Origin: Pelagibacteraceae bacterium AG-404-N13
Lineage (GTDB): Bacteria > Pseudomonadota > Alphaproteobacteria > Pelagibacterales > Pelagibacteraceae
DNA length: 52,917 bases
NCBI GenBank assembly: GCA_003216255.1
Contig: QCJD01000010.1
Span: 1-52,917 of the forward strand
Direction: 5' to 3'
Shown here: in pieces, positions 1-52,917 of the stretch
Numbering within the stretch: the first letter of the stretch is position 1
How the letters are laid out: each line of letters opens with the position of its first letter
Translations under genes and position numbers: made by a program
Notes under the pieces: model-generated
What the model saw: only the letters and a program-made list of their open reading frames with translations
The model's database searches: none
Told to the model about the DNA's origin: nothing

Positions 1-2755
1 CACTATTATATGTACTTCCATGGGTTACTGTTGTTGTTGCTCCCAAACCTTCTCCTCCAGTTTTAATAGCAGTAACTGTAAATGACGCACTATCATCAGC
101 ATCTGTATCATCAGCTACAAGAAGACCAGAACCAGAACTTTGTGTAACTGTTGCATCTTCATTAACACTATCAGTATCGTTAACTCCTACAGGATCATCG
201 TTAATACCTATTACAGTAATTGTAATAACAGCTATATCTGTTCCGCCATTTCCATCGGAAACAGTATAATTAAAAGTATCAGTTACAACATCGCCTGGAT
301 CTAAGTCATCAGCAGCACTTTGGTTTGCAACATAAGTATATGAACCATTTGCATTTAAAGTTAACTGACCATAGGTACCTGTTAAAGCTGCACCTACTGT
401 TCCAGCAGTACCACTTCCTTCGCTAGATCCGGTTCTAATTGCAGAGACAGTTAAAGTATCGCCGTCAGCATCTGTATCATCCCCTAAAACATCACCATCA
501 TGTTCACCTGTTACATCACATAAGCTAAAAGGAGAAGTAAGTGCATATTCATTTACTTCATCGCCACTAGTACCAGTAATAAACATCTTTGTTCCATCAT
601 TATTAAATGCTATGCCAGATGGATTTCCTTCTTGAGAACTTACAGATAAAACACAATTAAAAGATGCTGTTGATACATCAAAGCCTGTTGTTAAGTCATA
701 TTCATTTATATCATTACCCCATGTACCTACTATAAACATTTTTTTACCATCAATACTAAATGCTATACCAAAAGGTTCGTGATCCTGACTATTTATACTA
801 AAACTATCTATAAAATTAACTGTAGATGAAAGGTCAAAACCTGTAGATAATGTATATTCATTTATATCATTGCCACTATTACCAGTAACAAACATCTTTG
901 TTCCATCATTATTAAAGGCAAGACCAAAAGGATTAAGATCTTGACTGGAAATATCAAGAGAACTTTCAAAAGATGCTGTGGATACATCATAACCTGTGGT
1001 AAGTGTGTACTCGTGCACTGCATCACTAGTAGTTCCAGTAACAAACATTTTTGTACCATCATTGTTAAATTGAACACTCATTGGGTTTGTCTCTTTACTG
1101 CTGACACTAAAACTATCGACAAAAGAAGCTGTGGATACATCAAAAGCAGCTGATAGCGAATATTCATTTATATCATCTCCGGAAACTCCGCAAACAAACA
1201 TCTTTGTTCCATCATGGCTAAAGGTAAGACCTCTTGGATTATCTTCTTGAGAACTAACGTCAAATGGACTTGAGTCATGTGTAGTTGAAGCAACACTGTT
1301 TGAGCTGGCTCCATCACTCACTGATAGTGTTGCATCTTCGTTAACAGTTCCTGTGTCATTAGCTGCAACAGGAGCATTGTTTGATGCATCACCTGCTACA
1401 ATTACCCTAATATAATCTCCTTTTTGACCATTTTTACCACCAACATGAATTGTATTTAAATCACTGCTTACCGCAACGAAATCATGATCATTATCAGTAC
1501 CGTAACCACCACTATTGAAAGTACGAATTTCGAAACTTTCAAAATCTCTATCACCGTGAGGCGATCCTGGATAAGTTGCGCTAGTATTATGAAGTGCTAT
1601 TCCTGTAGCGCTAGTATCATCCACAGTTTCATCAGGATCTATTAATATACCTATAATGTCATTATCAAAAGTTATTTTACCAATTCTGTCATATCTATAA
1701 CTTTTACTATTCCAGTCTCTGTTCAAATGAATCGAATATACATCGAACGGGTCACTGGAAGTTGCTGTTCTAGCTGATGAACTTAATACTGTACCACTTC
1801 CATTAGTTCTTGGTGCCAATAAACCAGTAATTGTCCCACTCGTAATTCCAGTTTTTTCTTTAACTACCATCCATCTATTCTCTGGTGCAACACTACCACC
1901 AGTTTCTATATCGGATCTAAAATCAAAACTAGTTGCATCAGATCCAGTATAAGCAGACGTAGCTCCAGCAATAGAAGTTATTCCGTCAGCGTTAACATTT
2001 ACAGAAGCTGCAGACGTTGCAGCGCTTGCTGTTACAAATGTACCTAAATTATAATCGTATTCTACAACTGTAACATTTTCTGTTTCAACTATTCCTAATT
2101 TTTTTTCGAGTTTCCAGTCACCAGCTTTACCAGTTACATCATCAGATGCTGCAATGTCAGCTTTAGTTAATTCCGAAATTTTACTGATTAAAGTTTTACC
2201 ACCATCTGTGCTTGCAACATTACAACCATAGAACAAGATATCTCCATCTTCTGTTAAGCATTGACCTATAGATCTCAACGTCTGGTTGTACGACTGAATA
2301 GTATCATTTGAAAGTATTGCATTACCAAATAAAATTTTTCCAGCACTTCCGTGGCCGATTATATGCAAAGATGAAACATTATGATTATCTTTTAAAACAC
2401 TATTAATTTTTTTAAATCCATCTTCATTAGATTGAATTAAATAAACTTCTGTATCTTTATTAAATGCATTAATTAAAGTTTGATAATCTTGAACTTGAGA
2501 GTCTATAAATACAACTTCTTTTCTTTCGTTTCTTTTTTGATCTCTTGTAACCTGATCAAAAGGAAGTTTTTGTGATTGGTCATCAATTTTATTCTCAGAA
2601 AATTTTGTAATATTTTTTGAATTTTTTTGTAAAAATTTGTCTTTGTTTCTATCGTCAATTATATCTAAAAAAGTAGAAGCTCCTGCTCCATCGAGCATTA
2701 TTCTTTGCTCTAAAGCCTCTATAAAAATCTTTTTTCTATTTTTGTTATAGTTCAC
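1..2755 (-). CDS. Large LEPR-xLL/DUF4347 surface protein with beta-propeller and VCBS-type repeats (3' end outside window)
   Basis: An open frame of about 918 codons runs off the left edge. I chose the GTG at 2755; an in-frame TTG 21 bases upstream is possible, and neither has a clear ribosome binding site. Near the N-terminus IEALEQRIMLDGAG resembles the LEPR-xLL motif of large secreted proteins. Residues about 80-215 look like DUF4347 (VVFIDSQVQDYQTL, HIIGHGSAGKILFG, LFYGCNVA). Five repeats of about 51-52 residues with NNDGTKMFVTG and NEYTL follow at about 495-738, then cadherin/VCBS-like sequence (DTDADGDTLTVS, DTFNYTVSDGNGGTD). There is no classical signal peptide, which fits type I secretion through the C-terminus, outside the window. 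It is probably an adhesin or surface-layer-like protein; the ligand is unknown. The divergent neighbour is a TolC-family protein, the expected outer-membrane exit for such a substrate. Confidence 0.85.
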   Translation of the reverse strand, partial: MNYNKNRKKIFIEALEQRIMLDGAGASTFLDIIDDRNKDKFLQKNSKNITKFSENKIDDQSQKLPFDQVTRDQKRNERKEVVFIDSQVQDYQTLINAFNKDTEVYLIQSNEDGFKKINSVLKDNHNVSSLHIIGHGSAGKILFGNAILSNDTIQSYNQTLRSIGQCLTEDGDILFYGCNVASTDGGKTLISKISELTKADIAASDDVTGKAGDWKLEKKLGIVETENVTVVEYDYNLGTFVTASAATSAASVNVNADGITSIAGATSAYTGSDATSFDFRSDIETGGSVAPENRWMVVKEKTGITSGTITGLLAPRTNGSGTVLSSSARTATSSDPFDVYSIHLNRDWNSKSYRYDRIGKITFDNDIIGILIDPDETVDDTSATGIALHNTSATYPGSPHGDRDFESFEIRTFNSGGYGTDNDHDFVAVSSDLNTIHVGGKNGQKGDYIRVIVAGDASNNAPVAANDTGTVNEDATLSVSDGASSNSVASTTHDSSPFDVSSQEDNPRGLTFSHDGTKMFVCGVSGDDINEYSLSAAFDVSTASFVDSFSVSSKETNPMSVQFNNDGTKMFVTGTTSDAVHEYTLTTGYDVSTASFESSLDISSQDLNPFGLAFNNDGTKMFVTGNSGNDINEYTLSTGFDLSSTVNFIDSFSINSQDHEPFGIAFSIDGKKMFIVGTWGNDINEYDLTTGFDVSTASFNCVLSVSSQEGNPSGIAFNNDGTKMFITGTSGDEVNEYALTSPFSLCDVTGEHDGDVLGDDTDADGDTLTVSAIRTGSSEGSGTAGTVGAALTGTYGQLTLNANGSYTYVANQSAADDLDPGDVVTDTFNYTVSDGNGGTDIAVITITVIGINDDPVGVNDTDSVNEDATVTQSSGSGLLVADDTDADDSASFTVTAIKTGGEGLGATTTVTHGSTYNS
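540..1272 (-). repeat. Five diverged tandem propeller-blade repeats (about 153-156 bp each)
   Basis: The codons for KMF in the blade motif recur at about 583, 736, 892, 1045 and 1198 with 153-156 bp spacing. Each unit encodes the pattern NPxGxxFxxDGxKMFxxG, then NEYxL, then FDxSTASF. The copies differ at many positions, so they are old. The pattern is the one seen in 6- or 7-bladed propellers of marine surface proteins (family knowledge); five units are visible here. Confidence 0.8.
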
Positions 2756-2823
2756 AATTAAATTATAGAACAAAAAGGACGATTTTTAGCAATAAAAACC
2801 AATTTTTTTTGTAGAAAAAAAAC

Positions 2824-2847
2824 AAGTAAAATATTACTATTTTACTT
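2824..2847. promoter_or_regulatory. Perfect inverted repeat in the divergent surface protein / tolC spacer
   Basis: AAGTAAAAT, spacer ATTACT, then ATTTTACTT: perfect 9-bp arms with a 6-bp spacer. It lies about 70 bp from the surface-protein start and 64 bp before the tolC-like start, the only sizable gap in this region. It could be an operator controlling both genes. Chance palindromes are common in such A+T-rich sequence, so support is modest. Confidence 0.35.
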
Positions 2848-2910
2848 AATAACCCAATTTGGACACTAAGTGAATATATTAAATAAATAAAAGGCCTAAT
2901 AATTTTTTTT

Positions 2911-5379
2911 ATGCTACTTAAAAAGATAGTTGTTATATTTCTTATAAGCTTATTTGCTTTCTCAACTAGTTGTAAAAGAAAACTTGAACCAATTAGTGCA
3001 TTTGAGACAGAAAAAAAAGCAAAAGAAGATATTGCAAAAATTGAGAAAATTAAAAAAGATAACAAGACTTGGGAAGAAAATATTGAAATAGATTTATACA
3101 CAGCGATTGCACTTGCAATAAAAAATAACAAAGAATTAAAAGTAAAACTATTAGAGTCTGCTATGGCAAACAGGCAGATTGATAAGGTTAGATTTGAAAT
3201 GTTGCCATCATTTGCAGCAAACGCAGGATATACTGGTAGTGAAAGATATAATGCTACAGCTAGCGCCACTGTACCTTCAAGTGATTTAGCAGGATCAATA
3301 GGTTCTTCTTATTCAACTTCTAGAGAAAGAGATATCAGTTCTCAAGATATCGGTTTTACTTGGAATGCTTTAGATTTTGGTTTGTCTTATATAAGAGCAG
3401 GTCAAGACTCTAATAGATATTTAATTTCTGAAGAAATGGAAAGAAAAGCAGAACACATTATTGTAAGAGATGTAATAAGAGCATATTGGAATACACTTTC
3501 AGCTGATAAATTAATCAAGAAATATGATCCATTATTAATTGAAGTTGATAAAGCATTAAATGATTCACAAAGAATAGAGGAACTTCTTTTAACAAAACCA
3601 ATGGATGCTTTATTATACCAAAAAGAATTATTAGATATCCAAAGAGCATTGCAATCTCAAAAAGAAATGTTCATTGACGCAAGAATCCAATTGGCAACAT
3701 TAATGGGTTTATTACCTAATCAAAAATTTAAAATAATTCCAACTGATGACCCGCTAACAATTTTAGATATGGATTTAAAAGAAATGGAAGCATTCGCTTT
3801 AACAAATAGACCAGAATTAAAAAAGAGTCATTATGATGAAATAATATCTATACAAGAAACAAAAGCAAGTATGGCTTCTCTATTACCAGGTTTAAACTTT
3901 AATGCTGCTTGGACTCATTCATCTAATGATCATTTGATGAATAAAACAAATTTTGAATATGGTTCAGCAATGGGTGCAAATTTATTAAATGTATTTATGT
4001 ATCCAAAAATAAAAAAAATAAACCAAACAAATACTGAAATTATTAAGGAAAAAAGATTAGCTTTATCTATGGCTGTTCTTTCTCAAGTGCATCTTGCTAA
4101 TATTGATTATTCATTAGCTTTAGAAGAATATGATACTGCAGAAAGATATTATGGGGTATCTAGAAAAATAACTGAGCAAGTTGAAAATGCACAAAAAATT
4201 GCAAAATTTGGAAATTTAGAATTAATAAGAGAACAAGCAAGCTTACTAGTTGCAGAACTAAGATATGATTTTGCTTTTACAAAACTTCAGAACGCAGTAG
4301 GAAAAATATATACTTCAGTAGGAATTGATATAACTAGAGAAAATATTAAAAATTTAAGTTTTAAAGAATATGCATCAATTATTAAAAAAAATTTCAATAC
4401 AACTGGCAAAAGATATTATGCCAAATTAAAAAAACCAATAAAAAATCAAAATCCAGTAGTTAAACATTATGGAGATGAAAGTATAAGTCAATTTACTTTT
4501 GATGTTGAAACATTTGACCTAGAAGGAGAAGGAAGAATAGTTTACGACGCATCACTAAAAGATGGGTCTCCACTACCTTTATGGTTAAGTTTTTTACCAT
4601 CTCAAAGGGCTTTTTTAGTTAATAACAGTGAAAAAGATAGTTCTGAAGAAATTGAAATTAAATTAACCGCTAAAAACATTAACACAAAAATAGAAGATAA
4701 TTTTATATTAATAGTTGCTGATCCAGTTTTAAAGGCAAAAAAATTAGAAAAAGAAAGATTAGAAAAAGAAAGATTGCTAGCAAAAAAAAAGAAGGAAGAA
4801 GAAAAACTAAGACTTGAGCAAGAGAAGTTATTACAAGCACAAAAAGAAAAAGAAGAAGCAGAACTATTAGCTAAAAAACAAGAAGAAGAAGAAAAACTAA
4901 GACTTGAGCAAGAGAAGTTATTACAAGCACAAAAAGAAAAAGAAGAAGCAGAACTATTAGCTAAAAAACAAGAAGAAGAAGAAAAACTAAGACTTGAGCA
5001 AGAGAAGTTATTACAAGCACAAAAAGAAAAAGAAGAAGCAGAACTATTAGCTGAAAAAAGGGTTGAAAGATTTAAATTGTTGGCAAATTTAGAAGGTACA
5101 AATTTCAATGCTAAAAATGATATTTATAAACAATCAGAAGATTTAAAATTATTAAGAGATAATATAGACGAGATATTTGTAAACTTGGATTTAGAATCTC
5201 GAGCACAATTAGTTAAAAGCATTATTAAAGATCTTACTGAAAAATCAAATAATATAAATTATTCAAACCAAAAGAATAAAAGAAATTCGGTTAGTTTTTT
5301 ATCTCCAGAATATAATATTTCAAATCAGAGAATTATATTTGAAAAATTATCTATTATGAACAATAAGAAAAAAAATTAA
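2911..5379 (+). CDS. TolC-family outer-membrane efflux lipoprotein with C-terminal cadherin-like domain and coiled-coil repeats
   Basis: A lipoprotein signal opens the protein (hydrophobic MLLKKIVVIFLISLFAFS, then the lipobox-like STSC at about residue 21). Residues about 40-480 have the helical character and two-fold layout of TolC-type outer membrane channels (LYTAIALAIKNNKELK, FTWNALDFGLSY, RPELKKSHYDEI). Residues about 530-605 resemble a dystroglycan-type cadherin-like domain (ASLKDGSPLPLWLSF, ending FILIVADP). Residues about 610-718 are a Glu/Lys-rich coiled coil with three 30-residue repeats, and a tail of about 100 residues follows. Ordinary TolC is about 450-490 residues, so roughly 340 residues are additional. 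No ABC transporter or membrane-fusion gene is adjacent. The divergent giant surface protein is the likely export substrate (inference). Confidence 0.85.
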   Translation: MLLKKIVVIFLISLFAFSTSCKRKLEPISAFETEKKAKEDIAKIEKIKKDNKTWEENIEIDLYTAIALAIKNNKELKVKLLESAMANRQIDKVRFEMLPSFAANAGYTGSERYNATASATVPSSDLAGSIGSSYSTSRERDISSQDIGFTWNALDFGLSYIRAGQDSNRYLISEEMERKAEHIIVRDVIRAYWNTLSADKLIKKYDPLLIEVDKALNDSQRIEELLLTKPMDALLYQKELLDIQRALQSQKEMFIDARIQLATLMGLLPNQKFKIIPTDDPLTILDMDLKEMEAFALTNRPELKKSHYDEIISIQETKASMASLLPGLNFNAAWTHSSNDHLMNKTNFEYGSAMGANLLNVFMYPKIKKINQTNTEIIKEKRLALSMAVLSQVHLANIDYSLALEEYDTAERYYGVSRKITEQVENAQKIAKFGNLELIREQASLLVAELRYDFAFTKLQNAVGKIYTSVGIDITRENIKNLSFKEYASIIKKNFNTTGKRYYAKLKKPIKNQNPVVKHYGDESISQFTFDVETFDLEGEGRIVYDASLKDGSPLPLWLSFLPSQRAFLVNNSEKDSSEEIEIKLTAKNINTKIEDNFILIVADPVLKAKKLEKERLEKERLLAKKKKEEEKLRLEQEKLLQAQKEKEEAELLAKKQEEEEKLRLEQEKLLQAQKEKEEAELLAKKQEEEEKLRLEQEKLLQAQKEKEEAELLAEKRVERFKLLANLEGTNFNAKNDIYKQSEDLKLLRDNIDEIFVNLDLESRAQLVKSIIKDLTEKSNNINYSNQKNKRNSVSFLSPEYNISNQRIIFEKLSIMNNKKKN
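4801..5052 (+). repeat. 90-bp in-frame tandem repeat in the tolC-like gene, 2.8 copies
   Basis: Units begin at 4801, 4891 and 4981. The first two 90-bp copies are identical and the third is identical for its first 72 bases, then diverges. Each encodes EKLRLEQEKLLQAQKEKEEA plus ELLAKKQEEE. Identity at silent positions points to recent duplication or ongoing homogenisation, so repeat number may vary between strains. Confidence 0.95.
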
Positions 5380-5381
5380 GT

Positions 5382-5600
5382 ATGAATAATGGTAACAAAA
5401 TAATTAAAGGAAATATTTTTGATAGAAAGAAAAAAAATCTAAAAATAATTAATAAACCTAGAATAATTTATTCAAAAGATGGAACTGAAAAAGGTATAGT
5501 TTATAATGGTAAAACTTACTTAAGAAAAATTAAATCTAATACAAATACAGTAAAAGCTGGTAAAACTATTTCTGGAAATATTTTCCCTAAAAAAAAATAA
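5382..5600 (+). CDS. Small basic hypothetical protein (72 aa)
   Basis: I do not recognise this protein. The ATG lies two bases after the tolC-like stop codon, so it is probably cotranscribed and translated with it. The product is strongly basic and has no signal peptide or membrane segment. A motif occurs at both ends: IIKGNIFDRKKK at about residues 8-19 and TISGNIFPKKK at the C-terminus. The middle (RIIYSKDGTEKGIVYNGKTY) looks like a short beta hairpin. It could be a small accessory protein of the secretion pair or a nucleic-acid-binding protein. The coordinates suit a real gene, but compositional bias makes a chance frame possible. Confidence 0.55.
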   Translation: MNNGNKIIKGNIFDRKKKNLKIINKPRIIYSKDGTEKGIVYNGKTYLRKIKSNTNTVKAGKTISGNIFPKKK

Positions 5601-5603
5601 AAT

Positions 5604-6023
5604 TTATTCCCCAATAAAATGATGGATAATTGATCTTTTATTTGAATTTAATCTATGTTCAAAAAGATATATTCCCTGCCAAGTTCCTAATAGTAGTTTA
5701 TGATTTCTAATACTTAGAGAGATCTGGTTATTGGTTAAGGCAGACTTTATGTGGGCTGGCATATCATCTTTTCCCTCAATAGTATGAACATACAATTTAT
5801 TGTCCATTGGGGCTAATTTATCGAAATATTTTATTAAATCTGTTTGAACATCTGGATCAGCATTTTCTTGAACGATTAATGATGCACTAGTGTGCTGAAT
5901 ACTTAAATTAAGCATACCATTTTTAAAATTATTTTTATTAATCCAATGTATGGTCTCATTAGTAAATTCATATAACTTTTGACCGTTAGTATTTATTTGA
6001 AGATTATAAAATTCCTGTTTCAT
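5604..6023 (-). CDS. yjbQ: YjbQ/UPF0047 family protein (secondary thiamine-phosphate-synthase-like)
   Basis: The 139-residue length matches the UPF0047/YjbQ family. Hallmarks are HTSASLIVQENADPDVQTDL in the first half and GTWQGIYLFEHR near the C-terminus. Family members form small beta-sandwich trimers; E. coli YjbQ has weak thiamine-phosphate synthase activity, and the physiological role is unsettled. It is the last gene of the zapE run, and its start lies 20 bases inside the 3' end of zapE, so translation is probably coupled. It converges with the 72-residue plus-strand gene with only three bases between stop codons. Confidence 0.93.
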   Translation of the reverse strand: MKQEFYNLQINTNGQKLYEFTNETIHWINKNNFKNGMLNLSIQHTSASLIVQENADPDVQTDLIKYFDKLAPMDNKLYVHTIEGKDDMPAHIKSALTNNQISLSIRNHKLLLGTWQGIYLFEHRLNSNKRSIIHHFIGE

Positions 6024-7077
6024 TAAATTGTTCCATTGATGTCAATTCATATAAACGGCTAATAGTACGTTTAAATGGTTTATCTAATAATCTTGATGAG
6101 GTAAATTCATCTAAGTTTTGATTAGCTGTAACTGCTATTGGAATATTTTTATCATAAATTACATCTAACAAAGTTATAAAACGTTGTTGTTGATTTGAAT
6201 TTGTATCATTAAATTGTGGTATTTGATCTATTACAATAAATTTACAATTTTTAACTATTTCTAAATAATCCTCGGCACCAATATTTCGTTCGCATAACTC
6301 ATTGAATTTAAACTTGACTACACCTTCATAAAAATTTTCTATTTTAAATTCTCTTCCCTTTATATTAATTGTAAAAGAAGTATGTTTCTTATCTTTTGTA
6401 ATAGTTCTAAAAAATTTATTTATTTTAAAATTTGTTTCTTGATTAAGTGGGCAAAAAAATCTAGCACCTAGATTCTCTTTAGATTTTCTATAATCATCAT
6501 CAATTATTAGTTCATATTCGACAGCCTGATCTTCCATAATTTTAATAAACGGTTTAAATTGATCTCTTTGAAGTCCATCTTTATATAATTCTGAAATTTT
6601 GGTATTTGAGGTTACAATAATTTTAATATCTTCTTTAAAAATTTGGTCAAATAATTTACCTAAAATCATTGCATCAACGATATTGGTTACCTGAAATTCA
6701 TCAAAATAAATTAATGAAGCTTTAATTTTTAAATCTTTAACAAATAAATTTATAATATTATCTTCTTTTTTATCTTTTTGTTCATAAACAAAATTATGAA
6801 AGTTAAGCATAAACTGATTAAAATGTAGTCTAAGCTTTTTTACTTTTATTTTTTCAAAAAAAAAATTTAAAATCATAGTTTTTCCAACTCCTACATCGCC
6901 GAAAAGATAAAAGCATTTATGATTAAATTTTTTAGAAAATATTTTCGAAATAAAAGATTTAAAATTATCTTTCTTATAATTTTCTAATTCTTTTATAATT
7001 TGAATTTGGTTAATATTTTTTTCTAAATTATTATTATTACAAAATACATTAAACTCTTCCTCTAAAGTGTTAACCAT
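6004..7077 (-). CDS. zapE: Cell-division/AFG1-like ATPase ZapE
   Basis: An AFG1/ZapE family P-loop ATPase of 357 residues, the usual size. Walker A is YLFGDVGVGKTMIL at about residue 60 and Walker B is IYFDEFQVTNIVDA at about 124. Sensor and arginine-finger regions follow (IIVTSNTKISELYKDGLQRDQF; SRLYELTS near the end). ZapE interacts with FtsZ in E. coli, and mitochondrial AFG1 helps degrade respiratory subunits. It shares a TAATG overlap with the upstream cupin gene and overlaps yjbQ downstream. In many alphaproteobacteria it sits near TCA genes, which fits acnA nearby. Confidence 0.93.
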   Translation of the reverse strand: MVNTLEEEFNVFCNNNNLEKNINQIQIIKELENYKKDNFKSFISKIFSKKFNHKCFYLFGDVGVGKTMILNFFFEKIKVKKLRLHFNQFMLNFHNFVYEQKDKKEDNIINLFVKDLKIKASLIYFDEFQVTNIVDAMILGKLFDQIFKEDIKIIVTSNTKISELYKDGLQRDQFKPFIKIMEDQAVEYELIIDDDYRKSKENLGARFFCPLNQETNFKINKFFRTITKDKKHTSFTINIKGREFKIENFYEGVVKFKFNELCERNIGAEDYLEIVKNCKFIVIDQIPQFNDTNSNQQQRFITLLDVIYDKNIPIAVTANQNLDEFTSSRLLDKPFKRTISRLYELTSMEQFNETGIL

Positions 7078-7508
7078 TAATTTTTCTTTGTTTTAAAATC
7101 TATACCATATTCTGACCTTGTTCCCTTTCTTAGTCCAAATGGTCCTGGAATAAATATTGTCATTGGATTTGTATTTGGTTCTAAATCAACTCTATGAAAA
7201 TGATTTGCAGATCTAAATCCTATATAACCTGGCTTTCTCCAAAATTTACCTTTTTTGGTTGTCTCCCAATACCCTCCTCTAATTATAATTGTTATATATG
7301 GACACAGATGATTATGAACACCATCACCATGATCATCATCTAACATTTCGTGAACTATTATATTAAATGGAAACCATTTGGGTCTGCGTCTAAACAAAAC
7401 ATAATATCTATTTAGCCATGGTTTTGCTTCACTATACTTTGGATGAGAAGGTCCTCTATCTAAAACAGTTTTTTTTCTTCCTAACTTTTCAAGTAATCTT
7501 AAAAACAT
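7077..7508 (-). CDS. Small cupin-fold protein, function unknown
   Basis: A 143-residue soluble protein with a cupin-like pattern: DGVHNHLCPYITIIIRGGYWE followed about 25 residues later by GFRSANHFHRVDL. The His-x-His, Glu and distal His could bind one metal ion. PGPFGLRKGTRSEYGIDF near the C-terminus resembles small cupin proteins seen in marine bacteria and phages (from memory, not checked). No catalytic assignment is possible. It is tightly packed between bamB (stop and start share position 7508) and zapE (TAATG at 7077). Confidence 0.6.
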   Translation of the reverse strand: MFLRLLEKLGRKKTVLDRGPSHPKYSEAKPWLNRYYVLFRRRPKWFPFNIIVHEMLDDDHGDGVHNHLCPYITIIIRGGYWETTKKGKFWRKPGYIGFRSANHFHRVDLEPNTNPMTIFIPGPFGLRKGTRSEYGIDFKTKKN

Positions 7509-8785
7509 TATTCAGTTTTAATAATTGCGTTATTTTTCAAAATATACATATGCCCATTGAACACATTTGGTCTTAAAATTTTTGATCCACTTAATTTATG
7601 CACACTCAACTCATCACCTGTATTTAAATTAGCTTTTATCAATCTTCCATTATTTAATGATAAGTAAATTATATTTCTTGCCACAACAAAACCTGTTGGT
7701 TTTATTCTATTTTTTTTATCTTTTACATTTTTTAACATGTTAATAATTTTAATAATGTTGCCTGACTTATTTTCTAAAACAAAAAGATATCCTTCTTCCG
7801 AAATTGAAAATATAAAATTTTCAATGATTGTTGGGGTTAAACTAGAATTGACGGTTTGCATCCAATTAACAATTCCAGTTGTAGCATCTATTGAAAATAA
7901 CTCATTTTTATTATTTGAAAAATAGATTGAATCATTTGCAAAAACTAAGTCTGAGTTTTCTAAATTAAAAGCATCTTGATAAATTACATTGCTTTGAGTG
8001 GGAGTTTGCCAAAATAAACTACCGTTATTAATATTTATGGCTGTTAAATCACCTATATTATTAATAAAAAAAACAAGTTCACCTTTTGTTATCAATGAAA
8101 GTTTTTTTCTAGATTTTATAAAAGGATTTTCTGTTTCAAAGTTCCAAATTTCTTTACCATCATTGATTGAAAAACATCTAATGATATTATTTAAATCTAC
8201 AATCAAGAATTTGTCATTATAAATTTTTATATTAGAATTAAATCCAGCATTACTTTCAATTGATTTTATTAGGTTACCATTTTTTAAATCAATTAAGTAA
8301 ATTTTAGAAAGATTGTCAGCAGCAATTAATTTATTTCTAGTTTGAGCAAAATATATTATTGGGTTTAATTTTTTTTCTCTTTTTGTATAATAATTAACTT
8401 TCCAAATTTCCTTTAAATCTTTATTTATTTTAAATATAGATCCCTTGCCATCAAAAAAAATCATGCTTTCATCTTCGGTAAAAATTAACTCAGGTTGATT
8501 AAAGTCAAATTCTTTTATTGCAGAAAATTTGTAATTTGAAGTTTTTGAGAAATTAGTTCCAAAATTAATATTACCTACATTGTTAGTATTATTACTTAAA
8601 AAAACCTCACCTTTTGTTAATTTAGTTAATTTAATTTTTAAATTTGGATTAAGTTCCTTTTTAATTGGCTTGGATTTTTCAAAAATAATCTTTAAATTTT
8701 TATTATTTTCAGAAACTTCTTTTTTTCCAATACCACACCCTGAAAATATTATTAATATAAATAAATATAAAAAAAAATTATTCAC
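7508..8785 (-). CDS. bamB: BamB-like outer-membrane assembly lipoprotein (PQQ-type beta-propeller)
   Basis: The start has a lipoprotein signal (FFLYLFILIIFSGCGIGKKE, lipobox FSGC). The rest consists of propeller blades with the PQQ-repeat signature: DGKEIWNFETENP, NNGSLFWQTP and TTGIVNWMQTVNSS. Its 425 residues are close to BamB proteins (about 390-450). BamB is the propeller scaffold of the BAM complex, held at the periplasmic face of the outer membrane. It overlaps the YfgM-like gene by eight bases; that pair is commonly linked in proteobacteria, usually followed by der, which is absent here. Confidence 0.88.
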   Translation of the reverse strand: MNNFFLYLFILIIFSGCGIGKKEVSENNKNLKIIFEKSKPIKKELNPNLKIKLTKLTKGEVFLSNNTNNVGNINFGTNFSKTSNYKFSAIKEFDFNQPELIFTEDESMIFFDGKGSIFKINKDLKEIWKVNYYTKREKKLNPIIYFAQTRNKLIAADNLSKIYLIDLKNGNLIKSIESNAGFNSNIKIYNDKFLIVDLNNIIRCFSINDGKEIWNFETENPFIKSRKKLSLITKGELVFFINNIGDLTAININNGSLFWQTPTQSNVIYQDAFNLENSDLVFANDSIYFSNNKNELFSIDATTGIVNWMQTVNSSLTPTIIENFIFSISEEGYLFVLENKSGNIIKIINMLKNVKDKKNRIKPTGFVVARNIIYLSLNNGRLIKANLNTGDELSVHKLSGSKILRPNVFNGHMYILKNNAIIKTE

Positions 8786-9422
8786 TTAGATCTGAACGAA
8801 GTCTTTTTTGAGCTTCCAGTTTTATTTTATCGTTTATATTTTCTAAACTGACTAGTTTTTCTAAAAATTCTTTTGACTTTTGTTTTTCATTTTTAAAAAA
8901 ATAGTATTCTGCCATTAAATACAAAGCGTGGGGCTTCCATATACTGTCAGATTTAATTACTGGATTAAGTATGTTAAGTAATTCATTTTCATTAGCAAAC
9001 TCTGAATTAAATAATCCTTTTTTAAATATTGTTAAGTTTTTGTTTTCGTTATCAAGTCCAATTTCATTAATTAATATATCAAAATATGTGTTAATTTCTT
9101 CTTTTGATGTGATTAAATTGTTATCTAACAAATAATAAAATGCTAAAGGTGAGTATGTTCTATCTTTATCTTTAATTATTTCTTTCATTGAATTTAAAAT
9201 ATTAGACTCATTTCCATTTTCGTATTCAATAATTAATGCATTATATTTATTAGCTAATTTGACTCTATTTTTTTCTAAATATTCTTGGTAAATAAAAAAA
9301 CCAAACAATAATAGTACAAAAAAAATTAATATTGAAATAATATTATTTTTTTTATTAATAATAAAATTCTTAATTTTTTCTTTTCTTGTTTCTGTATTAA
9401 TAATTTCAACTTCTTGATCCAT
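8778..9422 (-). CDS. YfgM-like tetratricopeptide membrane protein
   Basis: A short basic cytoplasmic N-terminus, one membrane helix at about residues 31-48 (ISILIFFVLLLFGFFIYQEY), then a helical periplasmic domain with TPR-like periodicity (WKPHALYLMAEYYFFKNEKQ). This is the architecture of YfgM/DUF2133, a SecYEG-associated periplasmic chaperone-network protein in E. coli. Length 214 fits. The order YfgM then BamB supports the call. The start codon overlaps the acnA stop (TAATG at 9422), so it may depend on acnA translation. Confidence 0.82.
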   Translation of the reverse strand: MDQEVEIINTETRKEKIKNFIINKKNNIISILIFFVLLLFGFFIYQEYLEKNRVKLANKYNALIIEYENGNESNILNSMKEIIKDKDRTYSPLAFYYLLDNNLITSKEEINTYFDILINEIGLDNENKNLTIFKKGLFNSEFANENELLNILNPVIKSDSIWKPHALYLMAEYYFFKNEKQKSKEFLEKLVSLENINDKIKLEAQKRLRSDLSE

Positions 9423-12091
9423 TATATCATTTTCCTTAATACGTATTGTAAGATACCCCCATTTTTATAGTATTCTAGTTCATTTTTTGTATCTATTCGA
9501 CATAACATTTTAATTTTTTTTGACTCGCCTGATATATATTTAATTTCAACTTCTACATTATCACTTGGGCTTAATCCATTTTCAATATCATGAATACTAA
9601 TTAATTCAGACCCTTTTAAATCTAAATTTTTTCTGTTCATTCCATCAATAAATTGTAGAGGTAAGACTCCCATTCCTATTAGGTTTGATCTGTGAATTCT
9701 CTCAAAACTCTCAGCTAAAACTGCTTTTATACCCAATAACTTTGTTCCTTTAGCCGCCCAATCTCTAGATGAACCTGTTCCATATTCTTTCCCACCAACA
9801 ACAACTAAATTTGTTCCCCTTTTTTTATATTCTACAACCGCATCATATACAGGCATTACTTTTTCTTCTGGGTATAATTTTGTAAAGCCTCCTTCTGTTT
9901 CAGGAGCTATTTCATTTCTAATTCTTATATTAGCAAATGTCCCACGCATCATAACTTCATGATTTCCTCTTCTTGCTCCATAGGAATTATAATCTTTGGT
10001 TAATATTTGATGTTTCATAAAATATTCTCCAGTAGGGCTTTCTTTTTGAATTGTCCCAGCTGGAGAAATATGATCTGTTGTAACCATATCTCCTAAAATT
10101 AATAAAGGTCTGGCATCATTAATATTTTTAATATCTTCCGGCTTGTCTGGTAGATTTTCAAAAAAAGGAGGTTTTTTTACGTATGTTGAGCTTTCTTCCC
10201 AATTATAAATACTTGTTGGTTCAGTTTTAATTTTTTGCCATTGCTTAGGCCCTTCGGAGATATTTGAATATCTTTTTACAAACATATCAGCATTTAAAGA
10301 ATTTTTAAGAGTATCATCAATTTCTTTATTGCTTGGCCAAATATCTTTTAAAAAAACATCATTACCTTTGTTGTCTTTTCCTAAAGGATCTTTGTAAAGA
10401 TCTATACTCATACTTCCAGCTAATGCATAAGCAACTACAAGAGGGGGAGATGCCAGATAGTTAGCTTTAACTAATGGTGAAATTCTTCCTTCAAAATTTC
10501 TATTACCTGATAAAACAGATACAGCGTAAATATTTTCTTTTTTTATAGCATCTGAAATATTTTCTTGTAAAGGACCTGAATTACCAATACATGTTGTGCA
10601 GCCATATCCTACTAAGTTAAAACCTAATTGATCTAAATAATTATTTAATCCCGCTTTTTCTAAATAATCTGTAACTACTTGAGAACCTGGTGCCAAAGAA
10701 GTTTTTACCCAAGGTTTTGTTTTTAAACCTTTTTCTACTGCTTTCTTTGCAAGTAATCCTGCTCCAATCAAAACATTGGGGTTAGATGTGTTTGTGCAGG
10801 AAGTTATAGCTGCAATGACTATATCACCATCTTTAATTTCAAATTCTTCATTTTCAACTTTTGAAGTGGATATTTTTGTTTTTTTAGCAACCTCTTCAAA
10901 AACTTTTTTAAAATTTTTAGACGCTTCATTTAACAATACTTTGTCTTGCGGTCTTTTTGGACCCGAAATAGTAGGTACGACTGAAGACATATCTAGAGTT
11001 AATTTATCAGTAAAAACAATATCATCACTTGCCCATAAACCTTGTTCCTTAGCATAGCTTTCTACAATATCGACGGTATGCTTGTCTCTTCCAGAAAATT
11101 TTAAATATTTTAAAGTTTCGTCATCTACAGGAAAGAAGCCGCAAGTTGCTCCATATTCTGGAGCCATATTTGCAATAGTTGCTCTATCTGCTAAAGTTAA
11201 ATTTTTTAAACCTTCTCCGTAAAATTCTACAAATTTTCCTACTACACCTTTATCTCTTAACATTTTAACTACAGTTAAAACTAAATCTGTTGCTGTAGTT
11301 CCTTCAGGTAATTTATTTATTACTTCGAATCCAATTACTTCTGGTATCAACATTGAAATAGGTTGTCCTAGCATTCCAGCTTCTGCTTCTATGCCTCCAA
11401 CTCCCCATCCCAATACTGATAATCCATTAACCATAGTTGTATGACTATCAGTTCCAACTAATGTATCAGGGAAAATATAATTATTATTCTCAAATTTTTC
11501 AGTCCAAACTACTTTTGACAAGTATTCTAGATTTACTTGATGACAAATCCCAGTTCCAGGCGGAACAATTCGAAAGTTGTTAAATGCTTGTTGCCCCCAT
11601 TTTAAAAAGGAATATCGTTCTCCATTTCTTTCAAATTCTATATCTACATTTTTTTCAAATGAGTCCGATTTCGCAGATTTATCAACTTGAACCGAATGAT
11701 CTATAACTAGGTCAACCTTTGAAAGAGGATTTATGGTATTTGGATCTTTATTTTTTTTTTTAACCGCTTCTCTCATAGCCGCAAGATCAGCTACAGCAGG
11801 AATTCCAGTGTAATCTTGTAATAAAACTCTAGCTGGCCTATAAGCAATTTCTGTTTTGGATTTTTTTTCTTTAAGCCAATTCTTAATTGAGTCAATTTGG
11901 TCTTTAGTTACAGTTAAGTCATCTTCATATCTAAGCAAATTTTCTAGAAGAACTTTCAATGATTTTGGTAATTTAGAAATTTCATTTAAACCATTTTTTT
12001 CAGCTTCTAAAAGAGAATAATACTTATATTCTTTGCCATTAATATTTAATGACTTTAATGAATTATAAGAGTTTTTATTTCCTGGTTTCAT
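9422..12091 (-). CDS. acnA: Aconitate hydratase A
   Basis: An 889-residue aconitase of the AcnA/IRP type, full length. The [4Fe-4S] ligands are in AAITSCTNTSNPNV (about residue 430) and GYGCTTCIGNSGPL (about 500). The swivelling C-terminal domain carries the substrate-binding arginine motif YGTGSSRDWAAKG (about 770). TCA-cycle interconversion of citrate and isocitrate in the cytoplasm. N-terminal HQVNLEYLSKVVW and GTDSHTTMVNGLSVLGWGVG are typical. It probably heads the run acnA, yfgM, bamB, cupin, zapE, yjbQ. No binding site for a regulator is evident upstream because the LysE gene ends four bases away. Confidence 0.97.
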   Translation of the reverse strand: MKPGNKNSYNSLKSLNINGKEYKYYSLLEAEKNGLNEISKLPKSLKVLLENLLRYEDDLTVTKDQIDSIKNWLKEKKSKTEIAYRPARVLLQDYTGIPAVADLAAMREAVKKKNKDPNTINPLSKVDLVIDHSVQVDKSAKSDSFEKNVDIEFERNGERYSFLKWGQQAFNNFRIVPPGTGICHQVNLEYLSKVVWTEKFENNNYIFPDTLVGTDSHTTMVNGLSVLGWGVGGIEAEAGMLGQPISMLIPEVIGFEVINKLPEGTTATDLVLTVVKMLRDKGVVGKFVEFYGEGLKNLTLADRATIANMAPEYGATCGFFPVDDETLKYLKFSGRDKHTVDIVESYAKEQGLWASDDIVFTDKLTLDMSSVVPTISGPKRPQDKVLLNEASKNFKKVFEEVAKKTKISTSKVENEEFEIKDGDIVIAAITSCTNTSNPNVLIGAGLLAKKAVEKGLKTKPWVKTSLAPGSQVVTDYLEKAGLNNYLDQLGFNLVGYGCTTCIGNSGPLQENISDAIKKENIYAVSVLSGNRNFEGRISPLVKANYLASPPLVVAYALAGSMSIDLYKDPLGKDNKGNDVFLKDIWPSNKEIDDTLKNSLNADMFVKRYSNISEGPKQWQKIKTEPTSIYNWEESSTYVKKPPFFENLPDKPEDIKNINDARPLLILGDMVTTDHISPAGTIQKESPTGEYFMKHQILTKDYNSYGARRGNHEVMMRGTFANIRIRNEIAPETEGGFTKLYPEEKVMPVYDAVVEYKKRGTNLVVVGGKEYGTGSSRDWAAKGTKLLGIKAVLAESFERIHRSNLIGMGVLPLQFIDGMNRKNLDLKGSELISIHDIENGLSPSDNVEVEIKYISGESKKIKMLCRIDTKNELEYYKNGGILQYVLRKMI

Positions 12092-12095
12092 AATA

Positions 12096-12686
12096 TTATA
12101 AATAAAATGTAAATATGCTTAATATAAGAAGTATTGACATAGCATAATTAAAATATTTTATAAATTTTTCATTTGTCGCAAATTTCCTTAAGAATCTGCC
12201 AACCAAAGTCCATGATGTAATACTGGTAACTGAAAAAAGCAAAGCTAAAATAATTACTTGTAATGAGTAATTAACATAGTTTTCATCTACTTGTATATAA
12301 GTTGATACAACTATAATTCCAACAATCACTCCTTTTGGATTTAAAAATTGAAATAGAAAAGTTTCTATAAATTTGACCGGATTCTCTGAATTAGAACTGT
12401 TATCGGAACTCGAAAATGAAATTTTAAATGCTAAATATAATAAAAACAACGTTCCTAAATATTTTAATACTTCTTGAATATTAGGATAAACTTTAAAAAT
12501 ATTTATCAATCCAATTATTAGTGAAATGATTAAAGCTGTAAAACCAAATGTTACTCCAAGTATATGAGGAATTGTTTTTTTTATTCCAAAATTAAAACCT
12601 GAATATGATGCAACAATATTATTTGGACCAGGTGTAAAAGCAGTTACAAACCAAAAAAGGCAAATTGAAATTATTTCTGGATGCAT
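12096..12686 (-). CDS. LysE/RhtB family amino-acid exporter
   Basis: A 196-residue protein with five to six hydrophobic segments. It has the family signature at the N-terminus (FTPGPNNIVASYSGFNFG) and the middle motif FLFQFLNPKGVIVG. LysE/RhtB proteins export amino acids or small amines across the inner membrane; the substrate cannot be read from sequence. It lies between csaA and acnA in the same direction with gaps of eight and four bases, probably in one transcript. Confidence 0.9.
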   Translation of the reverse strand: MHPEIISICLFWFVTAFTPGPNNIVASYSGFNFGIKKTIPHILGVTFGFTALIISLIIGLINIFKVYPNIQEVLKYLGTLFLLYLAFKISFSSSDNSSNSENPVKFIETFLFQFLNPKGVIVGIIVVSTYIQVDENYVNYSLQVIILALLFSVTSITSWTLVGRFLRKFATNEKFIKYFNYAMSILLILSIFTFYL

Positions 12687-12694
12687 AATTTTTC

Positions 12695-13036
12695 TTAAGC
12701 AATTTTTAGACCATTTTTTGCAGCCTGAGATGGATGAAGCAAAACTACTTTTCCATCCTCTTCAATTGCTCCCAAAACAAGAAACTGTGATTTTACTCCA
12801 GCAATATTTTTTTCTGGAAAGTTACAAACGCCAACAACTTGTTTTCCTTTTAAATTATTTTCATTATAATAATGAGTAATTTGGGCAGAAGATTGTTTTA
12901 TTCCTATTTCTTCACCAAAATCAACTTCGATTACTAATGAGGGCTTTCTTGCTTTTTCATTTTTTTTAACAGATATGACTGTTCCTAAACGAATATCAAT
13001 TTTATCAAAAATATCGTAGGTTATTTGTTCTTTCAT
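12695..13036 (-). CDS. csaA: CsaA-type tRNA-binding/chaperone protein
   Basis: A 113-residue single-domain OB-fold protein of the tRNA_bind family: FDKIDIRLGTVISVKKNEKA, then LVIEVDFGEEIGIKQSSAQI and VVGVCNFPEKNIAGVKSQFL, ending HPSQAAKNGLKIA. These blocks match CsaA, which forms dimers, binds tRNA and shows export-chaperone activity in Bacillus. Length is as expected. It is divergent from the M20 deacylase gene with only 27 bases between starts. Confidence 0.92.
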   Translation of the reverse strand: MKEQITYDIFDKIDIRLGTVISVKKNEKARKPSLVIEVDFGEEIGIKQSSAQITHYYNENNLKGKQVVGVCNFPEKNIAGVKSQFLVLGAIEEDGKVVLLHPSQAAKNGLKIA

Positions 13037-13063
13037 GATTTTAATATATAATTCATATTAATT

Positions 13064-14248
13064 ATGAGTACAGAAAATAATTTAGATTCATTGTATGAAA
13101 ACTCAATTAAAATACTATCGGATTTAATAGCGTTCAAGACAGTATCTGGTGAAGATAATAATTCTTTAATTAATTATTGTGATAATATTTTAAAAAAACT
13201 AGGTGCGACTTCTTTTAAAACATTTGATTGCGATAAGAAAAGAGTAAATCTTTTTGCAACTTTGAAAGCCAAAAAACCTAATGGAAAAGTACCAATAATT
13301 TTATCAGGCCATACTGATGTAGTTCCTGTCTCTAAAGGGTGGTCTTCTGATCCTTTCACAGCCACTATTAAAGATGATAAATTATATGGAAGAGGCTCAT
13401 GTGATATGAAAGGATTTATTGCGTGTGTTTTAGCATTTGCACCAATTTTCTCTAAATCAAATTTGGATAGAGACATAAATTTTTCATTTACTTTTGATGA
13501 AGAAACGGCGTGTATAGGCGCACCTTTATTAATAGAAGAGTTAAAAAGAAGAGGATTTAACAAAGGAATATGTATTGTTGGTGAGCCTACTAATATGAAA
13601 ATTATTGATGCACATAAAGGTTGTTATGAATATACAACATATTTTGAAGGCTTAGCTGGTCATAGCTCAGAACCACACAAAGGTGTTAGTGCAGTTGAGT
13701 ATGCCGCTAGATACGTAAACAAACTTATTGAGCTAAGAGAAAAATTAAAAGACAGAGGTCCAAAAAATTCAATATTTAATCCTCCTTACTCAACTCTTTC
13801 TGTTGGTGGAATATTTGGAGGAATTGCACATAATGTAATTTCAGACAAATGTCATGTTAAATGGGAAACAAGGCCTGTAGTTAAAGATGATGCTGTTTAT
13901 TTGAATATGGAATTAGATAAATATGTTAATGAAATTCTTTTACCTGACATGAAAAAAGTGTTCCCAGAATCAAAAATTAAAAAAGAAATAATTGGAGAAA
14001 TTATCGGATTTGATAGACTTGATAAATCTGAAGCTTGTGAATTTGTCTCTAGCATTACAGGAGACAATTCTAGAGAAGTAGTTTCTTTTGGAACAGAGGC
14101 TGGGCTTTTTCAAGAGATTGGAATAAGTACAGCTGTTTGTGGACCAGGATCAATAGAACAGGCACATAAAATAGATGAGTTCATTAAATTAGATGAAATT
14201 AAAAAATGTTTAAATTTCCTAAAAGGTGTTAAGGATAAATCAATATAA
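13064..14248 (+). CDS. argE: M20 family deacylase, ArgE (acetylornithine deacetylase)-like
   Basis: A 394-residue dinuclear metallohydrolase. Metal and catalytic residues are visible: LSGHTDVVPVSKGW, LYGRGSCDMKGF, TFDEETACIGAP, GEPTNMKIIDAHKGC, and a late His in GPGSIEQAHKIDEF. A dimerisation domain sits between about 180 and 295. Closest in pattern to ArgE, which removes acetyl from N-acetylornithine. It is, however, the first gene of an operon with allantoinase, allantoicase and ureidoglycolate lyase (11 bases to the next start), so it may act on a related acylated or carbamoylated amino acid. It is not the allantoate amidohydrolase type by motif pattern, and that step is covered by allantoicase. 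Confidence 0.85.
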   Translation: MSTENNLDSLYENSIKILSDLIAFKTVSGEDNNSLINYCDNILKKLGATSFKTFDCDKKRVNLFATLKAKKPNGKVPIILSGHTDVVPVSKGWSSDPFTATIKDDKLYGRGSCDMKGFIACVLAFAPIFSKSNLDRDINFSFTFDEETACIGAPLLIEELKRRGFNKGICIVGEPTNMKIIDAHKGCYEYTTYFEGLAGHSSEPHKGVSAVEYAARYVNKLIELREKLKDRGPKNSIFNPPYSTLSVGGIFGGIAHNVISDKCHVKWETRPVVKDDAVYLNMELDKYVNEILLPDMKKVFPESKIKKEIIGEIIGFDRLDKSEACEFVSSITGDNSREVVSFGTEAGLFQEIGISTAVCGPGSIEQAHKIDEFIKLDEIKKCLNFLKGVKDKSI

Positions 14249-14258
14249 ATATAAATTA

Positions 14259-15182
14259 ATGTCAAAAAAATACCCAAGAGATATGGTTGGTTACGGAAAA
14301 AAGTCTGGACCTATTTTTAAAAGATGGCCAAACAATTCTAAACTCGCTCTTCAAATCGTTGTAAATTATGAAGAAGGAGGAGAAAACTGTGTATTACATG
14401 GAGATAAGCATTCAGAAACTTTTTTATCAGAAATAATTGGTGCTCAACCCATAAAAGGAAGAAACATGAACATGGAGTCTTTATACGAATATGGCTCAAG
14501 AAGAGGCTTTTGGAGAATATATAAACTCTTTATGGAGAGAGAAATACCTTTTACAATTTTTGGTGTAGCGACTGCATTAGAAAAAAATAAAGATGTATGT
14601 GAAGCTATAAAAAAATCTTATTTAAAAAAAAATCTAATTGAAGTTGCATGTCATGGCTTGAAATGGATTGATTATCAAAATATCCCAAAACAAATTGAAA
14701 AAAAACATATGAAGATGGCGATAAAATCAATTCAAAAGACAATTGGGAAAAGACCTTTGGGGTGGTATACGGGCAGGTGTAGTCCAAATACACTAGACCT
14801 TGTTATTGAAGAAGGAGGGTTTCTTTATTGTAGCGATACCTATAGCGATGATATTCCTTACTGGGAAAAAAGAGGAAACAAAAATCAATTAATGATTCCT
14901 TATACGCTCGATAATAACGATATGAGATTTTTAACTAATCAAGGATTTAATAATGGAGATCAATTTTATACATATCTCAAAGATAGTTTTGATACATTGT
15001 ATAACGAAAGTGGTCCTCCAAAAATGATGTCTGTAGGTCTTCATTGCAGAATAATAGGAAAACCAGGTAGAATACAGTCATTAAAAAGGTTTTTAGATTA
15101 TGTCTCAAAACATAAAGATGTTTGGATTTGTAGAAGAATAGATATTGCAAAATATTGGAACAAAAACCATTCAATTAAATAA
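14259..15182 (+). CDS. puuE: Allantoinase, PuuE type (NodB-fold)
   Basis: Strong match to the metal-independent PuuE allantoinases: YPRDMVGYG at the start, VNYEEGGENCVLHGDKHSE, MESLYEYGSRRGFWRI, LGWYTGRCSPNT and EEGGFLYCSDTYSDDIPYWE. It opens the hydantoin ring of allantoin to give allantoate. I start at the ATG at 14259 because MSKKYPRDMVGYG gives a family-like N-terminus and 307 residues; an upstream in-frame ATG at 14226 lies inside argE. The next gene, allantoicase, begins six bases after the stop. Confidence 0.95.
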   Translation: MSKKYPRDMVGYGKKSGPIFKRWPNNSKLALQIVVNYEEGGENCVLHGDKHSETFLSEIIGAQPIKGRNMNMESLYEYGSRRGFWRIYKLFMEREIPFTIFGVATALEKNKDVCEAIKKSYLKKNLIEVACHGLKWIDYQNIPKQIEKKHMKMAIKSIQKTIGKRPLGWYTGRCSPNTLDLVIEEGGFLYCSDTYSDDIPYWEKRGNKNQLMIPYTLDNNDMRFLTNQGFNNGDQFYTYLKDSFDTLYNESGPPKMMSVGLHCRIIGKPGRIQSLKRFLDYVSKHKDVWICRRIDIAKYWNKNHSIK

Positions 15183-15187
15183 TTACC

Positions 15188-16180
15188 ATGAAAAAAAATA
15201 ATATAATTTACTTAAATGGACTAATAGATTTAGCTCAAGCTAGATTGGGTTCAAAAATAGTTTATAAAACAGATGAGTTTTTTGCTCCTGCTAAAAGAAT
15301 AATTAATCCTTGGCCACCAATATATAAAGAAGGAGTTTTTGATAATCATGGAAAATGGATGGATGGATGGGAAACCAGAAGAAAGAGAACAAAAGGATAT
15401 GACTATTTAATATTAAAACTTGGCAAACCTGGTTTAATAAAAAAAGTTGATGTCGATACTTCATACTTTTCAGGAAATCATCCTGAAAAAATATCTTTAC
15501 AGGGTTGTATTAATAAAAAAAATATACCAGATAAGAAAACTAAATGGACTACAATTATTAAAAAAAGTCCTACCAAAGCAAATAGTCATCACTTTTTTAA
15601 TATAAAAAATAAAAATTATTTCACTCATATTAAATTAAATATTTTTCCTGACGGAGGAGTAGCAAGATTGAGAGTTTATGGATTGATGAAAATTAAAAAT
15701 AAATTCCAAAACAAAATTCAGAACCTTACATCAGTTTTAACCGGTGCAGTACCTATTGCTTGTAATAATGAACATTTTGGAAGAGCAGAAAATATACTTG
15801 CACCAGGAATTGGAAAAAATATGGGAGATGGTTGGGAAACAAGACGAAGTAGAGGAAAAAATTTTGATTGGATAATAGTAAAATGTTCATCACCAGGAAA
15901 ATTAAATAAAATCCAATTAGACACGCATCATTTTAAAGGAAACTATCCTGACAAATTTTCTGTGCAAGCAGCTTATATTCCTAAAAGTATTTCAGCAAAA
16001 GATATAGTAAAAAAATCAAACAAATGGTCTTATATTCTAAATAAATCAAAGCTATATGCTCATAAAAAACATAATTTTCAAAACAAGATAATGAAAAATA
16101 AAAAAATAAATTATATTAAAATAAATATATTCCCTGACGGTGGAATTTCAAGAATTAGAGCTTTCGGTACACCTGAATGA
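15188..16180 (+). CDS. alc: Allantoicase
   Basis: 330 residues made of two homologous jelly-roll halves, as in known allantoicases. The first half has GSKIVYKTDEFFAPAKRIIN, GWETRRKR and FPDGGVARLRVYG; the second repeats these as FGRAENILAPG, GWETRRSR and FPDGGISRIRAFG. It hydrolyses allantoate to ureidoglycolate and urea. It overlaps the next gene by four bases (ATGA) and follows puuE by five. With puuE and allA it makes a complete allantoin-to-glyoxylate route. Confidence 0.95.
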   Translation: MKKNNIIYLNGLIDLAQARLGSKIVYKTDEFFAPAKRIINPWPPIYKEGVFDNHGKWMDGWETRRKRTKGYDYLILKLGKPGLIKKVDVDTSYFSGNHPEKISLQGCINKKNIPDKKTKWTTIIKKSPTKANSHHFFNIKNKNYFTHIKLNIFPDGGVARLRVYGLMKIKNKFQNKIQNLTSVLTGAVPIACNNEHFGRAENILAPGIGKNMGDGWETRRSRGKNFDWIIVKCSSPGKLNKIQLDTHHFKGNYPDKFSVQAAYIPKSISAKDIVKKSNKWSYILNKSKLYAHKKHNFQNKIMKNKKINYIKINIFPDGGISRIRAFGTPE

Positions 16181-16674
16181 CTAAAAAAATTATAAAACCA
16201 ATACCTATAACTAAAGAAAATTTTTCTAAATTTGGAGACATGATCGCAACTGAAAATATTAAACCATTAGAGATAAATAATGGCTATGCAAAAAGATTTG
16301 ATGGTATTGCAACTATTGATACCTCAAATAAAAATGGTGAAACAACAATCAGTATTTTTTCTGCTTTAAAAAGATCTTTTCCAATAGAAATTGATATGAT
16401 GGAAAAACATCCTCTTGGTAGTCAAGCATTTATACCAATGAAAGAAACAATTTTTTTAACCTTAGTCGCTCCTGCTGGAGAAAAACCTGAAATAGATAAA
16501 ATTGAGTCTTTTATAATACCAAAAGGAAAAGGGGTTAATTACAAAGCTGGTGTTTGGCATTTTCCTTTGATTGCTACAGAAGATATGGACTTTCTAGTAG
16601 TAGATAGAAAAGGATCTGGTGAAAATTTAATTATTGAAAATTTAGTTCAAGAAAAAATATTATTAGAATATTAA
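16177..16674 (+). CDS. allA: Ureidoglycolate lyase
   Basis: A 165-residue cupin-like protein of the AllA family: IPITKENFSKFGDMI at the start, MEKHPLGSQAFIPM with the active-site region, and GVNYKAGVWHFPL. The reaction is ureidoglycolate to glyoxylate and urea. It is the last gene of the argE-puuE-alc-allA operon; its start overlaps the alc stop. Urea use would need a urease elsewhere; none is in the window. Confidence 0.94.
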   Translation: MTKKIIKPIPITKENFSKFGDMIATENIKPLEINNGYAKRFDGIATIDTSNKNGETTISIFSALKRSFPIEIDMMEKHPLGSQAFIPMKETIFLTLVAPAGEKPEIDKIESFIIPKGKGVNYKAGVWHFPLIATEDMDFLVVDRKGSGENLIIENLVQEKILLEY

Positions 16675-16690
16675 CTTTTTAAGAAAAAAT

Positions 16691-18124
16691 TTAATTCCAT
16701 CCTCCAACTGATTTTACTTCTAAAAATTCAGTCAATCCTTCTTTACCCGCTTCTCTACCAATTCCTGAATGTTTATAACCTCCAAATGGTGCATCAACAG
16801 CTATTCCAGCTCCATTGACATCAACCATTCCAGATCTTAATTTTCTTGCAACTCTTTGAACTTTTTTATTATCTTGAGTTTGAATATAGTTCGTTAGACC
16901 ATAATCAGTATCATTAGCGATTTTTATTGCCTCTTCTTCTGTTTCAAATGGAATGACTGATAAAACTGGGCCAAAAATTTCTGTTCTCGCTATTTCCATA
17001 CTGTTGTTAACATCTGCAAATACAGTTGGTTTTACATAATATCCATCTTTAAGTCCTTCTGGTTTACCCGGTCCTCCTGCAACTAAATTTGCACCTTCGT
17101 CGATACCTTTTTTGATTAGACTTTGAATTTTATTAAATTGGTTTTCAGATATTACTGGACCAATATGATCTCCTTCTTTATTTGGATCATCAACTTTAAA
17201 TTCATTTGCAAATTTTTTTAACCTTTCAATAGCTTCGCTGTAAAGTGATTTTTCAACCAACATTCTAGTAGGTGCATTACAAGATTGGCCTGAATTTCTA
17301 AAACATCTTAGTGCTCCTCTTTCAATTGCTTCAGGATCAGCATCTTTAAACACTATATTTGCACCTTTACCACCTAGTTCTAAACTTACTCTTTTAAAAT
17401 CTTTTGCTGCATTTTGTGATATTAAAGCCCCAGCTCTTGTTGATCCTGTAAAAGATATCATGTTAACATCAGGATGGCTTGTTAGAGCATCACCAGTTGT
17501 AGCACCATCTCCATTAACTAAATTAAATACTCCATTTGGAAACTTTGCTTCATCAATTAGCTCGGCAAGGATAATAGCTGACAAAGGTGCTAATTCAGAA
17601 GGTTTTAAAACCATTGTGCATCCTGCGGCTAATGCTGGAATCACTTTTAAACAAACTTGGTTCATTGGCCAATTCCAAGGTGTAATTAAAGCACAAACAC
17701 CTTTTGGTTCATAAAGAATTCTTTGATCTTTTGCATGGTCACCTAAAGGTCTCTCAAATTCAAATTCCTTAAGATATTTTATAAATGATTTTGTATGACT
17801 AGCTCCTGTTCCAGTTTGAAGTTTTGACGCAAAATCTTTTGGTGCTCCCATTTCTTGGATAATGGCATCAGTAATATCGTTCCATCTTTTTTTATAAAGA
17901 GTATAAAATGTTTCTAGTAAAGCAACTCTATCTTCTTTTGTTGAAAACCCCCAGGTTTTGAAAGCTTCTTTTGCGGATAGTACAGCATCATTAACATCTT
18001 CTTTACTTGCTAACGATATTACCGCACAACTTTTTTCTGTAGCTGGGTTGATTACTTCAATATCATTTGGAATTTTTGGAGCAACCCATGAACCATTAAT
18101 ATAAAAATTTTTTTTTTCTAACAT
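16691..18124 (-). CDS. NAD(P)-dependent aldehyde dehydrogenase (copy 1)
   Basis: A 477-residue class I/II aldehyde dehydrogenase. ITPWNWPMNQVCLKVIPALA is the cofactor/substrate channel, SFTGSTRAG the Rossmann loop, LELGGKGANIV the catalytic Glu, and RNSGQSCNAPTRMLVEK the catalytic Cys. Substrate unknown. It follows the agmatinase-family gene by 20 bases in the same operon, so an aldehyde from a guanidino compound or polyamine (4-guanidinobutyraldehyde, 4-aminobutyraldehyde) is a reasonable guess. It is strikingly similar to the ALDH at 49195-50628, with the same length and many identical blocks, so the two are paralogues. Confidence 0.95.
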   Translation of the reverse strand: MLEKKNFYINGSWVAPKIPNDIEVINPATEKSCAVISLASKEDVNDAVLSAKEAFKTWGFSTKEDRVALLETFYTLYKKRWNDITDAIIQEMGAPKDFASKLQTGTGASHTKSFIKYLKEFEFERPLGDHAKDQRILYEPKGVCALITPWNWPMNQVCLKVIPALAAGCTMVLKPSELAPLSAIILAELIDEAKFPNGVFNLVNGDGATTGDALTSHPDVNMISFTGSTRAGALISQNAAKDFKRVSLELGGKGANIVFKDADPEAIERGALRCFRNSGQSCNAPTRMLVEKSLYSEAIERLKKFANEFKVDDPNKEGDHIGPVISENQFNKIQSLIKKGIDEGANLVAGGPGKPEGLKDGYYVKPTVFADVNNSMEIARTEIFGPVLSVIPFETEEEAIKIANDTDYGLTNYIQTQDNKKVQRVARKLRSGMVDVNGAGIAVDAPFGGYKHSGIGREAGKEGLTEFLEVKSVGGWN

Positions 18125-18144
18125 TATGGCAAACTACCTATTCT

Positions 18145-19104
18145 TTATGTTTTTGCAAATAAATTAGTTAATTCATAAACAATTGTTGCTGCTGCAAGAG
18201 ACGTAACTTCAGCATGATCATATGCGGGGGCAACTTCTACAACATCTGCTGAAACTAAGTTCAGTCCAACTAATCCTCTTATAACATTTACTAGTTCTCT
18301 TGTTGTCATTCCTGCAATCTCAGGTGTTCCGGTGCCAGGAGCAAATGCTGGATCTAGAACATCAATATCAATTGAAAGGTATAATGGATTTTTTCCAACT
18401 CTTTTTTTTATTCTTTCTGCTATTTTATCAGTTCCCTCTGTTTGAAATTCATCACAATGAATAATTTTAAATCCAAAACTTTCATCATTCTTTATATCAT
18501 CTCTACTATATAATGGGCCTCTTATGCCAACGTGCATTGAAGCATCATCTAAAAAAAGATTTTCTTCTCTCGCTCTTCTAAAAGGAGTTCCATGAGTATA
18601 AGGTGCACCAAAATAAGTATCCCACGTATCTAAATGTGCATCAAAATGCACTAATGATACTGGTCCTTTAACTTTTTTATTTATTGCTCTTAATAAAGGA
18701 ACTGCAATAGTATGGTCTCCTCCAAGACTAATTATGCCACCGACTTTACCTAAAAGTTCGGTTGCTCCTATCTCAATTTGTTTAATCGCTTCATCAATAT
18801 TAAAAGGATTACATGCAATATCTCCTGCATCTGCAACCTGTTGAATTTTGAATGGTTCGACATCATAATTAGGATGGTAATTAGTTCTTAAGTGTCTTGA
18901 GGCTTGTCTAATACTCTGTGGACCAAATCTTGCGCCGGGTCTATAGCTAGTGCCTGAGTCAAAAGGCACTCCTACTATAGCAACATCACAACTTTCAACA
19001 TCTCTTAACTCAGGTAACCTAGCAAAAGTTGATGGACCTGCATATCTTGGCACCTTTGTTCCACTAACTGGCTGAATTGGTTTTTTATTTTTTTCTTTTT
19101 TCAT
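18145..19104 (-). CDS. speB: Agmatinase-family ureohydrolase
   Basis: A 319-residue arginase-fold enzyme. The Mn ligands are in SLGGDHTIAVP, LVHFDAHLDTWDTYFG and LSIDIDVLDPAFAPGTGTPE. The N-terminus KVPRYAGPSTFARLPEL is of the agmatinase/guanidinobutyrase branch, not arginase. It releases urea from agmatine or another guanidino compound; branch members also act on 4-guanidinobutyrate or 3-guanidinopropionate, and sequence alone does not separate them. It heads a two-gene operon with the aldehyde dehydrogenase. Confidence 0.9.
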   Translation of the reverse strand: MKKEKNKKPIQPVSGTKVPRYAGPSTFARLPELRDVESCDVAIVGVPFDSGTSYRPGARFGPQSIRQASRHLRTNYHPNYDVEPFKIQQVADAGDIACNPFNIDEAIKQIEIGATELLGKVGGIISLGGDHTIAVPLLRAINKKVKGPVSLVHFDAHLDTWDTYFGAPYTHGTPFRRAREENLFLDDASMHVGIRGPLYSRDDIKNDESFGFKIIHCDEFQTEGTDKIAERIKKRVGKNPLYLSIDIDVLDPAFAPGTGTPEIAGMTTRELVNVIRGLVGLNLVSADVVEVAPAYDHAEVTSLAAATIVYELTNLFAKT

Positions 19105-19116
19105 TTTATTATAATC

Positions 19117-19134
19117 TAAGATAATATCATCTTA
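19117..19134. promoter_or_regulatory. Short inverted repeat in the speB / metallopeptidase divergent spacer
   Basis: TAAGAT, spacer AATATC, then ATCTTA in a 55-bp divergent spacer between starts at 19104 and 19160. The position would suit an operator for both directions. The arms are only six bases and A+T-rich, so it may be chance. Confidence 0.25.
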
Positions 19135-19159
19135 ACAAATTCGTCTATATATATATTTA

Positions 19160-19882
19160 ATGAGATTATTAGTAGTTTTGCTTTTAGTTTTGCAAGTAAA
19201 TTCTTTACAAGCAGATGAAATTTTCAATTTGATAAAAATTCCTAATTTAGAAGTCTATAAAATAGATAATAATCAAGGTTTAAAATATTTAAATTCAAAA
19301 CAAAATTTTATTATTGGTGTAAAAAATAATATTAAATGTGAAAAAGCAAACAAAACTAATCTTGCAAATACATTTTCAATTATAGAAAGAAATTTAGAAA
19401 AATATGATGCAAAATTTTTAAAAAAAATAAACTTAAGATTTATAGTTTTATGTGAAAACCTTTATATATCTGAAATTAATACAGCTGGAATACCGGATTA
19501 TAAAAAAAGAACATTAATTTTAGATATAAATTTTGAAAAGAAATATTTTGAGAGAGTGATACATCACGAAATTTTCCACTTAGTGTATGATAGTTTTAAG
19601 GAGTTTTTTAATGATAAAACTTGGTCTGATTTTAATAAGAAATCATTTAAATATGCTGAATGCTCAACATGCTCAGATAGATTAAACTTAGATCTCTATG
19701 ATAACACAGATGGTTTTGTAACTGAATATTCAAAGTCTATTCCATCTGAAGACATGGCTGAAGTTTTTTCTTTTTTAATATTTGACAGAATAAATTTAGA
19801 AAATAAATCTAAGAATGATCCAATATTATTAAATAAAATTAATTATATTAAATCAGGATTAGATAAAATTAATAAACTTTAA
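19160..19882 (+). CDS. Secreted HExxH putative zinc metallopeptidase
   Basis: A 240-residue protein with an N-terminal signal peptide (RLLVVLLLVLQVNSLQA, likely cleaved before DEIFNL). The zinc motif HHEIFHLVYDSF (HExxH) lies at about residue 135. A downstream Glu in SEDMAEVFSFLIF could be the third ligand, as in gluzincin-like putative metallopeptidases. A CSTCSDR segment between them could form a disulfide or bind another metal. It probably acts in the periplasm; the substrate is unknown. It is followed six bases later by a membrane-anchored prolyl isomerase, suggesting envelope protein handling. Confidence 0.72.
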   Translation: MRLLVVLLLVLQVNSLQADEIFNLIKIPNLEVYKIDNNQGLKYLNSKQNFIIGVKNNIKCEKANKTNLANTFSIIERNLEKYDAKFLKKINLRFIVLCENLYISEINTAGIPDYKKRTLILDINFEKKYFERVIHHEIFHLVYDSFKEFFNDKTWSDFNKKSFKYAECSTCSDRLNLDLYDNTDGFVTEYSKSIPSEDMAEVFSFLIFDRINLENKSKNDPILLNKINYIKSGLDKINKL

Positions 19883-19887
19883 ATTTA

Positions 19888-20532
19888 ATGATTAATAAAA
19901 TAAAGGCTTCAACTTCAGAAAAAATATTATTTGTTTTTTTAATTTTATTAATTATTTTTTCTTTTAGCTTTGTTTTTATAATAAAAAATAAATGTCTTTT
20001 TATTGAAAATATAGATCCAAAAAAAATTAATTTTAAAAACCCAAGTAATATTGTTGTTATGAATATTGAGTGTGGAAATGTTATTATTGAACTTATGCCA
20101 GAAATGTCTCCAAATTCAGTTAAGAGATTTAAATATTTTATAAAAAAAGGTTCTTACAATGGATCTACATTTTATCGTGTTGTTAAAGATACGTTGGTAC
20201 AAGCAGGAGATTTGGAGTTTGGAAATATTGAAAACATTAATTATTATAAAGTTGGAAGTGGTAGATCAATGCTTGGAAATTTAAATTCAGAACTAAATGA
20301 TAATTATCAATTTATTGAAGGAACTGTCGCTCTAGCTAGAGGAGACGAGTTTAATACTGAAGACAGCGAATTTTTTATAATTTTAAAAAATATTCCCTTG
20401 TATACAGGGGAATATACGCCAGTTGGTAAAGTAATTTATGGATTAGATGCTTTAAAAAAAATTAAAGCAGGCAACAAATCAGAATATGTTTTGCGCCCAG
20501 ATTATATTAATTATTTTAAATTATTGAGATAA
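19888..20532 (+). CDS. Membrane-anchored cyclophilin-type peptidyl-prolyl isomerase
   Basis: The 214-residue product has one N-terminal membrane helix (ILFVFLILLIIFSFSFVFII) and then a cyclophilin domain: IIELMPEMSPNSVKRF, GSYNGSTFYRVVKDTLVQAG, VALARGDEFNTEDSEFFIIL and YTPVGKVIYGLDALKKI. The FYRV arginine is kept; the usual QGG and SQFF boxes appear as QAG and SEFF, so activity may be modified. Predicted to face the periplasm. Operon partner of the preceding HExxH protein. Its 3' end overlaps a possible small minus-strand gene. Confidence 0.88.
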   Translation: MINKIKASTSEKILFVFLILLIIFSFSFVFIIKNKCLFIENIDPKKINFKNPSNIVVMNIECGNVIIELMPEMSPNSVKRFKYFIKKGSYNGSTFYRVVKDTLVQAGDLEFGNIENINYYKVGSGRSMLGNLNSELNDNYQFIEGTVALARGDEFNTEDSEFFIILKNIPLYTGEYTPVGKVIYGLDALKKIKAGNKSEYVLRPDYINYFKLLR

Positions 20533-20649
20533 AACTATTATAAAAACAATAATAATTGCTGCTGAATAATAATACGGCATTTTCTTTTTCCAAGAAATTA
20601 AAATTTTAGAAGCATTATTAATTTGTTTTTTAGATAACTTTTTTGTCAT
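20521..20649 (-). CDS. Possible 42-residue single-span membrane protein
   Basis: Reading MTKKLSKKQINNASKILISW at the start, a lysine-rich head is followed by YYYSAAIIIVFIIVLSQ, a good single membrane helix ending at the stop. The ATG lies six bases after the stop of the beta-oxidation fusion gene, so it could be the last gene of the peptide-transporter operon. It overlaps the 3' end of the convergent cyclophilin by 12 bases. Short length and lack of a recognised family keep confidence low, but composition and position are those of a real small protein. Confidence 0.45.
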   Translation of the reverse strand: MTKKLSKKQINNASKILISWKKKMPYYYSAAIIIVFIIVLSQ

Positions 20650-20655
20650 AAAATT

Positions 20656-22878
20656 TTAATTTATTAAGGGTTTGCCAGTAGCAAGAGTATGTTTAATTCT
20701 CTCTTGCGTTTTTTGTGTTTCTATTAATTTCATAAAAGCATTTAATTCTAACTTAAATAAATCATCTTCTGTCAAAGTTTTGTCTAAAGTTGTATCACCA
20801 CCACTTAATACATATGCTAGCTCTTTACCAACTTCCATTCCATGGTCAAGGATAACTTTGTCATTATACAGTTTTTCTAATAGACTAATCATTTTTTCCC
20901 TAACAATTTTTCCAGATAGATTAAAAGTACATTCTTCTGATGGAGAAAAATTTTTATTACTTGAAAGTATTTCCTTTGAAACTGAAAATAAACTATTTCT
21001 ACTCATTATTTTTTTATCTTCTGGTTTTAAATATTTTAAAGGCTCTGCTTCTATTGGAGAGGTTGCTGTTTTAGCGTAACCAATAATATCAAATACTTTT
21101 AATGAAGCAAAATCTGGATCTTTTTTTGCTTCTTCAGACTGAGACCATCTCCACAACATTTCTTTGCATCCTCCACCGGCAGGAATTAATCCGACTATAG
21201 TTTCAACAAGTCCAACAACAATATTTGTATGAGATGCAACAAAATTACTTTGAACTAAAACTTCAAATCCTCCTCCCAAAGTTAAACCTGAAGGAGCTGA
21301 GACCACTGGATATTTAGAGTATTTTAAATGTTTACAAGTATCTTGAAAATATTTTACAAATTTTTCAATTGATTTAAAGTCTCCTTTGTCTGCAAAATTC
21401 ATTGTATAAGATAAATTTACACCTGCAGAAAATTGCATACTTTCATTAATAATTATTAAAGGTTTGTCTGTTGCATTTTTCAAACTGTCCATGGAATCGT
21501 AATCCAAAGCGTTTGCCTTAGTTGTAAATTCAACAATATTAAAATCATTAAACCTGTATATTTCAGCTGAATTATTTTTATCTAATTTAATTGCTTTAGG
21601 TTTTATTTTTCCTAAGGTCTCCATTTCTGTATACTTCTGTCTTTCTCCATAAAAATTTTCATCTTTATTTTTGGATAAATTTTCTAAGAAGTTATTATTT
21701 TTGAAATTATCAATTCTCTCAAAGAAAGATTTAACTCCAATTTCTTTTAACATTTCAAATGGACCTTTGGACCAATTAAAACCTAGTCTCATTGCTTCAT
21801 CAATATCATTAAATTTATCTGTAATTCCTGGAACTAAGGAAGAAGCATATTTAATAATTTTTGAGATAACGCTCCAAGCATATTCTCCATATTTATCTTT
21901 TCTGTTTATTAACTTATTAATATCTATTCTTTCAATTCCTAAATTAATTTTTTGAGAAGTTGAATATTCTCCAGTTTCTAAATTGATGGCTTCTAAAATT
22001 TTTTTATTTTCTACTTTGTTCATTCTGTAGAAACCACCCTTCCCTTTACGACCTGTATATCCAGTTTCTATAAGTTTTTTTACTAATGGTATTTCTTTAG
22101 CAACTATTTGAAATTCATCATTTTCAGGAAGTTCTTTTATAAAACTTTTCAAAACATCAGCCATTAAATCTATTCCTATTAAATCATATAACCCAAAAAC
22201 TCCTGTCTTAGGTATTCCCATAGGCCTTCCAAATACCGCATCTGCTTCTTCGATAGAAAGTTTCATTTTAAATGCTTCAGTCATTGCAACTTGCATTGCA
22301 TAAACACCAATTCTATTTCCTAAAAAGCCAGGTGTATCGTTACAAATAATTGTTCCTTTTCCTAGATCTTCTTCACAAAATTTTTTTAAATCATTTATTT
22401 TTTCAATATTATTATTGGGGCTTTTAACTATTTCTAATAAATCCATGTATCTTACTGGATTAAAAAAATGTGTTATACAAAAATCCTTCTTTTCGTCTTC
22501 TGATAATTTTTCTGACAGTACTTTAATTGGAATAGAAGAAGTATTTGATGATACAATAGATCCAGGTTTTCTCTCTTTGAATATTTTCTCATAAATATTA
22601 TGTTTTATGTCAATTCTTTCAACAACAGCTTCCACTATCCAATCAGCTTGGCTAACGACATTAAAGTCGTCGTTAATATTACCGACACTAATATTATTTA
22701 CTTTTGATTTGTCTATTAACAAAGGTGGTCTAGATTTATAAATACGTTCTCTAGCTTTTTCACTTATTTCTGTTGTTAAATCCAATAATGTTACTGGTAT
22801 TTTCGCATTGCACAACTGCGCAGCAATTCCACAACCCATTGTACCAGAACCTATTATTACAACTCTTTTAATTTCCAT
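20656..22878 (-). CDS. 3-hydroxyacyl-CoA dehydrogenase / enoyl-CoA hydratase fusion (FadN-like order)
   Basis: A 740-residue bifunctional beta-oxidation enzyme with the dehydrogenase first. The NAD-binding motif VVIIGSGTMGCGIAA opens the protein, SSNTSSIPI and ITHFFNPVRYMDLLEIV mark the catalytic region, and NDTPGFLGNRIG begins the helical domain. The crotonase part lies at about 440-640 (SAPSGLTLGGGFEVLVQSN, LVETIVGLIPAGGGCKEML). Domain order is that of FadN-type proteins, the reverse of FadB/FadJ. No thiolase is adjacent, but one lies at 34776. It overlaps the ABC ATPase gene by 11 bases, so it belongs to that operon; why a peptide transporter should be linked to acyl-CoA oxidation is unclear. 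Confidence 0.92.
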   Translation of the reverse strand: MEIKRVVIIGSGTMGCGIAAQLCNAKIPVTLLDLTTEISEKARERIYKSRPPLLIDKSKVNNISVGNINDDFNVVSQADWIVEAVVERIDIKHNIYEKIFKERKPGSIVSSNTSSIPIKVLSEKLSEDEKKDFCITHFFNPVRYMDLLEIVKSPNNNIEKINDLKKFCEEDLGKGTIICNDTPGFLGNRIGVYAMQVAMTEAFKMKLSIEEADAVFGRPMGIPKTGVFGLYDLIGIDLMADVLKSFIKELPENDEFQIVAKEIPLVKKLIETGYTGRKGKGGFYRMNKVENKKILEAINLETGEYSTSQKINLGIERIDINKLINRKDKYGEYAWSVISKIIKYASSLVPGITDKFNDIDEAMRLGFNWSKGPFEMLKEIGVKSFFERIDNFKNNNFLENLSKNKDENFYGERQKYTEMETLGKIKPKAIKLDKNNSAEIYRFNDFNIVEFTTKANALDYDSMDSLKNATDKPLIIINESMQFSAGVNLSYTMNFADKGDFKSIEKFVKYFQDTCKHLKYSKYPVVSAPSGLTLGGGFEVLVQSNFVASHTNIVVGLVETIVGLIPAGGGCKEMLWRWSQSEEAKKDPDFASLKVFDIIGYAKTATSPIEAEPLKYLKPEDKKIMSRNSLFSVSKEILSSNKNFSPSEECTFNLSGKIVREKMISLLEKLYNDKVILDHGMEVGKELAYVLSGGDTTLDKTLTEDDLFKLELNAFMKLIETQKTQERIKHTLATGKPLIN

Positions 22879-24901
22879 TTTGTATGTTTTCTAATTCCTT
22901 AATGTTTATATGGCATCTTATTGCATTTCCATTATCGCCAATTTGCCACGGTGGAGTTTCATTTTTACATTTATCACCTAAAATTCGTGGACAACGGCCC
23001 TGGAAACAGCATCCTTTTTCAGGAGGTTTATCTTCAACGATATCTTCAGCAACAAGTTTTGGTTTTATATCGGGATCAGGTTCCAAAACTGCTCCCAGTA
23101 ATACTTCTGTATAAGGGTGCGAAGGAAATTTATAAACATTTTTAGATGGTCCAATTTCACATAATCGACCTTGATATAAAACTGCAACTCTATCGCTTAT
23201 AGCTCTTACAACTGCTAGATCGTGAGAAACAAATATATAAGTAGTACCAAAATCTTCTTTCAACTTTTGAAGTAAGTTAAGTACAGCTGCCTGTACAGAA
23301 ACATCTAGAGCTGAAGTAACTTCATCACAAAGAATTATATCTGGTTTTGCTGCAAAAGCTCTTGCAACAGCAACTCTTTGTTTTTCACCTCCTGACAATT
23401 GTCTAGGGTATCTAGTCATGTAAAATTTACCTAGTCTTACTTTTTCTAAAAGGTCAATTATATTATTTTTTAATTTCTCTCCAGATAAACCAAAATATAA
23501 TTTTAAGGGCTGGGCGAGAATTTCTTCAACAGTATGATTTGGATTCAAAGATTCATCTGGATTTTGAAAAATTAATTGAATAGCTCTAAGATCGCTAGAA
23601 TTTCTTTTTTTTAAATCGTTAGATAAAATTCTATCTTGATTAAATTTTATATTTCCTTCTTTAGTTCTAAGTAAACCTGCTATTGATTTTAAAATAGTTG
23701 ATTTACCGCTACCTGACTCTCCAACAAGAGCAATAGTTTCTCCTTTATTAATATCAATATTAATATCTTTTACTGTAGGATTTGTATCTGTAATTTTATT
23801 TAAAATTTGATCTAATAATTTTTGTTTTGCATAGCTTATTGAAACATCAGTTAAATTTAATATTTCATTTATTTTGATATTTTTTTCATTTCTAGATGTG
23901 CTTAATTGCTTTTTACTTTTATCTTTTAATAATTTCTTATAATTAAAACATCTTACACTTGTTTTTAATTCATTAATGTATTCAAGATCAGGTGAATTTT
24001 TTTTACACTTTTCTTCTGCCAAATTACATCTGTCATAAAAACTACATCCTTCTTTTTTTGTTCCAGGTTGGGGTTGACTTCCAGGCATTGAGCCAGGTAA
24101 TCCAGCCAAAGATAATTTAGGTATAGAATTTAAAAGTCCATAAGTATACGGATGAATTGGTCTTTTTAGAATATCTCTTGCTGGTCCTTCTAAAACAATT
24201 TCTCCAGAATACATAACAATAATTCTGTCACTTACCTGTGCTATAGCTCCTAGGTCATGACTAACATAAACCATTGAAGTGCCAGTATCTTTTGCAATAA
24301 AATTTAAAAGCTCCAGAACATGTGCCTGAGTTGTTACATCTAAACCTGTTGTTGGCTCATCTAACAATAGAAGATCTGGATTACCTGCTAATGCCATACC
24401 AACAGCTACTCTTTGTTGTTGACCACCTGAAAGTTCATGGGGATATCTAAGTGCTATAGTTTCTGGCGAAGGAAGCCTTACTTTATTTAACAATTCTGAA
24501 ATCTTTTTTTCCCTTTCATTTTTATTAAAATTTGTATGTAATTTTAATGCTTCATCAATTTGATAACCTATTTTTAAATTTGGTGTTAAAGCTTGACCGG
24601 CATTTTGAGGTATCATAGCTATTTTTCTACCTCGAATTTTTTCTAATTCTCTATTGTTCATATTAAGAAGATTAAATGAATTGAATATGCATTCCCCTCC
24701 CATTTTAAATAATCCTTGTTTAACGTAACCCATCATCGCTAAAGCTAAAGTACTTTTTCCAGAACCAGACTCTCCTACTATGCCGACAGTTTCTCCTTTT
24801 TTTATGTTGGTAGTAATGTTTTTTAGTATTGAAATCTCATGACCCTTTTGACTTTTAAAACCAACAGATAAATTTTTAACTTTTTGAATTATTTCACTCA
24901 T
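22868..24901 (-). CDS. Fused double ATPase of a peptide/nickel-type ABC transporter (DppD-DppF-like)
   Basis: 677 residues carrying two complete ABC modules. Module 1: GESGSGKSTLALAM, signature LSGGQQQRVAVG, Walker B LLLLDEPTTGLDV. Module 2: GESGSGKSTILKSI, LSGGEKQRVAVA, IILCDEVTSALDV. Each ends with the oligopeptide-family Cys motif (GCSFYDRCNLAEEKC; GCCFQGRCPRILGDKC). GsiA-like fusions of this kind energise di/oligopeptide or glutathione-type importers. It is the fourth gene after the binding protein and two permeases, with three bases to the permease gene. Confidence 0.95.
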   Translation of the reverse strand: MSEIIQKVKNLSVGFKSQKGHEISILKNITTNIKKGETVGIVGESGSGKSTLALAMMGYVKQGLFKMGGECIFNSFNLLNMNNRELEKIRGRKIAMIPQNAGQALTPNLKIGYQIDEALKLHTNFNKNEREKKISELLNKVRLPSPETIALRYPHELSGGQQQRVAVGMALAGNPDLLLLDEPTTGLDVTTQAHVLELLNFIAKDTGTSMVYVSHDLGAIAQVSDRIIVMYSGEIVLEGPARDILKRPIHPYTYGLLNSIPKLSLAGLPGSMPGSQPQPGTKKEGCSFYDRCNLAEEKCKKNSPDLEYINELKTSVRCFNYKKLLKDKSKKQLSTSRNEKNIKINEILNLTDVSISYAKQKLLDQILNKITDTNPTVKDINIDINKGETIALVGESGSGKSTILKSIAGLLRTKEGNIKFNQDRILSNDLKKRNSSDLRAIQLIFQNPDESLNPNHTVEEILAQPLKLYFGLSGEKLKNNIIDLLEKVRLGKFYMTRYPRQLSGGEKQRVAVARAFAAKPDIILCDEVTSALDVSVQAAVLNLLQKLKEDFGTTYIFVSHDLAVVRAISDRVAVLYQGRLCEIGPSKNVYKFPSHPYTEVLLGAVLEPDPDIKPKLVAEDIVEDKPPEKGCCFQGRCPRILGDKCKNETPPWQIGDNGNAIRCHINIKELENIQNGN

Positions 24902-24904
24902 AAT

Positions 24905-25798
24905 TTATACTGGAGCTTTTGTTGATCTATCAATTCCTAATGCTTTAGCAAAAGCATCTGCGGTTAAATTGATTCCAATTATTAAGCTACTTAATCCAAC
25001 AATAGGAGCTATCACTGCCCAATAAGCAAATGACATAAGTCCTCTGGCATTTGAGATCATCAATCCCCAATCTGGAGTTGGTGGACTTACTCCAAATCCT
25101 AAAAATGACAGAGAGCTAAATCCTAATAACATCCAAGACCATCTCATTGCTCCTTCAACTAATATTGCATCTCTTACGTTAGGTATTATTTCGTTCCAAA
25201 TAATAGATAAGTTACTGTGTCCTCTAGCTCGTGCTGAAACGATAAAATCTTTTGCGATTACATCATGAGTTGCTGCTCTTGCAACTCTAACAATTCCTTT
25301 TCCATAAAAGAAACCTAGCGCTGGTATAAGAACTTGAGTTGATGTACCTAGTAGAGAAACTATTAACAGCATAGCTAATATCCATGGGATTGATAAAAAA
25401 GCATCTACGACTCTCATAACAACGTCATCTATTTTTCCTCCAACCAATCCACAAAAAATTCCCAATAAACCTCCCCAAAGTAATGCTATCAAAGATCCAA
25501 AGAAAGTTATTGTAAGAGCAGTTCGTCCTCCCATAATTGTTCTTGTAAATACATCTCTTCCCAAACTATCAGTTCCAAACCAATATTCTGAGGATGGTGC
25601 TTGAAGCATCAGAGAAGGATCAATTGCTTTAAAATCGTATGGTGCCAAGAAAGGGCTTAGAAAAGCTAACAATATATGAAATACTAAAATACTTAAACCT
25701 ATAAAGCCAGAAGGTTTTGAGGCCATAGTCAATAGCACCTCGGAAATTTTTTTGAAAATGCTTTTTTTTTTATTTACTTTTGCTTTATTTATTTCCAT
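24905..25798 (-). CDS. Peptide-type ABC transporter permease (DppC-like)
   Basis: A 297-residue inner-membrane permease with the N-terminal family segment FLAPYDFKAIDPSLMLQAPS and SLGRDVFTRTIMGGRTAL. The EAA loop is in SARARGHSNLSIIWNEIIPNV. About six membrane segments follow. It forms the heterodimeric channel with the DppB-like gene one base upstream. The substrate may be peptides or another solute handled by the SBP_bac_5 class. Confidence 0.95.
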   Translation of the reverse strand: MEINKAKVNKKKSIFKKISEVLLTMASKPSGFIGLSILVFHILLAFLSPFLAPYDFKAIDPSLMLQAPSSEYWFGTDSLGRDVFTRTIMGGRTALTITFFGSLIALLWGGLLGIFCGLVGGKIDDVVMRVVDAFLSIPWILAMLLIVSLLGTSTQVLIPALGFFYGKGIVRVARAATHDVIAKDFIVSARARGHSNLSIIWNEIIPNVRDAILVEGAMRWSWMLLGFSSLSFLGFGVSPPTPDWGLMISNARGLMSFAYWAVIAPIVGLSSLIIGINLTADAFAKALGIDRSTKAPV

Positions 25799-25799
25799 T

Positions 25800-26756
25800 T
25801 TATTTTCTTATCTGTAAAGTTTTTAATCTCGGATTTAACATTAATGTTAATAAATCAGCTATTAAGTTTATACTTACATAAATTGATGCTAGAATAATTG
25901 CTAAAGCTTGTACGGTTGGAAGATCTCTATTTGATATAGATTCAATTACTAAACGACCTAAACCAGGATAATTAAAAACTACTTCTGTAACAACGACACC
26001 TCCTAAAAGCCAAGCAATAGTTAAGGCAACAACATTAATTGCAGGCAATAAAGCATTTGGTAAAACATGTTTAAAAACCATTTTCCAGTAAGGCACTCCT
26101 TTAAGAATTGCCATTTGAACATAATCGCTTGCCATAACCTGGATAACACTGGATCTTACCATTCGTGCCATATGAGCTGTCATTATCATTGCAATTGCTA
26201 TTACTGGTAAAATTATATTTGGAAGTAATTCCTTTACCGTAACATCAGTTGGTACTATTACTATTCCTGGAAGCCATTCTAGCCAAATAGCTACAACTAA
26301 AATTAATAATGTAGCGCTAATAAACTCTGGAATTGTCATAGCAAATATTGTTACAGTTGAAATAGTAATATCTGGAAGTTTATCTCTCCATAAAGCAGTT
26401 ATTATGCCAAGTATTAGAGCAAGAGGAATTCCAATAATTATTGCTGCTGAAGCTAAAACCATAGAATTTTTTACGCGTGGTCCTAAAACTTCATTAATTG
26501 GCATTTGTCCACTTAATGAATATCCAAAATCTCCCTGAATTACATTATATGCCCAAGAAAGGTATCTTTCATGTGCGGGAATATCTAAACCTAATCTTTT
26601 ATAGCATGCCTCTAATGCTGCTCCGTAAGCTTCTCTTTCAAGATACGTCGTGCACGCATCTCCAGGTAAAACTTCTGTTCCAACAAAAGTAATTAATGAA
26701 ACTATAAACAAGGTTATTAAACCTAGTAAAATTCTTTTTATTATTAAAAAAAACAT
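25800..26756 (-). CDS. Peptide-type ABC transporter permease (DppB-like)
   Basis: 318 residues with the conserved N-terminus IKRILLGLITLFIVSLITF, the periplasmic GDFGYSLSGQMPINEVLG, and the EAA-type loop ASDYVQMAILKGVPYWKMVF. VVTEVVFNYPGLGRLVIESI near the end is diagnostic for DppB/OppB. Partner of the DppC-like gene. It is separated from the binding-protein gene by 94 bases containing a strong hairpin, so it is probably expressed at a lower level. Confidence 0.95.
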   Translation of the reverse strand: MFFLIIKRILLGLITLFIVSLITFVGTEVLPGDACTTYLEREAYGAALEACYKRLGLDIPAHERYLSWAYNVIQGDFGYSLSGQMPINEVLGPRVKNSMVLASAAIIIGIPLALILGIITALWRDKLPDITISTVTIFAMTIPEFISATLLILVVAIWLEWLPGIVIVPTDVTVKELLPNIILPVIAIAMIMTAHMARMVRSSVIQVMASDYVQMAILKGVPYWKMVFKHVLPNALLPAINVVALTIAWLLGGVVVTEVVFNYPGLGRLVIESISNRDLPTVQALAIILASIYVSINLIADLLTLMLNPRLKTLQIRK

Positions 26757-26808
26757 AATTAAGATTATTTTTCTTAATTTTAAAAATAAATATTAAAAAT
26801 GAAACAAA

Positions 26809-26839
26809 TTTTACAGGCCTTAAAATAAGGCCTGTAAAA
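26809..26839 (-). terminator. Hairpin behind the dppA-like gene (partial terminator or mRNA 3' stabiliser)
   Basis: Perfect 14-bp arms TTTTACAGGCCTTA / TAAGGCCTGTAAAA with a 3-base loop, starting 11 bases after the binding-protein stop codon. On the minus strand it is followed by a weak T-rich stretch (AAAATTTGTTTC). Such elements between binding-protein and permease genes lower downstream expression and protect the upstream mRNA (established for other ABC operons). The downstream genes have no obvious promoter, so readthrough is likely. Confidence 0.8.
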
Positions 26840-26850
26840 AATAATTTGTA

Positions 26851-28338
26851 TTAATCTACTTTTACTTTATGCCATCTAACTGAAAAAACCTCAACTTCAT
26901 CAAGGTTTTTTACTCTAGAAGAAGTGACAACCAACTTAGATACATGGTAAGGAATCATAGTCCCAGCTTCTTCCCATAAAGTTTTTTGTGCATTTTGATA
27001 AGCTTTTTTTCTTTTATCAAAATCAAGCTCTCCTCTAGCATCTGCTAAATTTTTATCAAACGATGCGCTTTTGTAAAAAGACTCATTCCATTTTGCTCCA
27101 CTATGATAAGCTTCATGCAAAATACTATCAGCTGGTCTTTCATTCCAACGTGTCATAGCTACAGCTTTTTTCATCCAAGTCTCTTTCCAATAACTCTTTG
27201 AAGGAGTCATTTGGATATCAGCTTTGATACCTGCTTTAGCTAATTGTTGCTGCATTACTTCAGCAATTGTTGGCCATGTTGGCTCTTTTGTAGAAACATG
27301 TATTGTCATCTCAATTCCATTTGGATAGCCAGCTTCAGCTAAAAGCTTTTTAGCTCCATTAATGTCTTGATCGCAATTCATATTAAGACGATATTGATCA
27401 GATGGTGAAACTGGTGTATCACAAGATACTGTAGCCGCTCCTCCCATAACTAAATCAACAAGTTCTTGTCTATCAACAGCCATTCGTACAGCTTTTCTTA
27501 CTTTTGGATTATCAAAAGGAGCTGTATCTGTTCTCATCACCATACCTCTCCAGTTACCTGTTGGTACTACAGTAGTATTAAATTTAGAATTTCCATCAAA
27601 TATTTTTTTTTGAGCAAATGGCACGTATCTATTCATATCAATTTGACCAGTAAGAAGAGCTTGTACTCTAGCTTCTCCATCTGGTATTGCGATTACATGA
27701 ACTTCTGCAAGTCCAGGTGCACCTTCCCAATAGTCAGGATTTGCTTTTAAAATTGTTGTTCCTTCTGCATCAAATTTATCCACTATAAATGGACCAGTTC
27801 CAATTCCAGTTTGTCCAATAGTATCTCCTGATCCTGACGGTATCATTCTTAATCTATAATCCGTTAATAATAATGGAAAATCTGCAAATGAAGTATTTAA
27901 TTTCATTTTAACTGTATGAGAATCTACTACTTCAATATCTGTTACCGAGCTCATACTTTTTTTTGCCGGCGATCCAATATCTGGATCCTTAACTCTCATT
28001 AAAGAATATTTTACATCTTCTGCGTCAAAGTCAGATCCATCATGAAATTTAACTCCTTTTCGAAGATTAAAAGTCCATTCTGTTGCATCAGAATTTCCAG
28101 ACCAATCAGTAGCAAGTTCTGGTGATGTTACTCCATCAAGATTTTTTCTTACCAATCTGTTTTGAGTCATAATTACTACTTGGAACAATCGTCCTTTTGT
28201 AATTGCATCTAAATTAGTATCTTTTCCAAAACCAAGATCATGTGATAATTTAAAAACTCCACTTGATGCGTTGGCTGGTGAAAATGCTACTAATAGGGAT
28301 ATCAAAGAAACTGATATCATTTTTATAATGTTTTTCAT
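26851..28338 (-). CDS. Periplasmic peptide-type solute-binding protein (DppA-like, SBP_bac_5)
   Basis: 495 residues from the ATG at 28338. This start is chosen because GAGGG lies about seven bases upstream and it gives a clean signal peptide (MKNIIKMISVSLISLLVAFS, ANA cleavage). An upstream in-frame ATG at 28392 would spoil the signal. Family 5 binding-protein blocks: SPELATDWSGNSDATEWTFN, RKGVKFHDGSDFDAEDVKYS, GIGTGPFIVDKF and NPDYWEGAPGLAEVHV. It captures di/oligopeptides or other solutes in the periplasm for the DppBC-like channel. First gene of a six-gene operon. Confidence 0.95.
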   Translation of the reverse strand: MKNIIKMISVSLISLLVAFSPANASSGVFKLSHDLGFGKDTNLDAITKGRLFQVVIMTQNRLVRKNLDGVTSPELATDWSGNSDATEWTFNLRKGVKFHDGSDFDAEDVKYSLMRVKDPDIGSPAKKSMSSVTDIEVVDSHTVKMKLNTSFADFPLLLTDYRLRMIPSGSGDTIGQTGIGTGPFIVDKFDAEGTTILKANPDYWEGAPGLAEVHVIAIPDGEARVQALLTGQIDMNRYVPFAQKKIFDGNSKFNTTVVPTGNWRGMVMRTDTAPFDNPKVRKAVRMAVDRQELVDLVMGGAATVSCDTPVSPSDQYRLNMNCDQDINGAKKLLAEAGYPNGIEMTIHVSTKEPTWPTIAEVMQQQLAKAGIKADIQMTPSKSYWKETWMKKAVAMTRWNERPADSILHEAYHSGAKWNESFYKSASFDKNLADARGELDFDKRKKAYQNAQKTLWEEAGTMIPYHVSKLVVTSSRVKNLDEVEVFSVRWHKVKVD

Positions 28339-28461
28339 ATTTTCCCTCTCTTTAAAAAAGCGGAAGTTAACAAGTTGAGTGATGGTTAGCAACAGGCAAA
28401 ATTGTTACGTTTTTATTGATTGTATTTGATAATAAACTAATTTGCTGAAATAAATTAACAA

Positions 28462-29685
28462 ATGAATAAAACCTTAAACAATTTAAGATTCACAGTTAAA
28501 CCATCAATCTCAGAAGGCGAAAGAGCTTTGGAGTTAGCCAGAACTATAGGCGTACATCCTTTAACTTATCAAGAATTACCTTTTGATCCAGAATACTCTA
28601 TATACGCAGGTCGATTAACTCCAGAAAAACTTTCAAATGCAACTGCAGAAGAAATGTATTGGAAAGTAAGGAGAGAATTAATTTTTCGTCATACCGGTGA
28701 ACATCCATATGAAATATCTGGACCTGATGCACTTAAACTACTTCAAAAAATTTTTCCTAGAGATATTTCAAAAGTAAAAAAAGGAAGATGTTCATATCAA
28801 TTTGCCTGCTACCATGATGGCGGCATGATCACTGATGGCATTTTGTTAAGAATTAATGATAATACATATTGGTTTGCTCAAGCTGATGGTGATATGTTTT
28901 CGTGGTACAAAGCTCAAGCAGAAGGTTTAAATGTAAAAATTGTAGATCCGAATGTTTGGGTTAGTCAAATACAAGGTCCAAGATCAATGGAACTTTTAGA
29001 TATTTTAACTAAAACAAATATTTCATCGAATTGGAAATATTTTGATTGTAAAGAAGTAAATATTTCAGGAGAAAAAATTATTATTAGTCGTTCAGGTTTT
29101 AGTAATGAATTAGGTTGGGAAATATATTTTCGTCAAGAAAATGATATTGAAAAATTAGGAGACCTAATACTTAAGGAAGGCTCAAAAATGGGAATGATCA
29201 TAACAGCTACTCCAGTTTTTCGATGTAGAAGGATTGAAGCAGGTCTTCTTTCTGCAGGACAAGATTTTACTAATAAAACCGATCCATTTTCTGTAGGACT
29301 TGGAAAATTTGTTGATTTAGAAAAAGATAATTTCATTGGCAAAGAAGCTCTTAAAAATTCAAATAAAAAATGTCGAACTTGGGGCTTACGTGTTGAAAAA
29401 GGAACAGCAATGAAGGGTAAAAATTTAAAAATAAATGGAAAAATTGTTGGAGAAATTACCTCAAGTACTTGGTCTCCATATCAAGTATGTGGTGTTGGAA
29501 TTGTTCGTATGCAAAACAACAACATGGGACCTGGAACAGTTGTAGATGTTAATTGTACAAATGGAAAAATTCAAAAGGGAGAATTGTGTGAACTTCCAAT
29601 GTACGATCCAAATGGAGATATAGTTAGAGGAAAAAATAAAGAAATTCCAAATAAACCAAATCCATGGTCAGGAATAAAAAAATAA
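28462..29685 (+). CDS. GcvT/DmdA-fold aminomethyltransferase-like C1 enzyme
   Basis: 407 residues of the GcvT fold: EISGPDALKLLQKIFPRDIS, CYHDGGMITDGILLRI, VSQIQGPRSMELLDI, SRSGFSNELGWEIYF, RRIEAGLLSAGQDFT, and a C-terminal barrel (GEITSSTWSPYQVCGVGIVR). Family members move a methyl or methylene group from an amine, sulfonium or ether to tetrahydrofolate. It is not close enough by eye to GcvT proper or DmdA to name the substrate. It starts the seven-gene operon and overlaps the peptidase-E-like gene by 22 bases. No gcvH or gcvP is near, which argues against the glycine cleavage system. Confidence 0.85.
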   Translation: MNKTLNNLRFTVKPSISEGERALELARTIGVHPLTYQELPFDPEYSIYAGRLTPEKLSNATAEEMYWKVRRELIFRHTGEHPYEISGPDALKLLQKIFPRDISKVKKGRCSYQFACYHDGGMITDGILLRINDNTYWFAQADGDMFSWYKAQAEGLNVKIVDPNVWVSQIQGPRSMELLDILTKTNISSNWKYFDCKEVNISGEKIIISRSGFSNELGWEIYFRQENDIEKLGDLILKEGSKMGMIITATPVFRCRRIEAGLLSAGQDFTNKTDPFSVGLGKFVDLEKDNFIGKEALKNSNKKCRTWGLRVEKGTAMKGKNLKINGKIVGEITSSTWSPYQVCGVGIVRMQNNNMGPGTVVDVNCTNGKIQKGELCELPMYDPNGDIVRGKNKEIPNKPNPWSGIKK

Positions 29686-30350
29686 TTTCTATTGGTGGAG
29701 GAGGATTTACTCACAATACAGACAAAAGTCTGGATCAATTTGTTTTAAACCAAGTAAATTTAAAAAAATTTAAAATTGGTTTCTTACCAACAGCAAGTAA
29801 AGATAATAAAGAAAAAACTGATTTATTTTATAAAAGATTTAAAAATAATTTTACAGTGTTATCACACTTTAATCTTTGTTCTAAAATAGATGGATTTAAA
29901 GAGTGGTTTTTAAATAATGATTTAATTTATGTTGGTGGAGGAAATACTTTCTATATGCTTGAATTATGGAAAAAAAATAATCTTATAAAAATCTTTGAAG
30001 AAGGTTATGACAAAGGAATAATTTTATCAGGGGTAAGTGCGGGTGCTATCTGTTGGTTTGATTGGATGTTATCGGACTCAAAAGGTTTGGGGTTTAAACC
30101 CTTAAGAGGTTTAAATTTAATTTCTGGCAGCTGCACACCTCATTCATCTGATGACGGTAGGATTAATCAGTTCCAAAAAGACATTAAAAATAGTAAATTG
30201 CCTGAAGGAATAGCTATCGACGATGGTGTAGCAGTACTTTTTATTGACGGAAAACCATCAGAAGTTTATTCATCAAGAAAAAATCATGATGCTTATTATA
30301 TAGATAAAAATAAAAAAATTAGTCTAAAAGATCATATTAAAAATTTATGA
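29664..30350 (+). CDS. Peptidase E (S51)-like protein
   Basis: 228 residues of the class I glutamine-amidotransferase-like S51 family: IISIGGGGF at the start, LIYVGGGNTFYMLELW, and the nucleophile elbow GVSAGAICWFDW with the catalytic Ser. S51 members cleave Asp-X dipeptides (PepE) or beta-aspartyl-arginine (cyanophycinase). A late Asp/Glu-rich segment (GIAIDDGVAVLFIDGKPSEV) is typical. Its start lies inside the preceding GcvT-like gene and its stop overlaps the next start (ATGA), so it is embedded in the operon. Confidence 0.85.
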   Translation: MVRNKKIISIGGGGFTHNTDKSLDQFVLNQVNLKKFKIGFLPTASKDNKEKTDLFYKRFKNNFTVLSHFNLCSKIDGFKEWFLNNDLIYVGGGNTFYMLELWKKNNLIKIFEEGYDKGIILSGVSAGAICWFDWMLSDSKGLGFKPLRGLNLISGSCTPHSSDDGRINQFQKDIKNSKLPEGIAIDDGVAVLFIDGKPSEVYSSRKNHDAYYIDKNKKISLKDHIKNL

Positions 30351-31507
30351 GTAAAAAAATTCAACCAAGTAAAAAAATTCATAGTCTTGAGGATGCTCGA
30401 AAGTTAGCAAAAAAAAGGCTTCCAAAAATGTTTTTTGATTTTGTAGATGGTGCAGCTGGGGATGAAAAACTCTGTGAATTAAACAGTACAGCTTTAGATC
30501 AAATAAGACTTGAGCCAAAAGTTTTAAGAAATGTTGAAAAAAGAAGTTTAAGTAAAAAATTTTTTGGTATTAACTATAATCTTCCATTTGGATTTGCTCC
30601 AATGGGTATGTGTGATTTGACCTGGCCTGGAGCAGATAAAATGTTAGCAAATGAAAGTTTGATTAATAATATTCCAGCTTGTGTGTCTATGGCTTCAACT
30701 ACCTCATTAGAAAAAATGTATGAATTGACTGAAGGAAGGTCTTGGCTTCAATTATATATATTTCAAGATGAAAAGTTCGTAATGGAGCTAATAGATAGAG
30801 CAAAGAAAACTGGTTACAAAACATTAGTACTAACAGTAGATGTTCCAATTCAATTTAGAAGAGCAAAAGATGATAAAAATGGATTTACAGTTCCATTTAA
30901 AATTGGACCTAAGCAGTTTTTTGATTTTGCTACTCACCCTAACTGGTCAATTTCAACTTTGTTCAATGGTATTCCAAAACCAATGAACTATGAAACTTCA
31001 AAAAATGGAAACAAATTCGTAAGAAGTGAAAGTCGTGGTTCAACTGACTGGGAAACTTTAAAGCGTATAAGAAATGCCTGGGATGGAAAATTAGTCGTTA
31101 AAGGTGTTATGTCTCAACAAGACGCATTAAAAATAAAAGATGAAGGAGCAGACGCTATTCAAGTTTCTAACCATGGAGGTAGGCAACTGGAAAGTGCAAC
31201 GTCAGCAATTAATGCATTACCATTAATCAGAGAAACTTTAGGTAAAGAATTTCCTTTGATTTTCGATAGCGGAGTAAGAAGTGGTGGAGATATAGTTAGG
31301 GCTCTTGCTTTCGGTGCAGATTATGTCATGATTGGAAGACCATTAATGTATGCTATTGGAGCAGATGGAGCCCGAGGATTAAGAAAAATTATAGAAATAA
31401 TTATAGGAGAATTGAGCACAACACTTGGTTTAGTTGGATTAACTGATATTAATGAAATTACTTCTGACATTGTTGCTCAGAAATATTTTAAAGATATGAA
31501 ATATTAA
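30347..31507 (+). CDS. FMN-dependent 2-hydroxyacid oxidase/dehydrogenase (LldD family)
   Basis: 386 residues with the family pattern: LPKMFFDFVDGAAGDE, FAPMGMCDLTWPGADKMLA, TSLEKMYELTEGRSWLQLYI, LVLTVDVPIQFRRAKD. The catalytic His is in SNHGGRQLESA and FMN phosphate binding in FDSGVRSGGDIVRA and GADYVMIGRPLMYA. It oxidises a 2-hydroxyacid (lactate, glycolate, mandelate-like) to the 2-oxoacid. Substrate specificity cannot be assigned by eye. It is followed after four bases by a TPP enzyme that could act on a 2-oxoacid or a 2-hydroxyacyl-CoA. Confidence 0.93.
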   Translation: MSKKIQPSKKIHSLEDARKLAKKRLPKMFFDFVDGAAGDEKLCELNSTALDQIRLEPKVLRNVEKRSLSKKFFGINYNLPFGFAPMGMCDLTWPGADKMLANESLINNIPACVSMASTTSLEKMYELTEGRSWLQLYIFQDEKFVMELIDRAKKTGYKTLVLTVDVPIQFRRAKDDKNGFTVPFKIGPKQFFDFATHPNWSISTLFNGIPKPMNYETSKNGNKFVRSESRGSTDWETLKRIRNAWDGKLVVKGVMSQQDALKIKDEGADAIQVSNHGGRQLESATSAINALPLIRETLGKEFPLIFDSGVRSGGDIVRALAFGADYVMIGRPLMYAIGADGARGLRKIIEIIIGELSTTLGLVGLTDINEITSDIVAQKYFKDMKY

Positions 31508-31511
31508 AGAT

Positions 31512-33251
31512 ATGGAAAAAAAAATTAGAGGCGGTGCTTTAATAGCAAGGGCATTAAAAGAAAAAGGTATTGATAAAGTTTTTACATTATCTGGAGGTTT
31601 TTGTAATCCTGCAATAGAAGGATTTATGGAATGCCAAATTGAGGTTGCTAATTGTCCCCATGAACAAATTGCAGGACATATGGCTGATGGATATACTAGA
31701 ATTACAAGGAAGCCTTCTGTTTGTTTGGTAGGACCTGAAGGTTTCGCAAATGCTGTACCTTCTATGATGGAGGCTTGGGGAGAAAGAACTCCCATAATTT
31801 ATATTACTGGATCCAGCAGTCTAAAAAGACAAGGCTCAGGAGGATTTAAAGAAATAGACGATGTTTCAATTGCTGCTCCTTTAACTAAATATAGCGCAAG
31901 TATTACTGATGGAAATAGAATTAGAGAGTTTGTTGATAAGGCTTATAGAATTGCAACAAATGGGTATCCTGGTGCAGTTCATTTAAGTTTGCCTGTTGAT
32001 TTAATGTTCTCATCTTTTTCAGAAGACGCAGGTCTCGAGGAAAGACCTTTTTCACATAAAGCAAAACCTGTTGCAAAAGCTTGGCCAGATCCAAATTCAA
32101 TGTCAGAAATTTTAGAAATAGCTATTAATTCAAAAAAACCAATTTTGATAGGTGGACACGGAGTATGGTGGTCCCACTCAGAAAAAAAATTAGAAAATGC
32201 TGGGAACAATTTGAGTATTCCAATATTCAATATACCTTATCATCAAAAATTATTAGGAGAAGAGTCAAGCTCATACATGGGTTTAGCTGATATTCATCAA
32301 TACCCACCATCTGAATTTGCATTAAATAATACAGATTTAATATTAATGGTAGGAGCAAGACTAGATAATCAAATGAACTTTGGAAATCCTCCTTTTATTC
32401 CAAAAAATACTAAACTAGTTTGCATAAATGGTTCTCATGAGGAAATAGAATTTAATAGAGCAGCTGATATTAATCTTTTATGTGATCCTGGGGTATTCTT
32501 AGACACTTTAAGCAATTTAAAAAAAAATAAAAAATGGATTTTAGATAGAAATTGGTTTGATGAAAATAAGAATAAAAAAAAAGAATGGGTTGATAAATCT
32601 TTAAATGATTTAGAAATTGAAGCTAAAGAAACAAAAAAAAATGGGGGTAAAATACATCCATTACAATTATCCCTAGACGTTCAAGACGTAATGAATGAAA
32701 ATGATTGGTTAGTGATTGATGGAGGAAACACGCACTTCTGGTCAGAAATTGCTATTAACATTGCAGGCGCTAAAGGGAAAAAACTTGGGGGAATTTTGCA
32801 CCCAGGTACATTTAGTATGCTTGGTGTAGGAGTTTCTTTTGCTTTATCAGCTAAAAATAATAATCCTAATTCTAATGTAATTCTTATTAGCGGAGATGGT
32901 GCTTTTTTATCTGGAGGAATGTCAATTGAATCTGCTTTTTTTGAAAACAAACCTATTATTGTTGTTATTGACAATAATGGAGGGTTAGCTTCAATTGGTC
33001 AACAGCAGGAACGTTTATTTGAGAGTGGAAAAAGAGTTGCTACAGATTTCAGAGATATACCGTTTCATAAAATTTTTGAAGGTTTTGGAGGGTATGGAGA
33101 GCTTGTAACAAAGAGAGAAGAGCTTGGACCAGCTTTAAAAAGAGCTATTGCAAGTGGAAAAACAGCATGTGTAAATGTAAAAGCAAAACCAGTATTAAGT
33201 CCTATTGTTGCAGCAGTTGCTTCTAAAAGAGAGAAATCATCAATAGAATAA
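31512..33251 (+). CDS. Thiamine-diphosphate-dependent enzyme (acetolactate-synthase / 2-hydroxyacyl-CoA-lyase-like)
   Basis: 579 residues in three domains. The N-terminal Pyr domain has the activating Glu in CPHEQIAGHMADGYTR; the middle domain starts at about 190; the PP domain holds the Mg/TPP motif SGDGAFLSGGMSIESAFFEN ending in IDNNGG. SSLKRQGSGGFKEIDDVSIA resembles oxalyl-CoA decarboxylase / HACL proteins. No small regulatory subunit is adjacent, so biosynthetic acetolactate synthase is less likely. Glyoxylate carboligase is unlikely because it lacks this Glu. Position behind a 2-hydroxyacid oxidase suggests carbon-carbon cleavage in the same pathway. Confidence 0.9.
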   Translation: MEKKIRGGALIARALKEKGIDKVFTLSGGFCNPAIEGFMECQIEVANCPHEQIAGHMADGYTRITRKPSVCLVGPEGFANAVPSMMEAWGERTPIIYITGSSSLKRQGSGGFKEIDDVSIAAPLTKYSASITDGNRIREFVDKAYRIATNGYPGAVHLSLPVDLMFSSFSEDAGLEERPFSHKAKPVAKAWPDPNSMSEILEIAINSKKPILIGGHGVWWSHSEKKLENAGNNLSIPIFNIPYHQKLLGEESSSYMGLADIHQYPPSEFALNNTDLILMVGARLDNQMNFGNPPFIPKNTKLVCINGSHEEIEFNRAADINLLCDPGVFLDTLSNLKKNKKWILDRNWFDENKNKKKEWVDKSLNDLEIEAKETKKNGGKIHPLQLSLDVQDVMNENDWLVIDGGNTHFWSEIAINIAGAKGKKLGGILHPGTFSMLGVGVSFALSAKNNNPNSNVILISGDGAFLSGGMSIESAFFENKPIIVVIDNNGGLASIGQQQERLFESGKRVATDFRDIPFHKIFEGFGGYGELVTKREELGPALKRAIASGKTACVNVKAKPVLSPIVAAVASKREKSSIE

Positions 33252-33253
33252 TT

Positions 33254-33589
33254 ATGGCAACTCTATCTTCACATTTATTAAATTCTATAAATGGCACACA
33301 TGCAAGTAATGTAGAAATAATTATTTATCAAACAAAACCAAATGGAGAAAAAAAAGTATTCTGTGAAACAAAAACTGATAGTGGTGGCAGACTTTTAAAA
33401 GAATTCACACTTAATGATGAAGATTGTAAATCTGAATATGAAATGATTTGCAAAACTGGAAATTATTTTTCAGAAAAAAAAATAGTCTCAGAAATTACTG
33501 TTAAATTTAAAATGCCAGACCCAAATAAAAAATATCATATTCCAATAATAATATCGCCAAATGGTTATTCAATTTGGTGGTCTGACTAA
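33254..33589 (+). CDS. Transthyretin / 5-hydroxyisourate-hydrolase-like protein lacking the YRGS tail
   Basis: 111 residues, the usual size for this fold. The N-terminal His region (SSHLLNSINGTHASNVEI), the Arg in DSGGRLLKEF and the His in KYHIPIIISPNGYS match the three catalytic positions of HIU hydrolases. True enzymes end in a Tyr-Arg-Gly-Ser tetrapeptide; here the tail is GYSIWWSD. It may be a hydrolase of altered specificity or a binding protein. It sits two bases after the TPP enzyme and 22 bases before the DmdA-like gene, away from the allantoin operon at 13-16.7 kb. Confidence 0.78.
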   Translation: MATLSSHLLNSINGTHASNVEIIIYQTKPNGEKKVFCETKTDSGGRLLKEFTLNDEDCKSEYEMICKTGNYFSEKKIVSEITVKFKMPDPNKKYHIPIIISPNGYSIWWSD

Positions 33590-33611
33590 AATTAATTTAC
33601 AACAATTAAAT

Positions 33612-34757
33612 ATGCAAAAGAATATCAAATTAAATATGTCTAGACGGATTAGAAGAACACCTTTTACAAATAAAGTTGAGGAATGTGGAGTATCAGATTT
33701 TACTGTTGTAAATCATATGCTTTTACCAAAAGGATTTAATAATACTATTGAGGAAGATTATTGGCATTTAAGCAAACATGTACAAATTTGGGATGTTTCT
33801 TGTCAAAGACAAGTACAAATTACTGGTCCTGATGCTCAAAAACTTGTTCAACTAATGACACCAAGATCTTTAAAAAATATGTCAACAGGTAAATGTTTTT
33901 ATATTCCCATAATTGATGAAAATGCAGGAATGATAAACGATCCAGTGTTGTTAAAACTTGATGATGATATGTTTTGGATATCAATAGCGGACTCTGATAT
34001 TTTGTTATGGGCAAAAGGTTTAGCGCTAGGATCTAATTTAGATGTAAAAATAATTGAGCCTGATGTTTATCCATTAGCGGTGCAAGGACCTAAATCAGAA
34101 GCATTAATGTCAGAAATTTTTGGTGAAGATATTAAAAAAATTAAATTTTTTAATTTTAAAATTTTTGATTTTGAAGGAACAAAACAAATAATTGCTAGAT
34201 CTGGTTACAGCAAAGAAGATGGTTTTGAAATTTATTTCAAAGCTCATGAAGATTTTTTTGATAGTGTTCGATTAGGTGAGCAGCTTTGGGATACTATTTT
34301 TAAAGCTGGAAAAAATTATAATATATTACCAGGTTGTCCTAACTTAATTGATAGAATTGAAGCAGGTTTAATGTCTTATGGTAATGACTTTACAAAAGAA
34401 AATAATCCTTTGGAATGCAATTTAGAAAAATATTGTGACCCTAAAGAAACTCATGAATTTATAGGTAAAGATGCATTAAGAAAGATTCAGTCAGATGGAA
34501 TAAAACAAAAAATGAGAGGAATTATTTTTGATGGCAAACCTTGTACGCCAACGGGAAAACCTCTTCCAATATATTCAAAAAGTAATAAAAAAATAGGTCA
34601 AATAGCATCTGGTATTTACTCACCCAGAATTAAAAAAAATGTTGGGCTATCCATGATATTAAAAAATCATTGGGAAATTGGTCAAAACGTTATTGTTAAA
34701 ACACTTGATGGATCCAAACATGAAGGGATTATAACTACTTTACCATTTCCAAAATAA
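33612..34757 (+). CDS. dmdA: DmdA-like demethylase (dimethylsulfoniopropionate demethylase family, GcvT fold)
   Basis: The N-terminal half carries the blocks I recognise from DmdA: SRRIRRTPFTNKVEECGVSD, VVNHMLLPKGF, HVQIWDVSCQRQVQITGPDA, DENAGMINDPVLLKL, EPDVYPLAVQGPKSEALM, ARSGYSKEDGFEIYF, GCPNLIDRIEAGLMSYGND. DmdA moves a methyl from DMSP to tetrahydrofolate, giving methylmercaptopropionate. I start at 33612 (381 residues; eight residues before SRRIRR, as in known DmdA); 33636 is also possible, and the ATG at 33561 lies inside the previous gene. No dmdB/C/D is adjacent, and paralogues with other substrates exist, so DMSP is likely but not proven. Confidence 0.8.
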   Translation: MQKNIKLNMSRRIRRTPFTNKVEECGVSDFTVVNHMLLPKGFNNTIEEDYWHLSKHVQIWDVSCQRQVQITGPDAQKLVQLMTPRSLKNMSTGKCFYIPIIDENAGMINDPVLLKLDDDMFWISIADSDILLWAKGLALGSNLDVKIIEPDVYPLAVQGPKSEALMSEIFGEDIKKIKFFNFKIFDFEGTKQIIARSGYSKEDGFEIYFKAHEDFFDSVRLGEQLWDTIFKAGKNYNILPGCPNLIDRIEAGLMSYGNDFTKENNPLECNLEKYCDPKETHEFIGKDALRKIQSDGIKQKMRGIIFDGKPCTPTGKPLPIYSKSNKKIGQIASGIYSPRIKKNVGLSMILKNHWEIGQNVIVKTLDGSKHEGIITTLPFPK

Positions 34758-34775
34758 TCCTATATTATATTTAAA

Positions 34776-35900
34776 ATGTATAAATCTGTAATAGCTGCAT
34801 ATTCTCGATCACCATTTACGATGGCAAGAAAAGGTGCTCTTATTGATACAAAACCAGTAAATTTACTTGCAGATGTTATTAAAAATTTAGTTTCAAAATC
34901 TAATGTCAAAAAAGAAGATATAGAGGATATTGTTGTTGGTTGTGCTTTCCAAGTTGGTGAACAATGTTTTAATATTGGAAAATTAGTTACCTTCTTAACA
35001 AATATGGAAGTAAAAACATCTGGTATGACAGTCGATAGATGGTGTGGATCTTCTATGGAAGCTATACACATAGCTGCGGGTAAAATAGCAATGGGATCAG
35101 GAAAAGTTTTTATTTGTGGAGGGGTAGAAAGTATGACTAGAGTGAACACTGGATTTGATCCAATTCCATACCCTGAAAATGAAAAAGATAATCCTAACGT
35201 CTATTTTTCTATGGGCATAACTGCCGAAAATGTTGCTAAGAAATATGGTATATCAAGAAAAGAACAACAAGATTTTGCAATATCAAGTCATCAAAAAGCA
35301 CATGAAGCACAGACAAAAGGTAAATTTAAAAATGAAATTGTAAAAATTGGTAATTGTGAAAGTGATGGAAACATTCGGCCTAAAAGTAATCAGGAAACAT
35401 TAGACGGGCTAAAACTAGCTTTTGATCAAAATGGAACTGTTACAGCCGCTACCTCATCCCCTCTTACCGATGGAGCAGCAGCAACATTAATTTGTGAAGA
35501 AAATTATGCAAAAGAAAATAATTTAGAAATTTTAGGAAGAATTGTTTCTACAGCTGTTGAAGGTTGTGAGCCAAATTATATGGGTTTAGGCCCAATTGGA
35601 GCTTCAAAAAAAGCATTACAAAGAGCTGGGCTAACATCAGATAAAATTGATATTGTTGAATTAAATGAAGCATTTGCTTCTCAATCTTTAGCATGCATTA
35701 AAGATTTAAATATAAATGATAAGAAAGTAAACTTAGACGGAGGTGCATTAGCATTAGGACATCCTCTTGGAGCTACTGGAGCAAGAATAACTGGGAAAGC
35801 TGCAGATTTGTTGAAAAGAGAAAATAAAAAATATGCCTTAGCTACACAATGTATAGGTCTAGGAATGGGAATTGCTACAATTATAGAGTCTATTGATTAA
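34776..35900 (+). CDS. Acetyl-CoA acyltransferase (thiolase)
   Basis: 374 residues of the thiolase fold. The nucleophilic Cys is in VDRWCGSSMEAIHIAAG, the His in GGALALGHPLGATGARI, and the second Cys in ALATQCIGLGMGIA. VELNEAFASQSLAC is conserved. It is degradative or acetoacetyl-CoA type; chain length cannot be told. Last gene of the plus-strand operon, 18 bases after the dmdA-like stop. It could supply the thiolytic step for the FadN-like fusion at 20.7 kb. It ends one base before the stop of the convergent potC. Confidence 0.94.
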   Translation: MYKSVIAAYSRSPFTMARKGALIDTKPVNLLADVIKNLVSKSNVKKEDIEDIVVGCAFQVGEQCFNIGKLVTFLTNMEVKTSGMTVDRWCGSSMEAIHIAAGKIAMGSGKVFICGGVESMTRVNTGFDPIPYPENEKDNPNVYFSMGITAENVAKKYGISRKEQQDFAISSHQKAHEAQTKGKFKNEIVKIGNCESDGNIRPKSNQETLDGLKLAFDQNGTVTAATSSPLTDGAAATLICEENYAKENNLEILGRIVSTAVEGCEPNYMGLGPIGASKKALQRAGLTSDKIDIVELNEAFASQSLACIKDLNINDKKVNLDGGALALGHPLGATGARITGKAADLLKRENKKYALATQCIGLGMGIATIIESID

Positions 35901-36755
35901 TTATCTGTTAATTCCTCGAAGCCTTTCAGATCTTCTTCTCAAAAGTTCAGCGGTAACAAGTATTAAAACAGATAGAATTATTAAACAAGTTGCTACTGCT
36001 AAAATTGTTGGACTTAACTGTTCTCTTAAACCTGTCCACATTTGAATTGGAATAGTTGTTGTTTCTAGGCCAGCTAAAAATAAAACGACAACAACTTCGT
36101 CAAAAGATGTAACAAACGCAAACAAACCTCCAGATATTACTCCTGGTAATATTAGAGGAAGGGTAATTTTCAAAAAAGTATTAACTGGGTTACTTCCTAG
36201 GCTTGCAGCCGCTCTTGTAACACTATGGTCAAATCCTGATAATGTAGCAGTTACTGTAATTACAACAAATGGAGTACCAAGAATAATATGTGCAATAATG
36301 ATACCTAAATGTGTAGCTGCTAAACCTACTTTTGCTATAAAAAAGAAAATAGCAACTCCAGAGATAATAAGTGGAACAATCATTGGTGAAATTAGTGTCG
36401 CCATTATCAAACCTTTGTATGGCATATGTCTACTACTTAATCCTAGTGCAGCAACTGTTCCAAGAATAATTGAACCTATTGTCGCAAATACAGCTATTAT
36501 GAAACTATTTTTTGCAGCTGCGCCCCATGGATTTTTAGTTCCATAAATCATATCTTTATACCATCTTAGAGAAAATGCATCTGGATCAAGTCTTTTCATA
36601 CCATCGGAAAAAACCAAAAACTCTTCTGCATTAAATGAAAGTGGAAATATTACAAACAGAGGAGCAATTAAAAAGAAAAATACACATCCACATATAAACA
36701 AATAAACGTAATGCCAAATTCTATAATGTGGTTCTGTATATTTTGGTAATGCCAT
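35901..36755 (-). CDS. potC: Spermidine/putrescine-type ABC transporter permease (PotC-like)
   Basis: A 284-residue BPD_transp_1 permease with six hydrophobic segments. Family blocks: IAPLFVIFPLSFNAEEFLVF, RWYKDMIYG, LSSRHMPYKGLIMATLISPM, and the EAA loop ASLGSNPVNTFLKITLPLIL. SGGLFAFVTSFDEVVVVLFL is typical of PotC. Forms the inner-membrane channel with the PotB-like protein, whose gene ends two bases upstream. Substrate may be a polyamine, but the operon context suggests other options. Confidence 0.93.
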   Translation of the reverse strand: MALPKYTEPHYRIWHYVYLFICGCVFFFLIAPLFVIFPLSFNAEEFLVFSDGMKRLDPDAFSLRWYKDMIYGTKNPWGAAAKNSFIIAVFATIGSIILGTVAALGLSSRHMPYKGLIMATLISPMIVPLIISGVAIFFFIAKVGLAATHLGIIIAHIILGTPFVVITVTATLSGFDHSVTRAAASLGSNPVNTFLKITLPLILPGVISGGLFAFVTSFDEVVVVLFLAGLETTTIPIQMWTGLREQLSPTILAVATCLIILSVLILVTAELLRRRSERLRGINR

Positions 36756-36757
36756 AT

Positions 36758-38011
36758 CTATCCTAATTTTATATTATCAATTCCTACAAGTTTGTTATAA
36801 ATCCAATAAACAACTAAAACACCTGTTAAAAGCATTAAACCCATTGCTGATGCAAAACTCCAATCTAAAGTTGCTTTCATATGATATGCTATTTGGTTAC
36901 TAATCAAAGTTCCAGATGCTCCACCAACTAGTGCTGGGGTTATGTAATATCCTATAGCAAGTATAAATACTAATAAGCAGCCTGCTCCAATCCCAGGTAT
37001 CGTTAATGGAAAATATATTTTCCAAAAAGCAATAAATGGTGTACCACCAAGTGATTTTCCTGCTCTCATTAAGCTTGGTGAAATAGTTTTCATAACACTA
37101 TAAAGTGGCAAAACCATAAAAGGTAATAAAATTTGTGTCATCGCAACATATGTGCCTGTTTTATTGAACATCATTTCTGGCCTATTGTCGTCTGATACTA
37201 ACCCTATCCAGACAAAAAAATCGTTAACAATTCCTTGTTGCTGTAACAAAATCATCCAGCTTGCTGTTCTAACTAATAACGAAGTCCAAAAAGGTAAAAG
37301 AACGCAAATCATTAGTAAGTTGCTGTATTTCATTGGCAAAGTGGCTAGTAGATGAGCGATCGGATAACCCATTAAAAAACAAAAAACTGTAACAAAAAAA
37401 GCTACCTCTAAAGTTCTTAACCAAAGAATTCTATGAATTCTTCTATCTTCTTCTACTTGTACTATTTTGCCATCTTCATCAAAATACATATCCATACCTT
37501 TTAAATATTTTGCAGCTGTATAAGGAGGCGCGGTTCTTTTTATAGCACGCCAATATTCTACATCTCTAAATCTTTTATGAACTGCCATTATTTGTTCTTT
37601 GGCATTGCCATCCTCGAACTTTTTCATTTTTCTCCATAACTTTTTGAGAATTGTAGTAAATCCGTTTTTTTCTTTATTTAATCTTTGACCCAATTTTCCA
37701 TGCTCTTTCTTCTCTGCCAGGACTCTGTAATCGGCTAAAAAACTTGCGAAAACTTCTTCTGGTGGAAGCTCTTTACCATCCCATGTTTCCATTGCTTTAA
37801 ATGTTTTTGGCAACATGTTAGTAACCATTCTGTCGTCAATACTTCTAGAAAACATTTCTCCTATTGGGAAAATGTAAGTGATGATTATAAAAAATAATAA
37901 TGGGCAGACTAAAAGAAAAGCTTTGATTTTATTTTTCTTCTCAGCTTTCTTTAAACTTACCTCTAGAGGTATGCCATCTGTAGTTAAAATTTTTTGTGTT
38001 TCGCTACTCAT
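36758..38011 (-). CDS. potB: PotB-like ABC transporter permease with long loop after the first helix
   Basis: 417 residues, against about 275-320 for ordinary PotB. The first membrane helix (AFLLVCPLLFFIIITYIFPI) is followed by about 150 mostly charged residues (DGKELPPEEVFASFLADYRV through KKFEDGNAKEQIM and DMYFDEDGKIVQVEEDRRIH) before the remaining five helices. The EAA loop is in AGKSLGGTPFIAFWKIYFPL. The loop should face the periplasm and could help dock the binding protein. Its start lies nine bases after a strong hairpin, leaving no room for a normal ribosome binding site. Confidence 0.92.
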   Translation of the reverse strand: MSSETQKILTTDGIPLEVSLKKAEKKNKIKAFLLVCPLLFFIIITYIFPIGEMFSRSIDDRMVTNMLPKTFKAMETWDGKELPPEEVFASFLADYRVLAEKKEHGKLGQRLNKEKNGFTTILKKLWRKMKKFEDGNAKEQIMAVHKRFRDVEYWRAIKRTAPPYTAAKYLKGMDMYFDEDGKIVQVEEDRRIHRILWLRTLEVAFFVTVFCFLMGYPIAHLLATLPMKYSNLLMICVLLPFWTSLLVRTASWMILLQQQGIVNDFFVWIGLVSDDNRPEMMFNKTGTYVAMTQILLPFMVLPLYSVMKTISPSLMRAGKSLGGTPFIAFWKIYFPLTIPGIGAGCLLVFILAIGYYITPALVGGASGTLISNQIAYHMKATLDWSFASAMGLMLLTGVLVVYWIYNKLVGIDNIKLG

Positions 38012-38019
38012 AAATAAAA

Positions 38020-38044
38020 AGGGCGGTTAATAAATAACCGCCCT
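38020..38044 (-). terminator. GC-rich hairpin between potD and potB (leaky terminator)
   Basis: Arms AGGGCGGTTA / TAACCGCCCT with a five-base loop. On the minus strand it is followed by five T, one A, three T, so it resembles an intrinsic terminator. It begins 36 bases after the potD stop and ends nine bases before the potB start. Its G+C content stands out from its surroundings. It probably raises binding-protein mRNA over permease mRNA. Confidence 0.85.
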
Positions 38045-38080
38045 AAATATAATATATAATTTTAGTCTTTAAAACTTAAA

Positions 38081-39196
38081 TTATAGACCAGCTTTCATAG
38101 CTTCCCATTTTTCACCTAACTCAGTGCCGTTATCAGCCCAGAAGAAAGGATCAACTAAGAAGTAGTTTTTTGTATTTTGTGGTGCTGTTGGCATATGTGG
38201 TACCATGTTAGTTTTACCATCTTTATACCAAGGCTCTCCTGCTTCCATTATTTTGATTGAAGATTTTCTCCAAGGAGCATAAGCAATGTATTTAGCACTT
38301 CCAGCTAACATTTCAGTGTTAGTCATCATAGCAAGTGCTTTTTTAGCATTTGCTTCGTCTGGACCACCTTTTACAAGTGCAAAATATTCATAGTCAAGTC
38401 CTTGCGCATCCCAAACTTGAACGATTGGTGCACCTTCTCCAATAGTAGCATTAAAAAATCTACCATTCCAACCAGTTGCCATAACAACTTCACCGCTCAT
38501 TAACAATTCTGGTGGTTGAGCACCTGCAGACCAAAATACACATCCACCTTTAGGATCTGTGCAAAGTTTTTTGATCTTGTTCATAGCTCTTGTAACACCT
38601 TTTTCAGTATTCAAAGCTTCGTAGATTTTTGCTCCACCTTTACCTGGTTTAATACCATCTGCTGCTAAAGCAATTTCTAAGTTTGTTAAAGCACTTTTGT
38701 AGATAGCTCTTTTTCCAGGAAATTTTTTAGTATTAAAGAAATCTTTTATAGTTTTTGGAGTACCTTTAACATTTTCACTGTTATAAGCGTAGTTCCAAGA
38801 ATATAAAATATTTCCTACCGCACATTTACTAGGCATAGAAGTAAAGAAGTCTTCACTTGCAGGAGTTCCATCTGGAGCCGCTGGGAAGTCTTTGTCAAAA
38901 TCAAATTCAACAAATATACCTTCATCACATCCATTGATTGTGTCAAATGCAAATACATCGATTATATCCCATGTAATCGCACCTGCTTCTTTTTGTGCTT
39001 TAATTTCAGATAATCCACCTGAGTAGTCTACCCAGTTAATTTCAATACCTAGTGCTTTCGCAGTTGGATCACCATAACCTAATTTTTGTGACTCAGTATA
39101 AGCTCCACCCCAAGATGCAACAGTAACTGCATATGAAGATGTTGAAATACTAAGAACAAAAGTTAGGGCTAAAAATAATTTAGCTAATTTTCTCAT
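38081..39196 (-). CDS. potD: Periplasmic binding protein of the spermidine/putrescine class (PotD-like)
   Basis: 371 residues. A signal peptide (MRKLAKLFLALTFVLSISTS, SYA cleavage) is followed by a two-lobed binding fold: VTVASWGGAYTESQKLGYGD, DIIDVFAFDTINGCDEG, LYSWNYAYNSENVKGTPKTI and ALTNLEIALAADGI. SAGAQPPELLMSGEVVMATG is in the hinge region. Aromatic residues in the cleft could hold an organic cation. GGAGG lies four bases before the ATG, and a good promoter lies upstream. It has its own promoter although potA is just upstream in the same direction, as expected for an abundant binding protein. Confidence 0.94.
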   Translation of the reverse strand: MRKLAKLFLALTFVLSISTSSYAVTVASWGGAYTESQKLGYGDPTAKALGIEINWVDYSGGLSEIKAQKEAGAITWDIIDVFAFDTINGCDEGIFVEFDFDKDFPAAPDGTPASEDFFTSMPSKCAVGNILYSWNYAYNSENVKGTPKTIKDFFNTKKFPGKRAIYKSALTNLEIALAADGIKPGKGGAKIYEALNTEKGVTRAMNKIKKLCTDPKGGCVFWSAGAQPPELLMSGEVVMATGWNGRFFNATIGEGAPIVQVWDAQGLDYEYFALVKGGPDEANAKKALAMMTNTEMLAGSAKYIAYAPWRKSSIKIMEAGEPWYKDGKTNMVPHMPTAPQNTKNYFLVDPFFWADNGTELGEKWEAMKAGL

Positions 39197-39200
39197 TTAT

Positions 39201-39205
39201 CCTCC
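39201..39205 (-). promoter_or_regulatory. Strong ribosome binding site of potD
   Basis: GGAGG four bases before the ATG at 39196 on the minus strand. Most genes in this window lack a recognisable Shine-Dalgarno sequence, so this one is notable and fixes the start. Confidence 0.85.
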
Positions 39206-39231
39206 GTTTAAACGTTTTTTTTAAAAAACGG

Positions 39232-39260
39232 ATTACAGCAATATCAGAATTGAGAGTCAA
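39232..39260 (-). promoter_or_regulatory. Sigma-70-type promoter for potD
   Basis: On the minus strand, TTGACT (39260-39255), a 17-base spacer and TGTAAT (39237-39232): one mismatch to consensus in each box at ideal spacing. The expected start of transcription is near 39225, giving a leader of about 30 bases. CCGTTT and AAACGG in that leader could pair weakly just before the ribosome binding site. No known riboswitch shape fits so short a leader. Confidence 0.7.
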
Positions 39261-39314
39261 CAGCTCAATTGTAAATATATCCCGTATTTTTCTATATTAT
39301 TTAAGAATAATTAA

Positions 39315-40403
39315 TTATTTTGGATCAAGAGCTCTAGCATCAAAACTGTTCCAGCCAATTTTAATTTGATTACCTAGCTTTATATCCATTCTTGCAGAAC
39401 TATTTGGCACTTTTAATATAAATTCATGATTATCCAATAAATTTAATCTAACTCTAGTGTGGTCTCCATGATAAATCACCTCTTCAATCTTCCCAGTGAA
39501 TTTATTATCCATTTTATCATCAGGATCAATAATCGCACGTTCTGGTCTTAAAGATACTATACTTTTTTCACCTTTTGATTTTACTCTTATTGGATTTGCT
39601 AATATTTCATCTCCTGAGTTTAATTTTATTTTACATTTTTTTCCTGAGATATCTGCAACCTCGCCTTGGAAGGTATTATTTTCTCCAATAAATTCTGCTA
39701 CAAAAGAATTTACTGGTTCTTCGTATAGCTTATCAGGACTAGATAGTTGTTGTACTTTTCCATCATTGAATACCGCAATTCTATTCGACATTGTTAAAGC
39801 TTCGCTTTGATCATGCGTAACATAAACAACTGTAACTCCAATGCTTTCATGAATGTGTTTAATTTCGTACTGCATGCTTTCTCTTAGATTTTTATCTAAG
39901 GCTCCTAAAGGTTCATCCATTAAAACTACAGCAGGATCAAATACTAATGCTCTTGCAACAGCCACTCTTTGTTGTTGTCCTCCAGATAATTGTCCCGGCA
40001 TTCTACTTCCAAAACCTGATAAAGAAACCATTGATAGAGCTTTTTCTACTTTCTTATCTGTTTCATCTTTTGAAAATTTTCTAACTTTTAATGGAAAAGC
40101 TAAATTTTCATAAACAGTCATATGAGGAAATAAAGCATAGTTTTGAAATACCATTCCAATACCTCTTTTATGAGGAGGAATATTTGAAATAGGGTTTCCA
40201 TCTAAATAAATCTCACCATTAGTTGGAGTTTCAAATCCTGCTAACATCATTAAACATGTAGTTTTACCTGAACCAGATGGTCCAAGCATGGTAATGAATT
40301 CACCTTCGGCAATATCTAAATTTAGATCTTTAACAACCAAAATTTTTCCATCGTAACTTTTGTCAACTTTATCAAATTTTACGAATTCGTTATTTTTTGC
40401 CAT
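39315..40403 (-). CDS. potA: Spermidine/putrescine-type ABC transporter ATPase (PotA-like)
   Basis: 362 residues. ABC domain: Walker A LGPSGSGKTTCLMM, Q-loop VFQNYALFPHMTVYENLAFP, signature LSGGQQQRVAVARAL, Walker B VVLMDEPLGALDKNLR, switch His in YVTHDQSEALTMS. A TOBE-like regulatory domain occupies about 245-362. Energises uptake through PotB/PotC. It precedes potD in the operon and follows the creatinase-fold gene by 45 bases. Confidence 0.95.
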   Translation of the reverse strand: MAKNNEFVKFDKVDKSYDGKILVVKDLNLDIAEGEFITMLGPSGSGKTTCLMMLAGFETPTNGEIYLDGNPISNIPPHKRGIGMVFQNYALFPHMTVYENLAFPLKVRKFSKDETDKKVEKALSMVSLSGFGSRMPGQLSGGQQQRVAVARALVFDPAVVLMDEPLGALDKNLRESMQYEIKHIHESIGVTVVYVTHDQSEALTMSNRIAVFNDGKVQQLSSPDKLYEEPVNSFVAEFIGENNTFQGEVADISGKKCKIKLNSGDEILANPIRVKSKGEKSIVSLRPERAIIDPDDKMDNKFTGKIEEVIYHGDHTRVRLNLLDNHEFILKVPNSSARMDIKLGNQIKIGWNSFDARALDPK

Positions 40404-40448
40404 AAAGAAGTTTTTTAATCATTTGTTTAAATTTTTTGCAATAGTTAA

Positions 40449-41618
40449 TTAGCTTTTAATATGTAATTCTTTTGGAAAATTACAAAATAATTCACTTCCA
40501 CCATCAGTTACCCTGATTGCCTCTGAAGCCTCAACCCCCCAATCACCAAATTGCATTACCGCAATCATGTGAAAACATACATTTTTTTCTAGAACAGTCA
40601 TGTCTCCTTTATATATATTTAAAGTATGCTCACCCCAATCAGGTGGATAGCCAATACCGATTGAATATCCAGTTCTTGATTTTTTTTCTATTCCATATTT
40701 GTCTAAGACTTTCCAAAAAGCTTGAGCTACATCATCTGCGGTATTACCAGGTTTTGTTTGATCAATGCCAGCTTGTAATGCTTCAATTGTTTTATTCATT
40801 GTATCTATTTTTAATTGATCTGGTTTTCCAAGAAGAACGGTACGAGCCATTGGCGCGTGATATCTGTTATAAACGCCTGATAGCTCTATTATTGTAGCTT
40901 CTCCAGTTACAAATTTATCTTGCGTAGCAGTTAAATGAGAAGCGGAAGTTCCTTTACCAGTTGGAAGAAGCGTTGCTATACTAGAATATTCTCCACCGAA
41001 TTCAGGGGTTCCATAAAATAAAGATTTTTGAATTTCTCCAACAGCATCACATTGTCTTGTACCAGGATTGATAACTTCCATTGCGGTTTTCATACCTTTC
41101 TCAGAAATAATTGCTGCAGATTTCATAAAACCTATTTCAGCATCTGATTTTACTAGACGTGCCCAATTAACTAATCTTTCTGAATCTTTAATTTTTGCAT
41201 TAGGTAAACCTTGTTTTATCTTTTCATAGCAAAATGCAGTGAAATAATGAGCATCCATTTCTAATCCAATAGATAGTTTGTCCCATTTTTTTTCCTTAAT
41301 AATTTCAACTAAATAATCATAAGGATGTCTGGGCCATGTGTGTATATAATTTTCATCATACACAATAATATTTTCATTCTTTAAATAAGTTTTAATGTAA
41401 GCCCCGCCAGCATCTTGTGCTCTGACAAAACATAGTGGTTCTTCAGAATTTACATGCACTATTGCACATTGAGCATAATAAAAAGACCAAGCATCATATC
41501 CTGTTAAATAGTTCATATTGTTAGTGTCGTGAGAAATTAAAAGTTCAATCCCTTTTTCTTGCATTGCAGCTTGAACTTTTTTTAATCTTCGCTTGTACTC
41601 GTCTTTGGTAAAAATCAT
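40449..41618 (-). CDS. doeA: Creatinase-fold M24 protein, ectoine hydrolase (DoeA/EutD)-like
   Basis: 389 residues with the two-domain creatinase/aminopeptidase-P fold. The pattern resembles ectoine hydrolases I know: TNNMNYLTGYDAWSFYYAQC, FVRAQDAGGAYIKTY, LEMDAHYFTAFCYEKI, EFGGEYSSIATLLPTGKGTS, TGYSIGIGYPPDWGEHTLNI. The metal-ligand Asp pair of true M24 peptidases is absent: IIELSGVYNRYHAPMARTV has Glu245 and Pro at those places. Reported EutD works without metal. DoeA opens the ectoine ring to N-acetyl-diaminobutyrate. Its neighbour is EutA-like. The partner deacetylase DoeB is not in the window. Other creatinase-like hydrolases cannot be excluded. Confidence 0.72.
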   Translation of the reverse strand: MIFTKDEYKRRLKKVQAAMQEKGIELLISHDTNNMNYLTGYDAWSFYYAQCAIVHVNSEEPLCFVRAQDAGGAYIKTYLKNENIIVYDENYIHTWPRHPYDYLVEIIKEKKWDKLSIGLEMDAHYFTAFCYEKIKQGLPNAKIKDSERLVNWARLVKSDAEIGFMKSAAIISEKGMKTAMEVINPGTRQCDAVGEIQKSLFYGTPEFGGEYSSIATLLPTGKGTSASHLTATQDKFVTGEATIIELSGVYNRYHAPMARTVLLGKPDQLKIDTMNKTIEALQAGIDQTKPGNTADDVAQAFWKVLDKYGIEKKSRTGYSIGIGYPPDWGEHTLNIYKGDMTVLEKNVCFHMIAVMQFGDWGVEASEAIRVTDGGSELFCNFPKELHIKS

Positions 41619-42365
41619 TTAATTTTCTTGGAATAACTTTCCAAATCCCTTAACTGAATTATTTTTATTTATTTTAACTAAGGTATCCCAAATTAATGCT
41701 TGATTGCTAGATAAAACTGTTGTGTTTAGTTTTTTTTCTAACTTATCAATAATTGGTAGAACTGGCAAAGCTGTACAAGAAACAAATAGCGCTTCTGCAC
41801 CATTTAAATCAATTTGAGACAAAACATCGTATAAGTAATTTTGATCAACTTTTCCAATATCGTAATCTGCCTCAATATCAAAATAAGAATTTGAAGTAAC
41901 TTCAAAACCTTCATTTTTAAAATATTCTAGAACTTCGTCATTTAATTTTTTACTATAAGGTGTAAACACATATATTTTTTTAATATTTAATTTTTTTAAA
42001 GCTTTTATTGCTGCACTACTTGGTGTGGTAACATCTGCCATAGGTTTTGCAGCTTTAACTTTTTTTTCAATTGATTCGTATCCGGCAGCAATTGTTCCGG
42101 ATGTACATCCATAAACTACACAATCAATATCTTGATCAGGTAATATGTCTTTAGTAACCTCTGTTACTTTATTAGACATTTTGATTAAGTTTTCTTTTGT
42201 AAGAGGGTTGTAACATTCAATTCTATTAACAAAAAAATCAATATCTCTATCTTTAATAACGTTTATAAAGTCTTTTTCGATCATAAAGTCGCTTGCTAGA
42301 GCAATTAGGCCAACTCTTGGATTAGATTTGTTGATATATTTAGGTTCTATTTTTGTTGAATTCAT
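41619..42365 (-). CDS. eutA: Asp/Glu racemase / maleate isomerase family protein, EutA-like
   Basis: 248 residues of the Asp/Glu/hydantoin racemase superfamily. The two catalytic cysteines are in VVYGCTSGTIAAG and FVSCTALPVLPII. RVGLIALASDFMIEKDFINV and ADVTTPSSAAIKALKKLNIK match the maleate isomerase / arylmalonate decarboxylase branch, to which ectoine-utilisation EutA belongs. It directly precedes the DoeA-like gene with no gap and starts the minus-strand operon. The role of EutA is itself unproven; it is thought to be needed for hydroxyectoine use. Maleate isomerase is an alternative. Confidence 0.7.
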   Translation of the reverse strand: MNSTKIEPKYINKSNPRVGLIALASDFMIEKDFINVIKDRDIDFFVNRIECYNPLTKENLIKMSNKVTEVTKDILPDQDIDCVVYGCTSGTIAAGYESIEKKVKAAKPMADVTTPSSAAIKALKKLNIKKIYVFTPYSKKLNDEVLEYFKNEGFEVTSNSYFDIEADYDIGKVDQNYLYDVLSQIDLNGAEALFVSCTALPVLPIIDKLEKKLNTTVLSSNQALIWDTLVKINKNNSVKGFGKLFQEN

Positions 42366-42425
42366 ATTTTAAAAAGTGAATATATCATAAGTTCTTTAAT
42401 AATCATTAATTTTAAAAATAACTAC

Positions 42426-43298
42426 ATGAATATAAAAGACACCTTAATAGCTTCTTTGGTTCCTATATTTTTAGGTTTTGGTTTTGTTATTGCCAAACCT
42501 GCATTTGAGTCCTTTCCTCCTATTCTTTTAATGGGTATAAGATTTACTTTTGCAGCATCAATTTTGATTTGGTGGTTTCCAATACCTAGAGGATATTTAA
42601 AAAAAATATTTATTGCTTCGTTTATAGCAAATACTTTGCAGTATAGTATTACATACACAGGTTTAAACTACATAGAGGCTTCCTCTGCAGTGTTGTTAGT
42701 TCAGATGGAAGTTCCTTTTGGAGTTATTTTTGCTTATTTTATGCTTAAAGAAAAACCAACCTTAAGAGCTTTGATAGGGATAACAATCGCCTTTATTGGA
42801 GTTTACATTTTGACGGGATCACCTAATTTAGATGGAAAATTTTTTGGTATAGCTTTAACCATTTTAGGATCGGCTATTTGGGCACTTGGTCAGGTTATAG
42901 TTAAACCTTTAAGTAAAGAGATCAACCCATTAGCACTTGTAGCTTGGTTAGCGTTATTTTCAGGACCAATATTAATTTCTTTATCTGCGATAATTGATGG
43001 AAATACAATTAACTACTTAACAAAAGCAAGTTTTGATCATTGGTTGATTGCAATCTATATTGGATTTTTTATGCAACCAATAACTTATAGTTGTTTTTAT
43101 TACGTGTTAAAAAATAACCCATTATACAAAGTGCTCCCTATAGTTACAATGGGAATTCCACCTACAGGTTTGCTGGCGGCCATATTTCTTTTGGGAGAAA
43201 AACCAACTGCAGAATTATTTATTGGAGGAGCAATTATTATTTTTGGTGTGATAATGATAGTATTTACAAAACCTAAAAATGAGGAGGTTAAAAAATGA
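42426..43298 (+). CDS. EamA/DMT superfamily transporter
   Basis: 290 residues, about ten hydrophobic segments in two EamA halves (FLGFGFVIAKPAFESFPPIL; ALTILGSAIWALGQVIVKPL). LVQMEVPFGVIFAYFMLKEK and ATELL-like end blocks are family typical. Usually an exporter of amino acids or metabolites. Divergent from the eutA-like gene with 60 bases between starts. It overlaps the next gene by four bases; GAGGAGG at its 3' end serves as the ribosome binding site of that gene. Confidence 0.92.
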   Translation: MNIKDTLIASLVPIFLGFGFVIAKPAFESFPPILLMGIRFTFAASILIWWFPIPRGYLKKIFIASFIANTLQYSITYTGLNYIEASSAVLLVQMEVPFGVIFAYFMLKEKPTLRALIGITIAFIGVYILTGSPNLDGKFFGIALTILGSAIWALGQVIVKPLSKEINPLALVAWLALFSGPILISLSAIIDGNTINYLTKASFDHWLIAIYIGFFMQPITYSCFYYVLKNNPLYKVLPIVTMGIPPTGLLAAIFLLGEKPTAELFIGGAIIIFGVIMIVFTKPKNEEVKK

Positions 43299-44236
43299 AA
43301 ATAGGCTTTATTGGTTTGGGAAATGTTGGAAGTAAACTTGCAGGAAGTTTATTAAGAAATAAATTTGATTTAACTGTTAGAGACTTAGATCATAATTTAA
43401 CAAAAGATTTTTATGATTTGGGCGCTAAAGTTGCAAGTTCTGCAAAAGAATTAACTGAACAAGTTGATTTAATAATAACATGTCTACCCTCTCCTAAAAT
43501 TTGTGCTGAAGTCATGGAAGGAGAAGATGGAATTTTAAATGGACTTTCAGAGAACAAAATATGGTTGGAAATGAGCACAACAGATGAATCAGAGGTAAAA
43601 AGAATTGGAAAAAAAGTTATCGAAAAAAAAGCCATTCCTTTAGATGGGCCTGTTAGTGGTGGTTGTCATAGAGCTGCTACTGGAAATATTGCAATTTTCG
43701 TAGGTGGAGAAAGAAGTGCTTTTGATAAAATTTTACCAGTTTTAACTATCATGGGAAGAAAAGTTTTATATACTGGAGAGCTTGGATCTGCATCAATTTT
43801 GAAAGTTATAACTAATTATCTTGCTTCAGTTCATTTAGTTGCTTTAGGAGAAGCTTGGACAGTTGCCAAAAAATCAAATCTAGATCTTTCTAAAGTTTAT
43901 AAGGGTATAGCAGTATCTTCAGGAAATTCTTTTGTTCATGAAACAGAAAGCCAAGTTATTTTAAATGGATCTTATAATATTAATTTTACAATGGATTTAG
44001 TACTAAAAGATACAAGTTTATTTGATCAATTGGCAAAAAAATTAAAAGCGCCATTAGAAATTTCTCCAAAAGTTGTAGAAATTTTTAAAGATGGAAAAGA
44101 AAAATATGGTTCAAGAGCTTGGTCATCTATGATTGTAAAAAGAATGGAGGACCTAAATAACATTAATTTTAGAGCTGATGGTTTTCCAGGAGAACTAGTA
44201 GATAATGAAGTTGAACAGAAGGGTTATGAATTATAA
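43295..44236 (+). CDS. 3-hydroxyisobutyrate-dehydrogenase-family oxidoreductase
   Basis: 313 residues. NAD(P) motif IGFIGLGNVGSKLAGSLL, substrate loop LDGPVSGGCHRAATGN, catalytic Lys in ILKVITNYLASVHL, and the C-terminal NFTMDLVLKDTSLFDQLAKK. Family reactions include 3-hydroxyisobutyrate, tartronate semialdehyde and gamma-hydroxybutyrate oxidoreduction. Glyoxylate arising from the allantoin operon would suit tartronate semialdehyde reductase, but a glyoxylate carboligase is not evident here. A good ribosome binding site (GAGGAGG) precedes the start. Confidence 0.9.
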   Translation: MKIGFIGLGNVGSKLAGSLLRNKFDLTVRDLDHNLTKDFYDLGAKVASSAKELTEQVDLIITCLPSPKICAEVMEGEDGILNGLSENKIWLEMSTTDESEVKRIGKKVIEKKAIPLDGPVSGGCHRAATGNIAIFVGGERSAFDKILPVLTIMGRKVLYTGELGSASILKVITNYLASVHLVALGEAWTVAKKSNLDLSKVYKGIAVSSGNSFVHETESQVILNGSYNINFTMDLVLKDTSLFDQLAKKLKAPLEISPKVVEIFKDGKEKYGSRAWSSMIVKRMEDLNNINFRADGFPGELVDNEVEQKGYEL

Positions 44237-44244
44237 AAATTTAT

Positions 44245-44886
44245 ATGCACATAATTCATAGAGGATTAGTTAATAAAAATTGTAAAGAAAATACTCTCAA
44301 ATCTTTTAAAAAGTCATTTAGTATGGGATTCGGTATTGAAACAGATATTCATTCAACAAAGGATAATAAATTTATATGTTTTCATGATTTTACTTTAAAT
44401 AGAATTTTTAAAAAAAATTTAAGTGTAAAAAATTTAGATTATTTTTATTTAAGCAAAATAAGTACTTTAAAAAGAAAACCAATACCTCTTCTTAGCGATG
44501 TATTAAAAGCATCTAAGAATAAGTTTCCTTTATTTATTGAGATAAAACCTTATTTTTCAATAAGAATTCTCAAAAACCTGGTCAAAGAAACAACAAAATT
44601 TAAAAAATGTATATTTATTTCGTTTAATCATAAAAATATTTATAATTTATTGAAAATTAAACCAAATATCAAAACTGGATTATCTTTTTCAAATACATCA
44701 AAAGTAAAGACGATAATAAAACTATCTAAAAATAAGAAAATTAATTTTTTGATCTTGGATAAAATATTTCTTAATAGCAGAAATATTCAACAATTAAAAA
44801 TAAAGAAACACTTTTATACAATTAAAAAAAAATCAGATTTTAAAAAATATAGTAAAAATAACAATTTAATATTTGAAAATTTATAG
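44245..44886 (+). CDS. Short glycerophosphodiester phosphodiesterase (GDPD)
   Basis: 213 residues. GDPD active-site blocks in order: IIHRGLVNKNCKENTLKSF (HR, EN), GIETDIHSTKDNKFICFHDF (E, D, H), and FPLFIEIKPY (E, K). It would split glycerophosphodiesters such as glycerophosphocholine into glycerol-3-phosphate and an alcohol. Released choline would fit the quaternary-amine genes downstream. No signal peptide, so cytoplasmic. Rich in Lys and Phe and shorter than E. coli UgpQ (about 250). It ends four bases from the convergent dioxygenase gene. Confidence 0.85.
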   Translation: MHIIHRGLVNKNCKENTLKSFKKSFSMGFGIETDIHSTKDNKFICFHDFTLNRIFKKNLSVKNLDYFYLSKISTLKRKPIPLLSDVLKASKNKFPLFIEIKPYFSIRILKNLVKETTKFKKCIFISFNHKNIYNLLKIKPNIKTGLSFSNTSKVKTIIKLSKNKKINFLILDKIFLNSRNIQQLKIKKHFYTIKKKSDFKKYSKNNNLIFENL

Positions 44887-44889
44887 AAA

Positions 44890-46017
44890 TTATTTTTTTA
44901 AGTAATTCAATCTTCCTATAATTTCATCTCGATCCATATAATAACCCTGTAAATGTCTATGGCCTGAACTTGGGTCAAACTCTGTCCTTCCATGCAAAAC
45001 TCTTCTATTATTAAATGAATAAATATCGCCTGGCTCTAAACGAAATTTTATTTGAAACCTGTCGTCATGTAATAAATTTCCAAATCTATGATGAGCTTTA
45101 TATACATCTTCCATTATATCGGGATGACAATCTAAGACACCCATTGTTGCAACACTAAATCTTATATCATGAAAGTCTCCATCCTTGGTTAGGCTGATTG
45201 CAGGTGCATGAAAGCCTCTATGAGACTCTTGAGTATAATCCATATCTCTGAATTTTAATGGAACTTTTACTAATGTATTAAAAATTTCATTTTCATTATT
45301 TTTTAAATATTCTGCTACAGCAAAACCATCTACTGCTGATGAGTCTCCACCATTAGCTGAATTAATTAAACAATGAAGGAACTGATAACCTGGAGGTAAT
45401 TCAAACCAAGGTAAATCCATGTGGTTTCTAAGAGCGTGTGCTGTGTAAGCTGAATTATTTGGTTTTGGTATATTTATAACCTCAAAAGGCGTTTTAAAAA
45501 AAGTCTCTCTAACGTGACTAATTCTATTTAACAGAGGAAAAGCAGATTTTTTTTCTACTGGTGCATTTTTAACGATAGCAATACCTTTATGATGTAAAAG
45601 TTCTAACCATTTAATTAATCCTTCATCTGAGTCTAAAATTTCATCGTGATCTATACAAATAGTATTGAAGTTATTTTTTAAATTTTTGTCCCATAATTCA
45701 TATGGAGAAACATATTCTGCCTTGTTTTTTATTGTATAACAATTTTTTCTAAGCCATTTTATATCATAATAACTTGTATGATTTCCTTCACTCCACTGAA
45801 CTTGTAGAGCCCCAGAATTATTAATTTCAAAATTTTTTATAAAAATATCTTTTGAAACATTTAAAATATTAAACATTCTATGACGGGAATCTTTATCGTG
45901 AGCTGTTGGACAATTATCTCTTAACCATAAATAATTAAACTTACTTTCTTCACCATCGCTCCACTTAATTTTTAGATCAGCTCTTCCTTTTTCGATTTTA
46001 TCTATTTGAACCATCAA
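44890..46017 (-). CDS. Gamma-butyrobetaine-dioxygenase-like Fe(II)/2-oxoglutarate oxygenase (DUF971 + TauD)
   Basis: 375 residues. An N-terminal DUF971 domain (YLWLRDNCPTAHDKDSRHRM; DIKWLRKNCYTI) is followed by a TauD/TfdA catalytic domain from about 115. The iron ligands are H and D of LRNHMDLPWFELPPGYQFL and H of FNNRRVLHGRTEFDP; an Arg in SGHRHLQGYYMD would bind 2-oxoglutarate. This is the architecture of gamma-butyrobetaine and trimethyllysine hydroxylases. DUF971 normally has three cysteines and a histidine for zinc; here only one Cys of the cluster is kept. Divergent from the ProV-like gene. Carnitine formation is an inference. Confidence 0.85.
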   Translation of the reverse strand: MMVQIDKIEKGRADLKIKWSDGEESKFNYLWLRDNCPTAHDKDSRHRMFNILNVSKDIFIKNFEINNSGALQVQWSEGNHTSYYDIKWLRKNCYTIKNKAEYVSPYELWDKNLKNNFNTICIDHDEILDSDEGLIKWLELLHHKGIAIVKNAPVEKKSAFPLLNRISHVRETFFKTPFEVINIPKPNNSAYTAHALRNHMDLPWFELPPGYQFLHCLINSANGGDSSAVDGFAVAEYLKNNENEIFNTLVKVPLKFRDMDYTQESHRGFHAPAISLTKDGDFHDIRFSVATMGVLDCHPDIMEDVYKAHHRFGNLLHDDRFQIKFRLEPGDIYSFNNRRVLHGRTEFDPSSGHRHLQGYYMDRDEIIGRLNYLKK

Positions 46018-46124
46018 GTTATGATTATTTAATGCTAATTAATTGTCAATGCAATTTATGGTTGAAATGAATTTTTTTCTTTGCTTTAATGTAATTGTAG
46101 CTCCTGCTAAAAGCTTTTTTAAAA

Positions 46125-47150
46125 ATGTCTAAAATAGAAATTAATAACGTTTATAAAATATTTGGATCAAATCCAAAATCTGTTCTTCCTATGGTAAAGG
46201 ATGGGGCTACTAAAGATGAAATTTTAGAAAAAACAGGTCATACTGTTGGATTAGACAATGTTTCTTTAAAAATTGAAGAAGGAGAAACTTTTGTTTGTAT
46301 GGGTTTGTCTGGGTCAGGAAAATCTACATTAATTAGACACTTAAATAGACTTATTGATCCTACTGATGGAGAAATATTGATTGAAGGTACGAACGTAATG
46401 TCTCTTAACACTGAAAGTCTCATTGATTTTAGAAGACATAAAATGAGTATGGTATTCCAAAGATTTGGTCTTTTTCCTCATAAGACTGTAATTCAGAATG
46501 TTGGATACGGTTTAGAAATGCAAGGTAAAAGTGATGATGAAAGAAACAAAATTTCTATGGAGAAGATTGAAGCAGTTGGTTTAACAGGTTTTGAAAATCA
46601 ATACCCAAATCAATTGTCCGGAGGAATGCAACAAAGAGTTGGATTGGCTCGAGCATTAGCTACAAACACAGATATAATGTTGATGGATGAAGCATTTTCA
46701 GCTTTGGATCCATTAATAAGAAGTGATATGCAAAAACAATTACTAGATCTTCAGTCTGAATTAAAAAAGACAATTGTATTTATTACCCATGACTTAGATG
46801 AGTCGTTAAGACTAGGTGATCATATAGGAATATTAAATGCAGGAAAGTTAGTACAAGTTGGTACTCCCGTTGATATAATTATGAATCCAGCCGATGATTA
46901 TGTTGAAGCCTTTGTTAAAGATGTAAATAGATCTAAAGTACTAAAGGCAAAGGTTATTATGAAACCTACAAATGAAGCAAACGGAATTGATAAAAATAAT
47001 TTAATAAAAATTGAGGAAGATCAATTTATTGAAGAATTTCTACCTCAAGTAGTTTGTACAAATGCAAACTGTGAAGTAGTTGACAAAAAAGGAAATATAA
47101 AAGGATATATATCAAATAAAGAATTGCAAAAATCTTTATCAAAATCATAA
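46125..47150 (+). CDS. proV: Glycine betaine/proline ABC transporter ATPase (ProV-like), without adjacent permease
   Basis: 341 residues. ProV-type N-terminal extension (YKIFGSNPKSVLPMVKDGAT, then LEKTGHTVGLDNVSLKIEEG), Walker A MGLSGSGKSTLIRHLNRLID, VFQRFGLFPHKTVIQNVGYG, signature LSGGMQQRVGLARALAT, Walker B IMLMDEAFSALDPLI. The C-terminus from about 260 is a short CBS-like part with two Cys (VVCTNANCEVVDKKGNIKG). It energises uptake of betaine-like solutes, usually with ProW/ProX, neither of which is in the window. It lies between two 2-oxoglutarate oxygenases. Confidence 0.93.
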   Translation: MSKIEINNVYKIFGSNPKSVLPMVKDGATKDEILEKTGHTVGLDNVSLKIEEGETFVCMGLSGSGKSTLIRHLNRLIDPTDGEILIEGTNVMSLNTESLIDFRRHKMSMVFQRFGLFPHKTVIQNVGYGLEMQGKSDDERNKISMEKIEAVGLTGFENQYPNQLSGGMQQRVGLARALATNTDIMLMDEAFSALDPLIRSDMQKQLLDLQSELKKTIVFITHDLDESLRLGDHIGILNAGKLVQVGTPVDIIMNPADDYVEAFVKDVNRSKVLKAKVIMKPTNEANGIDKNNLIKIEEDQFIEEFLPQVVCTNANCEVVDKKGNIKGYISNKELQKSLSKS

Positions 47151-47165
47151 TTATATCCAATAATT

Positions 47166-48017
47166 ATGAAAAAAAATTTACAAGATATTATAGATCTAGA
47201 AAGATACCCTATTAATAATTTAGAATCTGAAAAAATAAAAAATATAATCAAAAAATGTAAAGCAGATCTAGATCAATATAGTTGTTCAACTATACCGAAA
47301 TTTATCTTACCAAAATCTTTAGAGTTGATGAATAAAGAGTTAAAAAATCAACTTCATGAGGTTTATATGTCAAAAGAAAGTATTAACGCTTATTTATATT
47401 CTTCTGACGATCCTTCGCTCCCCAAAGATCATCCTAAGAGAACATTTATGAAGCGATATAATGGATATTTAAATTCTGATTGTTTTGCAAAAGACTCGGA
47501 AATGAAGTTTTTATATGAAACTGAAGAGCTTTTAAATTTTGTTTCAAAATGTTTAAATATATCTCCAATTTATAGATGGGCAGATCCATTAGCTTGTCAC
47601 GCATATAATGTAATGAATACTGATGGAATTCTTCCTTGGCACTTTGATAGTTGTGAATTTACTTTAAGTATAATGATTCAAAAACCTGACAAAGGAGGTA
47701 TATTTGAATATTGCCCAAATATCCGGGAACCAGGTAATGAAAACTTTGATGAAGTAAAAAAAGTTATAAATGGAGATAGAACCAGAGTAAGGCAACTAGT
47801 GTTGGAACCTGGGGATTTACAAATTTTTAAAGGACGCTTTACGCTTCATAGAGTAACTAAGGTGGAAGGAAATACTTCTAGATATTTATGTATTCCTGCC
47901 TATGTTTTAGATCCTTGGAGAGTTAATACTCCTGAGCACTCAAAGGCAATTTACGGTAAGGTTTTACCAATTCATTTAGAGAGAAATAAAGAAAGATCTG
48001 ACGGTTTAGCTGATTAA
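47166..48017 (+). CDS. Fe(II)/2-oxoglutarate-dependent oxygenase-like protein, substrate unknown
   Basis: 283 residues. A jelly-roll core is suggested by HAYNVMNTDGILPWHFDSCE (H and D iron ligands), FTLSIMIQKPDKGGIFEYCP, RVRQLVLEPGDLQIFKGRFT, and LHRVTKVEGNTSRYLCIPAY with the distal His and the 2-oxoglutarate Arg. The N-terminal 90 residues are helical and unassigned. It follows proV by 15 bases and precedes the CoA-transferase by eight, so an osmolyte-derived substrate is likely. The pattern resembles small amino-acid/amine hydroxylase-like proteins, but I cannot name one. Confidence 0.72.
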   Translation: MKKNLQDIIDLERYPINNLESEKIKNIIKKCKADLDQYSCSTIPKFILPKSLELMNKELKNQLHEVYMSKESINAYLYSSDDPSLPKDHPKRTFMKRYNGYLNSDCFAKDSEMKFLYETEELLNFVSKCLNISPIYRWADPLACHAYNVMNTDGILPWHFDSCEFTLSIMIQKPDKGGIFEYCPNIREPGNENFDEVKKVINGDRTRVRQLVLEPGDLQIFKGRFTLHRVTKVEGNTSRYLCIPAYVLDPWRVNTPEHSKAIYGKVLPIHLERNKERSDGLAD

Positions 48018-48025
48018 ATTATATT

Positions 48026-49168
48026 ATGGATGGACCTTTAAAAAATTTATTAGTTGTTGATTTAACTAGAGTTTTAGTTGGACCTTATTGCACAATGATA
48101 CTTTCAGACCTTGGAGCGCGTGTTATTAAAATTGAGGCGCCAGAAATTGGAGATGACTCAAGAAAATTTGGTCCATTTATTGGAAATTACTCAGCTTACT
48201 TTATGTCATTGAACAGAGGAAAAGAAAGTATCGCTCTGAATTTAAAAAATGAAGACGATAAAAAAATTTTTGATAAAATTTTATCTAAAGCAGATATTTT
48301 GGTTGAAAATTTTAAACCAGGTACATTAGAAAAATGGGGATATGGATGGAAAGATGTCAGTAAAAAATATCCTAAACTCATTTATGCTTCTGCTTCTGGA
48401 TTTGGACAAACAGGGCCTTTAAAAGAATTACCTGCATACGATATGGTTGTACAGGGTATGGGTGGGTTAATGAGTGTAACTGGCCATCCTGAAGCTGAAC
48501 CTACAAGAGTCGGTACTTCAATTGGAGATATTACAGCTGGATTGTTTACAGCTATAGGTATAAACGCTGCACTTTATGATAGACAAAAAACAGGCAAAGG
48601 TGCATTTATAGATGTATCTATGTTGGATTGTCAGATTGCTATTTTAGAAAATGCTATTGCGAGATATTTATCAAAAAATGAAATTCCAGGACCAATGGGA
48701 TCTAGACATCCATCAATTGCTCCATTTGAGGCATTTAAAACAAAAGATAGTTATATAATAATTGCTGCTGGGAATGACAAATTATTTAATAATCTTTGTA
48801 ATGTACTAGAAATTCCAACCATATCGAAAGATGAAAGATTTAAAACAAATTCTTTACGATGTCAAAATATGGATTCACTTAAAAAAATATTTGAAGAAAA
48901 ATTAAAATTAAAAAAAACTGAAGAATGGATTAAAGAAATGGAAAGTTTAAAAATACCATGTGGTCCAATTTTTAACATTAAGCAAGCAATTGAAAATCCA
49001 CAGATAAAAGAAAGAAATATGATAATTAAATCATATCATAAGAAGATTGGTGAGTTTAAATCGGCTGGAAACCCTATTAAAATGTCTACGTATGATGACA
49101 AGGAAACAAGAGGTGATATTCCTGATTTAGACGAACATAGAGACAAAATTCTCAAAGAATTTAGTTAA
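48026..49168 (+). CDS. CaiB/BaiF family CoA-transferase
   Basis: 380 residues of the class III CoA-transferase family: LLVVDLTRVLVGPYCTMILS, DLGARVIKIEAPEIGDDSRK, LNRGKESIALNLKN, VENFKPGTLEKWGYGW, YDMVVQGMGGLMSVTG, and the catalytic Asp region GKGAFIDVSMLDCQIA. Moves CoA between carboxylic acids (carnitine/crotonobetaine, formyl/oxalate, succinyl donors). With a butyrobetaine-type dioxygenase and an ALDH nearby, CoA activation of a betaine or its carbon skeleton is plausible. Confidence 0.94.
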   Translation: MDGPLKNLLVVDLTRVLVGPYCTMILSDLGARVIKIEAPEIGDDSRKFGPFIGNYSAYFMSLNRGKESIALNLKNEDDKKIFDKILSKADILVENFKPGTLEKWGYGWKDVSKKYPKLIYASASGFGQTGPLKELPAYDMVVQGMGGLMSVTGHPEAEPTRVGTSIGDITAGLFTAIGINAALYDRQKTGKGAFIDVSMLDCQIAILENAIARYLSKNEIPGPMGSRHPSIAPFEAFKTKDSYIIIAAGNDKLFNNLCNVLEIPTISKDERFKTNSLRCQNMDSLKKIFEEKLKLKKTEEWIKEMESLKIPCGPIFNIKQAIENPQIKERNMIIKSYHKKIGEFKSAGNPIKMSTYDDKETRGDIPDLDEHRDKILKEFS

Positions 49169-49194
49169 TAAAAAATATATGATAGGATGTATGT

Positions 49195-50628
49195 ATGTTA
49201 GATAAAAAAAAATTTTATATAAATGGAAAATGGGTATCACCAAGCAAACCTAATGATTTTGAAGTCATAAATCCATCAACAGAAGAAACTTGTGCGATTA
49301 TTTCACTTGGTTCAAAAGAAGATACTAATGCAGCAGTAGATGCTGCAAAAAAAGCATTTGAAAGTTGGAAAGACAGTTCTAAAGAAGAAAGAATAAAGTT
49401 ATTAGAAAAACTCTTGAGCATTTATAAAAAAAGATATTCTGAAATGGTTGAAGCTATTTCTACAGAAATGGGAGCTCCAATGGATTGGGCGACTGATGTA
49501 CAAACTGCTACCGGACAATCTCATCTAGAAGATTTTATTTTAAGATTAAAAGAATTTAAATTTGATCACCAATTTGATCCTAAATCAAATAATCATATTT
49601 GTTATGAGCCGATAGGTGTATGTGGGCTTATTACACCATGGAATTGGCCAATAAACCAAATAGCCTTAAAAGTGGTGCCAGCTTTTGCTACAGGATGTAC
49701 AATGATACATAAACCATCAGAAATTGCTCCACTTTCTGCAATGTTGTTTGCCGAAATGATTGATGAAGCGGGATTTCCTCCTGGAGTGTTTAATTTGGTC
49801 AATGGCGATGGCGTTGGGGTCGGAACAGACATTTCCAGTCATCCTGATATTAACTTAGTTTCATTTACTGGATCAACACGAGCTGGAAAATTAATTTTAA
49901 AAAATGGAGCTGAAACGATTAAAAGAGTATGTCTAGAACTTGGAGGTAAAGGAGGAAATATAGTTTTTGCTGACTCCTATCCTAATGCAGTACGAGATGG
50001 AATAAGAAATGTAATGAGCAATTCAGGTCAATCATGTGATGCTCCAACTAGAATGCTTGTTGAAAAATCAATTTATGACAGAGCGGTAAAAGAGGCAGTT
50101 GATGAAGCAAATTTAATTAAAGTAGATCATGCTTCTAAAAAAGGAGATCATATTGGTCCAGTGGTTTCAAAAGTTCAGTATGATAAAATTATTAATTTAA
50201 TTCAAAGTGGTATAGACGAAGGTGCAACTTTGGCTGCGGGAGGTCCTGAATTGCCTGGTGGATTAAACAAAGGTTATTTTATTAAACCAACAATTTTTAC
50301 AGATGTTACCAATGATATGAGAATTGCAAAAGAAGAAATTTTTGGTCCTGTTTTATCAATTATTCCATTTGAGACGGAAGATGAAGCTGTAAATATCGTA
50401 AATGAAACTGAATATGGTTTGGGAAATTATTTGCAAACCGAAGATAAAGAAAAAGCAAAAAGAGTAGCAAGAAGATTAAATGCTGGAACAATATACATTA
50501 ACGGTAATGGAGCAGACAGTGGAACTCCTTTTGGTGGTTTCAAACAATCTGGAAATGGCCGTGAGGGTGGTGTTTGGGGTTTAGAAGAATATTTAGAAGT
50601 TAAAACTGTAACAGGATGGCCAAGCTAA
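49195..50628 (+). CDS. NAD(P)-dependent aldehyde dehydrogenase (copy 2)
   Basis: 477 residues. ITPWNWPINQIALKVVPAFA, SFTGSTRAG, catalytic Glu in LELGGKGGNIV and Cys in SNSGQSCDAPTRMLVEK. Same length and blocks as the ALDH at 16691-18124 (both start ML.KK.FYING.WV.P..PND), so they are paralogues with perhaps 60 percent identity by eye. Here it lies in the BBOX/ProV/CoA-transferase cluster, where 4-trimethylaminobutyraldehyde or betaine aldehyde would be natural substrates. One base separates its stop from the VOC gene. Confidence 0.94.
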   Translation: MLDKKKFYINGKWVSPSKPNDFEVINPSTEETCAIISLGSKEDTNAAVDAAKKAFESWKDSSKEERIKLLEKLLSIYKKRYSEMVEAISTEMGAPMDWATDVQTATGQSHLEDFILRLKEFKFDHQFDPKSNNHICYEPIGVCGLITPWNWPINQIALKVVPAFATGCTMIHKPSEIAPLSAMLFAEMIDEAGFPPGVFNLVNGDGVGVGTDISSHPDINLVSFTGSTRAGKLILKNGAETIKRVCLELGGKGGNIVFADSYPNAVRDGIRNVMSNSGQSCDAPTRMLVEKSIYDRAVKEAVDEANLIKVDHASKKGDHIGPVVSKVQYDKIINLIQSGIDEGATLAAGGPELPGGLNKGYFIKPTIFTDVTNDMRIAKEEIFGPVLSIIPFETEDEAVNIVNETEYGLGNYLQTEDKEKAKRVARRLNAGTIYINGNGADSGTPFGGFKQSGNGREGGVWGLEEYLEVKTVTGWPS

Positions 50629-50629
50629 G

Positions 50630-51016
50630 ATGATTGGTTATGTTATGGTTGGCACAAATGATTTAGATAAAGCTATAATATTTTATGATGACGTCTTAAG
50701 AGAACTTAATCTAAAAAGAGTAGAAACAGATACAGAATATGCAGCTTATGCGCCTATGGATAAACCAACGGAAATTGAATTTTATGTTACGAAACCTTTT
50801 AATAAAGAAAAAGCTACTAACGGTAATGGAACACAAATATCATTTGTTACAACCTCGAGGCAAACAGTTGATAAATTTCACGATATTGGATTAAGAGCAG
50901 GTGGCAAAAGTGAAGGATCGGGTGGTGAAAGACCTGCAAATTCAGGTGTATATTATTCTTACATTCGTGATTTAGATGGAAATAAAATTTGTGCCTTTAC
51001 TAACAATAAAGCATAA
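50630..51016 (+). CDS. VOC/glyoxalase-family protein
   Basis: 128 residues of the vicinal-oxygen-chelate fold: VGTNDLDKAIIFYDDVLREL at the start and VYYSYIRDLDGNKICAFTNN at the end, with two beta-alpha-beta-beta-beta modules. Glyoxalase-like family; many members bind or isomerise small metabolites and true lactoylglutathione lyase is not implied. It lies between the ALDH and the methyltransferase-like gene with gaps of one and five bases. Confidence 0.88.
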   Translation: MIGYVMVGTNDLDKAIIFYDDVLRELNLKRVETDTEYAAYAPMDKPTEIEFYVTKPFNKEKATNGNGTQISFVTTSRQTVDKFHDIGLRAGGKSEGSGGERPANSGVYYSYIRDLDGNKICAFTNNKA

Positions 51017-51021
51017 AATGT

Positions 51022-51939
51022 ATGTCTTATAATGAAGTAAAAGAAAAATTAGATAAAGGTAAAATTATAATTTTAGATGGAGGCATGGGTGCTGAACTTG
51101 AAAAGAGTGGAGCTAAAATGCATAAAGATTTATGGTGCGGAAAATGTTCTGTCGATACTCCAGACTTAGTTCAAAAAGTTCATGAAGATTACATTTTAGC
51201 TGGAGCTGATGTAATAACTACAAATACTTACGGAACTACGCCTATATCATTGAAACAATATGGTTTTGGTAATTGTGTCCTAGAATACAATCAAAAAAGT
51301 GTAGAAATAGCTAAAAAAGCAGTTGAGAATATAAATAAAGATGTAGCTATAGCTGGAAGTGTATCAACTTTTGGAAGTTTTTATAGACTTGGTACTAAAG
51401 CAATGATCCCAGGATTTATTGAGCATTTAAAAATTTTATCCGAAGAAGGTGTTGATTTAATAATATTAGAAGCAATGTCATCTCAAGCTGATATAGTAGA
51501 AACAATTATTGAGTGTTCTCAAAAAACAAATTTACCTGTTTGGCTATCAATATCATGTGTAATGAATGCTAAAAACGATAAGGTTATGCTTGGTTACAGT
51601 GACTCTATAGATACTGACACTCATATTTATGAAAGTTTAGATGTTGCAATAAAAAACTTTAGTAAACTTCACAAAGGACCAATCTTGATAGCTCACTCTG
51701 ACATTAATGTTACTGGAGAAGCTGTAATAACAGCTAAGAAAAATTTTCAAGGAATATTAGGTGCTTATCCAAATAGAGGATACTTCGAAAAACCTAATTG
51801 GAAATTTATAGATAATATTACTCCTAATGATTATTTAGAATATGCAAAGTCATGGTTAAAAAATGGAGCTCAAATTGTTGGTGGATGTTGTGGTGTAGGA
51901 GTTGAAGAAATAAAAGCAATTTCTGTTCTTAAAAATTAA
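51022..51939 (+). CDS. Homocysteine S-methyltransferase-family protein with altered zinc site
   Basis: 305 residues, (beta/alpha)8 barrel of the HMT/BHMT family: ILDGGMGAELEKSGAKM, GADVITTNTYGTTPISLKQY, EEGVDLIILEAMSSQADIVE, and the C-terminal Cys pair in VGGCCGVGVEEIKAI. The usual first zinc Cys in a Gly-x-Asn-Cys motif is replaced in GPILIAHSDINVTGEAV, where His or Asp could serve. It may demethylate a betaine or sulfonium compound using homocysteine or another acceptor, or have changed function. It is the end of the quaternary-amine-like operon. Confidence 0.85.
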   Translation: MSYNEVKEKLDKGKIIILDGGMGAELEKSGAKMHKDLWCGKCSVDTPDLVQKVHEDYILAGADVITTNTYGTTPISLKQYGFGNCVLEYNQKSVEIAKKAVENINKDVAIAGSVSTFGSFYRLGTKAMIPGFIEHLKILSEEGVDLIILEAMSSQADIVETIIECSQKTNLPVWLSISCVMNAKNDKVMLGYSDSIDTDTHIYESLDVAIKNFSKLHKGPILIAHSDINVTGEAVITAKKNFQGILGAYPNRGYFEKPNWKFIDNITPNDYLEYAKSWLKNGAQIVGGCCGVGVEEIKAISVLKN

Positions 51940-51955
51940 ATCATGATTAAAATTT

Positions 51956-52917
51956 ATGAGTGAGTATAAACTTAATAGCGAACCAAATCCAAGTCTTGTT
52001 GTCAAAAGAGACAATAAACCGAAATGGTATTTACCTGAAAGCCGTAGAGAAGGATATAGAAATTTACATAAAATAAATAGATACGGCTTATTATATAGAT
52101 CAGACTTAGTTTTAAAATTAAATAAAAAACTTAACAAAAAAATTGAAAATATATCCTCTGTAAAAAAAATGGTTAATCATAAATATTTTTGTTCTTTGTT
52201 AGTTGGCAAGGACCAAGATATTCTTTATGAAAAGTATGCAAGTGATTTTACTGAAAAAACTCCACAAACAATAATGTCAATTACTAAAATATTTGTAAAT
52301 TTATTCATTGGAGATCTTGTTGAAAAAAAAATTATAAATCTTAAAGATAAAATATCAAAATATTTACCAAATATTGGAACAGGCTATGCTGAAGCTACAA
52401 TACAAGATGTTTTAGATATGAATATCCAAAATGCATATAGTGAAGACTATACTGATCCTTATACTTCATCATATCTTCATGAGCCAGTATGTGGCTGGAG
52501 ACTTCCAAATGATTTAAATGAAAAAATTGGGCAAGAAGAATTTTTAAATAAAATTAAATCTAATAAAAATGAAGATTTAACTAACAAATCAGAATTTTCT
52601 CATTACAAATCAGCAAATACTGATGTCATAGGCCTCTTAATTGAAAAAGTTAGCAAAAAAAAATTAAAAGATTGGGTGCTTGATGCTGTTGAGGCTGCTG
52701 GTTTTGAGGATGCTTTGTATATAGGAACAGATAGATTTGGTATGCCATGGATATCAGGTGGTGGATGTTTAATTTCTCGTGATTTTTTAAGATTTGCTCT
52801 TTTGTTTTCAAGGAAAGGATTAGGAGTAAAAAATAGAATTATTGGATCATCATCTTTTTTTGATCAAACATTAAATAATAAGGGAACAAAATATTTAGAG
52901 TTTACAAAAGATAAATT
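51956..52917 (+). CDS. Beta-lactamase-family (class C-like) serine hydrolase, 3' end outside window
   Basis: About 320 codons are present and the frame is open at the right edge. I start at the ATG at 51956 (MSEYKLNSEPNPSLVVKRDN). The SxxK nucleophile motif is IMSITKIFVN, and the Tyr motif is SHYKSANTDVIGLLIEKVS. GMPWISGGGCLISRDFLRFA is typical of esterase/peptidase members. The third motif (His/Lys-x-Gly) would lie beyond the edge. No signal peptide, so a cytoplasmic esterase or amide hydrolase is more likely than antibiotic resistance. It follows the methyltransferase-like gene by 16 bases. Confidence 0.88.
   Translation, partial: MSEYKLNSEPNPSLVVKRDNKPKWYLPESRREGYRNLHKINRYGLLYRSDLVLKLNKKLNKKIENISSVKKMVNHKYFCSLLVGKDQDILYEKYASDFTEKTPQTIMSITKIFVNLFIGDLVEKKIINLKDKISKYLPNIGTGYAEATIQDVLDMNIQNAYSEDYTDPYTSSYLHEPVCGWRLPNDLNEKIGQEEFLNKIKSNKNEDLTNKSEFSHYKSANTDVIGLLIEKVSKKKLKDWVLDAVEAAGFEDALYIGTDRFGMPWISGGGCLISRDFLRFALLFSRKGLGVKNRIIGSSSFFDQTLNNKGTKYLEFTKDK

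Follow-up and report, generated by a model that had tools for sequence, protein, structure and literature searches.

The window, a stretch of 52,917 nucleotides from a Pelagibacteraceae genome, contains a seven-gene operon that, together with a divergent peptide-type ABC importer, appears to be one mobile cassette inserted between two resident genes of SAR11. We tentatively propose, at a little less than an even chance, that this cassette breaks down a methylated quaternary ammonium or sulfonium acid (an onium acid) distinct from DMSP. Part of this compound would probably enter the cell as an amide or as a conjugate resembling a peptide. This reading draws on the conserved core of the cassette, the linked importer and S51 enzyme, the clean insertion site, the TRAP carriers, MTTB genes and other neighbours found at related loci (L234 and L233), and the separate clade of its DmdA-family enzyme. 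No published account of the cassette was found in the open-access literature (one library). The genes and their flanks are as follows:

20656..22878, − strand: 3-hydroxyacyl-CoA dehydrogenase (HCDH)/crotonase fusion (PF02737/00725/00378), resident flank that now ends the importer operon and adjoins potC in cassette-less genomes
22868..24901, − strand: fused double ATPase of the ABC importer (two ABC_tran and two oligo_HPY stretches; conserved in place)
24905..25798, − strand: ABC importer permease 2 (PF00528; conserved in place, absent at the empty site)
25800..26756, − strand: ABC importer permease 1 (by position and conservation; absent at the empty site)
26851..28392, − strand: family 5 solute-binding protein of the ABC importer, divergent from the operon (PF00496, 293 bits)
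28462..29685, + strand: GcvT-fold demethylase no. 1, presumed tetrahydrofolate-dependent (PF01571/PF08669)
29664..30350, + strand: family S51 serine peptidase/amidase (PF03575, 112.5 bits)
30347..31507, + strand: LldD-like FMN-dependent 2-hydroxyacid oxidase/dehydrogenase (PF01070, 395 bits)
31512..33251, + strand: TPP-dependent decarboxylase/lyase (PF02776/00205/02775)
33254..33589, + strand: transthyretin-like (TTR) hydrolase, diverged from 5-hydroxyisourate hydrolase (PF00576)
33561..34757, + strand: DmdA-family demethylase, separate clade (NF009133, 541.7 against 410 bits)
34776..35900, + strand: acetyl-CoA C-acyltransferase (thiolase), probably accessory (TIGR01930, 413.2 against 240.55 bits)
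35901..36755, − strand: potC-like permease, resident right flank (by position in cassette-bearing and cassette-less genomes)

All seven ORFs of the operon (28462–35900, + strand), their families and their tight packing, as proposed earlier from the DNA letters and open reading frames (the sequence-only reading), were confirmed. The intergenic gaps are, in order, −22, −4, +4, +2, −29 and +18 bases, where the −29 overlap between TTR and DmdA assumes the earliest possible DmdA start and may be smaller in truth, as some orthologues have a later Met. Pfam supports every family (GCV_T with GCV_T_C, Peptidase_S51, FMN_dh, three TPP domains, Transthyretin, GCV_T with GCV_T_C, and Thiolase N and C), and among the NCBIfam matches listed, only the DmdA and thiolase models reached their cut-offs. 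With DmdA and TTR both diverged, the genes are not each explained by an unrelated known pathway, which agrees with the earlier view that no named pathway has this set. Neither a tRNA nor an Rfam match reaching the gathering score was found in the window, and promoter and terminator scans gave signals that were not above the shuffled level.

Gene presence was counted at loci with room, i.e., excluding from each count those whose contigs end too early. Among named records, those nearest to the window come from SAR11. The order of the searched genes was identical, as far as each contig extends, in the 80 named SAR11 loci, which, being closely related, do not count as independent cases. All 71 SAR11 loci with room have the complete core of LldD-like enzyme, TPP enzyme, TTR and DmdA, as do 20 of 25 from several families of other Alphaproteobacteria; in the latter, LldD was found in 20/25 loci and DmdA in 22/26. 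As the order is conserved across the SAR11 loci and the core recurs in other alphaproteobacterial families, where the order is also largely kept, the operon is more than a chance arrangement, and the sequence-only reading passes the check on conserved gene order that was suggested with it. In all 107 loci with room, the TPP gene is followed by TTR within 400 bp. Four of the 26 non-SAR11 loci (L167, L168 and L171 from one genus, and L240) have the TPP–TTR pair without an adjoining LldD or DmdA, and L234 has the core without LldD. Both LldD and TTR are present at L170. Other partners of the cassette vary between lineages.

The extent of the system was only partly captured by the sequence-only reading, which delimited the seven genes correctly but left out the divergent importer, although the importer genes (22868–28392, − strand) come and go together with the operon. 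Importer, with its family 5 solute-binding protein, and S51 were present in 63/63 SAR11 loci with 7 kb upstream; in the corresponding non-SAR11 loci, the importer was found in 10/22 and S51 in 10/22. Of 397 genomes sampled from the order to which the window belongs, 68 carry the cassette, and two single-contig SAR11 genomes (G067 and G068) bear it. Nine SAR11 genomes made up the cassette-less set, from which G071 (without an aconitase match at E 1e-200) and G074 (contig ends before the site) were removed. In six of the seven readable genomes that were left, the HCDH and potC flanks are only 11–59 bp apart, which reveals a clean insertion site. A search of plasmid records with the TPP enzyme gave no match at E 1e-80.

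From these genes, we infer the reactions, their order and the substrate as follows. Uptake would proceed via the family 5 ABC importer, to which a few SAR11 and other genomes add a TRAP carrier (beside the cassette in 2/83 SAR11 loci, with P and M genes 72–77% identical to those of G779, and in 4/26 non-SAR11 loci, the query's own counted). The S51 enzyme, which is related to aspartyl dipeptidases and cyanophycinases, would then cut an amide; its SAGA, PH and DDG motifs are invariant (17/17), and it scores below the peptidase E and cyanophycinase cut-offs (NF003642, 28.4 of 156 bits; TIGR02069, 23.8 of 126.6 bits). The earlier hint that a peptidase E-like gene points to an amino-acyl or beta-aspartyl substrate is strengthened by the linkage of the peptide-type importer. 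Methyl groups may next be passed to tetrahydrofolate by GcvT-fold enzymes, namely the diverged DmdA and, in SAR11 and G573, GcvT no. 1, which is not a DmdA, as it reached 200 bits against the NF009133 cut-off of 410. Elsewhere, some genomes may use a corrinoid-type MTTB enzyme in place of GcvT no. 1.

The LldD-like flavoenzyme would subsequently oxidise a 2-hydroxyacid to the 2-oxoacid. Its Q-x-Y, KG and HGGRQL residues are invariant in 27/27 sequences, and we take their Tyr, Lys, His and Arg to be catalytic in FMN-dependent 2-hydroxyacid oxidases. The enzyme missed the cut-off of the L-lactate dehydrogenase LldD model (NF033901, 232 of 550 bits), and among solved structures (S)-mandelate dehydrogenase (6bfg, 246 bits) ranked after two longer L-lactate oxidase chains. 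The 2-oxoacid would be decarboxylated or cleaved by the TPP enzyme, whose nearest solved relatives are oxalyl-CoA decarboxylase and 2-hydroxyacyl-CoA lyase (194 bits). In the best 25 of 51 NCBIfam matches, the TPP enzyme passed no cut-off (the highest score was 262.6 against 587 bits); the named TPP enzymes covered were acetolactate synthase, oxalyl-CoA decarboxylase, 2-hydroxyacyl-CoA lyase and sulfoacetaldehyde acetyltransferase. Glyoxylate carboligase (Gcl) was ruled out because the PHEQ glutamate, which we take to be missing from Gcl, is invariant in 32/32 sequences. Mandelate-type pathways combine an FMN 2-hydroxyacid dehydrogenase with a TPP decarboxylase, and the cassette resembles them in that both enzyme types adjoin and LldD has (S)-mandelate dehydrogenase as one of its nearest solved relatives. 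However, the cassette TPP enzyme is closer to oxalyl-CoA decarboxylase/2-hydroxyacyl-CoA lyase, and the cassette adds demethylases, TTR and a peptide-type importer.

The TTR-like hydrolase, encoded next to the TPP enzyme, would perhaps open a cyclic amide, and the carbon chain would leave through beta-oxidation, in SAR11 via HCDH/crotonase and thiolase. Candidate substrates would be a 2-hydroxyacid betaine, or DMSHB (4-dimethylsulfonio-2-hydroxybutyrate) converted to DMSP or methionine. The sequence-only reading had likewise suggested demethylation, oxidation of a 2-hydroxyacid and cleavage, which fits the enzyme families. Its final thiolysis is weaker, as a thiolase relative occurs in 2/25 non-SAR11 loci, in neither directly after DmdA (some contigs end early), and the cassette-less genome G070 retains a thiolase next to its HCDH gene. 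The thiolase is probably accessory and outside the core.

Genes near the core at other loci bear on the nature of the substrate. An MTTB-family gene (PF06253) was found near the core in 8/26 non-SAR11 loci (the query's own counted) and in 0/83 SAR11 loci; the copy of L152 scored 328.9 of 525 bits, under the cut-off for pyl-type trimethylamine-methyltransferases. According to an excerpt of PMC12478193, MttB-superfamily proteins demethylate betaines, among them glycine betaine, carnitine, proline betaine and gamma-butyrobetaine, and MtgC is absent from Pelagibacteraceae. This absence would be in keeping with a folate enzyme in SAR11. The cassette thus resembles MttB-superfamily betaine demethylation (MtgB, MtcB, MtpB) at these eight loci, whereas in SAR11 it has the folate-type GcvT enzyme. 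That MTTB replaces GcvT no. 1 is something we infer, since only one of the 22 non-SAR11 loci with room (G573) has GcvT no. 1 upstream of the core and on its strand, and MTTB is missing from several f104 loci as well (L241, L242, L244 and L247). At L234, one strand carries genes for sarcosine oxidase alpha, formate-THF ligase, FolD, TPP–TTR–DmdA, BKACE and carnitine 3-dehydrogenase. The last two, known from carnitine degradation, follow DmdA directly at this locus only (1/26 non-SAR11 and 0/83 SAR11 loci), and at L233 a Cys/Met-metabolism PLP enzyme follows DmdA. The MTTB and carnitine hints point to a nitrogen compound, and the Cys/Met enzyme to a sulfur compound. Against the onium-acid scheme stand the TTR step, which is left without a satisfying reaction though TTR is the gene tied most tightly to the TPP enzyme, the loci described above that lack LldD and DmdA, or LldD in the case of L234, the patchy occurrence of GcvT no. 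1 and MTTB outside SAR11, and the other partners that vary between lineages.

A more specific alternative, which we consider unlikely, is that the substrate is a sulfonium 2-hydroxyacid such as DMSHB. Either DmdA would demethylate it and LldD would yield 4-methylthio-2-oxobutyrate as a source of methionine, or it would first be shortened towards DMSP by LldD and the TPP enzyme. As described in part of PMC5395565, DMSHB is an algal intermediate of DMSP synthesis that has both a dimethylsulfonium group and a 2-hydroxyacid, and SAR11 lack MetE and MetH according to the same excerpt of PMC12478193. The PLP enzyme of L233 would fit this route, as would a branched-chain-type aminotransferase after the thiolase in a 1,456,888-bp genome. 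However, the aminotransferase occurs in only 2/83 SAR11 loci, and TTR, S51, MTTB and the carnitine and sarcosine genes of L234 would be left unexplained.

It is also improbable that the cassette is an ordinary DMSP demethylation operon, with a DmdA that genuinely demethylates DMSP and further genes that act on DMSP, its precursor or MMPA. The cassette DmdA does exceed the NCBI DMSP-demethylase cut-off (the G621 copy scores 633.9 bits) and retains E204 and Y206 at the folate site. Yet in a tree built without the distant GcvT no. 1, the cassette copies form a clade of their own (support 100/100; recovered in all 200 bootstrap trees), which groups neither with the characterised Pelagibacter DmdA (3TFH) nor with dmdD-linked Roseobacter copies. 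Position 32 (3TFH numbering) is Val in 10/10 cassette copies and Tyr in 31/31 other members (Y32V). This separate clade and substitution make the DMSP-demethylase label doubtful, and DMSP as a substrate, one of the compounds listed for testing in the sequence-only reading, is unsupported. The source genome has a second DmdA (C9, 570 bits) that does fall in the clade of the solved Pelagibacter enzyme. In G621, the matches at E 1e-60 were the cassette DmdA and two others; as these are only 36–38% identical, the apparent DMSP demethylase of G621 may be the cassette copy. Trp171 is given as a DMSP-specific residue of DmdA in an excerpt of PMC7487153; the equivalent position 197 (by our own mapping) is Tyr in cassette DmdA, but likewise in dmdD-linked Phaeobacter DmdA, so W197Y was dropped as proof of an altered substrate. 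A structure prediction of cassette DmdA from 12 close sequences (pLDDT 53.7) was set aside. The cassette shares with dmdABCD a GcvT-fold DmdA-family enzyme expected to pass methyl groups to tetrahydrofolate. However, its seven genes include no acyl-CoA dehydrogenase, AMP-ligase or separate crotonase (dmdC, dmdB and dmdD types), whereas a Phaeobacter plasmid has acyl-CoA dehydrogenase, dmdD, AMP-binding protein and DmdA together. The cassette instead has additional S51, LldD, TPP and TTR genes, and DMSP contains no amide or 2-hydroxyacid to call for the first three.

The TTR-like protein raises another alternative of low probability, in which a methylated cyclic ureide (hydantoin or purine-derived) is degraded and TTR opens the ring, as its relatives, the hydroxyisourate hydrolases (HIUases), do. 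The constant position of TTR after the TPP gene would fit, and the cassette protein belongs to the same transthyretin fold family as the HIUase of purine catabolism. Its H7, R46 and H95 are invariant in 32/32 copies; two His and one Arg are common to the true HIUase copy of the source genome, and presumably the His, Arg and His of the family are the catalytic residues of HIUase. D-hydantoinase, M20 and agmatinase-like genes lie in the vicinity of the L233 cassette (agmatinase-family genes are divergent from LldD in L232 and L233), and the window contains allantoin genes. However, the TTR-like protein, which carries a GTHA motif, scored 71.5 bits with the HIUase model TIGR02962, under the cut-off of 87.45, whereas the true copy elsewhere in the genome (C5) scored 126.4. 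The C-terminal YRGS, which we take to be the HIUase motif and which is seen in the C5 copy, is replaced by W-x-S in 29/29 cassette copies with a translation reaching the end (of 32). As the cut-off is missed, YRGS is lost and the true copy lies elsewhere, the HIUase label is doubtful for the cassette TTR, which also has different partners. Agmatinase-like, ALDH, M20, HCDH and Pot genes also occur in cassette-less SAR11. None of the six other SAR11 genomes read at this place has the allantoin genes next to its cassette, and one cassette-less genome (G072) does have them, so a purine pathway built on them was set aside. Moreover, neutral N-methyl amides donate methyl groups to folate enzymes only poorly.

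Most doubtful is the possibility that TPP–TTR alone is the functional unit, with LldD, DmdA and the importer as modules of separate use co-travelling in a flexible region; the four loci lacking both LldD and DmdA and the varying partners would agree with it, but the frequency of LldD and DmdA outside SAR11 and the single DmdA clade do not. A guanidine or arginine pathway (TPP enzyme as 2-ketoarginine decarboxylase, with an agmatinase-like neighbour) was set aside because of the genes shared with cassette-less SAR11, and the literature matches listed contained nothing useful on it; gonyol, degraded via HCDH and thiolase to DMSP, was not favoured, as the thiolase is outside the core beyond SAR11.

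SAR11 cells rank with the most abundant in the ocean, and the list of what they feed on is an open question. The presence of the cassette in 68 sampled genomes, with relatives in several families, suggests that its compound is common enough to merit ~13 kb in genomes of 1.1–1.5 Mb. It is a realistic, if not a probable, prospect that the onium-acid cassette encodes a pathway not yet described, acting on a methylated 2-hydroxyacid that is abundant in the sea or on its amide conjugate. In that case, the DmdA clade would have a new demethylase specificity and the TTR-like protein would be a new hydrolase working with the TPP enzyme. The question would be testable if the cassette-bearing strains G067 and G068 are in culture. 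As the cassette DmdA passes the standard DMSP-demethylase model, surveys of dmdA may be counting it as DMSP demethylation.

The sequence-only reading had proposed a seven-gene catabolic operon in the window (contig C10 of a genome of 1.17 Mb, 83% complete). All seven ORFs are present on the plus strand, and Pfam returned the family names that had been given to them. The conserved unit extends further on the left into a divergent operon on the minus strand, and we refer to the two operons together as the cassette:

28462-35900, plus strand: operon of GcvT no. 1, S51, LldD-like, TPP enzyme, TTR-like, DmdA and thiolase genes
22868-28392, minus strand: importer operon of the dipeptide/oligopeptide type, with a family-5 solute-binding protein, two permeases (permease 1 assigned from position only) and a fused double ATPase

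Successive ORFs of the plus-strand operon are spaced by -22, -4, +4, +2, -29 and +18 bases. The -29 overlap is set by the start chosen for DmdA, and a later Met is the start in some orthologues. The ORF of the importer ATPase (22868-24901) overlaps that of a 3-hydroxyacyl-CoA dehydrogenase/crotonase fusion (HCDH, 20656-22878).

Conservation was counted in 26 loci from outside SAR11 and in 83 SAR11 loci, which comprise the 80 named ones, two single-contig genomes and the window. The searched genes had the same order in the 80 named SAR11 loci, up to contig ends. Where contigs reached far enough in both directions, the core of LldD, TPP, TTR and DmdA was complete in 71/71 SAR11 and 20/25 non-SAR11 loci, and TTR lay at most 400 bp downstream of TPP in 81/81 and 26/26 loci, respectively. 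As SAR11 loci are close kin, the evidential weight rests on the non-SAR11 lineages. Among the 26 non-SAR11 loci, LldD was not found adjoining TPP in L167, L168, L171, L234 and L240, nor DmdA in L167, L168, L171 and L240. The outer gene surroundings of the core vary among these lineages. Where 7 kb of upstream sequence was available, S51 and the ABC importer were found in 63/63 SAR11 loci; outside SAR11, either one was found in 10/22.

Of 535 stretches matching the TPP enzyme, 80 named relatives were kept, all with Pelagibacteraceae in their record titles; judged from their names, most are probably single-cell genomes. Within the window's order, a TPP orthologue was found in 68/397 genomes (33/151 near-complete ones) and in 1/13 genera. 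At E 1e-90 it was found in 6/386 genomes across the class (a count that includes the genome of the window), in 2/398 of the phylum (one being the window's own) and in 5/14 of the order of compared genome G766. At E 1e-120, families f23 and f104 had it in 11/275 and 20/49 genomes, respectively. The plasmid records searched at E 1e-80 gave zero matches.

HCDH and the permease gene potC, which flank the cassette on the left and right, lie next to each other in SAR11 genomes that lack it. The site was readable in seven of nine such genomes (G012, G062, G063, G066, G069, G070 and G072), and in six of these the spacing was 11-59 bp (alignment ends). None of nine cassette genes (GcvT no. 1 to DmdA, the binding protein and two permeases) lay between HCDH and potC in any of the seven. 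These empty sites indicate that importer and operon were gained or lost as one piece. In G070 the thiolase is the sole gene between HCDH and potC; this gene may be a companion of HCDH. In cassette-less genomes the Pot operon ends with HCDH, which in the window closes the importer operon instead.

The window contains two further gene blocks:

14226-16674: polysaccharide-deacetylase-fold (PuuE-like), allantoicase and ureidoglycolate lyase genes, between M20 and ALDH genes
44890-51939: TauD/GBBH-like dioxygenase, ABC ATPase, HalD-like, CoA transferase III, ALDH, glyoxalase-fold and homocysteine S-methyltransferase-family genes

The first is a variable region of its own that serves allantoin use; it also lies between M20 and ALDH in cassette-less G072 and was not found in six other SAR11 genomes compared. 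The second is possibly another methylated-compound pathway.

Cassette DmdA scored above the NCBI cut-off for DMSP demethylase, as did a second DmdA of the same genome on contig C9 (570 bits), which groups with the solved Pelagibacter DmdA (3TFH). A tree of 41 DmdA-family sequences placed the ten cassette copies, from five families, in one clade (support 100/100; 200/200 bootstrap trees), separate from the 3TFH clade and from a Roseobacter clade with a copy beside dmdD. Position 32 (3TFH numbering) is Val in 10/10 cassette copies and Tyr in 31/31 others, position 197 is not diagnostic, and E204 and Y206, described as folate-site residues in PMC7487153 (numbering mapped here), are retained. Sequence comparisons argue for a cassette DmdA that acts on another substrate than DMSP. 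A third DmdA-like gene of the genome (G000:C8:29916-30992) has two in-frame stops (TAG, TAA) within the match and is either a pseudogene or an assembly error. In genome G621 (2,753,527 bp), DmdA-family matches at E 1e-60 numbered just three, namely the cassette copy and a further two with 36-38% identity, and canonical DmdA seems absent there.

The TTR-like protein scored 71.5 on the hydroxyisourate hydrolase model (cut-off 87.45). The genome's true 5-hydroxyisourate hydrolase is a copy on contig C5 (G000:C5:42174-42512), which scored 126.4 and has YRGS at its end; the large ORFs that adjoin it could, judged from their sizes only, be xanthine dehydrogenase subunits. H7, R46 and H95 are kept in 32 compared cassette copies, which share H16 in a G-x-H motif, and the C-terminus is W-x-S in 29/29 copies reaching the end. 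The TTR-like protein appears to be an active hydrolase whose substrate is a different one. Domain and residues mark the LldD-like protein as an FMN 2-hydroxyacid enzyme, but it scores below the LldD cut-off; (S)-mandelate dehydrogenase is among its nearest solved relatives. From family to family, the TPP enzyme is the most conserved cassette protein (60-82% identical to the window's copy; others lower). It reached no equivalog cut-off among the matches listed, and among solved structures oxalyl-CoA decarboxylases and 2-hydroxyacyl-CoA lyases come closest to it.

Other genes accompany the core elsewhere. With the query's source locus counted each time, non-SAR11 loci had MTTB (8/26) or a LysR regulator (13/26) near the core, or a TRAP carrier adjoining the cassette (4/26); MTTB was near the core in 0/83 SAR11 loci. 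A TRAP carrier shares the insertion in 2/83 SAR11 loci, two of the closest named relatives; both sets resemble the one next to the cassette in genome G779, to which their P and M genes are 72-77% identical:

L029:14422-17155: TRAP genes beside the thiolase
L030:14393-17002: TRAP genes beside the thiolase

In non-SAR11 locus L234, one strand encodes sarcosine oxidase alpha, formate-THF ligase, FolD, an SDR-type protein, TPP, TTR, DmdA, BKACE and carnitine 3-dehydrogenase (647.1 against a cut-off of 592 bits). In L231, genes of the ApbA, FAA-hydrolase and Ldh_2 types come after MTTB, and L232 and L236 contain acyl-CoA dehydrogenase genes. Downstream of DmdA are a Cys/Met-metabolism enzyme in L233, a PhyH enzyme in L239, and OsmC and enoyl-CoA hydratase genes in genome G573, which has a homocysteine S-methyltransferase-family gene (below named cut-offs) upstream of GcvT. 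SAR11 locus L157, from a genome of 1,456,888 bp, has two additional genes within the cassette region (L157:5738-6466 and L157:12773-13651): one protein resembles, by eye, a family-3 solute-binding protein, and L247 has a gene 53% identical to it close to the cassette; the other is an aminotransferase of the branched-chain type (463.5 bits, cut-off 396).

Searches of open-access papers for the operon, its gene families, HTCC7211, candidate substrates and transporters found no description of the operon among the titles and abstract openings listed, and no open-access paper was found that combines SAR11, dmdA and hydroxyisourate hydrolase. Four aminomethyltransferase paralogues of HTCC1062, each of them shared with HTCC7211, are reported in the SAR11 one-carbon paper (PMC3160333), the available part of which does not mention the operon. 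The proposed status of the operon as undescribed is thus limited to the open-access papers searched.

The recurring families would suit, in a tentative order, import, amide cleavage, methyl transfer to folate, 2-hydroxyacid oxidation, TPP-dependent decarboxylation, hydrolysis by the TTR-like protein and exit by beta-oxidation. DmdA yields 5-methyl-THF by redox-neutral methyl transfer (PMC5395565), and we therefore infer that DmdA-type chemistry requires an activated methyl, such as that of an onium group. Quaternary amines are substrates of MttB-superfamily enzymes, and Pelagibacteraceae are described as lacking MtgC (PMC12478193). MTTB is not present in every non-SAR11 lineage. A folate enzyme in SAR11 where others have MTTB would fit this absence of MtgC.
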